The translations under genes were made by a program, and so were the position numbers. Shown here piece by piece: positions 1-64,000 of a stretch of 64,000 nt of DNA. Location: NCBI RefSeq assembly GCF_026151205.1, contig NC_087073.1:10920411-10984410 (forward strand), read 5' to 3'. Each line of letters begins with the position of its first letter. Positions within the stretch are counted from its first letter, which is position 1. The notes below the pieces were generated by a model. That model was not told the DNA's origin, did no database searches, and saw only the letters and a list, made by a program, of their open reading frames with translations. The stretch is from Bolinopsis microptera. Lineage: Eukaryota > Ctenophora > Tentaculata > Lobata > Bolinopsidae.

Positions 1-1800
1 TTGAGAGACGATCAACCGCGGAGGCCGGAGCTTCCTCTGAATCGCTATCAACCATAAATCAGAATGCAGTGTAATCAGTAATTAGTTGTATTTAAAAGAC
101 AAAACTCGAGATGGGTTATTAATCATTATCTTACTACCTTATCGATCGGTCATAATTGTCACTGACAAGTTTTTCACGGCCCAAATTTTTCACGGACATA
201 ATTATTTACGGTCATGACCGCCCAAATAATTGTAAACATTTTTAGTAAACTCTAGAATGTCATGTGACTGAGGACTAAGGACTAGCCGTAGGGCCTGTTG
301 TGATATCATGGATCGCTTAGGTTCCATCAGGATCTGGTAGTCCTCATAATCCTACGGCCTCTATGTATCGTCATCTAGCACAACTCCTTAAGAATCTTAT
401 AAATTTAATTTAGCATGTGAAAATGTGCAGCCTTCCAGACATTACTGGGCCGCGCTCAGCCTGTCATTCCGCCTAATCTCTATTCTATTCATGTTAATGA
501 ATATGATTGCCTGAGGTCCCCAGGTAATCCAGACATTGATTGGGACAACGAGGTGTCGTACGTCACCTCAAGATCGGGTAACAGGGAGCTGACCTGATCA
601 TAACCCAGTTGATTGGGTCTGAGGTCACGTGATTATGAGCCTGAGGTCACATGGCTATGACGTCACCAGAGCTTGTTCTCCGTTTCCCGCTCATTGGACC
701 AGGTGAGCTTGCAGTTGCATGCTTGTGAATGTGAGTGTAAGTTCAGCTGTACTGTAGTTAGGTAGTGCGCCATCGACAGTGAGCCGCGCGTGCCGACTGT
801 AGGATGGTTTTTTAGCGCTAATTTCGGCCAGCACAATTTTCTTCAAACAAATAAATATTGAGTATCCTTCCCGACCTCCAATTGCAACAAAAATTGGTAA
901 GCTTACTCATAGACTTACAAGGAAAGTGTCCGAAAAATTTAAAGCACATCCAATTAACAGACATTATGTTACAGCTAAAAGCAGCGTATTTTGCCCCATT
1001 TTGATTACTATATCAACTCCGATATCCACCAAATTTTTCGGACAGTTGTAAAAGCCCTATTGGAAGGTCGTCGCCAATTTTCAGAATGATCTCATTTAAG
1101 GAACTGAAGATAAATCCGAATAATACGACAAAAATGGTCAAATTTGGACGAATTTGTTCAAATTACGCGACTTTTACAGCTACTTTTGCTCCAAAAGCCG
1201 CGCACCATCAAATATGGCACTTATTATTAGGCGAAATTCACTGATCTTTCCAAAAAGGTATGACAAATTTGGTATTGTGAAAATTCTCACAGTCTCTAGA
1301 AAACACTGGTACAAAAATTTTTAAAATCCGAGCAAGTTTATTTTTATCGTGCACCTCTTACTGTAGTATATATCTAATTAGCCCCCCCCCCCCCCAAAGA
1401 AGTAAGAACTTATACTGAAAGAAAACTGAATGTTAGTGAACTGGAAGTGGAGCAGCTATACAAGGACAGCTGTGCTGATCATATTTGGTCTCAACATTCC
1501 TCCTTCTCAACATTCCTCTCCAACATTCCTCTCCAACATTCTTCTCCAACATTCCTCCTATCAAGATATATTTGTAGTTTCGTAGTTTAAGCGTAGTTAA
1601 ACTGTGATGCACAGTTTAACTACGCACATAATAGAGCAAGGATTGCATTTAGTTCATTGTTCATATGATCTTGACATACGTTGCATGCCACTTTTCGGGC
1701 GCTAAGCGCGCGCCGCCGAAGGCGAAACATCAAACATGTATCAAATATGATCCAAATTGTTAAATTTAAATTTGTAATTAATGTTCAAGTAAAAGAAAAC
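1..1800. other. Unassigned AT-rich DNA, no gene seen
   Basis: No convincing coding region on either strand. Visible details are a C run at about 1381-1395, a short 13-bp-like tandem CAACATTCCTCTC at about 1490-1558, and a perfect hairpin at 1591-1625. A GC-rich patch (gggcgctaagcgcgcgccgc) lies near 1698-1720. Around 600-670 there are several CACGTG/TGACGTCA-like words, but nothing ties them to a promoter. Confidence 0.5.
1591..1625. repeat. Perfect 16-bp hairpin with 3-nt loop
   Basis: GCGTAGTTAAACTGTG at 1591-1606 is followed by ATG and then its exact reverse complement at 1610-1625. It is too short to assign to an element. It could be the tip of a foldback MITE or a structured RNA element, but no gene context supports either. 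Confidence 0.7.
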
Positions 1801-2050
1801 ATTGAACCTAAACCTTAGTAACATACCATAAGTAAAAGTTACAAACCTTACCTAGAAGTAACCATAATAACTAGTACCCAAACCCTAGAGTACATAAACC
1901 TAGAAAGGTTAAAAAAAACCTACCTAGAGTATCTACCCTTTATAGTTAACTTAAACCTCGAGGTCACCTTAACCTAAGAGGTAAACTTGCCTAAGAATTT
2001 ACATCTACCCTAGAGGTACACACTTAGAATTACTGCTAGGTGGTACTCCA
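1800..2050. repeat. Decayed, noisy ACCTAGAGT-type repeats
   Basis: Irregular words such as cctagaagtaacc, cctagagtacataaacc and cctagagtatctacc match the 13-bp unit of the clean array at 41.04-43.18 kb, but with frequent extra or missing bases. The pattern looks like sequencing noise over a tandem array more than evolutionary decay. Confidence 0.55.
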
Positions 2051-2900
2051 AAAAGATTTTGGATTAACCCAATCAATAATGATAAATCCAATTTGAAATT
2101 TCACCAATTAATAAGTGGTTTCCTAAAAAATTTTTCCAAAAATTCCTTTTAAAATAATCCCCAAAATGAAAGAAGTCACTCCATGTCAAAGTTGAATAGT
2201 ATTTTGAAAATTTCTGATTTGGGCCCCTCCAAAAAGACAACCTAAGCAGTTATAGTGTAAGATAGATCTAAGCCGTCGTTCCCCGTTATGCGAGTTAAAA
2301 ATTGAAACTACGTGTATGAAAGAACGATTCTGTTGTTGTGATCAGGAATGTGTGAAAAATTAAGTAAAAATGAGAGCCCCCCCCGGTATTATTAGTTGAT
2401 TGTTGTTTGTCAATTCTATTCTCATCCCGAGTTTCCCTCGGGTGTTTTTTAATAGTTTGCGGTGCGGTTTACAGGCCTTGTGTCCAAATTTGAAGCATCT
2501 ATAACCCTTATGCCCGTTACTTTAGTACCCGCGATGATTTTAATTGGGCCGTCCCACTCAAAGTAATTATACATAATATAATCTTAAAGAAGTAATAATT
2601 TCCTACTTATTGTTTTTAAAAAAATTTTCTTAATTAAGTTGTATATTTAAACCGTTTAGAAGAAAATATCAGTATTTTAGTTTAACAATAATAATAAAAA
2701 ATTTGATGTTTAGTTTTTTGTGTTTACCATTTAAGTATTTTGGAAATACGGTTCCAAAGATGCTATTATATAACAATCCATTTAAATAGCTTGTACATTT
2801 GGGCAGCCAGAAAGGGTAAAGTGAAAAATAACTATTGGGTCCCCCCCCTTAAGAATACCGATATTTGGTTAAGCCATAAAAATATGGTTGTATTATCCAA
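2050..2900. repeat. Noisy repeat copy 1 (partner at 8.1-8.8 kb)
   Basis: The order of words here (atgcgag, aattaagtaaaaatgagag, tttgcggtg, atataacaatcc, gccagaaaggg, aagccataaaaatatg) recurs in the same order at about 8140-8760, with many one- or two-base indels between the copies. Both copies run directly into decayed ACCTAGAGT repeats. No gene is seen. Confidence 0.6.
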
Positions 2901-2919
2901 CCATTAATAATGGGGTTAC

Positions 2920-3310
2920 CACAAAAACTACACATATTAACTACTTGTGTATACCCATTTTAAAAAGAGTAAACCTAACCCTAGAGTAAACCTAATCTAT
3001 AGTAACAATCTGGCCCAAGAAGTACCTTACCCAGAGTAACCTGCCTAGAAGTAACTAACCTACTGGTAACCATACCTAAGTTTCCCCCACCTAGAAAGGG
3101 TAACCTGCCTTAGAATAGTACCTACCCCTAAAAGTAATTCCTCACCTGGAGTAACCTTTACCCTAGAAGAATACTAAAGACCTCTAGGCGTACCTACATA
3201 GATGAAACTAAAAACCCTTCACATAACCTAGCCTAGAGTTTAAAACCCCTTTACGGTACCTACTAAGAGTAAAAAAACCTACCGTAAAGAGTAAACCCAC
3301 TTAGAGTACT
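2920..3310. repeat. Decayed ACCTAGAGT-type repeats before the pyrimidine tract
   Basis: Words like cctagagtaaacctaatc, cctagaagtaactaacc and cctagaaagggtaacc are noisy versions of the 13-bp unit at 41-43 kb. The stretch ends at 3310, where the sequence turns abruptly into pure C/T. Confidence 0.55.
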
Positions 3311-3312
3311 AC

Positions 3313-6300
3313 CTACTCTCTCCCCCCTCCGATTCCCCCATCCCTCCTCCTCCCCCCTCCTCCTCCCTCCTCCCTCCTCCTCGCTCCTCGCTCCACCCCT
3401 TCCCTCCCCCCTCCTCCCCTCCCCCTCCTCCTCCTCCTCCTCCTCCCCCTCCTTCCTCTCCTCTCCTCCTCCTCCCTCCTCCTCCCCCTACCTCCTCCTC
3501 CCTCCTCCCTCCTACCTCCCCCTCCCCATCCCTCCTCCCTCCCCCCTCCCTCCCCCCTCCCTCCCTCTCCCTCCCCTCCCCTCCCCTCCTCCTCCCTCCC
3601 TCTCGCCTCCCCCTCCTCCCTCCCCTCCCCTCCTCCTCCCTCCACCCTCCCTCCCTCCACCTCCTCGCTCCCTCCCCTCCTCATCCTCCCCCCCCTCCTC
3701 CCCCTCCTCCCTCCCCTCCCCCCTCCCCTCCCTCCCCTCCCCCTCCTCCCCTCCTCCTCCTCCTCCCCTCCCCTCCTCCCCCTCCTCCTCCTCCTCCTCC
3801 CTTCCCTCCTCCTCCTCACTCCCTCCTCCCCGCCTCCTCCCCTCCATCCCTCCTTCCTCCTCCCCTCCCTCCTTCTCCTCCTCCTCCTCCCCCTCCCCTC
3901 TGTCCCCCCTCGTCCCCCTCCCCTCCCCTCGTCCCCCCTCCCCCTCCCTCTCCCTCCCTCCTCCCTCCTCTCCCTCCATCCCCTCCTCCTCCTCCTCCCT
4001 CCTCCTCCCCCTCCTTACCTCCCCTCCCTCCCCTCTTCCCCTCCTTCCCCTCACCACCTCCTCCTCCTCGCCCTCCGTTTCCTCCTCCCCCTCCCTTCCT
4101 CTTCCTCGTCCCTCTCCTCCTCCCTCCATCTCTTCCCTCCTCCTCCTCCCTCCCCTCCCCTCCTTCCTCCTCCCCTCCTCCCTTCCCCCCTACCTCCTCC
4201 TCCTCCCGTCCCTTCGTTAGTCCTCCCGTCGTCCCTCCCCTGTTTTCTCCTCCCTCCCTCCCTCCTCCCTCCCCCCTCCTCCTCCTCCCCTCCCTCCCCT
4301 CCCCTCCTCTTCCTCCCTTCTCCCTCCCCTCCTCCTCCCCTCCCTCCCCCCCCTCCTCCCTCACCTTCCTCCCTTCCCCTCCCTCCTTCTCCTTCTCCTC
4401 CCCTCCCCTTCCACCTCCACCTTCCCCTCCCTCCTCCCTCCCCCTCCTCCCCTCCCTCCTCCTCCCTCCCCTTCCCTCCCTTCCGTCCTCCTCCCCCCCC
4501 TCCATCCTCCTCCCTCCCTCCCTCCCCCTCCCTCCCTTCCATAATCCTTCCTCCCCCCTCCCTCCCTTCTCCCTCCCTCCTCCTCCTCCCCTCCCCTCCT
4601 TCCCTCCTCCCGTCCTTCCCTTCGGTCCTCCTCTTCCCTCCCTCCCCACCTCCCCTCGCCAACCTTCCCTCGTACCTCCTCTTTCCTCCTCTCTTTCCCC
4701 TCCCCTCCTCCCTCGTTCCCCCCTCCCCTCGTCCCCTCCCCTCCTCCCCTCCCCCTCCTCCCTCCCTTCCTCACTCCCTCCCTCGCTCCTCCTCCCCCTT
4801 CCTCCCTCCTCCTCCCCTCCCTCCTCCTACTTTACCTCCGAAAACCCTCCTACTCGACTCCTCCCCTCTTTCCCTCCTTTTCCCCTCCTCCCCTTCCTCC
4901 CTCATCCTCCTCCCTCTTTTTCCTCCTCCTCCCCCCCCCCCCTCACATCCTCCCTCCTCCTCCCTCGTCCTCCTCCCCGTCCCTCAACCGTCCCCCTCCG
5001 TGCCTTCCCTCCTCCGTTCCCTCCTCCCTCCCTCCTCCCTCCCTCCCTCCTCGTCCCTCCCCCCTCCTCCCTCCTCCCTCCCTCCACTCCTCCCTCCTCC
5101 CCCTCCCTCCTCCCTCCCTCCTCTCCCTCCCTCCCCCTCCCTCCTCCTCCCTCCCTCCCTCTCCTTCCTCCCTCCCTCCTCCTCCCCCTCCTCCTTCCCC
5201 TCCTCCTCCTCCTTCCCCCTCCCTCCCTCCTTCCTCCTCCTCCTCCTCTCCTCCTCCCTCCCCCCCTCCCTCCCCTCCTCCCTCCCTCCCTCCCCTCCCT
5301 CCCTCGTCCCCTCCCTAGCGTCCTCCCTCTTCCCTCCCACTTCCCCCTCCTCCTCCTCCCTCCTCCTCCCTCCTCCCCTGCCCCTACCCTCCCTCCCTCC
5401 CTTCCATCCCCCCCTTCTCCTCCTCCTCCTCCCCATCCTCCCCCCCCCCTTCCTCCTCCTTCCTCCCTCCCTCCCTCCCTCCCCCCTCCCGTTCCTCCCT
5501 CCTCTCCTCTTTCCCTCTTCCCCCCCTGCCTCCCTCCCCTCTTTCCCCCTCTTTCCTCCTCCTCCCCTCCCTCCACCCTCCTCCTCCCTTCCTTCCTACT
5601 ATCGACTTCCCCTCCTCTTTGCCGTCCTCCCTCCCTCCTCCCTCCCCTCCTCCTCCTCCTTCCTCTCTCCCCTCCTCCTCCCTCCTCCTCCCCCTCCTCC
5701 CTCCTCCCTCCTCCCTCCTCCACTCCTCCTCCCTCCTCCCTCCTCCTCCTCCTCCCCTCCCTCCTCCCTCCTCCTCCTCCTCCTCCGCCTCCTCCCTCCT
5801 CCTCCTCCTCCTCTTCCTCCGCCCTCCCCTCCCTCCTCCCTCCTCCCTCCTCCCTCTCCCTCCTCCCTCCCTCCTCCTTCCTCCTCCTCCTCCCTCCTCC
5901 CTCCTCCCTCCTCCCTCCTCCTCCTCCTCCTCCTCCTCCCTCCTCCTCCTCCTCCTCCTCCTCCCTCCTCCTCCATCTCCTTCCTCCTCCTCCCTCCTCC
6001 CTCCTCCGTCCTCCCCTCCCTCCCCCTCCCTCACCTCCCCCTCGTCCCACCTCCCTCCACCCCCCTCCCCTCGTCCACCTCCTCTCCCTCGTCCTCCTCG
6101 TCCCCTCCTCCTCGTCCTCCTCGTCCCCCCTCGGCCCCTCCTCACTCCTCCCTCCCTCCTTCGGTCCCCTCATCCGGGTCCCTTTCCCTTCGTCCTCCCC
6201 TCTATCCTCCCCCTACTTCCTCCTCCCTCCCCTCCCTTCCCTCCTTCCCGCCTTCCTCCTTTTCCTCCACCCTCCCCCCCCCCCCCCCTCCCTCTCTACC

Positions 6301-7490
6301 TCCCTCACCTGCCTTCCTCCTCCCTCCTCCCTCCCCCCCACCGTCCTCCCTCCCTCCTCCTCCTCCCTCCTCCTCCCTCCTCCCTCCTCCTCCCCTCCTC
6401 CCCCTCCCCCTCCCTTCCCGTCCCTCCCTCCCTCCCCCTCCTCTCCCCTCCCCCTCCTCCTCCCTCCTTCCCCTCCTCCTCCCTCCTCCTCCTCCCTCCT
6501 TCACCTCCTCCCTCCTCCTTCCTCCTCCTCCTCCCCCTCGCTCACCTTCGGCTCCTCCCTCCTCCTCTCCGTCCTCCCTACCTCCGCCACCTCCTTCCTC
6601 CCCTCCCTCTTCCTCTTCCACCTCCTCCCTCCTCCACCCTCCCCTCCTCGTTCCTCCCCGCCTCCCTTACCCTCCCTCCCCTCACCCACTCCCACTTCCT
6701 CCCCCTCCCTCCCCTCCTTCCCCTCCTCCCTCCTCCTCCTCCTCACTCCTCCTCCTCTTCCCCTCCCCTCCCTCCTTCCTCCTCCCCTTCCCTCCCCCTC
6801 CCGCCCTCCCTCCTCCCCATCCGCTTCCCTCCTTCCTCTTCCCCTCCTCCCTCCTCCTCTTCTTCCCTCCCGCTCCCTCCTCCCTTCCTCCTCGCCTCCC
6901 TCCCTACCCTCCCTCCCTCCTTCCTCCTCACACTCCCTCCCCCCCTCAACTCCTCCCTCCCCTCCCTCCGTCCCCTCCCCCCCTCCCTCCCTCCCTCCTC
7001 CCTCCTCCCCTCCTCCTCCTCCTCCTCCTCCTCCTCCCCTCCTCCTCCACCTCCTCCCTCCACCCCCTCCTCCTCCTCCTCCTCCCCTCCTCCTCCTCCT
7101 CCTCCTCCTCCTCCTCCTCCTCCTCCTCCCCTCCTCCTCCTCCTCCTCCTCCCCTCCTCCTCCTCCTCCTCCTCCTCCTCCTCCTCCTCCTCCTCTTCTC
7201 CTCCTCCTCCTCCTCCTCCCTCCTCCTCCTCTCCTCCTCCTCCCTCCTCTCCTCCTCTTCCTCCTCCATCCTCCTCCTCCTCCTCCTCGCGTCCTCCTCC
7301 TCCCCTCCTCCTCCTCCTCCTCCTCTCCTCCTCCTCCTCCTCCTCCTCCTCCTCCCTCCTCCTCCTCCCCTCCTCCTTCTTCCTCCTCCTCCTCCTCCCC
7401 TCCTCCTCCTCCCTCCTCCTCCTCCTCCCTCCTCCTCCTCCTCTCCTCCTCTCCCTCCTCCACTCCTCCCCTCCTCCTCCCTCCCCCCTC
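3313..7490. repeat. 4.2-kb almost pure C/T (TCC/CCCTCC) tract
   Basis: More than 4 kb is nearly only C and T on the plus strand, in irregular mixtures of TCC, CCCTCC and CCTCCC, becoming regular (TCC)n towards 7000-7450. Long open frames through it (poly-Pro/Ser/Leu on plus, poly-Gly/Arg/Glu on minus) follow from base composition and are not genes. Neighbouring sequence is noisy on both sides, so a base-calling or gap-filling artefact is a serious possibility. A real polypurine/polypyrimidine tract is the alternative. Confidence 0.85.
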
Positions 7491-8100
7491 CTGCCCAGGA
7501 GAAAGGTTTTTTTTTTTGGGTGGGCCGGTTACCTCCCCACAAGGTTTGCCCACCGTTGCAATTTAGTTTGGTTTACTAAATTTATTTTGTTTTGAGTAAA
7601 ATTAGAATCGGGTGAATAGTGGGGGGGCCCCCCCCCCTTGGTAGCTTTAAAAATACCCCCTTAAATTTGCCCCACCGGTAATGTTCAAATTTTTTAACAA
7701 GAAATAAATAAATCCCCGAAAACCTTTGTTGGGGGGTGGATGGGCGATTATAATCGTATGATAGTGTGGGGGGATTTTGATCTTTCCGAAAGTAAATAAA
7801 GATCCAATTGACACATATTTTTAATAAAGGTGCAGATCCAATTTCCCCCCCACTCCACAATTTATCCGAAAGGCAAGAACCGGAAAATTTTTTCAAACAA
7901 CTCCCCCCTAAAAACAACTAAAAGCTCTTACCTTTAAGTCCCTGAATGGGGGGGGTGCGCTGTAGAGGGTGATGTGGGTCTGGGATCAGCCGCGGCACTC
8001 AGCGCGGACGCGTTTAAATGTGAAGCGTATTAAATCCCAAAGACAATAATTTTGGAGGAGAGCTTGACCCAATATTGAACAGTCCCCCCCACCCCCTTTA
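7491..8100. other. Noisy unassigned sequence
   Basis: The sequence has swollen homopolymers (T runs, a G7C10-type run near 7620-7637, a G run at 7948). No reliable gene is seen. Short open frames here are not supported by any recognisable protein motif. Confidence 0.5.
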
Positions 8101-8815
8101 CCTTAGGGACTTGTAAAAGATGATTGTAGCGGCGTTTCGTTTATGCGGGATATTAATGGATCTAATGTTGGAAGGAACTATTTCTGGGTGTTTGTTTTGG
8201 TTTACTTGAAGTTGGGTTGAAAATTTAAGTAAAAATGAGAAGCCCCGGTTAATAGTGTGTGTGTAAAAATTATCCCTAATCCTCATCTCCGCTAAAGTGT
8301 CTCGGTTATTGGGTTTGCGGTGGGGTGCGTGATTAATTCCTTAGCCCCCTTTTGTTTTCACATTTGAAACAGCTTTAACTTGCCGTTACTTAAGTCACAG
8401 AATTATTGCCCGGTCCCCATAACATAATTTTCAAATCAGTATCTTTAAGATAAATTGTTCCTTAATTTGTTAAAATTAAATTATCCCTTTTAAGTAAAAA
8501 GTTTTTAAAACGTTTAAGAATTGAAATATCAGTAATTAGTTTTTTAACAAAAAAATATCGAAAAAGTTGTGTTTATTTGTTTACCATTAGTTGAATTTTT
8601 TTGAGCCAACCGTTCCCAAAGTAATGCTTAATATAACAATCCCTCTTATAGCTCTGGTGGATTTGGCAAAGCCAGAAAAAGGTAAAAGATAAAATAGGTT
8701 GGGGGCCCCCCTTAAGAACACGTAATTGGGTAAGCATAAAAATAAGTTTTATCCAACACCAATTTACTTGGTTTACCACAGAGAGAAACCTTAAAAAATT
8801 CCCCAAACAACTACG
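8100..8815. repeat. Noisy repeat copy 2 (partner at 2.05-2.9 kb)
   Basis: It shares an ordered series of words with 2260-2900, including aatttaagtaaaaatgag, tttgcggtg, aatatcagtaattag, atataacaatcc and gccagaaaaaggta. It is again followed by decayed ACCTAGAGT repeats. The two copies bracket the C/T tract. Confidence 0.6.
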
Positions 8816-8819
8816 GTAC

Positions 8820-9290
8820 CATTTTAAATAGAGTTACCCTACCCAAGAGTACCAACCTAACTAGGAGTTATCTCAAGAGAATTTGAATTTTTAATCCTAC
8901 CTAGAGTAAACCCTACCTATAGTCCCTAACCTTAAGAGTTCACCCTAATCCTACAGTAAAAACCCCTACCTAAGAGTACCCCTACCCTAAGAGTACCTTA
9001 ACCTAGAGTCAGACTTACCTAGAATGTCAACCTACCCTTAGAAAGTACCTACCCTAGAGGTAAAATCCCTACCTATACGTAAACCTAACCAAGAGTTAAA
9101 AACCCTTCCCCAGAAAAAGTACCATACCTAGAGTACCTACCCTAAAGAAGGACACACTACCATAGGATTTTTTCCTAAAACCTAGTAGGTAACCTACCTA
9201 GAGTACCCACCGAAAAGAAAAAAAACTAACATAGAGGTTTCCCCAACCTAGATACCCCCTAGAATGTAAACTGACTAAAATTATTTAACC
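8820..9290. repeat. Decayed ACCTAGAGT-type repeats
   Basis: This is a noisy tandem of the 13-bp unit (cctagagtaccat, cctagagtacctaccc and similar). At about 9295 it gives way to the sequence that also starts segmental copy B at about 52,725. Confidence 0.6.
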
Positions 9291-12200
9291 ATTACCGACA
9301 GTTCTATTTTTAACCCCTAACAGCCCAAACAATGACCTCCCCTATGGAAAATATAGTTTTTTATTGTAATTTTTATTCTTTAAAAATATTGATTGTAATT
9401 TGAATCACTCCAATTGCTTAATTTTGAACGCGTTTTCTGTGCGAGGTTACTATTTTTTTTTGTATAAAACTGAACCCTGACGACTGGATTTTAATGTTTT
9501 TTTTTTAAGTTTTTTAAACCAAAATTAATAACTAATATGGTTTTAACATTGTTATTTTTTTATATAATATGATTCCAAATAACCTGTTAGTTGTAAAAAT
9601 TGTCCAATTTTTGCAAGGTTAATTCCCAGGTTCACTCCCTATTAAACAACAAAGCCAAAAACCCACGAAGAAAAAAAGGACTACTAAACAAAGCTTTTAA
9701 TGTTTATTTATCACAAAACCCCCTAAATAGTTTTTAACTTTTTTTTTTTATCCGTTGATGGTAAACTAATTCCTGGTGGGTGGAAAAAACTGAATAAGTA
9801 CACCTTATTTTGGAACATTAAAAAAAGATTTAAATGGTCCCCCTTCTTTGGTTTTTTTTCATTTTGACCCCCAAGGAACCACTTGAATACAAAATTAACT
9901 AAAAAACATTTTTTCAGGATCCTTTTCCCACCCTACCCCACGTGAGGGAATTGGGGTCAAGAAACAATTAGCCCCTCAAAAGATCCTGTTTCTGCAACCA
10001 CACGGTAAACCTACAAAAAATAGGGAACTAATTTTAAAGCCCTAAAGTCTCCTTAATATTATCGCATGGTTAAGTTAAAAAATCTCATAAAAAAATTTCA
10101 TGTTTATATTTTATTAATATACGGCCCAAAAATGCTTAAACGAAAATATAATGAATTTTTTTTTACCAAAATTTACCTGGCCGAAGGTAAAAAAAAATCG
10201 GCGAAATAGTTGCCCTCAACTCACGTTTGATATGAAAAAGAAATTAGTAAAAAGCCCGATATTCACCCACTAAAGGTATAATACTAATAAAAGGAAAAGT
10301 TTGTTCATACATTTTTCCGTTAGAGAAAATTAACGGTAAGTTAAATCCATATGGCCTAATCCGGTTAAGATTAAATAGGGTTAAGGGGGGTTGGCATCCA
10401 GTGTCATGTAGGAAGATATATGTAAGGGGTTTTTTTCTATTCCGCTGAGCCCTAATTCCCATTTTGTTTTGTTTGAACCAATTTCAAACTTCCGTGTGTT
10501 GGCCCCCTCAGCGGTAAAATGAAAAAAGAAAGCCGACAAGGAAAAACGCTTCGTTCATGGGGCAATCCAATGCTGTCCGTTTTGTTGTTCATTTCATATT
10601 TAAAAAGTGTCCCCCCCCCCCCCCCCACCTGCCGTTACCCCAGGTTTAAGGGTGGGGTAGAAACAATGGGAAATCGTGGGTTTTTTAAGGATATAGGACC
10701 CCCCGTGAAAAAGTTGTTCCCCCCCCAAAGTTTGGTTATGCACGAATACACCAGAAAATCAGCCAAAACGCAACCCGTTTTTTTTTTAAAGACACCAGCG
10801 CTGAATGAGGAACCGCTACATGTTCAAAGATTTTTTCTAATTTAGGCTTTTGATTTGTTTGCACTTAAGACCCATTTATATTTGTTGGGTTTGATAGAAC
10901 CTCTGCTTTTGGCCCTCAACTGCCCCCCCCTTATAACCTACTATGACTCGTAAAAACAATCCTGTCCCCCAATCCTATAACTCATCCCTTATATAGTACA
11001 AAACCCTCATAAAACCGAACATGTTTATAAAATCCAAACCTTAAAACTAACCTATTTAATAATATGTTAATCCGTAAATTGCGTCCCCAAAAAATAACAA
11101 CCTACACAGAAATCAATTTCCCATACCCAAAGGGCCTTTTAACCAACCAGAAAAATTTCTCTTTAAATTTTGTGTGGCGGAGCTGAGATTTTTTAGTATG
11201 ACTAGGAGCGAATTGGATTTCTTTGAATACAACAGGGACAGTTGATTGTTTTAACAATATTCCCCTTATTAGTAACGAAACGACCCGTGTTTGTTTTCTA
11301 GACACGTAAAAACACTATTTTCTATGTGAGTGAATTTAAATCTTTAAATGTTTCTTTCGCGCGTAAATGACTAAGAGGTGTTTTGTATGTCCCCCCCCTT
11401 ATACACCTTGCCACCTAGCCTCATAGGCCCCCCATTTCTTCCAACCTGTTTTTACATCCGGACTACCCGCAAGCTAAAAGTTTTTGTTTTTTCGAGGAAA
11501 TTGGGAAAAACTAAATATGTTTACAATGAGTTTGAAGGAAGATTTGTTTTGGTTTAACAAATAATCTATGTTTTCTATAGGGCCCTCCCCTAGCTCCGTA
11601 ACATAAATAGGTAAGAAAATGGGAATTTTTTTATTTTGCCCAATGAAAACAAGAACAAAGGGTTTTTAAGTATTGTCCCCCCGTAATCTTATAACCTTTG
11701 TGTTTTAACTACTTAACTGAACCTGCATCAAAAAAAACATCAATCAAACCAAAGATTATGGGATAAAGTCATAGCGGTAACATTGTAAAATGTGAAGGGC
11801 CTAGTTTAAGACCGTATGTTAAGAACGCACTTATAAGCGTTCTGTTTAAAAAAAGCCAAACGCCGCGGGTTTGCATTAACCCTGGTAGTTTTGTAAAACT
11901 GGTGGGTTGCTCCGCGCACGGTGTAATCTCCCCTTGATGGGTTAGCATACGCAACCGGAACGTAGTTAACCTTTATAATTTATCATTGGGTTTTTTTTAT
12001 TTCGATGTTTTAAAAAAATATTATAATAACTTTATAGATAAATACCGCAAAGTTCCAAAATAACAGATTAGTGAAAATCACAACGCCTGCCAAACCCCCA
12101 TGTCCCTTTCTCTAAAGTGAAAAACAGAATAATAAAGAAACTTGTGCATTCCTGTGCCCAAATTTTGCTCCCTTGTCCCAAAGCAATAATCTTAAGATGA

Positions 12201-12823
12201 ATCAATAAAGTTATTACGAACACCTTTAAAAAGGTTCGCGGCTTTTTTTTAATCGACGAGAAAAAACGCCTTTTGGTAGGTGCCCCCTCCCGGCGGTCCC
12301 CCAAAATATGATGTCCGCCTCACAGACAAAAATCCGATAAAGTGTGAGCTCCCGTTTTTGTTTTTACGCCCCAGGCCACTTATGGGAATACTTGAAACAT
12401 GTTTATTTATTTTTCAATAACATTAGGTTTAATGTGTATTTCTATATTTTATTTTTTGAATGGTGGTGTTAAAAAGTAGCCCCGGCTTTTAAAAAAAGGA
12501 CTTGAAACCTATTTTGTTTGGGATCCCCATTGTTCCCCCAATTGGGTCACTCCCAAATAACATCACCACAAACTTCACAACGTTGCGTGAAGCTAAATGA
12601 AAGAGAAAATAAAAACATAACAAGAATTTTAAAACATTCCTATCGAAGTAACAAGCACCTGTCCCGACTGTGTCCGCAACTAATTTTCAACTCATAATCA
12701 AATGATAAAAACCAATTTAAATAATTACATTTTGTCATACGAAGATAAATAAACATTCCTGAATAAGAAAAACAAGATGCAGATAAGAAAAATAGACCAA
12801 TACAAAGCAATCACCAGGTCAAG

Positions 12824-13342
12824 ATGATACTATAAAATTCAGTAAAAACATGGTGGTAAAAAATACAAAAAGGAAAGAAATATCTTTCTCCCGTCCCGCT
12901 ACCAAACTCGCATACAGTGTGTTTTATCCTGAAATGAAAAAAAAAAAACGAACGAACAGTATTCCCAGATGTGAGTAAAGAAGCTGAAACAACAACTGAG
13001 TTTTACAGTGTGGTTGTTTGATTTGTATAAGAGTTATAAATGCGGAGTTGCAATTTAGGAGGGATGCAACTTTCTTATTGAGAAGGGTCGGATACTACGG
13101 TGATAAGGAAGATTTAAAGGAGCTAGTTCATAGAGGTATAGTGAGGCTCATCCTTACAGACTGTGTTTACTCAACAGAATGCAGATCTCATAACAAACGT
13201 AGTGACAGTCTTAAGAGATGTATGTTCCAATCATAAACAGGGTTCTTTTGTCAGACATTGCTGAGGAGGGTCTTTATGATAAAGTGATATACCTGCTGGA
13301 GACCTGGAAAAGTAACGATGTTATAGCTGGAGATTACTTTAC
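12824..13342 (+). pseudogene. 5' coding exon of gene A, disrupted by small indels
   Basis: This corresponds to the clean exon at 55,935-56,370 in copy B. The ATG is at 12,824. Stretches encoding LQFRRDATFLLRRVGYYGDK and DLKELVHRGIVRLILTDCVY are intact at 13,050-13,165. The frame is broken by extra bases: gagttataaatgcggagttg against gagtaatgaggagttg, caacagaatgcag against caacagatgcag, and aatcataaacagg against aacataacagg. The damage matches the general noise of 1.8-13.3 kb, so it is more likely sequence error than true gene death. Sequencing copy A with accurate reads would decide. Confidence 0.6.
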
Positions 13343-13379
13343 ATGATCAACACGATATGTTCTTATGAGATGTCACTAG
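13312..13379 (+). other. Candidate 68-nt intron in gene A
   Basis: GTAACG at 13,312 and CACTAG at 13,374-13,379 have GT-AG ends, and removing the 68 nt joins the upstream exon frame to the ARM-repeat frame. Copy B has the same arrangement at 56,371-56,438. Without splicing, both copies show the same ATGA overlap of stop and start. The donor is weak (AAAA|GTAACG), so a shared frameshift remains possible. Confidence 0.45.
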
Positions 13380-16300
13380 GTGAAGATATTGTTTCATTAA
13401 ACCAGCCTAGATTTGTTGATATACTGAGAAATAAACATCAACTTCTTAGAGAAATAATAAGTTCGGACACAAGCTGTAAAGTAACTGCTGCGATACTGTT
13501 ATTCAAATACCTGGGCAGTATTGAAAAAAGTGAGCTATTACAACTGTTAATACCACCGACAAATGAAATGTTCACTGAGGGAGGTATTGTAAAGTTAGCT
13601 ACTATCATAAAAGCGATACCTGGTGAAGAAGAAGAATTTGAAAAACAAGTAATCAGAGAGGTTGTTTCAGCTGACTTTATCAGCAAGTTTATTGAACAGT
13701 ACGACAGTAATACTGAGGAGGTGTATCGTAGAAACCTGACATATGTGATAAGTAGAGTAGCTTGTCTAGGAGATAAAGCTGTAAGAAGCTCACTGGTTAA
13801 AAGTGGTGTAATAAAACATTTAATAATAACATGTGAACATTGCACTGACAGTGAGGTTATGTGCAATATATCAGCTACTCTACAGAACATTGCATACGAT
13901 AAAGGTGATCTCTCACATGTTGACCACCTTGTTGAGGAGGGAGTACTAACCCTTATATCTAAACTACTACAGAAGTGGAGTGAAGATGACACTGTGATGG
14001 TTAAGTTACTTGTAACTTTACTGAACATTACCTGTAATAGGAAAGATATCGAGGAGTTAATAGCTAACAGTACAGAGTACGGAAATATACCTCTACTCCT
14101 ACGAGGGTTATTAGAAACAGCTTCCAGTGACAGTGTTATTGATAAGACTATTAAGGTGATCAGGAATTTAGTAGTGGGGATTGATGTACTTCACACAGTG
14201 TTTCTACACGCAAGCTTCTTTACCACAGCTTTCCGACACCTGCAATCAATTACACTAAACAGTGATAGTAAGCAGTACCTACTGTGTGGTATCATATGTA
14301 CATTAGCAAACAAGAATACTGATAAAATGAAAGCTCTTCTGATTCCTTACTCTCAACCACTGAAAGAATTAGCCAAGATAGGGAGTGATAGTGTGTTAAG
14401 TGTAAATGCTGCGATACTGTTAAATAAATACCTGGGCAGTATTGAGGAAAGTGAGCTATTACAACTGTTAATACCGCCGACAAATGAAATGTTCACTGAG
14501 GGCGGTATTGTAAAGCTAGCTAGTAACATAAAAGCGATACCTGATGAAGAAGAAGAATTTGGAAAACAAGTAATCAGAGAGGTTGTTTCAGCTGACTTTA
14601 TCAGCAAGTTTATTGAACAGTACGACAGTAATACTGAGGAGGTGTATCGTAGAAACCTGACATATGTGATAAGTAGAGTAGCTTGTCTAGGAGATAAAGC
14701 TGTAAGAAGCTCACTGGTTAAAAGTGGTGTAATAAAACATTTAATAATAACATGTGAACATTGCACTGACAGTGAGGTTATGTGCAATATATCAGCTACT
14801 CTACAGAACATAGCATACGATAAAGGTGATTTCTCACATGTTGACCACCTTGTTGAGGAGGGAGTACTAACCCTTATATCTAAACTACTACAGAAGTGGA
14901 GTAAAGATGACACTGTGATGGTTAAGTTACTTGTAACTTTACTGAACATTACCTGTAATAGGGAGGATATCAGTGAGTTAATAGCTAACAGTAGTACAAC
15001 AGAGGAGGGCAATATACCCAAACTAGTGACAAATATTTTTCAAACAAGCAGTAATATGAAGGTACTGGAGAGCACTATTTGTTGTATTGATAACATGTTA
15101 CATGAGAGCATGGCTTTACATGAGCACTTCTCCAACAAACAACTCATAGACACGTGTATCTCCCGGATCAGATCTGATGTGTTATCTTCTGAGTACAAAT
15201 TCAAGATATTACGGTTTATTGTCACCAAACTCACATGCAACCACCCTGCTAAAGTTGCTGCATTGTTAGTTCCACACACACATTCTTTGAAGGAAATCGC
15301 CGAGTTAGACACTGACAGTAAGTTATCTAGACTTGCTGCAGATTTGATAAATACGTACTTAAGTTGTGGAGAAAAGCGACATAAATGTGTTTTGGTTAAC
15401 ACACTGTTTATATTAAATATCTTGAAATTTTTTGCTCTATATATTGTAGACATTGTTTTAGACATTAAAGTAGGGATAAACTCTGTTAATGATGCTACTT
15501 TGAGCACACGGTATGAGGGTTATTGTTTACTTTTATTTAGTATTTTACCTTTGATTTATCTAAATTATCAATCTGTTTTACGGTATTACATTCAATGCTG
15601 GGGCATGATAACTGTCGATCCTGTGATATCTCTACAGGGATCAAACAGAGGACGAATAATGAAGTTCTTTTTCCCTTGGAGGTTTAACAGTGTAAAACAC
15701 ACTATCTTGAACATTTTAACAGTATTACAGCTGCATCCCCTTATAACAGCTTTTGAGCTAGTGTTTCATCGGAGTAAAAAGCTGAGTACAATCATAACTA
15801 ATAAATTTCATTTTGGGAGACTCTCCACTCAAGAGAAGATTCTAGAGAATGTGCCCTGCACTCTTATCAAGGGTATCATTTTGTATAAATTTATCGACAA
15901 CAACAAAAGTGATGTTGATTTTAGTTTGGGATCGGATGAATATGTTACCCTATTTTCAACTGTATATGGTATACTAACACTCTGCTATAAAGTAGCAAGT
16001 TTTGAAGAGTTGTGCCGGAGTGCAGACAAATCTTATCCTGGAGCCCTCACGACATGTCAGAAACTAGTGTCGTTCATAGGAGTATTGCTCTCACTTAATT
16101 CACGACTCATCATGTGCCTTGTTCTATTCAGCGTGATGCGTGATAATGGAACTATGTGGATTTTTACCATCAGTGTATTTCTTCACATATTGTTATCTTC
16201 TGTTACTCACTTACTATCTCATCACGAGTGGCAGTCTCCTTATGACTCTTCGGTAAAAAGAAAATTTGTGATAAAGGATTTTATTCTGAAAGAAGGCAGT

Positions 16301-17731
16301 AACAGAAACAGTAAACTTGTTGTGATTGGACGCTGCGCACTAGTGTTCTGTCTATCATGGAGTGAATCCTTTATAGTGAGCCTCCGACATCCTATAGATC
16401 TGGTGTCGGGAGATATTCCAAGCACTTATCATCTGAGATCAAGACGACAGTTTTTCTTGATTTATGTGTTTCACCTGTTAGAAGTGATAACCGTCACGGT
16501 TTTAGCAAACACTCTCAACTCTAAACGATGGATAATGGATTTGGGGTATGTATCGCTGCTACTATTTCTCGTATCTGGTGCAATGTATATGCTGTACTTT
16601 ACAGTTCTTAATCCAGACAAGACATCTAAATTATTGTCGGTTTCAATCAACCCCAGGTTGAAGCAGTTTGGATATAAATCCCAGGTGACCACCATCACTC
16701 GATTTTGTCATGTAACTGAAAAAGCAACAAAGATAAACAGCACAAAAGTCTACTCATCCAATCAGTATAATTACAGACTCCAAGTTCTAGATCCTTGTTA
16801 TGACTGCATGTTGGGTAGAGAACACACAGATAAAGATGAACCTGTTAATCAGAGCAAGTGCTGCTCACTATCAAGTTTTCTGAAGAAACTTAGAAACTGC
16901 TTTACTCGACCATTTAATAGCACTTACAGGAGACTCTCGCCCTCAATTAGTGATGCTGAGAATCTTGCTGAGAATCTTCAGTTGCGTCGTAAGGACGTGG
17001 ATTTGCTCATTACTAAAGTGAGAAAGTACGACAATATTCATCGTCATCAGATATATTTATTTCCTGGTATTGAGAACATTGAAAAAGTGGACCCCAAATT
17101 TATCTCGAGGTGTAGAGCGATTGGTTCAAATGTGTTCCGCAGTATTAATGATATCAGGGACGATGAGTTGAGTCCTAATCTCGTACCAGCGTGCAACAAA
17201 CTGAAAGGTAGAATAGAAAACAAGTACACTGATGCGACTGAAGGTGACATTCTCAATGATGAGCTGGTTGAACAGATCTGTGACCTCTGCGAAGAATACT
17301 TTTCCTTAAAAGAGCAGCAATGGGAAAATAAGGTTCTTGCCTGGTGTGAAACAGCTCCCACTGAGATTCTTACTAAATATGACAATGGAAAATGGGATTC
17401 AGCTCAATGTATAAAGGATATTGAGAAGTGGATAACAGAAAAAGAAAGACTTGCAGTATACTTGAACCCTTGTAATAATAACGCATCAAACCTTCCTGAC
17501 ACTACTATAGTGCTGTACGATGAGAAACACTCTAATTTCCACATCAACGGGGTTAAAACACCCTCAAAACACGGCTGGGTACTGAGGAACTGTTACCATA
17601 GAAACAGGGGGAATTCTTCATCAGGACAAACTGAGTATCAGCCTGTTGGACAAGATATTGTTGCCATAGAAACAGGACAAGATATTGTTACCATAGAAAC
17701 AGGACAAGATATTGTTAATTCAGCAGTTTAG
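13343..17731 (+). CDS. ARM-repeat / XK-like multi-pass membrane protein, gene A
   Basis: This is a 1462-residue open frame. Residues 1 to about 680 are helical ARM/HEAT-like repeats arranged in two near-identical super-units of about 307 residues (anchors: AILLFKYLGSIE near residue 52 and AILLNKYLGSIE near 356). Residues about 685-1090 carry some 8-10 hydrophobic segments. Their order resembles the XK/CED-8 family: a DIVLDI segment, an LQLHPL segment, then ILENVPCTLIKGIILYKF (like the family's LLE-PQL-LQ segment), then LFSTVYGILTLCYKVASFEELCR. Known relatives (Xkr4/8/9, CED-8) scramble plasma-membrane phospholipids in dying cells; that role here is inference. A polar tail of about 370 residues ends in three GQDIV repeats. 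An upstream exon exists, and the first methionine may lie inside a 68-nt intron (13,312-13,379), so the true protein is probably longer. Confidence 0.65.
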   Translation: MINTICSYEMSLGEDIVSLNQPRFVDILRNKHQLLREIISSDTSCKVTAAILLFKYLGSIEKSELLQLLIPPTNEMFTEGGIVKLATIIKAIPGEEEEFEKQVIREVVSADFISKFIEQYDSNTEEVYRRNLTYVISRVACLGDKAVRSSLVKSGVIKHLIITCEHCTDSEVMCNISATLQNIAYDKGDLSHVDHLVEEGVLTLISKLLQKWSEDDTVMVKLLVTLLNITCNRKDIEELIANSTEYGNIPLLLRGLLETASSDSVIDKTIKVIRNLVVGIDVLHTVFLHASFFTTAFRHLQSITLNSDSKQYLLCGIICTLANKNTDKMKALLIPYSQPLKELAKIGSDSVLSVNAAILLNKYLGSIEESELLQLLIPPTNEMFTEGGIVKLASNIKAIPDEEEEFGKQVIREVVSADFISKFIEQYDSNTEEVYRRNLTYVISRVACLGDKAVRSSLVKSGVIKHLIITCEHCTDSEVMCNISATLQNIAYDKGDFSHVDHLVEEGVLTLISKLLQKWSKDDTVMVKLLVTLLNITCNREDISELIANSSTTEEGNIPKLVTNIFQTSSNMKVLESTICCIDNMLHESMALHEHFSNKQLIDTCISRIRSDVLSSEYKFKILRFIVTKLTCNHPAKVAALLVPHTHSLKEIAELDTDSKLSRLAADLINTYLSCGEKRHKCVLVNTLFILNILKFFALYIVDIVLDIKVGINSVNDATLSTRYEGYCLLLFSILPLIYLNYQSVLRYYIQCWGMITVDPVISLQGSNRGRIMKFFFPWRFNSVKHTILNILTVLQLHPLITAFELVFHRSKKLSTIITNKFHFGRLSTQEKILENVPCTLIKGIILYKFIDNNKSDVDFSLGSDEYVTLFSTVYGILTLCYKVASFEELCRSADKSYPGALTTCQKLVSFIGVLLSLNSRLIMCLVLFSVMRDNGTMWIFTISVFLHILLSSVTHLLSHHEWQSPYDSSVKRKFVIKDFILKEGSNRNSKLVVIGRCALVFCLSWSESFIVSLRHPIDLVSGDIPSTYHLRSRRQFFLIYVFHLLEVITVTVLANTLNSKRWIMDLGYVSLLLFLVSGAMYMLYFTVLNPDKTSKLLSVSINPRLKQFGYKSQVTTITRFCHVTEKATKINSTKVYSSNQYNYRLQVLDPCYDCMLGREHTDKDEPVNQSKCCSLSSFLKKLRNCFTRPFNSTYRRLSPSISDAENLAENLQLRRKDVDLLITKVRKYDNIHRHQIYLFPGIENIEKVDPKFISRCRAIGSNVFRSINDIRDDELSPNLVPACNKLKGRIENKYTDATEGDILNDELVEQICDLCEEYFSLKEQQWENKVLAWCETAPTEILTKYDNGKWDSAQCIKDIEKWITEKERLAVYLNPCNNNASNLPDTTIVLYDEKHSNFHINGVKTPSKHGWVLRNCYHRNRGNSSSGQTEYQPVGQDIVAIETGQDIVTIETGQDIVNSAV

Positions 17732-17810
17732 TTTGTCAGTTTATATAATGTTTGAAGTTTATTGGTTTATGTGGTATTACTATTCTGGTACAATGTGGTC
17801 CGCCTCCTCC

Positions 17811-18310
17811 ATTCTAACTAGATATTTACAAATAAGTATTTAGAAACTTACATCACCTTAATAATCCCAGAATGTGTGTTTTCTGTTCGTCTGTGTGCGT
17901 GTAATTTCCGAGCGGCTTAATCAAGAAAACGGTAAGAGTTACGGGGCTCGCATATGTAGCTGCATCAATAGTGTAATTGGGTTACCCGGGTAAGATTCGC
18001 TGTCATATTATACTATAATCTTATTAGGTTATTAGGGGAGGGGCACTGTTTGGACTGCAAAGAGAGTTCATACTTTCATAAGACAATGTTATGCGTGTTC
18101 ACAAATATGATAGGCGGTTGTGGTGTTAAGGGTTAATTTCTATTGATTATTGTTTAAGATACTATTGTTTAAGATACCATTGGATACGTGAGGGCACTCC
18201 GAATAGAATTGCTCACCTAATGCGGGGTTTGACTCAACGGGTAAATACTAAATACTCCTACCTATTAATTCTAACTAGATATTTACAAATAAGTATTTAG
18301 AAACTTACAT
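17811..18310. repeat. 43-bp direct repeat flanking a 414-bp block unique to copy A
   Basis: A 43-bp sequence starting ATTCTAACTAGATATTTACA occurs at 17,811-17,853 and again at 18,268-18,310. Copy B has it once (61,791-61,833) with no intervening block. Either copy B lost the block by recombination between the direct repeats, or copy A gained it. The block has no recognisable coding content or terminal inverted repeats. Confidence 0.8.
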
Positions 18311-18545
18311 AATCTCATATCCTCTGTCTTATATTCAATAACCACACCTTGAAGTTCGATTGTGTAATCTATAAGTAATGATATTACTTTATCGGTAATA
18401 ATTAGGTAATCATGATATAATTCTATTAGAAATGATGTTACTTTATAATCTCAGTAATTAATGATAATGATATAATTTTATTAGAAATGATGTTACTTTA
18501 TTGATAATGATATTACTTTATTAGCACTTATATTACTTTATCAGA

Positions 18546-18551
18546 AATAAA
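18546..18551 (+). promoter_or_regulatory. Candidate poly(A) signal AATAAA downstream of gene A
   Basis: AATAAA lies about 815 bp after the stop and is conserved at the equivalent place in copy B (62,032). No transcript evidence is available, and a nearer non-canonical signal could be used instead. Confidence 0.3.
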
Positions 18552-19731
18552 GCAACATCATTACTACATTATTGGTGTGCAGCAGTTTTAATTTATAATA
18601 TGAACAGTGAATATCTCGGATGTACCCAGTACCCAAAAATAATCCCGCGTGCAAATGAACATTATTATGTTAATTACATTATTATGTTACATAACAATGT
18701 AACATTGATTACATTATTATGTTAATCACATTATTATGTTAATTACATTATTATGTTAATTACCCCTCTTGATAATGTATCTGGCTAGATGTTAAAACAC
18801 GTAGCTGAGATCGGTAATGCTGGAAGCTGATTGGTTAATCAATGACTCAATCTGTTTACCGCGTCTATAATATCTCTCCCAAGAGTATTACCATGGTAAC
18901 GCTACCATATAAGGTAATATTATGGTGGTATCCAGATCTCAGAGTTGAGTCTGCTTTTATTTGGATCTATCGGCAACTTATTTCCCTTTTTGTCGATATG
19001 ATCTATCTATAATACTATGAACATACTAATTATTTTGGTTAATTTGACCTGGGTACATCGCTTGCACCTTCTGAAATTCTTCCATCTATCCATCGATAGA
19101 AATCAAACTTATCTCTATAAATTTACCTTACGTTCGTAATGTCGCTTTTCTCCACGATTCTAATGTATTTACCAAATATATGTTCGTGATATGAGTGAAC
19201 AGTGAATGTTACTGCTTTATTGTTGGTGTATACTGTGTATATTCAGTTGAATACTACTACTTTTCTAACTGTATCTGAGCATATGTTACAGACTCGTTAT
19301 TTATACGTTTTACTTGTGTTTGATTAGTGAGTTTGTCTTCAATCAGACAATTAATTAATAAGATAACTAATTACCTTTTAAAACTTCGGTTTTAATCAGT
19401 GTTCAATTGTAAAGATCTTTCTAATTTCTAATATACATTATACTGCAGATAATAGTCAATAGTTTTATTATTTTATTCTAACAGTGAAATCATTTAACAA
19501 TATATGATATGTCTAGAAGATCAGATGATATCAGATACCAGACAGAGATCAGATGTTCAACTAAAACAGCGTTTCTGCACGTGCGACGAAATATCTGGTG
19601 AAGTGGTAAGTTAAAAACGTGCAGTATGATTGTTGTGAGATTAATTCTTTAAATCTACTTTTTAATAACCATCTGATTGTGTCTTATATTATACGTATAT
19701 TTCAATTCATATGTTGATCTCCTTAGTGACT

Positions 19732-20935
19732 GGGTAATGTATACACTACTTGTTGCAGTGTTAGCATTACTTCTGGGTAATGTATACACTACTTGTTGCA
19801 GTGTTAGCATTACTTCTGGGTAATGTATACACTACTTGTTGCAGTGTTAGCATTACTTCTGGGTAATGTATACACTACTTGTTGCAGTGTTAGCACTACT
19901 TCTGGGTAATGTATACACTACTTGTTGCAGTGTTAGCATTACTTCTGGGTAATGTATACACTACTTGTTGCAGTGTTAGCACTACTTCTGGGTAATGTAT
20001 ACACTACTTGTTGCAGTGTTAGCATTACTTCTGGGTAATGTATACACTACTTGTTGCAGTGTTAGCATTACTTCTGGGTAATGTATACACTACTTGTTGC
20101 AGTGTTAGCATTACTTCTGGGTAATGCATACACTACTTGTTGCAGTGTTAGCATTACTTCTGGGTAATGTATACACTACTTGTTGCAGTGTTAGCACTAC
20201 TTCTGGGTAATGTATACACTACTTGTTGCAGTGTTAGCATTACTTCTGGGTAATGTATACACTACTTGTTGCAGTGTTAGCACTACTTCTGGGTAATGTA
20301 TACACTACTTGTTGCAGTGTTAGCATTACTTCTGGGTAATGTATACACTACTTGTTGCAGTGTTAGCATTACTTCTGGGTTATGTATACACTACTTGTTG
20401 CAGTGTTAGTATTACTTCTGGGTAATGTATACACTTCTTGTTGCAGTGTTAGCATTACTTCTGGGTTATGTATACACTACTTGTTGCAGTGTTAGCACTA
20501 CTTCTGGGTAATGTATACACTACTTGTTGCAGTGTTAGCATTACTTCTGGGTAATGTATACACTACTTGTTGCAGTGTTAGCATTACTTCTGGGTAATGT
20601 ATACACTACTTGTTGCAGTGTTAGCATTACTTCTGGGTAATGTATACACTACTTGTTGCAGTGTTAGCATTACTTCTGGGTAATGTATACACTACTTGTT
20701 GCAGTGTTAGCACTACTTCCGGGTAATGTATACACTACTTGTTGCAGTGTTAGCATTACTTCTGGGTAATGTATACACTACTTGTTGCAGTGTTAGCATT
20801 ACTTCTGGGTAATGTATACACTACTTGTTGCAGTGTTAGCATTACTTCTGGGTAATGTATACACTACTTGTTGCAGTGTTAGCATTACTTCTGGGTAATG
20901 TATACACTACTAGTTGCAGTGTTAGCATTACTTCT
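19732..20935. repeat. 43-bp satellite, 28 copies (A)
   Basis: The unit begins GGGTAATGTATACACTACTT and ends TTAGCATTACTTCT. The array length of 1204 bp equals exactly 28 units of 43 bp. Units differ mainly by one T/C change (GCATTACT or GCACTACT). The same satellite follows gene B from about 63,218 and runs off the window. Each unit contains the palindrome GTATAC. Confidence 0.95.
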
Positions 20936-21049
20936 GGTTTGGTTCAGTCCATGGATTAGGACTAAATTAGACGCTGGAGACTAAATTATTATAGTATGTT
21001 TAGTTCACGCAATGTTTAATAACATCCGATTTTCTAATGTTCTAAATTA

Positions 21050-21820
21050 TACAGGGTGGGCCAAAAGTCAGTGTGCAAACGTTGGCCTTAATAGCTCAGT
21101 CACTGAGTGCCCAATTGAAATACTTCCTTCTGGTATGACTTAGTACCACCACTGGTTCGAGGAATTTGTCAACTCGAAAAATATTCGCGTTCATTTTTTT
21201 CAAATGGAGGTTCATTTTCACATTTATTTGATAGTTTGGATAGTTGGATCAAGCTAAATGTTATTGAATTGTGTTTGGCCATTCGAATTACGTTTGTCCT
21301 GAAAGAATTAGAACTGTAGCTTCTCAGATGACCGAGATATGAAGCATAACGAGTTTATTCATTACGTGTGATCAGGTGATTGGTTTACCTAATCACGTGA
21401 TAAGGTGACCCCGTTAACTACCCCGTTAAACATTATGGGAATTGTTTAGGGTGCCCAATTAAGGTGTCGTGTCACGGTGTCACATAATCACCCAGTCAAT
21501 TTTGTTAACGAGATACACAAAATGCTTGATAACTTCGTCATTTCTAATCCGTTTTGCCTCATGTTTTCAGATCATATGCAAAATTTGATAATCTACCGTC
21601 TCTGAAAAAATTAGGCGTTCAGCATGTTCAGAGAAAACAATATAAGTGTTTTAATATTGAATGGGCGTGGTCTAAAATATTCGAATTTTCAAATTTTGAC
21701 GACGGAATCCTCGAACCAGTAAGTACAGTATGCCATCTGCAAAGCAACAGCTCTCAAATATAAAACACAGCGGAGGTATAAGACCCAACGTTTGCACACT
21801 GACTTTTGGCCCACCCTGTA
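21050..21820. mobile_element. Tc1/mariner-like non-autonomous element (MITE)
   Basis: Terminal inverted repeats of about 36 bp start TACAGGGTGGGCCAAAAGTC at 21,050 and end with the reverse complement at 21,820. The TA at each tip is consistent with a TA target duplication. The 771-bp interior has no transposase-like frame; an open frame at 21,554-21,763 shows no DDE/D motif. TIR style and TA flanks point to the Tc1/mariner superfamily. The family name is unknown. Confidence 0.85.
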
Positions 21821-22439
21821 CTATTTAACTGTTTTACTAACACTGCCGTTCGGTACAGACTCGTGTTATTTTTGCACTCGTGTTCTACTACTAACTATTA
21901 CATACTATTTCAGAGTCTAGCGAATACTGGATAGGGTGTTAACGCAGTCCACCTTACAGACAAAATGGTTTATTTATCAACTTTTAATGCAATTGTTTAA
22001 ATAAAATAATATTTATCTGTATACCTATAAAATACGGTTTACAATACTTTATAATTATATTTAATTTTTCAGAGCAAAAATCATGATTTACGTAACTTCC
22101 CGCCCAGTCATAACGACAATATTAAAAGCTTAGTTTTTAAATGTCTTATATTAAATATTATGAAACTATATAATTATAGTAGATATATATATTTATAAAG
22201 ATAAAACATAACACTGTAACAGCACCAAATTCAGACAGCCACTATTACAGTTTGGCAACTCTGTGGATAAGAAAAGTTTATCAGAAGAACTGTTAGGAAG
22301 GTGCCAGGATACAGAATCTCAGAACCAACTAACAATTAAGAAGTAGAACCTTGTCAGTATAACGGGAAACATGAACAATATTCAAATACGATTATCCGAA
22401 CACTTCCAGAGTGCTTGATATTTCAGTGACTTATTATAT
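21821..22439. other. AT-rich intergenic DNA, nothing recognised
   Basis: No open frame of note, no RNA gene signature and no clear repeat structure beyond AT-rich simple sequence. Confidence 0.5.
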
Positions 22440-22444
22440 TTTAT

Positions 22445-23308
22445 TATATCTTGAATACGATTAAATATCTTGATTAAGATTTAATATTTTGAATGCGATT
22501 AAATATTTTGAATGCGATTAAATATTTTGAATACGGTTAAATATTTTGAATTCGAATAAATATTTTGAATACGATTAAATATTTTGAATGCAATTAAATA
22601 TTTTGAATACGATTAAATATTTTGAATACGAATAAATATTTTGAATGCGATTAGATATTTATATTTTGAATGCGATTAAATATTTTGAATGCGATTAAAT
22701 ATTTTGAATACGGTTAAATATTTTGAATTCGAATAAATATTTTGAATACGATTAAATATTTTGAATGCGATTGAATACTTTGAATACGATTAAATATTTT
22801 GAATACGATTAAATATTTTGAATACGATTAAATATTTTGAATGCGATTGAATACTTTGAATACGATTTAATATTTTGAATGCGATTGAATACTTTGAATA
22901 CGATTTAATATTTTGAATGCGATTGAATACTTTGAATGCGATTAAATGTTTTGAATGCGATTGAATATTTTGAATACGATTAAATATTTTGAATACGAAT
23001 AAATATTTTGAATGCGATTAGATATTTATGTTTTGAATGCGATTAAATATTTTGAATGCGATTAAATATTTTGAATACGGTTAAATATTTTGAATTCGAA
23101 TAAATATTTTGAATACGATTAAATATTTTGAATGCGATTGAATACTTTGAATACGATTAAATATTTTGAATACGATTAAATATTTTGAATACGATTAAAT
23201 ATTTTGAATGCGATTGAATACTTTGAATACGATTTAATATTTTGAATGCGATTGAATACTTTGAATGCGATTAAATGTTTTGAATGCGATTGAATATTTT
23301 GAATACGA
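22445..23308. repeat. 19-bp minisatellite with higher-order structure
   Basis: The unit is about TTAAATATTTTGAATACGA with recurrent variants (ATGCGATTG, ATTCGAATA). A longer block containing the distinctive GATTAGATATTTAT variant occurs at about 22,631 and again at about 22,998, so a block of about 367 bp was duplicated inside the array. Confidence 0.9.
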
Positions 23309-23461
23309 TTACATTTTTTAATCGGTTTATTTATGAAAATTACAATTTTTCTTATTTAAATTTATAGTTTAAATTTGTATATCACTATGATCTGCTTCCA
23401 ATATTTGTTTGAAATAAATTACATATTCCATACTGTTTATTTGGATGTGCTTTCTGTAGAT

Positions 23462-23584
23462 AATAATAATCTCCACTGCACTAATATCCACTGGAGATAT
23501 AGCGGAGATACGAGCGAACATGTTGCTCAAATAACAGTCTTAAAGCTAGGTGGGGCTGAAACTTACAAATGTTTCGTTGAATAG
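23462..23584 (+). CDS. Possible terminal exon of an Ig-like-domain gene (tentative)
   Basis: After a CTTTCTGTAG acceptor-like site, about 40 codons run to a TAG at 23,582-23,584. The peptide contains IHWRYSGD and ends ITVLKLGGAETYKCFVE. The W, then the AETYKC (Y-x-C) spacing, is reminiscent of the C to F strands of an immunoglobulin fold. No upstream exon is recognisable and the flanks are AT-rich, so this may be chance. A transcript or a domain search with this peptide would settle it. Confidence 0.2.
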   Translation, partial: NNNLHCTNIHWRYSGDTSEHVAQITVLKLGGAETYKCFVE

Positions 23585-24484
23585 TGCTATTCACTATTGC
23601 TGTATTGTTCGCTTACATTTCTACTTAATGAACAAAGAACAGTAAAATAATTGTAATGTTTCGGTAGATTCCAATGAAATGTAACTGAAATACAACAATA
23701 TAAATATAAACACAGTCCAGGTAAAGCAGAATACATTGCGACTAAAAATATAGTCTTAAAGATACAAACAAAAGGTGCAGGATTTAAAATGCTGCTCTAA
23801 GGATTTGAGATATTAACCAATCAGAGCACAGTATTCACACCACGTGACACAAACTTATCAACGTCAGTACATAATTTCAAACGTTCATATCTCATAATAA
23901 ACTGAGAAATACTGATGATTGTTTTTATTAGCACATTTTTTATTAAAGTCAACGGCATTGCCATCAACTAGGGGAAACGTAGGATAACTATAATAAAGAA
24001 CAAGTAATTTAAAAAATTGTGACTTAAAAACTGGGTCGTTTAAAATTTACAAAGAAAAAAGCTTAAAATCTAAGCTTTAACCGATTAAAAGTATTAATTT
24101 TGTATTAAATATAAGACACACGTAGATAAATACCACGTGAGCACAATTAACTATAACAAATAATTAATACCAGTGTATATTACTTTTACTTTGTATTACG
24201 AGCACTCCATACATAAAGTTGTAAATGTAAGGCTGCTTTGCAAAGTGTGCAATAATATTAAACAAGAGAAAGTTAACAACTCAGTGCTCCCTAGTCATGT
24301 ACACACTTATAGTCATTAAGCCGCGCACTGATATTGATACGCAGTTTTAATAATCCGTGACCATGGTAACATCACCTTAGTTCTCAACTTGACAATTTGC
24401 TTAATTTAAAAAGAAGCTACTTGAATAGCAACTGTTTTAAAAGTAAGTAGGTTTCACATCACCAGTCACCAATCACCATGGTAA
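23585..24484. other. Intergenic DNA downstream of SMC2
   Basis: No gene seen. An isolated copy of the 41-bp CCAAT/CACGTG unit lies at about 23,815-23,855, some 0.8 kb from the main array. The rest is AT-rich and unremarkable. SMC2 transcripts (minus strand) would end in this stretch. Confidence 0.5.
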
Positions 24485-24611
24485 CTAAACCTTTTGTTTT
24501 TTATTTTTCTTAGCGAGCGGCTGAATATTCTCCTTCTCAGACAGAACAGGTTTTGTGGAGGAATGTTGAGTGTGTCGTGTAACAGCTGATACTCCGTCTA
24601 CAAACTTCGTC
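24485..24611 (-). CDS. SMC2: SMC2, last coding exon (C-terminal tail)
   Basis: Read on the minus strand, the exon starts after an acceptor (CCTATCAG|GACG) and encodes (R)TKFVDGVSAVTRHTQ, followed by a lysine-rich tail ending KKQKV and TAG. TKFVDGVS is the conserved sequence following the final beta-strand of the SMC2 head domain. The phase (2) fits the preceding exon, which ends VLF(R). The exon is too short to show up as a standalone open frame. SMC2 is the ATPase subunit shared by condensin I and II. Confidence 0.85.
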
Positions 24612-24635
24612 CTGATAGGATGAGGGTCTTATTAT

Positions 24636-25398
24636 AACCAATCAGAGCACAGTATTCACACCACGTGACACAAACTAACCAATCAGAGCACAGTACTCAC
24701 ACCACGTGACACAAAGTAACCAATCAGAGCACAGTACTCACATCATGTGACACAAAGAAACCAATCAGAGCCCAGTACTCACACCACGTGACACAAACTA
24801 ACCAATCAGAGTACAGTACTCACACCACGTGACACAAAGTAACCAATCAGAGCACAGTACTCACACCACGTGACACAAAGTAACCAATCAGAGCAAAGTA
24901 CTCACATCATGTGACACAAAGAAACCAATCAGAGCCCAGTACTCACACCACGTGACACAAACTAACCAATCAGAGTACAGTACTCACACCACGTGACACA
25001 AAGTAACCAATCAGAGCACAGTACTCACACCACGTGACACAAAGTAACCAATCAGAGCACAGTACTCACACCACGTAACACAAAGTAACCAATCAGAGCA
25101 CAGTACTCACACCACGTGACACAAAGTAACCAATCAGAGCACAGTACTCACACCACGTGACACAAAGTAACCAATCAGAGCACAGTACTCACACCACGTG
25201 ACACAAAGTAACCAATCAGAGCACAGTACTCACACCACGTGACACAAAGTAACCAATCAGAGCACAGTACTCACACCATGTGACACAAAGTAACCAATCA
25301 GAGCACAGTACTCACACCACGTGACACAAAGTAACCAATCAGAGCACAGTACTCACACCACGTGACACAAACCAACCAATCAGAACACAGTATTCACA
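24636..25398. repeat. 41-bp array of CCAAT + CACGTG units, about 18.6 copies
   Basis: The unit begins AACCAATCAGAGCACAGTAC and ends CTCACACCACGTGACACAAAGT. It lies in the last SMC2 intron. Every unit pairs an NF-Y-type CCAATCAG box with an E-box CACGTGAC; some units carry CATGTGAC. A four-unit block (164 bp) is duplicated, shown by the CATCATGTG variant at 24,741 and 24,905. A diverged relative sits near 31,944-31,980. Confidence 0.9.
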
Positions 25399-25417
25399 AT
25401 GTAAATATCCAATCTAC

Positions 25418-25548
25418 CTGAAGAGAACGTTAGCATTCTGGAACATGCCATCTTTGAGGGATACCACGACGAATTGAGAATGTTTGAAGTGAGCCCTCAA
25501 CATCTGTCCGATGTTCTGAGTGTGGGACAAGTCTAGCGCTGCGTCCAC
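25418..25548 (-). CDS. SMC2: SMC2 exon: D-loop and end of the ATPase head
   Basis: The exon is bounded by CTCCAG|GTGGAC and CTTCAG|GTAGAT on the minus strand. It encodes [17 protein letters not shown], then [16 protein letters not shown] and NANVLF(R). VDAALD is the D-loop that follows the Walker B aspartate-glutamate encoded by the upstream exon, and the rest is the conserved SMC2 head C-terminal lobe. Its length of 131 nt gives phase 0 to phase 2, matching its neighbours. Confidence 0.92.
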
Positions 25549-26030
25549 CTGGAGAGGAACACGTTTTAGTATTCCCTAACAGAGGAGTATAATTAGTATA
25601 ATTAGTATAATCTTACTATATATAAAGCGAGACGATATATATATATTTATTTATCCGTGCCATTTTACTGACACCACGGCATCAACTTTAACGCAACTTT
25701 CCGCAAAAACCGTAAAAGATATACAACTGAAACTTTTTTGACTGGGTCAAATGCTTTATAGGCCTTCAAATCAGCATGAAAAAATAAAAAATTGACCAAG
25801 GAATAATAATTTTAGTGCCCGAAATTTGGACTCCCAAGTGGTGTCAAAAACGCGAATTAAATAGGTAATAATTATTTTAGTCTCTCGAGTCTTGACACCA
25901 CTTTAGGGTTAGACGGGTTCCTGCTAGTTAGTATAATTAGTATAATTAGTATAATTAGTATAATTAGTATAATTAGTATAATTAGTATAATTAGTATAAT
26001 TAGTATGATAAGTATAATTAGTATAATTAC
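25549..26030. repeat. SMC2 intron with 9-bp TTAGTATAA repeat
   Basis: This intron separates the Walker B exon from the D-loop exon. A 9-bp tandem (TTAGTATAA) at about 25,928-26,030 runs right up to the splice donor (GACGAG|GTAATT on minus). A few more copies lie at 25,588-25,612. The middle (25,620-25,920) is unassigned AT-rich DNA with a short TA run. Confidence 0.85.
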
Positions 26031-26159
26031 CTCGTCCAGAATGTATAGAGGAGCGGGTTTGAAGAGAAGAAGAGATAAGATAAGAGAGAGGGCCACTAAA
26101 GATCTCTGTCCACCGCTCAATTCGGTTAGTGACTCTTTCCATACCTCACCGAACCCTAC
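26031..26159 (-). CDS. SMC2: SMC2 exon: ABC signature and Walker B
   Basis: The 129-nt, phase 0-0 exon runs between ATTGCAG|GTAGGG and GACGAG|GTAATT (minus strand). It encodes [20 protein letters not shown] and then a hydrophobic strand ending [13 protein letters not shown] is the ABC signature (C-motif) and ILDE completes Walker B; the glutamate is the catalytic base in this family. An intact head C-lobe argues that this part of the gene is functional. Confidence 0.95.
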
Positions 26160-26160
26160 C

Positions 26161-26400
26161 TGCAATTATAAGCTATTAAAGTAAGGTAGTATAGAACCCA
26201 ACCTGCAATTATAAGCTATTAAAGTAAGGTAGTATAGAACCCAACCTGCAATTATAAGCTATTAAAGTAAGGTAGTATAGAACCCAACCTGCAATTATAA
26301 ACTATTAAAGTAAGGTAGTATAGAACCCAACCTGCAATTATAAACTATTAAAGTAAGGTAGTATAGGTTTACAAAGTAACCTGCAATTATAAACTATTAA
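26161..26400. repeat. 43-bp array containing the SMC2 3' splice site
   Basis: About five and a half units of 43 bp, each beginning TGCAATTATAAGCTATTAAA. On the minus strand each unit carries the intron end TTATAATTGCAG followed by about nine exon-like bases (GTTGGGTTC, against GTAGGGTTC in the real exon). The real acceptor at 26,159/26,160 is the terminal member. A stray copy lies near 26,530. Confidence 0.88.
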
Positions 26401-26610
26401 AGCTTTAAAGTAAGACCAAGACAAAGCTACTTGTCTAAGTTGGGACAAACTCTAAAGAGGAACTGCGAACCCTGATGCGGGACAGGGATATATTGAGGGG
26501 GTTTTCTGGCGTAGATCGGACTAAGCTCCTACAATTATAAACTATTAAAGTAAGGTAGTATAGGTTTACAAAGTAAGATATGTTTACTTAGCAACAATAA
26601 CAACCTATAT

Positions 26611-29298
26611 AAAGATACAAACATTAGCACTTACCTTGACTTCTAAACCATTAGTAACAGGTCTCCCCTCCAAAGATATAAACATTAGCACTTACCTTGA
26701 CTTCTAAACCATTAGTAACAGGTCTCCCCTCCAAAGATATAAACATTAGCACTTACCTTGACTTCTAAACCATCAGTAACAGGTCCCCCCTCCAAAGATA
26801 TAAACATTAGCACTTACCTTGACTTCTTAACCATCAATAACAGGTCTCCCCTCCAAAGATATAAACATTAGCACTTACCTTGACTTCTAAACCATCAGTA
26901 ACAGGTCTCCCCTCCAAAGATATAAACATTAGCACTTACCTTGACTTCTAAACCATCAGTAACAGGTCACCCCTCCAAAGATATAAACATTAGCACTTAC
27001 CTTGACTTCTAAACCATCAGTAACAGGTCTCCCCTCCAAAGATATAAACATTAGCACTTACCTTGACTTCTAAATCATCAGTAACAGGTCTCCCCTCCAA
27101 AGATATAAACATTAGCACTTACCTTGACTTCTAAACCATCAGTAACAGGTCTCCCCTCCAAAGATATAAACATTAGCACTTACCTTGACTTCTAAACCAT
27201 CAGTAACAGGTCTCCCCTCCAAAGATATAAACATTAGCACTTACCTTGACTTCTAAACCATCAGTAACAGGTCTCCCCTCCAAAGATATAAACATTAGCA
27301 CTTACCTTGACTTCTAAACCATCAGTAACAGGTCTCCCCCCCAAAGATATAAACATTCGCACTTACCTTGACTTCTAAACCATCAGTAACAGGTCTCCCC
27401 TCCAAAGATATAAACATTAGCACTTACCTTGACTTCTAAACCATCAGTAACAGGACTCCCCTCCAAAGATATAAACATTAGCACTTACCTTGACTTCTAA
27501 ACCATCAGTAACAGGTCTCCCCTCCAAAGATATAAACATTAGCACTTACCTTGACTTCTAAACCATCAGTAACAGGACTCCCCTCCAAAGATATAAACAT
27601 TAGCACTTACCTTGACTTCTAAACCATCAGTAACAGGTCTCCCCTCCAAAGATATAAACATTAGCACTTACCTTGACTTCTAAACCATCAGTAACAGGTC
27701 TCCCCTCCAAAGATATAAACATTAGCACTTACCTTGACTTCTAAACCACCAGTAACAGGTCTCCCCTCCAAAGATATAAACATTAGCACTTACCTTGACT
27801 TCTAAACCATCAGTAACAGGTCTCCCCTCCAAAGATATAAACATTAGCACTTACCTTGACTTCTAAACCATCAGTAACAGGACTCCCCTCCAAAGATATA
27901 AACATTAGCACTTACCTTGACTTCTAAACCATCAGTAACAGGTCTCCCCTCCAAAGATATAAACATTAGCACTTACCTTGACTTCTAAACCATCAGTAAC
28001 AGGTATCCCCTCCAAAGATATAAACATTAGCACTTACCTTGACTTCTAAACCATCAGTAACAGGTCTCCCCTCCAAAGATATAAACATTAGCACTTACCT
28101 TGACTTCTAAACCATCAGTAACAGGTCTCCCCTCCAAAGATATAAACATTAGCACTTACCTTGACTTCTAAACCATCAGTAACAGGTCTCCCCTCCAAAG
28201 ATATAAACATTAGCACTTACCTTGACTTCTAAACCATCAGTAAGAGGTCTCCCCTCCAAAGATATAAACATTAGCACTTACCTTGACTTCTAAACCATCA
28301 GTAACAGGTCTCCCCTCCAAAGATATAAACATTAGCACTTACCTTGACTTCTAAACCATCAGTAACAGGTCTCCCCTCCAAAGATATAAACATTAGCACT
28401 TACCTTGACTTCTAAACCATCAGTAACAGGACTCCCCTCCAAAGATATAAACATTAGCACTTACCTTGACTTCTAAACCATCAGTAACAGGTCTCCCCTC
28501 CAAAGATATAAACATTAGCACTTACCTTGACTTCTAAACCATCAGTAACAGGTATCCCCTCCAAAGATATAAACATTAGCACTTACCTTGACTTCTAAAC
28601 CATCAGTAACAGGTCTCCCCTCCAAAGATATAAACATTAGCACTTACCTTGACTTCTAAACCATCAGTAACAGGTCTCCCCTCCAAAGATATAAACATTA
28701 GCACTTACCTTGACTTCTAAACCATCAGTAACAGGTCTCCCCTCCAAAGATATAAACATTAGCACTTACCTTGACTTCTAAACCATCAGTAAGAGGTCTC
28801 CCCTCCAAAGATATAAACATTAGCACTTACCTTGACTTCTAAACCATCAGTAACAGGTCTCCCCTCCAAAGATATAAACATTAGCACTTACCTTGACTTC
28901 TAAATCATCAGTAACAGGTCTCCCCTCCAAAGATATAAACATTAGCACTTACCTTGACTTCCAAACCATCAGTAACAGGTCTCCCCTCCAAAGATATAAA
29001 CATTAGCACTTACCTTGACTTCTAAACCATCAGTAACAGGTCTCCCCTCCAAAGATATAAACATTAGCACTTACCTTGACTTCTAAACCATCAGTAACAG
29101 GTCTCCCCTCCAAAGATATAAACATTAGCACTTACCTTGACTTCTAAACCATCAGTAACAGGTCTCCCCTCCAAAGATATAAACATTAGCACTTACCTTG
29201 ACTTCTAAACCATCAGTAACAGGTCTCCCCTCCAAAGATATAAACATTAGCACTTACCTTGACTTCTAAACCATCAGTAACAGGTCTCCCCTCCAAAG
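26611..29298. repeat. 61-bp array containing the SMC2 5' splice site, about 44 copies
   Basis: The period is 61 bp, repeated about 44 times with only scattered substitutions. On the minus strand each unit consists of about 41 nt identical to the end of the SMC2 exon (through GATGGTTTAGAAGTCAAG), then about 20 nt of intron beginning GTAAGTGCTAATG. The true exon junction at 29,257/29,258 is the outermost member. Reading on into the next unit meets a stop codon, so only the exon-proximal donor gives a normal protein. Confidence 0.95.
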
Positions 29299-29497
29299 TC
29301 TGCAGTTTAACCCTCGCTCCAGGAAGCAGCGTAGAGAATATAGAGCCGAAATCCTTGTTCACCTGCTCCCAGGCTCTCCTAACTGCCCGGTTCTTCTTCT
29401 CGTCCAGTTCCTTGATCACCTTGTTTATCTTGTGCTTGTCGTTAGTCACAATGTCTTTCCTTTTCACCAGGTCGATGTAACGTTTCTCCGCTTCTCC
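29258..29497 (-). CDS. SMC2: SMC2 exon: C-terminal coiled coil end and head entry
   Basis: It encodes (G)[14 protein letters not shown], a basic/acidic helical stretch, then [20 protein letters not shown] and VTDGLEVK, ending at the donor [20 protein letters not shown] is a strongly conserved SMC2 block just before the C-terminal ATPase half. The next exon continues VGFGEVWKE, giving a family-typical join. The 3' border is the first unit of the 61-bp array. The 5' border (CTGCTAG|GAGAAG) adjoins an 83-bp insertion. Confidence 0.92.
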
Positions 29498-29594
29498 TAG
29501 CAGGTGCATTGTTACCATAGTTACCATGGTTACACTACTAGTTACCATGGTTACACTACTAGTTACCATAGTTACACTACTAGCAGGTGCATTG
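29498..29594 (-). repeat. 83-bp minisatellite insertion within SMC2 coding sequence, 14-bp duplication
   Basis: TAGCAGGTGCATTG occurs at 29,498-29,511 and 29,581-29,594. Between them are about three copies of the 21-bp TAGTTACCATAGTTACACTAC-type unit. Without the 83 bp the coding sequence reads MRAMHLL then GEAEKRY, as expected for SMC2. Since 83 is not a multiple of three, the insertion breaks the frame unless spliced. I found no GT-AG pair that removes exactly these 83 nt. Confidence 0.85.
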
Positions 29595-31937
29595 CTCTCA
29601 TGTTCACATTCTTGGACAGTTTCTCTTTACTTGCCTTCAGACGCTCCAACTTCTTATCACTTTCTTTCAGGTCCTGTTTCTCAAAGTCGTAGGCAGTGTC
29701 CCTCTGTCCGAAGTACTGTTTTTCAGAAGCAATCCACTCATAGTTGTTGAGGTAATACTGGACCTGCTGCTTTGCTTCGCTCGCTTCCTTGTTCAGTTTA
29801 CTCAGCTTGTGGGTCAGCTCCTTCAGCTTTATCCCGCAGCTACTTATCAGCTTCTCCGCCGCTTTCTGCTCCTTCACAAAGTTTTCTATCTCAGCAGAAC
29901 ACTGTTGTATCAGTTCACGCTGAGCCCCAAGTTCAGCAGCCAGTGCCTCCCTCACCGCCGCGCACTCAGTCAGCTTTAACTGGGCTCCCTCAACAAGCTC
30001 CTGAGCAGCAGCTATAGCCTCCTCGCACTTAGGCAGCTGCTCTCGCAGACCCTCCAGCTCCTTAGCTAGCTCACTGCTCACCTCCAACTCTAGTTCTTTC
30101 AACTTGTTCACCTTTGCTTTCGCCTCCTTCGAACACTTGTTTAATTTACTCTTTGCGTCTAATATCCTCCTCTCCGACTTCTTCAGTTCTTTCTCTTGTT
30201 CAGATTTGAAGTTCTTCATCTTAGCTTCCACTTCCGCGCACTTCTTTAAGAGACTCTTTTCTTTGTCGTTAAAATTATCTACAATTTCCTTTTGCTTTGC
30301 CAGGTCCTCCTTAGTCCTCCTCAACTCCTCTATGTCCTTGTAATGAGAGGTCTGCTTCAATCTTTCTTCTAATAAATCACGCTCGTGCTTCTTCAGCCTC
30401 AGCTGACCTTTCAGTTCCTCCCACTCGTGGACAACTCTTTCCATTTTACTCAACTCTCCCTCTACCTGTCTGTACTGCTCTTTGTACTGAGTGAGATCAG
30501 ATCTGGACTGTTTGCAGGCAGAGAGTTCTTTAAGAACACATCTAGAAGTGTTCCTGGACCCTCCCGTTAGAGTACCTGCCGGATCGTATACATCTCCCTC
30601 CAGAGTAATAACCTTCCTCTTCACTGACTTGTCGAATGCTACTTTCTTAGCTTGCTCCTTAGTTTTACAGATGAGAACCCCTCCAAAACAGAACTTCATG
30701 GCCGGTTCCACCTGTTTATCAAACTGGATGACATCCAGAGCTAGGTGACAGTTGTCCCCACCGACCAGTCTCTTGGCACTGTTAACCACCTCCCTGTCTA
30801 TAACATTGCTGCGGATCTTGTTGAGGGGTATCATGACGTACCTTCTGCGGAGTTGGCCGTGTTTGATGAGCAGAGCACTGGTGTCCTCGTTGTCTGTCAC
30901 CACGTTATACAACCTCCCCCCAGCGGCAACCTCTAGAGCCATCGCGTACTGGTTATCCGGTACAGTGAAGAGATCAGCTACCAGTCCCTTTACACGGGAC
31001 CTATCAAAGTGCCTGTCTGGGGACACGTAGTCGAACTGGAGTTGCGGGAACTTGTTCACTAACTCGTTTACCTGTTTTGAAGCTTTAGCCACCTTGTTTT
31101 CTAGTTCACATTTCTCATTTTGTAGCTCACTATGCACCTCTTCATGAGAGAAGCCAAGCTTCTCAATTCTCCTCTCCACACCTTCCACAACTGTTACAGC
31201 CGTGTCAAACTCGCCCTTCTCCCGGGCTATTTCCCTCTCCGCCTTCTTGCAGTCATTCTCCATCTTCTTTATAGTGCTCTGAGAGTGTGCTAGTTTCAGG
31301 TTAGCTTGTTGGTTTGCTGTCTGTGCCTCGCTCAGCGAGTCTTTTAGCTTCATCAGATGTTCAGTGTAGGTCAGCTGCTCTCCGTCTTCTCCCTCCATCT
31401 GTCCCGCTTGTACCTGGGTGTAGTTAGACTCTGCTCTCTCCACGTTTCCTCTCTCTTTCTCCTCCAACTCCTTGTACTTCTCTGCCTCTTCTCTCACTGC
31501 TGTCAACTCCTCTGATTTATTAGAGATGAGTTTCTCAGTGTTAGCGATACTTCTCAACATGCTCTCCTTCTCCTTCTCCTCCTGTCTAACAGCGTCCAGC
31601 ACGTTATCCAGATCTGACGTAGCCTTTACCTCCCTCTTACTCATGTCCGTCATCTCAGTCTCCAGCTCCTCCAACTTAGAAGAAGCCTGTCCTTTCCTGG
31701 TCTGTTCCAATCTACAGATCTCCTCCTTCAGCCGTTCTATCTCACTCTTACTTGCACCCACTTCGTTATCCACGGTGTTTATCTGGTCCTGTAAAGACAG
31801 CACCTCCCCCGCTGCGTTCTGGTCCACGTGTTGAGCACGTGTGTATTTGTAGGCAACCACTAGTCGGGTTAATGTTTCTATGTGTCGCTGTATCTTCTGG
31901 TACTCCAAATAGGACGCTCTCTCTGCTTTCAGCTTCT
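29588..31937 (-). CDS. SMC2: SMC2 large exon: coiled coils and hinge
   Basis: About 780 codons follow the acceptor CACTTCAG|AGAAGCTG. In order they encode the start of the N-terminal coiled coil ([20 protein letters not shown]), a long coiled coil, the hinge ([20 protein letters not shown], then [20 protein letters not shown] and [15 protein letters not shown]) and the C-terminal coiled coil to [10 protein letters not shown]. This order and the hinge motifs identify SMC2 rather than SMC1, 3 or 4. The SMC2 hinge dimerises with that of SMC4 to form the condensin core. The exact 3' end is uncertain because of the adjacent 83-bp insertion. Confidence 0.95.
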
Positions 31938-32147
31938 CTGAAGTGAGCACAAATCAGAACCGAGTATTGGTAGCACGTGGTAATATGTGAGCACAAATCA
32001 GAAGACAGTATTAGTATTTATTAGTATTTATACAACGTGATAACAAATAAAATTGTAAATAACTCAGCAAACTAAGTTTGGTTGTGGGATAATAAAACAG
32101 TATAAAGAACAAGAGTATTGCTGTGTATTAAATAAATGTATATGTAC
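31938..32147 (-). other. SMC2 intron
   Basis: This 210-nt intron runs between CTCTTG|GTACAT and CACTTCAG|AGAAG on the minus strand, phase 1. It contains two imperfect GAGCACAAATCAGAA words with a CACGTGG, distant relatives of the 41-bp CCAAT/CACGTG unit. Confidence 0.85.
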
Positions 32148-32313
32148 CAAGAGTAGGGTTCAGCTCTTCATCTAGTATCTTGTTTATATCAGTTAGTTTG
32201 TTATCTTTCTTCTCAATAGTTTTAAGGGCAGATTGTTTCTTACTCTCGTAAAGAGACGTTCCAGCCGCCTCCTCTATCATCGATAATATCTCTTTAGGCT
32301 TCATGTTTAGAAC
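32148..32313 (-). CDS. SMC2: SMC2 exon: end of N-terminal head
   Basis: The exon runs from CTGTAG|GTTCTAAAC to CTCTTG|GTACAT on the minus strand. It encodes [20 protein letters not shown], then [16 protein letters not shown] and ends DEELNPTL. The VLNMKP and SMIEEAAGT blocks are hallmarks of the SMC2 N-terminal head leading into the coiled coil. The preceding residues of the head (Walker A and Q-loop, about 150 residues in the family) are not recognisable anywhere else in this window. Confidence 0.93.
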
Positions 32314-32324
32314 CTACAGAGTTA

Positions 32325-32580
32325 CATTGATAGTTACCATAGTTACACTACTAGTTACCATAGTTACACTACTAGTTACCATAGTGACACTACTAGTTAC
32401 CATAGTTACACTACTAGTTATCATAGTGACACTACTAGTTACCATAGTGACACTACTAGTTACCATAGTTACACTACTAGTTACCATAGTTACACTACTA
32501 GTAACCATAGTTACACTACTAGTTACCATAGTTACACTACTAGTTGCCATAGTTACACTACTAGTTACCATAGTTACACA
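32325..32580. repeat. 21-bp minisatellite next to the SMC2 exon
   Basis: About 12 copies of TAGTTACCATAGTTACACTAC, with TAGTGAC variants, abut the acceptor of the exon at 32,148-32,313. The period is a multiple of three, which makes long open frames (repeated MVTSSVT) that are not genes. The same unit forms the 83-bp insertion at 29.5 kb, and degraded copies continue to about 32,900. Confidence 0.92.
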
Positions 32581-32593
32581 TTAAAGTAAGTAC

Positions 32594-32666
32594 CTGGGTT
32601 ACAAAGTGTACAGATACCATCAACAAGAACAGATCCGTCATTACACCCGTCCCCTGCTCGTATCAC
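32594..32666 (-). CDS. Candidate upstream SMC2 exon (doubtful)
   Basis: A 73-nt stretch with good splice borders (GTGTTACAG|GTGATA and ACCCAG|GTACTT on minus). In the frame that joins phase 0 to VLNMKP it reads TDLFLLMVSVHFVTQ. SMC2 proteins have DLF and then FLIMQGRITK before VLNM. Here the F-L-x-M pattern is present but the Q-loop glutamine block is not. It may be a degraded or alternative exon, or coincidence. Confidence 0.22.
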
Positions 32667-32679
32667 CTGTAACACACGT

Positions 32680-32930
32680 TACTGGTTACTATAGTTACAT
32701 TATTAGTTACCATAGTTACACTACTAGTTACCAAAGTTACACTACTCGTTACTATAGTTACACTACAAGTAAAAAAGAATAACAGTTACTATAGTTACAC
32801 TACAAGTAAAAAAGAATAACAGTTACCATAGTTACACTACAAGTAAGAAAGAATAACAGTTACCATAGGTGCGCTATAAATTACAAAAAATAATAGTAGT
32901 ATAGTTATCATAGTTAAAATAACTATTTTA
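32680..32930. repeat. Degenerate 21-bp units and AGTAAAAAAGAATAACAGTT repeats
   Basis: Diverged TTACTATAGTTACACTAC units alternate with CAAGTAAAAAAGAATAACAG (three copies at about 32,766-32,855). A related CAAGTAAAAAAGAATAAGAA occurs just after the SINE at about 33,215, so the SINE inserted within this repeat field. Confidence 0.75.
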
Positions 32931-32937
32931 CAATAGT

Positions 32938-33206
32938 AGCCGGGTGGTGTAGTGGTAACACGATCGCCTCCCAAGCAGAAGACCTGGGTTCAAATACGGT
33001 CGGATGCAAGTCGGCCAGTTACCAAGCTGTGATTTGGTACAGCTTCGGCTGGTGATACACACTCTCTGGCTCGTAGGACTAACCCCCCTACAGCTAGTAT
33101 AGTGCCTCGGCACAGAGTGGCTTAGGGTTACTGAAAAGGAGATAAGCACCTCAAGCCATCCCAACGTTCGGGAGAGACCTGGCCTTGTATCTTGTATCTT
33201 GTATAG
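32938..33206 (+). mobile_element. tRNA-Gly-derived SINE
   Basis: The head at 32,938-33,003 resembles a tRNA-Gly: A-box TGGTGTAGTGGTAACACG, anticodon region CCTCCCAAGCAG (CCC anticodon) and B-box GGTTCAAATAC. A body of about 180 bp follows, including GAAAAGGAGATAAGCACC, and a tail of TTGTATC repeats at about 33,184-33,203. This architecture (Pol III head, body, short-repeat tail) is that of a SINE. No clear target duplication was found. A long open frame on the opposite strand is incidental. Confidence 0.85.
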
Positions 33207-33656
33207 TTCCACTACAAGTAAAAAAGAATAAGAATGCTCGTTACCATGGTTACTAATTAGTCATTCCCAGCTCGCCCTGATCGCTAATTAGATTCACAAG
33301 ATTGTAGACGACTCTTCATGTCTAAATTGGTTCAGTATTTTAAATTGGTTATATGTTGACAAGATTGAGTTACAAAATCAAGAAGTAAACTCGCCTAACT
33401 ACACTGTTTTATTTTAAATATCTAAAATATAAATATGGATCTAAAAGCTTAAGATTAAAATTTGACGAGGGATTTGACGAGGCTTGAATCACAGTAAATT
33501 AGCCTTTTTATGATATCACAACGTTTATAATTAATGCCAAACAGAAACTTGTAGATTTATAATCTACCAAGACGCGCGCAGAAATGAACTCGTCGACAGT
33601 TTTGGTCAACTATCAGTAATTTGGTAAAATTTGGAAAGTTTTCCAGCACTACCTCG
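33207..33656. other. AT-rich spacer, nothing recognised
   Basis: No gene, no RNA signature and no repeat structure apart from AT-rich words. There is no SMC2 head coding sequence here on the minus strand. Confidence 0.5.
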
Positions 33657-34092
33657 GCTACCCAGCTACCCAGCTACCCAGCTACCCAGCTACCCAGCTA
33701 CCCAGCTACCCAGCTACCCAGCTACCCAGCTACCCGGCTACCCGGCTACCCGGCTACCCAGCTACCCAGCTACCCAGCTACCCAGCTACCCAGCTACCCA
33801 GCTACCCAGCTACCCAGCTACCCAGCTACCCAGCTACCCAGCTACCCAGCTACCCAGCTACCCAGCTACCCAGCTACCCAGCTACCCAGCTACCCAGCTA
33901 CCCAGCTACCCAGCTACCCAGCTACCCAGCTACCCAGCTACCCAGCTACCCGGCTACCTAGCTACCCAGCTACCCAGCTACCCAGCTACCCAGCTACCTA
34001 GCTACTGAGCTACCCAGCTACCCAGCTACCCAGCTACCCAGCTACCCAGCTACCCAGCTACCCATCTACCCAGCTACCCAGCTACCCAGCTA
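33657..34092. repeat. 8-bp satellite (AGCTACCC)n, left part
   Basis: About 54 near-perfect copies of CCCAGCTA with a few CGGCTA and CTAGCTA variants. The array continues at 35,736 after a transposon insertion. Open frames of repeated ATQLPSYP are a by-product of the 24-nt (3 x 8) translation period. Confidence 0.97.
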
Positions 34093-35735
34093 CAGGGGTG
34101 TAGGAAGGGGTGTAGGAAGAGTGGGGGCAGGGGGGGCGACCGCCCCCCCCCCCCCCCCCCATAAAATCTGGAAAAGGGGCGAAAAGGGGCCAACTTTTTC
34201 AAGTAAATTAGCAGGATACAATCCAGCTGTGAGCTGGCATGAACATGAAATCTGATAATTTATATTACATATTCCGATATTACATGTCAGGATTCATCAG
34301 AAGTTCAGGAACCTAGCGATTATAAAATTCAGATAACATTGCTGGTTACTCTTCTATGCCGTGTTCAGTATTTTCAATACCAGAATCTTTCAATGAACCA
34401 GAAATCTGTTAATTTATATTACATATTCTGATATTAAACGGGTAGCTGATTTTGATAAAATAACATCGTGATCCGGCGTGATCAATTATTTTAATTGAAG
34501 TACAACGGCTGCACCCCTGACTTTTTAACTTAATAAGAGACGTATAATGTATATATTAGGACATTTGTAATTTGATAAAATTTAAAGTTTTGGTGTGTGA
34601 CATGAATTAAAATACTGATATCTGGATATTATCCGGTTGGAAGAGACAAGGACAAGTGAAACAAGGAAGTTAGGAGTAAGGGCAAATTTTCGGCGTCAAC
34701 GCCATCTTCAGGCTCAAATTATTTGTTATATAGTAGTGTTGAAAGTATTAAAATATTTTAATACTTTCAACACTACTATATAACAAATAATTTGAGCCTG
34801 AAGATGGCGTTGACGCCGAAAATTTGCCCTTACTCCTAACTTCCTTGTTTCACTTGTCCTTGTCTCTTCCAACCGGATAATATCCAGATATCAGTATTTC
34901 AATCATGAGACTAATAAACAGCGAACTACTCCGTTATTTGACATGAATTAAAGGTCTTTAAAACAAAACATATTACATGTCAGGATTCATCAGAAGTTCA
35001 GAAGCCTAGCGATTATAAAATTCAGATAACATTACTGATTACTCTTTTATGCCGTGGGAGTAAATTAGCAGGACACAGTGGCCCTCGGGTCTTTAAAACA
35101 AAACATATTACATGTCTGGATTCATCAGAAGTTCAGAAGCCTAGTGAGTATAAAATTCAGATAACATTACTGATTACTTTTTTATGCCGTGGGAGTAAAT
35201 TAGTAAGACACAGTTTGCCCCTTGTAGTCCAAATTTACATTACCTCATTGCTAGAATTCGTTCCTTAAAACAAATTTTCCAAGAATTGTTCCAGTTTCTC
35301 CTTCCTTGCATGTTGTACCCTCTTTGAGAGTGAGACCTATAACTGTAAGAATATTTTTCAAAATTTGCAGGACATTTCCTTTGACCCTTAATTAAATGGG
35401 CACAACAAAATCTTTCTGGATTTATCATTTCACATTGCTAGATTTCAATTCTGGAAGCAAATTTCCTGAAATTCTTTTCCAGAGAATGCAATATGCACCC
35501 CTTTTTCGAACTACACTTATTTCGCAAGAGCTGCTTGCAGGCCCTAATAATTAATATGCATTTAAAATCGTATTATTTTAATCATTCTTGAAACTGTGTT
35601 TGAAAATGATCTCTATTGCCAAATTGCTCAGCTAGGCCTTTTACACGTTTTCAGGCTGTGGCCAAAGCGCGTGCAAAATTTGAGAAACTCTAAGATTTTG
35701 GCCCCCTCATGAAGAAAATCATTCCTACACCCCTG
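34093..35735. mobile_element. hAT-like non-autonomous transposon inside the satellite
   Basis: The 1643-bp element starts CAGGGGTGTAGGAA and ends TTCCTACACCCCTG. It is flanked on both sides by CCCAGCTA (34,085-34,092 and 35,736-35,743). An 8-bp duplication and CAGGG-type tips fit the hAT superfamily, though the target is itself an 8-bp repeat, so the duplication alone is not proof. The interior has no transposase frame. It carries a C run at about 34,141-34,160, a perfect palindrome (34,610-34,899), and direct repeats of CATTACATGTC-type DNA at about 34,263, 34,971 and 35,104. Confidence 0.8.
34610..34899. repeat. Perfect 290-bp palindrome
   Basis: The two 145-bp arms meet without a spacer at 34,754/34,755 (AAAT|ATTT). 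The outer ends read AAATACTGATATCTGGATAT and its reverse complement. I saw no mismatch. It may be a foldback MITE nested in the hAT-like element, or an inverted-duplication artefact of single-molecule sequencing. Confidence 0.9.
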
Positions 35736-38700
35736 CCCAGCTACGCAGCTACCCAGCTACCCAGCTACCCAGCTACCCAGCTACCCAGCTACCCAGCTAC
35801 CTAGCTACCCAGCTACCCAGCTACCTAGCTACCCGGCTACCCAGCTACCCGGCTACCCGGCTACCTAGCTACCCAGCTACCCGGCTACCCAGCTACCCGG
35901 CTACCCAGCTACCCAGCTACCCATTTACCCAGCTACCCAGCTACCCAACTACCCAGCTACCCAGCTACCCAGCTACCCAGCTACCCAGCTACCCGGCTAC
36001 CCTGCTACCCAGCTACTCAGTTACCCGGCTACCCAGCTACTCAGCTACCCGGCTACCCAGCTACCCAGCTACCCAGCTACCTAGCTACCCAGCTACCCAG
36101 CTACCCAACTACCTAGCTACCCAGCTACCCAGCTAATCAGCTACCCAGCTACCCGGCTACCCAGCTACCCAGCTACCCAGCTACCCAACTACCCAGCTAC
36201 CCAGCTACCCAGCTACCCGGCTACCCAGCTACCCAGCTACTCAGCTACCCGGCTACCTAGCTACCCAGCTACCCAACTACCCAGCTACCCGGCTACCCAG
36301 CTACCCAGCTACCCAGCTACCCAGCTACCCAGCTACCCGGCTACCCAGCTACCCAGCTACCCAGCTACCCGGCTACCCAGCTACCCAGCTACCCGGCTAC
36401 CCGGCTACCCAGCTACCCAGCTACCCAGCTACCTAGCTACCCGGCTACCCGGCTACCCAACTACCCAGCTACCCAGCTACCCAGCTACCTAGCTACCCAG
36501 CTACCCAGCTACCCAGCTACCCGGCTACCTAGCTACCCAGCTACCTAGCTACCCAGTTACCCAGCTACCCAGCTACCCAGCTACCCAGCTACCCAGCTAC
36601 CCAGCTACCCAGCTACCCAGCTACCCAGCTACCCAGCTACCCGGCTACCCAGCTACCCAGCTACCCAGCTACCCGGCTACCCAGCTACCCGGCTACCCAG
36701 CTACCCGGCTACCCAGCTACCCAGCTACCCAGCTACCCGGCTACCCGGCTACCCAACTACCCAGCTACCCAGCTACCTAGCTATCCAGCTACCCAGCTAC
36801 CCAGCTACCCAGCTACCTAGCTACCCGGCTACCCAGCTACCCAGTTACCCGGCTACCCGGCTACCCAACTACCCAGCTACCCGGCTACCCAGCTACCAGG
36901 CTACCCGGCTACCCAGCTACCCAGCTACCTAGCTACCCGGCTACCCAGCTACCCAGTTACCCGGCTACCCGGCTACCCAGCTACCCAGCTACCCAGCTAC
37001 CCAGCTACCCAGTTACCCAGCTACCCAGCTACCCAGCTACCCAGCTACCCGGCTACCCAGCTACCCAGCTACCCAGCTACCCAGCTACCCGGCTACCCAA
37101 CTACCCAGCTACCCAACCACCCAGCTACCCAGCTACCCAGCTACCCAGCTACCCAGCTACCCGGCTACCCAGCTACCCAGCTACCCGGCTACCCGGCTAC
37201 CTAGCTACCCAGCTACCCGGCTACCCAGCTACCCGCTACCCGGCTACCCAGCTACCCAGCTACCCGCTACCCGGCTACCCAGCTACCCAGCTACCCGGCT
37301 ACCCAGCTACCCAGCTACCCGGCTACCCAGCTACCCGGCTACCCAGCTACCCAGCTACCCAGCTACCAAGCTACCCGGCTACCCAGCTACCCAGCTACCC
37401 AGCTACCCGGCTACCCAGCTACTCAGCTACCCGGCTACCCGGCTACCCAGCTACCCGGCTACACAGCTACCCGGCTACCCAGCTACCCAGCTACCCAGCT
37501 ACCCAGCTACCCGGCTACCCAGCTACCCAGCTACCCAGCTACCTAGCTACCCGGCTACCCAGCTACCCGGTTACCCGGCTACCAAGCTACCCAACTACCC
37601 AGCTACCCAGCTACCCAGCTACCCAGTTACCCAGCTACCCAGCTACCCAGCTACCCAGCTACCCGGCTACCTAGCTACTTAGCTACCCAGCTACCCAGCT
37701 ACCCAGCTACCCAGCTACCCGGCTACCCAGCTAACCAGCTACCCAGCTACCCGGCTACCCAGCTACCCAGCTACCCAGCTTCCCAGCTACCCGGCTACCT
37801 AGCTACCCAGCTACCCAGCTACCCAGCTACCCAGCTACCCAGCTACCCGGCTACCCAGCTACCCAGCTATCCAGCTACCCGGCTACCCGGCTACCCAACT
37901 ACCCAGCTACCCAGCTACCCAGCTACCCAGCTACCCAGCTACCCGGCTACCCAGCTACCCAGCTACCCAGCTACCCGGCTACCCAGCTACCCTGCTACCT
38001 AGCTACCTAGCTACCCAACTACCCAGCTACCCAGCTACCCGGCTACCCAGCTACCCGGCTACCCAGCTATTCAGCTCTCCAGCTACCCGGCTACCCAGCT
38101 ACCCGGCTACCCGGCTACCCAGCTACCCAGCTACCCAGCTACCCAGCTACCCAGCTACCCGGCTACCCAGCTACCCAGCTACCCAGCTACCCGGCTACCC
38201 AACTACCCAGCTACCCAGCTACCCAGCTACCCGGCTACCCAGCTACCCAGCTACCCAGCTACCCAGCTACACAGCTACCCGGCTACCCAGCTACTCAGCT
38301 ACCCGGCTACCCAGCTACCCAGCTACCCAGCTACCTAGCTACCCAGCTACCCAGCTACCCAACTACCTAGCTACCCAGCTACCCAGCTAATCAGCTACCC
38401 AGCTACCCGGCTACCCAGCTACCCAGCTACCCAGCTACCCAACTACCCAGCTACCCAGCTACCCAGCTACCCGGCTACCCAGCTACCCAGCTACTCAGCT
38501 ACCCGGCTACCTAGCTACCCAGCTACCCAACTACCCAGCTACCCGGCTACCCAGCTACCCAGCTACCCAGCTACCCAGCTACCCAGCTACCCGGCTACCC
38601 AGCTACCCAGCTACCCAGCTACCCGGCTACCCAGCTACCCAGCTACCCGGCTACCCGGCTACCCAGCTACCCAGCTACCCAGCTACCTAGCTACCCGGCT

Positions 38701-40696
38701 ACCCGGCTACCCAACTACCCAGCTACCCAGCTACCCAGCTACCTAGCTACCCAGCTACCCAGCTACCCAGCTACCCGGCTACCTAGCTACCCAGCTACCT
38801 AGCTACCCAGTTACCCAGCTACCCAGCTACCCAGCTACCCAGCTACCCAGCTACCCAGCTACCCAGCTACCCAGCTACCCAGCTACCCAGCTACCCGGCT
38901 ACCCAGCTACCCAGCTACCCAGCTACCCGGCTACCCAGCTACCCGGCTACCCAGCTACCCGGCTACCCAGCTACCCAGCTACCCAGCTACCCGGCTACCC
39001 GGCTACCCAACTACCCAGCTACCCAGCTACCTAGCTATCCAGCTACCCAGCTACCCAGCTACCCAGCTACCTAGCTACCCGGCTACCCAGCTACCCAGTT
39101 ACCCGGCTACCCGGCTACCCAACTACCCAGCTACCCGGCTACCCAGCTACCAGGCTACCCGGCTACCCAGCTACCCAGCTACCTAGCTACCCGGCTACCC
39201 AGCTACCCAGTTACCCGGCTACCCGGCTACCCAGCTACCCAGCTACCCAGCTACCCAGCTACCCAGTTACCCAGCTACCCAGCTACCCAGCTACCCAGCT
39301 ACCCGGCTACCCAGCTACCCAGCTACCCAGCTACCCAGCTACCCGGCTACCCAACTACCCAGCTACCCAACCACCCAGCTACCCAGCTACCCAGCTACCC
39401 AGCTACCCAGCTACCCGGCTACCCAGCTACCCAGCTACCCGGCTACCCGGCTACCTAGCTACCCAGCTACCCGGCTACCCAGCTACCCGGCTACCCGGCT
39501 ACCCAGCTACCCAGCTACCCGGCTACCCGGCTACCCAGCTACCCAGCTACCCGGCTACCCAGCTACCCAGCTACCCGGCTACCCAGCTACCCGGCTACCC
39601 AGCTACCCAACTACCCAGCTACCAAGCTACCCGGCTACCCAGCTACCCAGCTACCAAGCTACCCGGCTACCCAGCTACTCAGCTACCCGGCTACCCGGCT
39701 ACCCAGCTACCCGGCTACACAGCTACCCGGCTACCCAGCTACCCAGCTACCCAGCTACCCAGCTACCCGGCTACCCAGCTACCCAGCTACCCAGCTACCT
39801 AGCTACCCGGCTACCCAGCTACCCGGTTACCCGGCTACCAAGCTACCCAACTACCCAGCTACCCAGCTACCCAGCTACCCAGTTACCCAGCTACCCAGCT
39901 ACCCAGCTACCCAGCTACCCGGCTACCTAGCTACTTAGCTACCCAGCTACCCAGCTACCCAGCTACCCAGCTACCCAGCTACCCGGCTACCCAGCTACCC
40001 AGCTACCCAGCTACCCGGCTACCCAGCTACCCAGCTACCCAGCTTCCCAGCTACCCGGCTACCTAGCTACCCAGCTACCCAGCTACCCAGCTACCCAGCT
40101 ACCCAGCTACCCGGCTACCCAGCTACCCAGCTATCCAGCTACCCGGCTACCCGGCTACCCAACTACCCAGCTACCCAGCTACCCAGCTACCCAGCTACCC
40201 AGCTACCCGGCTACCCAGCTACCCAGCTACCCAGCTACCCGGCTACCCAGCTACCCTGCTACCTAGCTACCTAGCTACCCAACTACCCAGCTACCCAGCT
40301 ACCCGGCTACCCAGCTACCCGGCTACCCAGCTATTCAGCTCTCCAGCTACCCGGCTACCCAGCTACCCGGCTACCCGGCTACCCAGCTACCCAGCTACCC
40401 AGCTACCCAGCTACCCGGCTACCCGGCTACCCAGCTACCCAGCTACCCAGCTACCCGGCTACCCAACTACCCAGCTACCCAGCTACCCAGCTACCCGGCT
40501 ACCCAGCTACCCTGCTACCTAGCTACCTAGCTACCCAGCTACACAGTTACCCAGCTACCCGGCTACCCAGCTACCCAGCTACCTAGCTACCCAGCTACCC
40601 AGCTACCCAGCTACCTAGCTACTCAGCTACCCGGCTACCCAGCTACCCAGCTACCCAGCTACCCGGCTACCTAGCTACCCGAATATCTAGCTACCC
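35736..40696. repeat. 8-bp satellite (AGCTACCC)n, right part, with 2.25-kb higher-order duplication
   Basis: About 600 copies of the 8-bp unit with sporadic variants. Rare variants recur at a fixed distance: AGCTAATCAG at 36,131 and 38,385, and ACCCAACCAC at 37,111 and 39,365, both 2254 bp apart. CTATTCAGCTCTCC recurs at 38,067 and 40,331, 2264 bp apart. A block of roughly 2.25 kb was therefore duplicated in tandem inside the array. Confidence 0.95.
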
Positions 40697-41040
40697 TGAG
40701 AGCTGATTGTAAAGTGATTAATCACCATCCATCGTTGAAATGTATAAAGCTATATTTGTTCGAAAATGAGTGCTGAGTAACACATTTTGAGATGTCGAGC
40801 AGTAAGTATAATGATTCCATTTTGAAAATCCAAATGATATGCATTTTGAGTAAGAGGACACCAGATTTCTTTGGTGAGTAGATACACAATGCTTTAGGAA
40901 GGTCATATGATCAATGATCATATAGTCATATGACCTTCCTTAAGCATTGTGTATATATACATATGCTGTGAACCGGAGCCTTGTTGCTATAGTGTTTTTT
41001 AAATCTTAGGTTTGGGTAAATTTTGATATATAGTAGAAGC
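40697..41040. other. Spacer between satellites with a 29-bp-arm hairpin
   Basis: Non-repetitive AT-rich DNA with no gene recognised. Its notable part is an inverted repeat: ATACACAATGCTTTAGGAAG onward at 40,882-40,910 and its complement at 40,926-40,954, with one mismatch and a 15-nt loop. Confidence 0.7.
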
Positions 41041-41043
41041 TCT

Positions 41044-43183
41044 TACCTAGAGTACCTACCTAGAGTACCTACCTAGAGTACCTACCTAGAGTACCTACCT
41101 AGATTACCTACCTAGAGTAACTACCTAGAGTACCTACCTAGAGTACTTACCTAGAGTACCTACCTAGAGTACCTACATAGAGTACCTACCTAGAGTACCT
41201 ACCTAGAGTACCTACCTAGAGTACCTACCTAGAGTACCTACCTAGAGTACCTACCTAGAGTACCTACCTAGAGTACCTACCTAGAGTACCTACCTAGAGT
41301 ACCTACCAAGAGTACCTACCTAGAGTACCTACCTAGAGTACCTACCTAGAGTACCTACCTAGAGTACCTACCTAGAGTACCTACCTAGAGTACCTACCTA
41401 GAGTACCTACCTAGAGTACCTACCTAGAGTAACTACCTAGAGTACCTACCTAGTGTACCTACCTAGAGTACTTACCTACTGTACCTACCTAGAGTACTAA
41501 CCTAGAGTATTAACCTAGAGTACCTACCTAGAGTACCTACCTAGAGTACCTACCTAGAGTACCTACCTAGAGTACCTACCTAGAGTACCTACCTAGTGTA
41601 TCTACCGAGAGTACCCACCTAGAGTACCTACCTAGAGTACTAACCTAGAGTACCTACCTAGAGTACTTACCTAGAGTACCTACCTAGAGTTCCTACCTAG
41701 AGTACCTACCTAGAGTACCTACCTAAAGTACCTACCTAGAGTTCCTACCTAGAGTACCTACCTAGTGTATCTACCGAGAGTACCCGCCTAGAGTACCTAC
41801 CTAGAGTACTAACCTAGAGTACCTACCTAGAGTACCTACCTAGAGTACCTACCTAGTGTACCTACCGGGAGTACCTACCTAGAGTACCTACCTAGAGTAC
41901 CTACCTAGAGTACCTACCTAGAGTACCTACCTAGAGTACCTACCTAGAGTACCTACCTAGTGTACCTACCTAGTGTACCTACCTATAGTACCTACCTAGA
42001 GTACCTACCTAGAGTACCTACCTAGAGTACCTACCTAGAGTACCTACCTAGTGTACCTACCGAGAGTACCTACCTAGAGTACCTACCTAAAGTACCTACC
42101 TAGAGTACCTACCTAGAGTACCTACCTAGAGTACCTTCCTAGAGTACCTACCTAGAGTACCTACTTAGAGTACCTACCTAGAGTACCTACCTAGGGTACC
42201 TACCTAGAGTACCTACCTAGAGTACCTACCTAGAGTAACTACCTAGAGTACCTACTTAGTGTACCTACCTAGAGTACTTACCTACTGTACCTACCTAGAG
42301 TACTAACCTAGAGTACTAACCTAGAGTACCTACCTAGAGTACGAACCTAGAATACCTACCTAGAGTACCTACCTAGAGTACCTACCTAGAGTACCTACCT
42401 AGTGTATCTACCGAGAGTACCCACCTAGAGTACCTACCTAGTGTACTAACCTAGAGTACCTACCTAGAGTATTTACCTAGAGTACCTACCTAGAGTACCT
42501 ACCTAGAGTACCTACCTAGAGTACCTACCTAGTGTATCTACCGAGAGTACCTACCTAGAGTACCTACCTAAAGTACCTACCTAGAGTACCTACCTAGAGT
42601 ACCTACCTAGTGTACCTACCTAGAGGACCTACCTAGTGTACCTACCTAGAGTACCTACCTAGAGTACCTACCTAGAGTACCTACCTAGAGTACCTACCTA
42701 GAGTACCTATTTAGAGTATCTACCTAGAGTACCTACCTAGTGTATCTACCGAGAGTACCTATCTAGAGTACCTACCTAGAGTACCTACCTAGTGTACCTA
42801 CCTAGAGTACCTACCTAGTGTACCTACCTAGAGTACCTACCTAGAGTACCTACCTAGAGTACCTACCTAGAGTACCTACCTAGAGTACCTACCTAGAGTA
42901 TCTACCTTGAGTGCCTACCTAGAGTACCTACCTAGAGTACCTACCTAGTGTACCTAACTAGAGTACCTACCTACAGTACTAACCTAGAGTACCTACCTAG
43001 AGTACCTACCTAGAGTGCCTACCTAGAGTACCTACCTAGAGTACCTACCTAGAGTACCTACCAAGAGTAACTACCTAGAGTACCTACCTAGAGTACCTTC
43101 CTAGAGTACCTACCAAGTGTACCTACCTAGAGTACCTACCTAGAGTTCCTACCTAGAGTACCTACTTAGAGTAACTACCTAGA
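41044..43183. repeat. 13-bp satellite (ACCTAGAGTACCT)n
   Basis: About 160 copies with scattered variants (TAGTGTACC, CGAGAGTACC, AAAGTACC). Variant combinations such as TAGTGTATCTACCGAGAGT recur several times, indicating internal block duplications. The same unit appears as decayed patches at 1.8-2.05, 2.9-3.3 and 8.8-9.3 kb. Confidence 0.95.
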
Positions 43184-43504
43184 AAAGTTAAGGTCATCCA
43201 GAGGTCTCGGTGTTTCGTGCGGTTCTGGCCTTTGTTATTTGAACAGCTTAGCTGAGTCATTATTGATTCTTTAGTCACCCATATTATTTTGTTTTAAAAA
43301 ACTTCATGATATCTTTCCTAATTTTAACCTGTCGTAATTAATTTACTTCATAAGTTTTACGTTAGATGGTATCAGCAATTAATATAATGAGATTATTCTA
43401 TTTTCGAATACAGATTAACTTGATTGGCCCAATCTGCTGAGATAATTAAAAGGTTGTGTTTTGTTCTCATGATGTTATTTTGTAGCACGATCAAAGATAC
43501 TTAT
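43184..43504. other. Spacer, nothing recognised
   Basis: About 320 bp of AT-rich DNA between the 13-bp satellite and the foldback transposon. No gene or RNA signature. Confidence 0.5.
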
Positions 43505-46500
43505 TACTCCAGTAGCAGGGAGGAGTTGAGTGTGCACTTCGATGTCCACAGTTTTTTGCTGCTAAATCGGGTTAAATAGGTCATTGGTAACTCAAAAAAT
43601 CGAGGGCCGCATGTTGTGTCGCTAGTCCCAACCCTGTGGAGCCACGCCCATATTTCATATCAGGTGCGTATATGGGAAATATGTATCTCAGCTTCTGGAG
43701 GTCTTAGAGACTCAAACTTGAGTTTAAAATGACCGCAATGCACATGTTTATATTGGTACTATGAAGGTCATGAAAGCCCAAAATGCTTATTTTTGGAAAA
43801 AATTCAGAAAAACCAATTTTCACTTGGGCGCGAGTAAAAAATTTACACTATAAATTAAGTGAAAATCGAGTAAGCAGTTCAGTGACTACAACATTTCTAA
43901 ACACAGGGTCCTCTGCAGTTAGGTCATTCTAAATCGGAATTGGTAAAGTAAGCAAATTCTTTTAGTAGTTTTAACCCTGTGGAGCCACGCCCATATTTCA
44001 TATTATGTGCGAATATGGGAAATTTGTATCTCAGCTTCTGAAGGACTTAGAGACTCAAAGGTGGGCTTAAAATGACCGCAATGTACATGTTTATATTGGC
44101 ACTATGAGGGTCATGAAGGCCCAGAATGCTTATTTTTTGGGAAAATTCAGTAAAACCGATTTTCACTTGGGGCGTGAGTAAAAATCGACTCTTAGAAGTT
44201 AAGTGAAATCGAGTATGAAGTTCAGTGTCTGCAACGTTTCTAAACACAGGATCCTTTAGCTTTGTAAGGTCATTCTGAATCAGAAATGATAAGGTACGCA
44301 AATTCTATTAGTAGTTTAACCCTAGGGTGCAAAACTCCTAAATTACCTCCAGGCGCAAATATATGACTTTTCTATCTCGGCTTCTGAACGTTGTAGGGGC
44401 CTCTCTAATCTCTTTGAGCTCAAAGTAACTACGATGGCCACATTTATATACCAACTGTAAAGAAACATAGGGTCTATACTCTATAGTGCTTAGTTTTTAA
44501 AAACTCATTAAAAACTGTTTTAACCTTCATGCATCATAAAATAATAACATAAACTTGTACTTAATTATGGTATCTCATTTGCAGCACAGTAAAACGTTCA
44601 ACATGAACACATTCGGATAACATTTATGGAGCAGCACATACCACCTAACTTTAATTTTGGTATAACTGCGAAAATACTCAGTTTCAGAAGCTCCTTCCAG
44701 CTATCTTAGGCTGCTTTCAGCTCCCTCTCTGGGGCTCTCTCCAGTACTGCTTGGCTATTATGGCTAATCAACTTGTACTCCAGTAGCAGGGAGGGGTTGA
44801 GTGTGCACTTCGATGTATAGAGTTTTTTGCTACTGAATAGGGTTAAATAGGTCATTGGTAACTCAAATCACCGAGGGGCGCATTTTGTATCGCTAGTCCC
44901 AGTCCTACAGGGCGAAATTTCTAAATTGCCCTCAGGCGAAAATTTGGGATTTTTGTATCTCGGCTTCTAAAAGACTTAGAGATTTGAATATTGGCTTAAA
45001 ATAACCGCAATAGCCTTATTTATATACAAGTTATGAAGCAATCTAAGGTCTCAAGTGCCTAGTTTTAAAGATATTCACGAAAAACCGTTTTTTGGCTCAT
45101 CGCAGCCTGAAATACCGGATTATTTTTTATCTCGAGCTAGAAAGGTCGTAGAAACTTCTCCTATATTGAAAAATATGCGCAATGAGCACATTTATATAAG
45201 ACTTATGAATCATTATATGCTCTAAAATGCTTATTTGTAGAGATATTAGCAAAAATCGGTCATTTTGGTTACACCAATACAAATTTGGTAATTCATTTTG
45301 TCTTTTTGTTGCAAATATTCACGTTGCAATTTTCAAGATGCAGTTTGTTGCTATCGATAGGACTATTGCATGGTTTTGATACAATCCTTCAGCACCTGAC
45401 ATAGGCAATAGGGGTCACAAACCCTGAAATGTCAGGAACTGGGCAGTGGCCGAGATAAATATTTGATAATTACTTGGACTCTTGACTCACATACATCTTT
45501 TCAACGGTTAGTTAGACATCTTAAACCAGTATTGAATGTTGAGTAAAACTTCTGATCCATTTGTAGCTCAGGTGATGTGCCCCAAAACCTCACGCCTGAG
45601 TGACAGTGGGCCTTATCGATCATGAGCAGCAAATCACAATGACTTTGGGCCTCAGAGACAAGGGCATTCGTACTCTTGGCTTAAATTGGCTCTTCGTTAG
45701 TATCATCGATCAGGTTTCTAACTTCTATATCATCTGCCTGTCCAGTGTCCATCCGTCTCTTTGAGATTCATTATTACTTCAAGTTCAGCCATTTCGCTTC
45801 TGTTCAACTGTAGGCGTAATGAGGGACTTCAGTCCAGCAATAAAGTCAATATCTCTAGATTTAGCAATATCTGGTTTTGCTACTTTTAAGGTAATTGTGT
45901 TCAGCAAGCAAGTTTGTAAGTTTTCAGTCTTTCTGCCCCAAAGTATTGGCCCCCAGGGCACCAGTAATGCTGGAGCACTGGTAATGCACATGGTAATTAT
46001 ACTGATTTTTTGCTTATCATTGCTCATTTTTAAGTTCCTTTTTCAGCAGTCTTCCCTATCATACTGGCAATAAAAACAGATTCACCTCCTTTATCTCTAA
46101 ATATAATCTTGAACCTGAGCTCTACAGGTTATCGAATGTCCATCTTAGCATTTACAATTTACATTGAGTCATAAATTAGAATTATGTGGGGCACAGAGTC
46201 ACTGAAGGACAGGTATCGTTGGGCCCGAAGTTCTTCAAGTTTTGGGACCCAAAGTTGCAGGTGCGAGAGGTCCTGGGGCTGACAATAATTGGGGCACGAG
46301 GTTGGTGGACATTCGATAACCTGTATAGCCCAGGTTCAAAATTATATTTAGAGATAAAGGAGGTGAATCTGTTTTTTGCCAGTATGATAGGGAAGACTGC
46401 TGAAAAAGGAACTTAAAAATGAGCAATGATAAGCAAAAAATCAGTATAATTACCATGTGCATTACCAGTGCTCCAGCATTACTGGTGCCCTGGGGGCCAA

Positions 46501-49359
46501 TACTTTGGGGCAGAAAGACTGAAAACTTACAAACTTGCTTGCTGAACACAATTACCTTAAAAGTAGCGAAACCAGATATTGCTAAATCTAGAGATATTGA
46601 CTTTATTGCTGGACTGAAGTCCCTCATTACGCCTACAGTTGAACAGAAGCGAAATGGCTGAACTTGAAGTAATAATGAATCCCAAAGAGACGGATGGACA
46701 CTGGACAGGCAGATGATATAGAAGTTAGAAACCTGATCGATGATACTAACGAAGAGCCAATTTAAGCCAAGAGTACGAATGCCCTTGTCTCTGAGGCCCA
46801 AAGTCATTGTGATTTGCGGCTCATGATCGATAAGGCCCACTGTCACTCAGGCGTGAGGTTATGGGGCACATCACCTGAGCTATAAATGGATCAGAAGTTT
46901 TACTCAACGTTCAATACTGGTTTAAGATGTCTAACTAACCGTTGAAAAGATGTATGTGAGTCAAGAGTCCAAGTAATTATCAAATATTTATCTCGGCCAC
47001 TGCCCAGTTCCTGACATTTCAGGGTTTGTGACCCCTATTGCCTATGTCAGGTGCTGAAGGATTGTATCAAAACCATGCAATAGCATATAAAGTCCTATCG
47101 ATAGCAACAAACTGCATCTTGAAAATTGCAACGTGAATATTTGCAACAAAAAGACAAAATGAATTACCAAATTTGTATTGGTGTAACCAAAATGACCGAT
47201 TTTTGCTAATATCTCTACAAATAAGCATTTTAGAGCATATAATGATTCATAAGTCTTATATAAATGTGCTCATTGCGCATATTTTTCAATATAGGAGAAG
47301 TTTCTACGACCTTTCTAGCTCGAGATAAAAAATAATCCGGTATTTCAGGCTGCGATGAGCCAAAAAACGGTTTTTCGTGAATATCTTTAAAACTAGGCAC
47401 TTGAGACCTTAGATTGCTTCATAACTTGTATATAAATAAGGCTATTGCGGTTATTTTAAGCCAATATTCAAATCTCTAAGTCTTTTAGAAGCCGAGATAC
47501 AAAAATCCCAAATTTTCGCCTGAGGGCAATTTAGAAATTTCGCCCTGTAGGACTGGGACTAGCGATACAAAATGCGCCCCTCGGTGATTTGAGTTACCAA
47601 TGACCTATTTAACCCGATTCAGTAGCAAAAAACTCTATACATCGAAGTGCACACTCAACCCCTCCCTGCTACTGGAGTATTGAATCCAACCTCATGTAAC
47701 AGAATCTACTTCTAGCTACATTCTGGTATTCTGCTAACTCTACCCAGCTACCACCACCAGTACGTTATAATTTTAGATCTTTCTATCAACCTCTGATATG
47801 AGTGCTACCTCTGCTGCATCCAACAATTTCGAGCTCATTAAGAAAGAGGAAATTTGCTGTTTCTAGCAACCTCTAAACGCCAGAATAAAATGTTGCTGAT
47901 GATTGCTAGACAGGGCAAGAAGTAGCCCACTAGCCTAAGCTAAGGTTGCTAGAAATAGCAGAAGTTGGAGGAACCTTGGTGGTAGCTAAATAGAGGTAGC
48001 CGAAGTAGGTGAAAACAGGCGGTTTCTGCCATACAGGTGGTATAGTAGCTGGATAGAGGAAGAGGTAGCATACATATCAGAGGTTGCTAGAAAGATCTAA
48101 AATTATGACGTACTGATGGTGGTAGCTGGGTAGAGTTGACATGGAGTTAGCAGAATGTAGCTAAAAGTAGTTTCTGCTACATGAGGTTGGATTCAAGTTG
48201 ATTAGCCATAATAGCCAAGCAGTACTGGAGAGAGCCCCAGAGAGGGAGCTGAAGGCAGCCTAAGATAGCTGGAAGGAGCTTCTGAAACTGAGTATTTTCG
48301 CAGTTATACCAAAATTAAAGTTAGGTGGTATGTGCTGCTCCATAAATGTTATCCGAATGTGTTCATGTTTTAAAAACTAAGCACTATAGAGTATAGACCC
48401 TATGTTTCTTTACAGTTGGTATATAAATGTGGCCATCGTAGTTACTTTGAGTTCAAAGAGGGGCCCCTACAACGTTCAGAAGCCGAGATAGAAAAGTCAC
48501 ATATTTGCGCCTGGAGGTAATTTAGGAGTTTTGCACCCTAGAGCTAGAATTGAAACTACCAATAGAATTTGCGTACCTTATCATTTCTGATTCAGAATGA
48601 CCTGACAAAGGATCCTGTGTTTAGAAACGTTGCAGACACTGAACTTCATACTCGATTTCACTTAACTTCTAAGAGTCGATTTTTACTCACGCCCCAAGTG
48701 AAAATCGGTTTTACTGAATTTTCCCAAAAAATAAGCATTCTGGGCCTTCATGACCCTCATAGTGCCAATATAAACATGTACATTGCGGTCATTTTAAGCC
48801 CACCTTTGAGTCTCTAAGTCCTTCAGAAGCTGAGATACAAATTTCCCATATTCGCACATAATATGAAATATGGGCGTGGCTCCACAGGGTTAAAACTACT
48901 AAAAGAATTTGCTTACTTTACCAATTCCGATTTAGAATGACCTAACTGCAGAGGACCCTGTGTTTAGAAATGTTGTAGTCACTGAACTGCTTACTCGATT
49001 TTCACTTAATTTATAGTGTAAATTTTTTACTCGCGCCCAAGTGAAAATTGGTTTTTCTGAATTTTTTCCAAAAATAAGCATTTTGGGCTTTCATGACCTT
49101 CATAGTACCAATATAAACATGTGCATTGCGGTCATTTTAAACTCAAGTTTGAGTCTCTAAGACCTCCAGAAGCTGAGATACATATTTCCCATATACGCAC
49201 CTGATATGAAATATGGGCGTGGCTCCACAGGGTTGGGACTAGCGACACAACATGCGGCCCTCGATTTTTTGAGTTACCAATGACCTATTTAACCCGATTT
49301 AGCAGCAAAAAACTGTGGACATCGAAGTGCACACTCAACTCCTCCCTGCTACTGGAGTA
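43505..49359. mobile_element. Outer foldback transposon (interrupted)
   Basis: The left end TACTCCAGTAGCAGGGAGG at 43,505 is mirrored by its complement ending at 49,359. TAT flanks both sides (43,502-43,504 and 49,360-49,362), consistent with a 3-bp target duplication. The arms are near-identical inverted copies over more than 1 kb, with internal direct repeats of about 340 bp built around CTGTGGAGCCACGCCCATAT. The element is interrupted by a second copy of its own family at 44,776-47,679; without it, it would be about 2.95 kb. The central region (about 47,683-48,200) is also partly palindromic. No transposase is recognised. Superfamily is uncertain; 3-bp duplications occur in Harbinger and CACTA-like groups. 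Confidence 0.85.
44776..47679. mobile_element. Inner foldback transposon nested in the outer one
   Basis: The 2904-bp element starts TACTCCAGTAGCAGGGAGG and ends with its complement, flanked by TTG on both sides (44,773-44,775 and 47,680-47,682). Removing it restores the outer palindrome's ggctaatcaacTTGaatcc. Arms of about 1.37 kb meet around a spacer of about 160 bp at 46,143-46,302. An 80-residue open frame occurs in mirror image in both arms (minus 45,785-46,027; plus 46,419-46,661). It resembles nothing I know and is probably incidental. Confidence 0.88.
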
Positions 49360-49488
49360 TATATAACAATTCTATTATAGCTTGTGATTGGCAGCCGGAA
49401 AGTGAAAGAACATTACGGGCGCGGGCGGCTAAGAAAACGATTTGGTAAGCAAAAATGATTCCAAACATTTATCAGTGGTTACCATTAT
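49360..49488. other. Short spacer
   Basis: About 130 bp of non-repetitive DNA between the foldback element and the 16-bp satellite, ending in a TA run. Nothing recognised. Confidence 0.4.
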
Positions 49489-49938
49489 ATATATATAATA
49501 TTACGACAGTACTATATTACGACGGTACTATATTACGACGGTACTATATAAAGACGGTACTATATTACGACGGTACTATATTAATTACGACGGTACTATA
49601 TTACGACGGTACTATATTATGACGGTACTATATTACGACGGTACTATATTATGACGGTACAATATTATGACGGTACTATATTACGACGGTACTATATTAC
49701 AACGGTACTATATTACGACGGTACTATATTATGACGGTACTATATTATGACGGTACTATATTACGACGGTACTATATTATGACGGTACTATATTATGACG
49801 GTACTATATTACGACGGTACTACATTATGACGGTACTATATTACGACGGTACTATAATATGAAAGTACTATATTACAACGGTACTATATTATGACGGTAC
49901 TATATTACAAAGGTACTATATTATGACGGTACTATATT
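49489..49938. repeat. 16-bp satellite (TATTACGACGGTACTA)n, left part
   Basis: About 28 copies of TATTACGACGGTACTA, with TATGACGG being the main variant. The array is interrupted at 49,939 by a LINE fragment and resumes at about 50,775. Confidence 0.95.
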
Positions 49939-50774
49939 GACTTCTGACTTAAGTCGGCTTCTTGGTCCGAGCAACTACAATTCCTCGCCACACGTCGCGG
50001 TCAAGCATAACAGATCTTATCTCTTCAACACAGGAAAGGCTGGTGTCCTTCTTTAGCATGTCCAGAAACGTAAGGTGGGGCCTCCCCGGTCTCCTGTATC
50101 CATGCTGAGGGTCCCAGAACAGAAGTTGGTTTGCCAGAAGGTCGTCATGCCTGGCTACATGTCCAGCCAGTCTCATTCTTCTGGAGGCTATCATCGCTGA
50201 TGGCTTGGGGATGTTGCCGTATAAATCACTGTTGTTGATGATTTGTGGCCAACGTATGTTCAAGGCCATCCGGAGCATTCTAGTGTAGCATCCATTGATC
50301 CGCTTAGATATGGATTGGCTTATCGTCCAAGCTTCAGAGCCGTACAGGAGTACGGGCTCAACCGTTGCCCGAAAGACACGGATCTTTAAGTCCCTGCGCA
50401 TTCCAGACTTCCAGGTTGTCTTTAACTGATGACAGGCCCCCCATGCCTTTGCTTTCCTAACATCAAAGTCCTTCTCCGCACTCATTATTCTGCTTCCAAG
50501 GTAGACAAAGTCATCTACTTGCTCTATCTCCTGCCCACTTGCTGCTTTAATGACGGTAGAGTCAGACTCAGAGAGATTGACTCTGAAGTCTGATGTACTT
50601 CGTCTTACTCTCGTTGAGGTGAAGTCCAACGGAGTTAGCAGCCAGCTCCACACTGAGGAGAAGATCTTGCGCTTGCTCTGCGGTGTCTGTTGTCAGTGCA
50701 AGATCGTCAGCAAAGTCGACATCTGTCATCTTAACTGCTGGGTATCTCCTGCTTCTTCTGGGGTTGCGACAGGA
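49939..50774 (-). mobile_element. Truncated non-LTR retrotransposon (reverse transcriptase C-terminus)
   Basis: On the minus strand, a peptide with the FADDLAL catalytic box of reverse transcriptase (about 50,697-50,717) and NESKTKYI lies in one frame. The 234-codon frame at 49,949-50,653 then continues with VDDFVYLGSRI, ILLYGSEAW-type sequence (VLLYGSEAWTIS), RMRLAGHVARHDD and GRPHLTFLDML. The switch of frame near 50,580-50,610 is a small indel. Upstream domains (endonuclease, fingers) are absent. This is a 5'-truncated, dead LINE inserted in the 16-bp satellite. The thumb/C-terminal motifs are common to RTE- and CR1/Jockey-like elements, so I do not name the clade. Confidence 0.9.
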
Positions 50775-52735
50775 CTATATTACGACGGTACTATATTACG
50801 ACGGTACTATATTATGACGGTACTATATTACGACGGTACTATATTATGACGGTACTATATTATGACGGTACTATGTTGCAACGGTACTATATTATGACGG
50901 TACTATAATATTACGCCAGTACTATATTACGACGGTACTATATTATGACGGTACTATATTACGACGGTACTATATTACGACGGTACTATATTATGACGGT
51001 ACTATATTACGACGGTACTATATTACGACGGTACTATATTACGACGGTACTATATTACAACGGTACTATATTACAACAGTACTATATTACAACAGTACTA
51101 TATTACGACGGTACTATATTATGACGGTACAATATTATGACGGTACTATATTATGACGGTACTATATTATTACAGTACTATATTATGACGGTACTATATT
51201 ACGACGGTACTATATTATGACGGTACTATATTATGACGGTACTATATTATGACGGTACTATATTACGACGGTACTATATTATGACGGTACAATATTATGA
51301 CGGTACTATATTATGACGGTACTATATTATTACAGTACTATATTATGACGGTACTATATTACGACGGTACTATATTATGACGGTACTATATTATGACGGT
51401 ACTATATTATGACGGTACTATATTATGACGGTACTATATTATGACGGTACAATATTATGACGGTACTATATTATGACGGTACTATATTATTACAGTACTA
51501 TATTATGACGGTACTATATTACGACGGTACTATATTATGACGGTACTATATTATGACGGTACTATATTATGACGGTACTATATTATGACGGTACTATATT
51601 ATGACGGTACTATATTAATTACGACGGTACTATATTACGACGGTACTATATTACAACAGTACTATATTACAACAGTACTATATTACGACGGTACTATATT
51701 ATGACAGTACTATATTATGACGGTACTATATTATGACGGTACAATATTATGACGGTACTATATTACGACGGTACTATATTACGACGGTACTATATTATGA
51801 CGGTACTATATTATGACGGTACTATATTATGACGGTACTATATTATTACAGTACTATATTATGACGGTACTATATTATGACGGTACTATATTACGACGGT
51901 ACTAAATTATGACAGTACTATATTATGACGGTAATATATTACAACAGTACTATATTACGACGGTACTATATTATGACAGTACTATATTATGACGGTACTA
52001 TATTACGACGGTACTATATTACGACGGTACTATATTATGACGGTACTATATTATGACGGTACTATATTACGACGGTACTATATTACGACGGTACTATATT
52101 ACGACGGTACTATATTACGACGGTACTCGGGTACTATATTATGACGGTACTATATTATTACAGTACTATATTATGACGGTACTATATTATGACGGTACTA
52201 TATTACGACGGTACTATATTATGACGGTACTATATTATGACGGTACTATATTACGACGGTACTATATTACGACGGTACTATATTACGACGGTACTATATT
52301 ACGACGGTACTCGGGTACTATATTATGACGGTACTATATTATTACAGTACTATATTATGACGGTACTATATTATGACGGTACTATATTACGACGGTACTA
52401 TATTATGACAGTACTATATTATGACGGTACTATATTACAACAGTACTATATTACGACGGTACTATATTATGACAGTACTATATTATGACGGTACTATATT
52501 ACGACGGTACTATATTACGACGGTACTATATTATGACGGTACTATATTATGACGGTACTATACTATGACGGTACTATATTATGACGGTACTATATTACGA
52601 CGGTACTATATTACGACGGTACTCGGGTACTATATTATGACGGTACTATATTACGACGGTACTATATTACGACGGTACTATATTATGACGGTACTATGTT
52701 GCGACAGGACTATGATATTAATATTACGACAGTTC
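50775..52735. repeat. 16-bp satellite, right part, with higher-order units
   Basis: About 120 copies of TATTA(C/T)GACGGTACTA. A ten-unit (160-bp) block is visible from the ATGACGGTACAATATTATGA variant at 51,121, 51,281 and 51,441. A CGGTACTCGGGTACT variant recurs at 52,121, 52,305 and 52,617. Open frames with repeated YYDGTILRRYY are by-products of the 48-nt (3 x 16) translation period. Confidence 0.95.
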
Positions 52736-53300
52736 TTAACCTTAACAGCCAACCTATTGAAATATTTTTATTTGTGTATCTTTAAATTGATTGTAATTTA
52801 ATCATGTATATCAAGAACATTTGAACGCGTTAGTGCCGAGTAATTGATCCAATGTCAACAGACTGGATTAATTTTTAGGTTTTACAAAATTATATAGTTG
52901 CTATAATTGTTTTAATGTTTAATAAAATGTCAATTGTCATTTGCAGGTCAATTCAGTTCTCTATAAAACAAAGCTAAACAAGAAGAAAAGGAGTACTAAA
53001 CAGCTTAAGGTTATTATAAAAACTATATTTTACTTTTTTATCGTTAATGGTAACTAACTGTGTGAAAACTGATAAGTACCTATTTGACTTAAAAAGATTT
53101 AATGCTCTATTGTTCATTTTGAACATGACCACTGGACAAATAACTAAAAAATTTCAGGATCATTTCACCTACACGTGAGATTGTCAAGAAACAAGCTGGT
53201 TTTATTCTCAAGCAGCTCAAAAATCTGTTCTGAACACAAGGTAAACCAACTATAAGACATTACCTAGTCTCCTTATATTTTAGCATTTTATTTAAAATCT

Positions 53301-54002
53301 GGGGGGGGGGGGGGGGGGGGGGGCAACCATATTAAAGTATATCCCCGGGTCAAAATCGGAAAAAATCCTACATTTTAATATACTTCAATATACCTACAAT
53401 TAGAAGATTTATATTCTTCGTTAAGATTTACATGATGAACTATATTTTTCACTCAGATTCGCAAGATAAGCCTGTTTTAGGACTAGTACATGAATTTCCA
53501 TCCAGATTGGTCAAAAATTGGCTGAGCTATGAGCTTAAAAAAATATGCCCATATTTGGGCATACGCTTTTGCCCAAATTCGCTTTTGCCCAAATTCGATA
53601 AAATTTCAATATTATTTTAATGAGACTAACTCTATGTGAAAGATATAACTCAGTGTTTGTTGAATATAGTGGATACTAAGTAAAAAGACCTCCATGAACA
53701 AAATTGGGAAAATTGCACATAATATCTCGGTTCGGAATACTAGCCAAAATGACTTCATTAAAATTGAAATAACTCCATCAGTTTTCAATATTTTTTCAAG
53801 AAATTTTTGGAATCGATTAAGAATTGCATTTCAAGCTTATTTTGGGCAACAATTTTTGATGTAGGCCTCCAAGGAGATAGGGATATATTAAAGTATATTG
53901 TAGATATATTAAAGTATATTAAAGTATATCCCCGGGTCAAAATCGGGAAAAATCCTACATTTCAATATACTTTAATATGGTTGCCCCCCCCCCCCCTCCC
54001 CC
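53301..54002. mobile_element. 702-bp transposon with G-run termini, present only in copy B
   Basis: It begins with a run of 23 G then CAACCATATTAAAGTATAT, and ends with the complement and a C run. AAAATCT flanks both sides (53,294-53,300; 54,003-54,009). Copy A has a single noisy AAAATCT at the matching place (about 10,079-10,085), so the empty site confirms insertion with a duplication of about 7 bp. The subterminal segment around TATCCCCGGGTCAAAATCGG occurs near both ends. No transposase frame is seen. The superfamily is unknown. Confidence 0.82.
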
Positions 54003-55934
54003 AAAATCTTCATAAAATTCATGTTTATATAGGGCAAATGCTGAAAACGAAAAAATGATTTACCAAATACTGGCGAGGTATCGGCGAAAAAGTGCCTCAA
54101 TCACGTGATATGAATTAGTAAAAGCCGATATGACCATATAAAGATATAATAAGGAAGTTGGTTTAATTTTCCGTTAGAATTAAGGTATTAGCATATGCTT
54201 CGGTTAGAGATTGGGTTGGCATCAGTGTCATGTAGATATCATGTAGGGGTTTCGCTGAGCTTCCATTTGTTTGACAATTCAAATTCCGGTTTGCCTCAGC
54301 GTAATGAGAGCCGAAGAAAACGCTCGTTCTGGCAATCAATGCTGTCGTTCATTTCATAGTAAGGGTCTGCGTTCAGGTTAAGGGTGTAAAAATGAATCGT
54401 GTTCTGAATAAGGATTGACCCGTGAAGTGTTTCAAGTGGTTATGCACGATAACAGAATCAGCACGACCGTTTTTAAGACACCAGCGCTGATGAGGACTAC
54501 ATCAGATTGTTCTATTTAGGCTTGATGTTGCACTAAGTCTTTTATTTTGTGTTCGATAGACTCGGCCTGGCTCAACTGCCTTATACTTATAGAGCGAAAA
54601 ACTATCTGTCCATTCCTATAACTCATCTTATATAGTTAAACCTCATATACATACTGTTATCAATCTACCTTTTTAATTGTTCGTATTGCGTCCAAAAATA
54701 CACCTACTCAGATCAATTTCATACCCAAAGGGCCTTTACACAAGAATTTTCTTAAAATTTGGGCGAGCGATTTAGTAGGACTAGGAGCGATTGATTCGTG
54801 ATAAAAGGGACAGTTACAATATTCCGTATTATTACGACCTGTTTCTGACCGTACATTTTCTTGTATGATTTTATCTTTAAAAGTTTAAAGTTTCTTTTCG
54901 AGTATGACTATGAGTGTTGTGCCTTATAACCTGCCTACCTAGCTCATAGGCTTCTTCCAACCTGTACAGTGTACACCCGCTAGCTAAAAGTTTTTTTCGA
55001 GGAAATTGAAAATCTATTATGTTACATAGTTTTTTGTTATCATCTATGATCTAGGCTCTAGCTCCGTAACATAAATTGTATGGATTTTTATTTGCCAATG
55101 ATGACAAAGGTTTAAGTATTGTCTAATCGATACTTGTTACTGCATCAAAAAACATCAATCACAACCAAAGTTATGGATAGTCATAGCGTAATTGTAATGT
55201 GAGCTAGTTAGCTAGTTATGACGCACTTATGAGGCAGGTTATAAAGCACTGCGACGCGCGTTGCTAACCTGTGTTGTATACTGTGGTTGCTCGCGCACGT
55301 GCAATCTCTTGATGTTGCTACGCAACGACGTAGTTAACCTTTAACTCTTTAAATTATCAGTGTTTTTTCAAGTTTAAAATATTATATACTTATAGATATA
55401 CCAAAGTTCTAAATAACAGATAGTGTAAACACAACGCTGTTATCTAATCTTTCTTTAAAAGAAGAGAATTATAAATGTTGCATTCTGTGCCAATTTGCTC
55501 TGTCAAAGCAATATTCTTAAGATGATTAATAAATTACGACAACTTAAGTCGCGCTTTATCGACGAGAAAAAACGCTTGGGCCTCCGGCGTCCAATTTATG
55601 TCCGCTCAAACAAAATCGATAAGATAGCTCAGTTTTACGCCCACAACTTCTCATAACTTAGGTTACCGTTAATATGATCGATATTTTTGATGTGGTGAAA
55701 TACTTAAAACTTTGTTGTCATTGTCAAATAAGGTCAAATAACATCCATACTTTCTACAGTGCTGAACAAGATGAAGAGAAATTAAAACATAACTGATTTT
55801 AAATATCTCGAGTAAAGCTGTCGACTAGCGCATTTCTAATTCTAATCTAATGTGAAAACTTTTTATAATACATTTCAGTCGAAGATAAGAACAGTCTGAT
55901 AAGAATAGACAATCCAGAGCAAGAACCAGGTAAG

Positions 55935-56405
55935 ATGATTACTATAAATAGTAAACTTGGTACAAAAGAGGAAATATCTTCTCTCGCTACCAAACTTCGC
56001 TCAGTTCCTGATGATAAGAACGACACAGTATGCCCAGATGTGGTAAAGAAGCTGAAACAAACTGAGTTTTACAGTGTGGTTGTTGATTTGTATAAGAGTA
56101 ATGAGGAGTTGCAATTTAGGAGGGATGCAACTTTCTTATTGAGAAGGGTCGGATACTACGGTGATAAGGAAGATTTAAAGGAGCTAGTTCATAGAGGTAT
56201 AGTGAGGCTCATCCTTACAGACTGTGTTTACTCAACAGATGCAGATCTCATAACAAACGTAGTGACAGTCTTAAGAGATGTATGTTCCAAACATAACAGG
56301 GTTCTTTTGTCAGACATTGCCGAGGAGGGTCTTTATGATAAAGTGATATACCTGCTGGAGACCTGGAAAAGTAACGATGTTATAGCTGGAGAATACTTTC
56401 CATGA
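55935..56405 (+). CDS. Gene B, N-terminal ARM-like exon
   Basis: This is a 156-codon frame. The residues before the first ATG remain open back to about 55,880, just after an acceptor-like CATTTCAG, so this is probably an internal exon and the true start lies upstream. The product is helical (DLYKSNEELQFRRDATFLLR, LVHRGIVRLILTDC, VVTVLRDVCSKHN), typical of ARM/HEAT repeats. It stops at TGA overlapping the ATG of the next frame (ATGA). A 68-nt GT-AG intron at 56,371-56,438 would instead join the two frames at ETWK-S-EDIVSL. The region is collinear with the noisy 12,824-13,342. Confidence 0.6.
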   Translation: MITINSKLGTKEEISSLATKLRSVPDDKNDTVCPDVVKKLKQTEFYSVVVDLYKSNEELQFRRDATFLLRRVGYYGDKEDLKELVHRGIVRLILTDCVYSTDADLITNVVTVLRDVCSKHNRVLLSDIAEEGLYDKVIYLLETWKSNDVIAGEYFP

Positions 56406-56438
56406 TCAACACGATATGTTCTTATGAGATGTCACTAG
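56371..56438 (+). other. Candidate 68-nt intron in gene B
   Basis: It starts GTAACG and ends CACTAG. Removing it puts the upstream exon in frame with the ARM super-units. Position and length are identical in gene A (13,312-13,379). A weak donor leaves this uncertain. Confidence 0.45.
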
Positions 56439-57118
56439 GTGAAGATATTGTTTCATTAAACCAGCCTAGATTGGTTGATATACTGAGAAATAAACATCAA
56501 CTTCTTAGAGAAATAATAAGTTCGGACACAAGCTGTAAAGTAACTGCTGCGATACTGTTATTCAAATACCTGGGCAGTATTGAGGAAAGTGAGCTATTAC
56601 AACTGTTAATACCACCGACAAATGAAATGTTCACTGAGGGCGGGATTGTAAAGCTAGCTAGTAACATAGAAGCGATACCTGGTGAAGAAGAAGAATTTGA
56701 AAAACAAGTAATCAGAGAGGTTGTTTCAGCTGACTTTATCAGCAAGTTTAGTGAACAGTACGACAGTAATACTGAGGAGGTGTATCGTAGAAACCTGACA
56801 TATGTGATGAAAAGAGTAGCTTATCTAGGAGATACAGCTGTAAGAAGCTCACTGGTTAAAAGTGGTGTAATGAAACATTTAATAACAACATGTGAACTTT
56901 GCACTGACAGTGAGGTTATGTGCAATATATCAGCTACTCTAAGTAGTGTTGTATACGATAACGGTGATATCTCACATGTAGACCACCTTGTTGAGGAGGG
57001 AGTTCTAACCCTTATATCTAAACTACTACAGAAGTGGAGTAAAGATGACACTGTGATGGTTAGGTTACTTGAACTTTACAGAACATTACCTGTAATAGGG
57101 AGGATATCAGTGAGTTAA
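56402..57118 (+). CDS. Gene B, ARM super-unit 1 (frame broken at the end)
   Basis: It encodes the first ARM super-unit (AILLFKYLGSIEESELLQLL, then GGIVKLASNIEAIP, VVYDNGDISHVDHLVEEGVL). The frame is lost near 57,070, where copy A and the later units read ACTTGTAACTTTAC but this copy has ACTTGAACTTTAC, a 1-bp deletion. An extra base near 57,213 (ATTGAAGGTGAT against ATTAAGGTGAT) restores it. Two compensating lesions within 150 bp could be assembly error or real damage. Confidence 0.6.
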   Translation: MINTICSYEMSLGEDIVSLNQPRLVDILRNKHQLLREIISSDTSCKVTAAILLFKYLGSIEESELLQLLIPPTNEMFTEGGIVKLASNIEAIPGEEEEFEKQVIREVVSADFISKFSEQYDSNTEEVYRRNLTYVMKRVAYLGDTAVRSSLVKSGVMKHLITTCELCTDSEVMCNISATLSSVVYDNGDISHVDHLVEEGVLTLISKLLQKWSKDDTVMVRLLELYRTLPVIGRISVS

Positions 57119-57184
57119 TAGCTAACAGTACAGAGTACGGAGATATACCTCTACTCCTACAAGGGTTATTAGAAACAGCTTCCA

Positions 57185-58849
57185 GTGACAGTGTTATTGT
57201 GCAGACTATTGAAGGTGATCAGGAATTTAGTAGTGGGGACTGATGTACTTCACACAGTGTTTCTACACGCAAGCTTCTTTACCACAGCTTTCCGACACCT
57301 GCAATCAACTACACTAAACAGTGATAGTAAGCAGTACCTGCTGTGTGGTATCATATGTACATTAGCAAACAAGAATACTGATAAAATGAAAGATCTTCTG
57401 ATTCCTTACTCTCAACCACTGAAAGAATTAGCCAAGACGGGGAGTGATAGTGTGTTAAGTGTAAATGCTGCGATACTGTTAAATAAATACCTGGACAGTA
57501 TTGAGGAAAGTGAGCTATTACAACTGTTAATACCACCGACAAATGAAATGTTCACTGAGGGAGGTATTGTAAAGCTAGCTAGTAACATAAAAGCGATACC
57601 TGATGAAGAAGAAGAATTTGGAAAACAAGTAATCAGAGAGGTTGTTTCAGCTGACTTTATCAGCAAGTTTATTGAACAGTACGACAGTAATACCGAGGAG
57701 GTGTATCGTAGAAACCTGACATATGTGCTGAGAAGAGTAGCTTGTCTAGGAGATAAAGCTGTAATAAGCTCACTGGTTAAAAGTGGTGTAATAAAACATT
57801 TAATAACAACATGTGAACATTGCACTGACAGTGAGGTTATGTGCAATATATCAGTTACTCTACAGAACATTGCATACGATAACGGTGATCTCTCACATGT
57901 TGACCACCTTGTTGAGGAGGGAGTTCTAACCCTTATATCTAAACTACTACAGAAGTGGAGTGAAGATGACACTGTGATGGTTAGGTTACTTGTAACTTTA
58001 CAGTACATTACCTGTAATAGGAAAGATATCAAGGAGTTAATAGCTAACAGTACAGAGTACGGAAATATACCTCTACTCCTACAAGAGTTATTAGAAACAG
58101 CTTCCAGTGACAGTGTTATTGTGGAGACTATTGATGTGATCAGGAATTTAGTAGTGGGGACTGATGTACTTCACACAGTGTTTCTACACGCAAGCTTCTT
58201 TACCACAGCTTTCCGACACCTGCAATCAACTACACTAAACAGTGATAGTAAGCAGTACCTACTGTGTGGTATAATATGTACATTAGCAAACAAGAATACT
58301 GATAAAATGAAAGATCTTCTGATTCCTTACTCTCAACCACTGAAAGAATTTGCCAAGACGGGGAGTGATAGTGTGTTAAGTGTAAATGCTGCGATACTGT
58401 TAAATAAATACCTGGGCAGTATTGAGGAAAGTGAGCTATTACAACTGTTAATACCGCCGACAAATGAAATGTTCACTGAGGGCGGTATTGTAAAGTTAGC
58501 TAGTAACATAAAAGCGATACCTGATGAAGAAGAAGAATTTGAAAAACAAGTAATCAGAGAGGTTGTTTCAGCTGACTTTATCAGCAAGTTTAGTGAACAG
58601 TACGACAGTAATACTGAGGAGGTGTATCGTAGAAACCTGACATATGTGATAAGTAGAGTAGCTTATCTAGGAGATAAAGCTGTAATAAGCTCACTGGTTA
58701 AAAGTGGTGTAATGAAACATTTAATAACAACATGTGAACTTTGCACTGACAGTGAGGTTATGTGCAATATATCAGCTACTCTAAGTAGTTTGCATACGAT
58801 AAAGGTGATTTCTCACATGTTGACCACCTTGTTGAGGAGGGAGTTCTAA
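57185..58849 (+). CDS. Gene B, ARM super-units 2 and 3 (frame broken at the end)
   Basis: It carries two further super-units of about 307 residues, with AILLNKYLDSIE and AILLNKYLGSIE anchors and a shared VFLHASFFTTAFRHLQ block. Gene B therefore has three super-units against two in gene A. The frame ends at 58,849 because of a 1-bp loss near 58,790 (AGTAGTTTGC against AGTAGTGTTG). A second loss near 58,881 (GAGTAAGATG against GAGTAAAGATG) shifts it again into the downstream frame. Confidence 0.62.
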   Translation: MTVLLCRLLKVIRNLVVGTDVLHTVFLHASFFTTAFRHLQSTTLNSDSKQYLLCGIICTLANKNTDKMKDLLIPYSQPLKELAKTGSDSVLSVNAAILLNKYLDSIEESELLQLLIPPTNEMFTEGGIVKLASNIKAIPDEEEEFGKQVIREVVSADFISKFIEQYDSNTEEVYRRNLTYVLRRVACLGDKAVISSLVKSGVIKHLITTCEHCTDSEVMCNISVTLQNIAYDNGDLSHVDHLVEEGVLTLISKLLQKWSEDDTVMVRLLVTLQYITCNRKDIKELIANSTEYGNIPLLLQELLETASSDSVIVETIDVIRNLVVGTDVLHTVFLHASFFTTAFRHLQSTTLNSDSKQYLLCGIICTLANKNTDKMKDLLIPYSQPLKEFAKTGSDSVLSVNAAILLNKYLGSIEESELLQLLIPPTNEMFTEGGIVKLASNIKAIPDEEEEFEKQVIREVVSADFISKFSEQYDSNTEEVYRRNLTYVISRVAYLGDKAVISSLVKSGVMKHLITTCELCTDSEVMCNISATLSSLHTIKVISHMLTTLLRREF

Positions 58850-58892
58850 CCCTTATATCTAAACTACTACAGAAGTGGAGTAAGATGACACT

Positions 58893-61712
58893 GTGATGGT
58901 TAAGTTACTTGGAACTTTACAGAACATTACCTGTAATAGGGAGGATATCAGTGAGTTAATAGCTAACAGTACAGAGTACGGAGATATACCCGAACTAGTG
59001 ACAAATATTTTTCAAACAAGCAGTAATGTTGAGGTACTGGAGAGCACTATTGATTGTATTTACAACATGTTACAAGGGAGCATGGCTTTACATGAGCACT
59101 TCTCCAACAAACAACTCATAGACACGTGTATCTCCCGGATCAGATCTGATGTGTTATCTTCTGAGTACAAAATCAAGATATTACGGATTATTGTCACCAG
59201 GCTCACATGCAACCACCCTGCTAAAGTTGCTGCATTGTTAGTTCCACACACACATTCTTTGAAGGAAATCGCCGAGTTAGACACTGACAGTAAGTTATCT
59301 AGACTTGCTGCACAGTTGATAAATACGTACTTAAGTTGTGGAGAAAAGCGACATAAATGTGTTTTGGTCAACACACTGTTTATATTAAATATCTTGAAAT
59401 TTTTTGCTCTATATATTGTAGACATTGTTTTAGACATTAAAGTAGGGATAAACTCTGTTAATGATGCTACTTTGAGCACACGGTATGAGGGTTATTGTTT
59501 ACTTTTATTTAGTATTTTACCTTTGATTTATCTAAATTATCAATCTGTTTTACGGTATTACATTCAATGCTGGAGCAGGGTAACTGTCGATCCTGTGATA
59601 TCTCTACAGGGATCAAACAGAGGACGAATAATGAAGTTATTTTTCCCTTGGAGGTTTGACAGTGTAAAACACACTATCTTGAACATTTTAACAGTATTAC
59701 AGCTGCATCCCCTTATAACAGCTTTTGAGCTGGTGTTTCATCGGAGTAAAACGCTGGATACAATCATAAGTAATAAATTTCATTTTGGAAGACTCTCCAC
59801 TCAAGAGAAGATCCTAGAGAATGTGCCCTGCACTCTTATCAAGGGTATAATTTTGTATAAATTTATCGACAACAACAAAAGTAATGTTGATTTTAGTTTG
59901 GGATCAGATGAATATGTTACCCTATTTTCAACTGTATATGGTATACTAACACTCTGCTATAAAGTAGCAAGTTTTGAAGAGTTGTGCAGGAGTGCAGACA
60001 ATTCTCCTGGAGCCCTCACGACATGTCAGAAACTAGTGTCGTTCATAGGAGTATTGCTCTCACTTAATTCACGACTCATCATGTGCCTTGTTCTATTCAG
60101 CGTGATGCGTGATAATGGAACTATGTGGATTTTTACCATCAGTGTATTTCTTCACATATTGTTATCTTCTGTTACTCACTTACTATCTCATCACGAGTGG
60201 CAGTCTCCTTATGACTTTTCGATGGTAAAAAGAAAATTTGTGATAAAGGATTTTATTCTGAGAGAAGGCGGAAACAAAAACAGTAAACTTGTAGTGATTG
60301 GACGCTGCGCACTAGTGTTCTGTCTATCATGGAGTGAATCCTTTATAGTGAGCCTCCGACATCCTATAGATCTGGTGTCAGGACATTTTCCAAGCACTTA
60401 TCATTTGAGATCAAGACGACAGTTTTTCTTGATTTATGTGTTTCACCTGTTAGAAGTGATAACCGTCACGGTTTTAGCAAACACTCTCAACTCTAAACGA
60501 TGGATAATGGATTTGGGGTATGTATCGCTGGCACTATTTCTCATATCTGGTGCAATGTATATGCTGTACTTAACAGTTCTTAATCCAGACAAGACATCTA
60601 AATTATTGTCGGTTTCAATCAACCCCAGGTTGAAGCAGTTTGGATATAAATCCCAGGTGACCACAAGCACTCGATTTTGTCATGTAACTGAAAAAGCAAC
60701 AAAGATAAACAGCACAAAAGTCTACTCGTCCAATCAGTATAATTACAGACTCCAAGTTCTAGATCCCTGTTATGACTGCATGTTGGGTAGGGAACACACA
60801 GATAAAGATAAACCTGTTAGTCAGAGCAAATGCTGCTCACGATCAAGTTTTCTGAAGAAACTTAGAAACTGCTTTACTCGACCATTTAATAGCACTTACA
60901 GGAGACTCTCGCCCTCAATTAGTGATGCTGAGAATCTTGCTGAGAATCTTCAGTTGCGTCGTAAGGACGTGGATTTGCTCATTACTAAAGTGAGAAAGTA
61001 CGACAATATTCATCTTCATCTGTTAGATTTATTTCCTGGTATTGAGAACATTGACCCCAATCTTATCTCGAGGTGTAGAGCGATTGGTTCAAATGTGTTC
61101 CGCAGTATTGAAGATATCAGGGACGATGAGTTGAGTCCTAATCTCGTACCAGCGTGCAACAAACTGAAAGTTAGAATAGAAAACAAGTACACTGATGCGA
61201 CTGAAGGTGACATTCTCAATGATGAGCTGGTTGAACAGATCAGTAACCTCTGCGAAGAATACTTTTCCTTAAAAGAGCAGCAATGGGAAAATAAGGTTCT
61301 TGCCTGGTGTGAAACAGCTCCCACTGAGATTCTTACTAAATACCGCTTCAAAAAATGGGGTTCAGCTCAATGTATAAAGGATATTGAGAAGTGGATAACA
61401 GAAAAAGAAAGACTCGCAGTATACTTGAACCCTTGTAATAATAACGCATCATACCTTCCTGACACTACTATAGTGCTGTACGATGAGAAACACTCTAATT
61501 TCCACATCAACGGGGTTAAAACACCCTCAAAACACGGCTGGGTAACCAGAAAAGTTGCAGAACTGAGGAACTGTTACCATAGAAACAGGAGGAATTCTTC
61601 ATCAGGACAAACAAAGTATCAGCCTGTCGGACAAGATATTGTTGCCATAGAAACAGGACAAGATATTGTTGCCATAGAAACAGGACAAGATATTGTTAAT
61701 TCAGCAGTTTAG
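58893..61712 (+). CDS. Gene B, last ARM repeats, XK-like membrane domain and tail
   Basis: A 939-codon frame, collinear with residues about 525-1462 of gene A and highly similar. It contains the final ARM repeats (PELVTNIFQTSSN), then the multi-pass region resembling XK/CED-8 proteins (DIVLDI; LQLHPL; ILENVPCTLIKGIILYKF; LFSTVYGILTLCYKVASFEE; LLSLNSRLIMCLVLF), and a polar tail with KKLRNCFTRPFNSTYRRL and terminal GQDIV repeats. Differences from gene A are mostly single substitutions plus small indels such as the insertion VTRKVAE near the C-terminus. The region is intact over 2.8 kb despite the upstream frameshifts, which argues against an old pseudogene. Predicted role (lipid scrambling) is family inference only. 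Confidence 0.65.
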   Translation: MMVKLLGTLQNITCNREDISELIANSTEYGDIPELVTNIFQTSSNVEVLESTIDCIYNMLQGSMALHEHFSNKQLIDTCISRIRSDVLSSEYKIKILRIIVTRLTCNHPAKVAALLVPHTHSLKEIAELDTDSKLSRLAAQLINTYLSCGEKRHKCVLVNTLFILNILKFFALYIVDIVLDIKVGINSVNDATLSTRYEGYCLLLFSILPLIYLNYQSVLRYYIQCWSRVTVDPVISLQGSNRGRIMKLFFPWRFDSVKHTILNILTVLQLHPLITAFELVFHRSKTLDTIISNKFHFGRLSTQEKILENVPCTLIKGIILYKFIDNNKSNVDFSLGSDEYVTLFSTVYGILTLCYKVASFEELCRSADNSPGALTTCQKLVSFIGVLLSLNSRLIMCLVLFSVMRDNGTMWIFTISVFLHILLSSVTHLLSHHEWQSPYDFSMVKRKFVIKDFILREGGNKNSKLVVIGRCALVFCLSWSESFIVSLRHPIDLVSGHFPSTYHLRSRRQFFLIYVFHLLEVITVTVLANTLNSKRWIMDLGYVSLALFLISGAMYMLYLTVLNPDKTSKLLSVSINPRLKQFGYKSQVTTSTRFCHVTEKATKINSTKVYSSNQYNYRLQVLDPCYDCMLGREHTDKDKPVSQSKCCSRSSFLKKLRNCFTRPFNSTYRRLSPSISDAENLAENLQLRRKDVDLLITKVRKYDNIHLHLLDLFPGIENIDPNLISRCRAIGSNVFRSIEDIRDDELSPNLVPACNKLKVRIENKYTDATEGDILNDELVEQISNLCEEYFSLKEQQWENKVLAWCETAPTEILTKYRFKKWGSAQCIKDIEKWITEKERLAVYLNPCNNNASYLPDTTIVLYDEKHSNFHINGVKTPSKHGWVTRKVAELRNCYHRNRRNSSSGQTKYQPVGQDIVAIETGQDIVAIETGQDIVNSAV

Positions 61713-63217
61713 TTTGTCAGTTTATACGATGTTTGAAGTTTGTTGTTAATGTGGTATTACTATTCTGGTACAATGTGGTCCGCCTTCTCCATTCTAACTA
61801 GATATTTACAAATAAGTATTTAGAAACTTACATAATGCCATATTTTCTGTCTTATATTCAATAACCACACTTTGAAGTGATATTGTGTAATCCATTAGAA
61901 ATGATATTACTTTATCTCAGTAGTTAATGATACCGATATAATTTTATTAGAAATGATGTTACTTTATTGATAATGATATTACTTTATAAGCACTTATATT
62001 ACTTTATTAGCACTTATATTACTTTATTAGTAATAAAGTAACATCATTACTACATTATTGGTGTGCAGCAGTTTTAATTTATAATATGAACAGTGAATAT
62101 CTCAGATGTACCCAGTACCCAAAAATAATCCCGCGTGCAAATGAACATTATTATGTTAATAACATTATTATGTTACATAACAATGTAACATTGATTACAT
62201 TATTATGTTAATAACATTATTATGTTAATTACATTATTATGTTAATTACCCCTCTTGATAATGTATCTGGCTAGATGTTAAGACACGTGACTGAGATTGG
62301 TAATGCTGGAAGCTGATTGGTTAATCAATGACTCAATCTGTTTACCGCGTCTATATCTCTCCCAAGAGTGTTACCATGGTAACGCTACCATATAAGGTAA
62401 TATTATGGTGGTATCCAGATCTCAGAGTTGAGTCTGCTTTTATTTGGATCTATCGGCAACTTATTTCCCTTTTTGTCGATATGATATATCTATAATACTA
62501 TGAACATACCAATTATTTTGGTTAATTTGACCTGGGTACAACGCTTGCACCTTCTGAAATTCATCCATCTATCCATCGATAGAAATCAAACTTATCTCTA
62601 TAAATTTACCTTACGTTTGTTATGTCGCTTTTCTCCACGATTCTAATGTATTTACCAATTGTATGTTCGTGATATGAGTGAACAGTGAATGTTACTGCTT
62701 TATTGTTGGTGTATACTGTGTATATTCAGTTGAATACTACTACTTTTCTAACTGTATCTGAGCATATGTTACAGACTCGTTATTTATACGTTTTACTTGT
62801 GTTTGATTACTGAGTTTGTCTGAATAATGCCCCCCCCCCCTGAAAATTATCTTTTAAAACTTCAGTTTTAATCAGTGTTCAATTGTAAAGATCTTTCTAA
62901 TTTCTAATATACATTATACTGCAGTATAGTCAATAGTTTTATTATTTTATTCTAACAGTGAAATCATTTAACAATATGTGATATGTCTAGAAGATCAGAT
63001 GATATCAGATACAAGACAGAGATCAGATCTGATCAACTAAAACAGCGTTTCTGCACGTGCGAAGAAATATCTGGTGAAGTGGTAAGTTAAAAAGGTGCAA
63101 AATGATTTTTGTGAGATTAATTCTTTAAATCTACTTTTTAATAACCATCTGATTGTGTCTTATATTAAACATGTATTAATGAATTTCAATTCAAATATTG
63201 ATCTCCTTAGTGACTGG
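61713..63217. other. 3' flank of gene B
   Basis: Collinear with 17,732-19,731 without the 457-bp extra block. It includes ATTATTATGTTAAT repeats at about 62,145-62,248, GTTACCATGGTAAC at about 62,371, and a C run near 62,830 where copy A has different sequence. No gene is seen. Confidence 0.7.
61952..62048. repeat. 17-bp inverted repeat enclosing a candidate poly(A) signal
   Basis: AATGATGTTACTTTATT at 61,952-61,968 is exactly complementary to AATAAAGTAACATCATT at 62,032-62,048. The AATAAA at 62,032-62,037 therefore lies inside a potential stem. In copy A the right arm has one change (AATAAAGCAACATCATT). Confidence 0.6.
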
Positions 63218-64000
63218 GTAATGTATACACTACTTGTTGCAGTGTTAGCAATACTTCTGGGTAATGTATACACTACTTGTTGCAGTGTTAGCACTACTTC
63301 TGGGTAATGTATACACTACTTGTTGCAGTGTTAGCATTACTTCTGGGTAATGTATACACTACTTGTTGCAGTGTTAGCATTACTTCTGGGTAATGTATAC
63401 ACTACTTGTTGCAGTGTTAGCATTACTTCTGGGTAATGTATACACTACTTGTTGCAGTGTTAGCACTACTTCTGGGTAATGTATACACTACTTGTTGCAG
63501 TGTTAGCATTACTTCTGGGTAATGTATACACTACTTGTTGCAGTGTTAGCATTACTTCTGGGTAATGTATACACTACTTGTTGCAGTGTTAGCATTACTT
63601 CTGGGTAAGTAATGTATACACTACTTGTTGCAGTGTTAGCATTACTTCTGGGTAATGTATACACTACTTGTTGCAGTGTTAGCATTACTTCTGGGTAATG
63701 TATACACTACTTGTTGCAGTGTTAGCACTACTTCTGGGTAATGTATACACTACTTGTTGCAGTGTTAGCATTACTTCTGGGTAATGTATACACTACTTGT
63801 TGCAGTGTTAGCATTACTTCTGGGTAATGTATACACTACTTGTTGCAGTGTTAGCATTACTTCTGGGTAATGTATACACTACTTGTTGCAGTGTTAGCAC
63901 TACTTCTGGGTAATGTATACACTACTTGTTGCAGTGTTAGCACTACTTCTGGGTAATGTATACACTACTTGTTGCAGTGTTAGCACTACTTCTGGGTAAT
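63218..64000. repeat. 43-bp satellite (B), runs off the window
   Basis: The same unit as at 19,732-20,935, at least 18 copies. One unit near 63,604 has a small GGGTAAGTAATG duplication. The array continues past the end of the window. Confidence 0.95.

Follow-up and report, generated by a model that had tools for sequence, protein, structure and literature searches.

Minisatellites that straddle splice junctions have been described in several animal genes. The closest known case is that of the lancelet 'mirages', in which a minisatellite extends across the 5' or the 3' boundary between exon and intron; they occur in Adh3, in the globin genes BflGb6 and BflGb9, in troponin C and in PGBD5, and reportedly leave splicing undisturbed (PMC3087553; PMC3902484). 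In the human gene IFI6 (6-16), a minisatellite at an exon end supplies several donors (Turri 1995 as cited in PMC4526556), and 27 intron modifications were reported in connection with repeats at exon-intron boundaries of human segmental duplications (PMC2812944). Splice sites supplied by tandem duplication are also described from Drosophila, from a potato RdRp and, through repeat expansion, from Cryptococcus (PMC2395259; PMC2891723; PMC4974935), and the choice of the spliceosome among identical sites has been addressed with duplicated-site constructs (e.g. PMC5389562). We compared with these cases a copy of SMC2 in Bolinopsis microptera, in which the donor as well as the acceptor of intron 3 has been amplified into a minisatellite.

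The window, i.e. the whole stretch of DNA that was analysed, comprises 64,000 nt (NC_087073.1, assembly GCF_026151205.1, positions 10,920,411 to 10,984,410); feature coordinates are relative to it, and all features located below lie on its minus strand. Using tblastn of the annotated protein P0001 together with an exon model, the large exon 2 was placed at 29580..31937, exon 3, which terminates at the authentic donor, at 29258..29496, and exon 4 at 26031..26159; the exon model and the donor/acceptor pairings place intron 3 as annotated, a GT-AG intron of 3098 nt, at 26160..29257. The N-terminal exons of SMC2 (first ~152 residues) had no match within the window and are present in the stretch that holds the C13 copy (L015); a search for a separate N-terminal protein found none named Bolinopsis among 120 of 2,514 matches listed. 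TRF located two further arrays in this gene, one of 9-bp units in intron 4 (25928..26029), which starts at the second base of the intron (GTAATTATAC..), and one of 41-bp units in intron 5 (24635..25398), which occupies 764 of the 806 nt of that intron, starts 19 nt past the exon edge and leaves the splice junction unspanned; intron 5 contains 17 GTGAGT motifs.

The donor array (26611..29294; TRF and unit table) consists of 44 units of 61 bp, for which TRF gives a period of 61 bp and 44.1 copies over 26611-29298. Each unit joins 37 nt of exon to 24 nt of intron, or 41 to 20, a split that is ambiguous because CTTT is present at both unit edges; the intron part begins with GTAAGT, intact in 44/44 units, and the authentic exon 3 junction corresponds to the unit at 29234-29294. 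The array contains no indels and 21 substitutions in total, six of them in the four intron-side units and none in the five exon-side units (counts without a formal test). The signal of a nine-unit block duplication in a lag test is weak, with 235 of 5,000 shuffles attaining the observed value. At the other end of the intron, the acceptor array (26151..26366; TRF and site list) comprises 5.0 copies of a 43-bp unit, which carries a branch-like TTTAAT (recognized by eye), TTATAATTGCAG and nine exon-like bases. These bases read GTTGGGTTC in the internal repeats and GTAGGGTTC in the real exon of the window copy, the difference being synonymous. Sites of the form TATAATTG(C/T)AG number seven in intron 3; one of them is the real acceptor and six are decoys, five with CAG and one with TAG. 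Further acceptor-like sites in the site list (26332..26529) end at 26529 (TAG), 26381 and 26332, the first two separated by 148 nt and the last two by 49 bp, a step common to the window copy and the copy C9:165k. The innermost donor-acceptor pair of the pairing table delimits a compact intron of 106 nt (26529..26634). Three sister copies have a matching inner intron, whereas in the window copy the pair is a decoy that breaks the frame. A chance origin of both arrays is excluded because of their length and the identity of their units.

When the 44 donors were paired with the seven acceptors, the full C-terminus resulted from a single one of the 308 pairings, the outermost pair, and none of the 43 internal donors yielded it with any of the acceptors. 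P0001 is contained exactly in the exon model built from the outermost sites of intron 3. From the annotated proteins P0001 and P0003, the former of which may itself be a prediction, we infer that the outermost sites would be those used in SMC2 splicing; the authentic site is here the unit at the intact exon, as judged by coding capacity only. An earlier note on this DNA had proposed that both junctions of intron 3 were amplified, with about 44 donor copies that carry the exon end and GTAAGT, and that normal protein comes from the outermost sites only, all of which is borne out by TRF, the site lists and the pairings, in which the decoys tested lose the C-terminus. Its 43-bp acceptor unit with nine exon-like bases also stands, its 5.5 copies giving way to the 5.0 of TRF, and the gene is SMC2 as it had stated, of which the genome contains at least seven copies, distributed over three chromosomes (C2, C9 and C13).

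Donor-unit repeats are present in all seven SMC2 copies examined, the set being broken in C9:165k. The array could be counted in six copies, with 15, 26, 27, 36, 44 and 84 units, a mean unit identity to the consensus of 98.6-99.3% and GTAAGT in 228 of the 232 units. A single acceptor is found in C9:283k, C9:111k and C9:235k, two are found in C9:165k and seven in the window copy; the acceptor array therefore probably grew later than the donor array, and in steps. C2:10998k has one matching acceptor after a different stretch, and C13 has none in the stretch examined. In relatives, the proteins P0002, P0241 and P0254 were treated as open frames that read through the donor, beyond which they continue for 14, 39 and 19 codons, respectively; in this readable part they contain neither a second donor unit nor a second exon-like stretch. 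Of 45 nt in the tail of P0002 with its stop, 41 agree with the flank on the far side of the array, a fit that requires a 2-nt deletion, and 37 agree with an internal unit, compared with a maximum of 37 and a 99th percentile of 29 in 2,000 random stretches; in local amino-acid score, the internal unit (46) is slightly above the best single frame of the far-side flank (42).

On the basis of these sequence features, we consider it probable that two independent mirage minisatellites developed on one short intron, that they were tolerated by way of the exon-side site, and that their growth represents a general route by which introns lengthen. The unit edges suggest as a first step a tandem duplication between two CTTT microhomologies, the first in exon 3 at 41 nt from the junction and the second 20 nt into the intron, which would have copied the exon end together with its donor. 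Slippage or unequal exchange may then have led to the 15-84 units now counted per SMC2 copy. The successive states of the acceptor are visible in sister copies, and their probable order in the lineage of the window copy is a duplication of 49 bp first and a fivefold 43-bp repeat later. Finally, recognition across the exon would favour the donor and the acceptor on the exon side, the remainder being spliced away as intron. Such an array could be tolerated because a perfect site is always provided by the copy that adjoins the intact exon. The array donors are probably not maintained by selection; youth and homogenisation of the units may account for their intact state.

A plainer account, which we regard as quite possible, holds that the genome is rich in arrays and its introns are short, so that junctions are struck by accident and without any attraction. 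Arrays make up 37.4% of the window, and if an intron is 106 nt long, 72% of random 61-bp duplications touching it will span one or other of its junctions. Genome-wide, however, triple-spaced MAGGTRAGT has 1,485 matches versus 51 for the reversed pattern of equal composition (matches that are not independent, one array contributing many), whereas the single donor motif, with 10,382 matches versus 8,307 in the control, is only 1.25-fold enriched. Geometry may still explain this donor excess, real donors being at intron edges, and it is compatible with the explanation by junction minisatellites that we prefer. Triples of CAAGGTRAGT number 134 versus 0 in the control, and acceptor triples 3,458 versus 553, the acceptor matches listed coming from one large array. 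On C1, eight donor arrays are listed. In four of them the repeated part includes 23 nt or more of an exon-like stretch with an open frame; the other four show no repeated exon, three repeating 7 nt or fewer and the array at 6659k repeating 35 nt, with no open frame longer than 31 codons in the piece examined. Pfam returned a sub-threshold Sushi match for the exon at 428.6k (17.9 bits; cut-off 20.7) and nothing for four other C1 pieces, and a PDB search with two C1 pieces gave nothing for one and a weak, unrelated-looking match to FabZ (E 0.21) for the other; the exon at 15829k on C1 may resemble DPH2. As part of the overall explanation, a similar junction process is likely to operate at other exon-like edges of the genome and to constitute a general route of intron growth.

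It seems unlikely that the arrays act as a regulator, in which decoy donors and acceptors would divert part of the transcripts to dead-end (nonsense) forms, copy number would tune the output of SMC2 and the donors would be kept by selection. The loss of the C-terminus in 307 of 308 pairings is in line with such a role, as is the strength of the array donor, whose U1 duplex energy surpasses that of the other four donors in the gene (-11.7 versus -3.5 to -8.0 kcal/mol), but across the six copies variant types are depleted neither in the donor 9-mer (4 of 45 versus 6.6 expected, p = 0.40) nor in the intron part of the units (17 of 45, p = 0.88), the arrays vary from 15 to 84 units among closely similar copies, and three copies have a single acceptor. 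Selection on the donors had been a candidate from the window copy alone, where 2 of 14 variant types lie in the intron part (p = 0.06), and was rejected because this bias disappears across the six copies. Selection for long introns, which the earlier note had suggested as a possible cause, is unneeded because variant types are not depleted in the donor 9-mer and a random 61-bp duplication that touches so short an intron will span a junction more often than not.

We judge it very unlikely that the assembler created the arrays or their copy numbers. The published assembly of the species, which was annotated with the help of Iso-Seq, was built with wtdbg2 (PMC10232365), which would make unit counts uncertain if it is the same assembly; moreover, the edge of the array in C9:165k has unusual homopolymer runs, and 60-nt donor units occur in some other SMC2 copies. 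Yet the 44 units of the window are free of indels, the variants are distinct, some of them shared and others private, seven loci spread over three chromosomes carry the array with differing counts, and similar arrays occur at unrelated loci. Least probable of all is a mobile introner-like element whose 61-bp or 43-bp unit transposes and carries splice sites along, as might be suspected from the recurrence of a different repeat, a 21-mer, in the gene, but the 61-bp unit contains SMC2 coding sequence, the places listed among its 285 matches are within or next to copies of SMC2 on C2, C9 and C13, and the eight C1 donor arrays have other units.

The 21-mer repeat recurs in SMC2 introns and within an SMC2 exon, together with exon duplications. 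In the window copy it forms, at the site of intron 2, an insertion of 83 nt (29497..29579). This insertion is flanked by direct repeats of 15 bp of exon sequence, has no GT-AG borders and is omitted from P0001. In C9:111k the same site holds a 21-mer array of ~2.4 kb with its own GTAACT donor and TAG acceptor, which, judging by the annotated protein, would be excised as a GT-AG intron. The site is uninterrupted in C9:283k, C13, C9:235k and C2:10998k as well as in the proteins P0002 and P0317, and exon pieces are duplicated at it in the window copy and in C9:111k. It appears to combine what Rogers-type criteria for intron gain name, a position uninterrupted in relatives and paralogues and a flanking duplication. 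Tentatively, one might propose for Bolinopsis, and perhaps for ctenophores at large, that splice junctions are repeatedly amplified into minisatellites, with about one in seven consensus donor 9-mers lying in a donor array, and that this is a main route of intron growth and also of intron birth; the SMC2 intron-2 site would then represent an intron birth in progress.

SMC2 offers a natural test of splice-site choice, because six similar copies carry between 15 and 84 strong donors that are nearly identical, and the number of acceptors differs among copies (one, two or seven). Since donor arrays also occur at other exon-like edges of this genome, the contribution of junction minisatellites to intron growth would become measurable, and the genome also offers graded stages of possible intron birth.

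The earlier note had held that no comparable system was described, but lancelet mirages, human IFI6 and the boundary repeats of human segmental duplications precede this one. As in mirages, the 61-bp unit of SMC2 combines 37-41 exon nt with GTAAGT and the 43-bp unit TTGCAG with nine exon-like nt, and the mirage trait that 5' and 3' boundaries can be affected is found at the donor and the acceptor of SMC2 intron 3. Criteria for mirages also name homogenised units with more divergence at the edges, length instability between haplotypes and in somatic tissue, and regular splicing by RT-PCR; the SMC2 observations that bear on the first two are the unit identities, the substitution counts at the two ends of the window array and the 15-84 units among paralogues. 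Mirages have, in the passages cited, 2-7 units, whereas SMC2 has up to 84, and SMC2 further differs in its ctenophore host, in the involvement of both boundaries of one intron, in the staged paralogues within one genome and in the genome-wide signal. In IFI6 two downstream units are reportedly used and give rise to isoforms (PMC4526556), whereas 0/43 internal donors of SMC2 give the full C-terminus. The repeats of human segmental duplications share with SMC2 the expansion of boundary minisatellites in recently duplicated paralogues (PMC2812944); they are described there as averaging four units of 30 bp and as able to create new introns or alternative splicing, whereas the SMC2 arrays lengthen an existing intron. 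Compared with intron gain by tandem duplication, SMC2 intron 3 was pre-existing and has grown, and only the intron-2 site resembles a gain. The passages of the literature that were covered contained no description of an intron with both ends amplified. The kind of structure is already known; what is new is its occurrence at both ends of one intron, its size, the staged paralogues and the genome-wide scale.

The open exon at 29572-31953 (minus strand, 793 aa) encodes SMC2 (top PDB match SMC2, E = 3.9e-121), and its top database protein, the annotated P0001, is 100% identical to it across 99% of its length. P0001 is contained exactly in the translation of a six-exon model on the minus strand, with exons 1 to 6 at 32313-32148, 31937-29580, 29496-29258, 26159-26031, 25548-25418 and 24611-24485. 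Four of its five introns have GT-AG borders, the exception being the 83-nt intron 2, and no N-terminal SMC2 exons were found in the window. Upstream of exon 1, the 21-mer repeat that also occupies the intron-2 site (32320-32579 and 32680-32907) stops 6 nt short of the exon 1 acceptor.

Intron 3 (26160-29257, minus strand) consists of arrays to 92% (TRF). At its 5' end, a unit that joins the exon end ..CTTTGGAGGGGAGACCTGTTACTGATGGTTTAGAAGTCAAG to GTAAGTGCTAATGTTTATAT (coding strand) recurs in 44 copies with a period of exactly 61 bp, 0 indels and 21 substitutions, and GTAAGT is kept in 44/44 units, in agreement with the donor array described in the earlier note. Because both unit edges carry CTTT, we infer that a microhomology-seeded duplication would fit this array. 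At the 3' end, the 43-bp units comprise TTTAATAGYTTATAATTGCAG and nine exon-like bases; upstream of them lie a 49-bp step and one site a further 148 nt away, making seven acceptor-like sites in total, six of them decoys, where several had been proposed. That only the outermost sites give normal protein was borne out for coding capacity: one of the 308 donor-acceptor pairings (44 x 7), the outermost, yields the full protein. Read-through past the first donor meets a stop after 14 codons, and joining this donor to each of the six decoy acceptors gives an early stop in every case. The array donor has the strongest U1 duplex energy of the gene's five donors (-11.7 kcal/mol; others -3.5 to -8.0), calculated with what we take to be the U1 sequence. 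Since the innermost pair would leave an intron of 106 nt, recognition from the intron side and recognition from the exon side should give opposite products; we consider the outermost pair rather likely to be the one chiefly used in RNA.

A protein search of the genome assembly (264.65 Mb, 232 contigs; a published B. microptera assembly has 265 Mb in 346 scaffolds, PMC11797021) revealed SMC2 stretches on contigs C2, C9 and C13, with at least seven copies. The 61-bp unit has 285 matches in the genome, and among the matches listed the places are in or beside SMC2 copies; a CAAGGTRAGT triple-pattern search also found SMC2-like 61-bp donor units at C9:178407-178536. In the six copies with a readable exon edge, donor units number 44 (window), 26 (C9:283k), 36 (C9:111k), 27 (C13), 15 (C9:235k) and 84 (C2:10998k), and GTAAGT is intact in 228 of these 232 units; the broken copy C9:165k, kept apart from these counts, has 22-24 donor-pattern matches. 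The acceptor is sevenfold in the window copy and doubled with a 49-bp step in C9:165k; C9:283k, C9:111k and C9:235k have one acceptor each, 106 nt from the last donor. C2:10998k has a single matching acceptor site preceded by a different stretch, and C13 has unlike sequence beyond its donor array. This sharing among the genome's own copies suggests two events, the donor array arising first and the acceptor array later. As exon 4 begins with GTTGGGTTC in all four sister copies inspected at the acceptor, the internal acceptor units of the window probably keep the older exon form, the real exon having changed. N-terminal SMC2 exons with the P-loop are present on C13 (L015:4462-2089), and exons 4-6 are absent from the C13 stretch examined. 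No complete SMC2 copy occurs within the stretches examined on C2, C9 and C13 (L009-L015, L026), which cover little or no upstream sequence for copies other than those of the window and C13.

The related protein P0002 (90% identical) continues past the donor with VTANVYLYVGYYCY and, judged from its two ends, is taken as a read-through open frame. Its tail and stop match the sequence beyond the 44th unit at 41/45 nt after a 2-nt deletion, versus 37/45 nt for an internal unit, with a maximum of 37 in 2,000 random stretches. The local amino-acid score of the P0002 tail slightly favours an internal unit (46 vs 42), so that the P0002 comparison leans to, but falls short of proving, a single-copy donor state. 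Past the same LEVK, no second exon-like stretch appears in the 39 codons read by the related frame P0241 (79% identity over 68% of a 104-aa query) or in the 19 codons of P0254 (85% over 53%). In this comparison with relatives, of the kind suggested in the earlier note, none of the three frames has a second donor unit within the readable part. Across the six copies, 28 of 45 distinct variant types lie in exon-derived and 17 in intron-derived sequence of the unit (p = 0.88), and the donor 9-mer holds 4 of the 45 vs 6.6 expected (p = 0.40); by these patterns the decoy donors look unselected. The coding part of SMC2 is constrained (dN/dS 0.05-0.13 for residues 417-830, six pairings of four copies). 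Very probably, a tandem duplication at the edge of a short intron would have been followed by array growth without selection.

The coding sequence runs unbroken across the intron-2 site in C9:283k, C13, C9:235k and C2:10998k and also in the proteins P0002 and P0317, whereas the window (29497-29579, minus strand) carries 83 nt of 21-mers flanked by 15-bp exon repeats, and C9:111k (C9 ~109.1-111.5 kb) has ~2.4 kb of the 21-mer with interspersed exon pieces. With a donor within 200 nt and an intron of at least 40 nt, only one GT-AG choice reproduces the stretch of the annotated protein P0003, a 2,381-nt removal whose donor GTAACT and acceptor AACTAGTAG are both supplied by the 21-mer. Insertion of the 21-mer into an SMC2 exon, with duplication of exon pieces, is a possible intron birth. 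The window copy offers no frame-keeping GT-AG choice of ordinary length at this site (three options, the longest 41 nt), so that this allele may carry a frameshift, be polymorphic or reflect an assembly error.

Genome-wide, MAGGTRAGT triples (gaps 20-50) number 647 + 838 = 1,485 vs 47 + 4 = 51 for the reversed pattern, matches inside one array not being independent, and CAAGGTRAGT triples 134 vs 0; the single motif occurs 10,382 vs 8,307 times. Provided that no two matches share a start, which holds among the matches listed, about 14% of donor 9-mers start a triple vs 0.6% in the control. The arrays of SMC2 itself are mostly missed because their gap is 51-52. The triple matches listed extend to 21.7 Mb of contig C1 and form eight arrays there, all inspected. 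In four (428.6k, 4183k, 15829k, 17646k), at least 23 nt upstream of the first donor are repeated in the units and the upstream frame is open for 56-72 codons; the array at 6659k repeats 35 nt, with no open frame >31 codons in a piece that starts inside the array, and in those at 1998k, 12064k and 21732k the repeated stretch is at most 7 nt long. The C1 donor arrays are candidate splice junctions. At C1:428573-430927, a 54-bp donor array with at least 44 AAGGTAAGT stands at the end of a Sushi-like exon (sub-threshold match), with more cysteine-rich exon-like sequence downstream by eye. In the arrays at 15829 kb, 4183 kb (minus strand) and 17646 kb, the units measure 38, 44 and 23 bp, and 23-45 nt of exon-like sequence with an open frame recur in them; the locus at 15829 kb may resemble DPH2. 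Acceptor-like triples number 3,458 vs 553 and, among the matches listed, all come from one array. A large array from C1:859558 to at least 863817 has ~38-43-bp units with TTCCCCTCAGG and GCAGGTGATAAC, a single unit being both acceptor-like and donor-like.

Elsewhere in the window, 13316-20937 and 55869-64000 form an apparent segmental duplication: judged from the ORF and TRF lists, each holds one of a pair of similar genes with long open frames, and a 43-bp array lies behind each gene. A tRNA-derived-looking (SINE-like) stretch was seen by eye between arrays at 32928-33260, and two arrays are very long (8 bp, 618 units, 35736-40680; 13 bp, 165 units, 41044-43183). TRF arrays cover 37% of the window (union of 42 stretches from 52 TRF rows, the remaining rows overlapping); for the ctenophore Hormiphora, TRF repeats of 13% are given (PMC8527503).

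The earlier note knew of no described system in which both ends of an intron seed satellites, and no account of both ends of one intron was found in the literature consulted; the kind of repeat itself is known. Boundary-spanning tandem repeats in lancelet Adh3 were named mirages, and in lancelet globins they are reported at 5' and at 3' exon-intron boundaries, with RT-PCR suggesting regular splicing and haplotypes differing in unit number (PMC3087553). Such repeats are also reported in PGBD5 and troponin C (PMC3902484), IFI6 (PMC4526556) and human segmental-duplication genes (PMC2812944). Because tandem units spanning exon-intron boundaries already bear this name, SMC2 intron 3, with putatively regular splicing, is classed as mirage-like, its units spanning these boundaries as in the lancelet.
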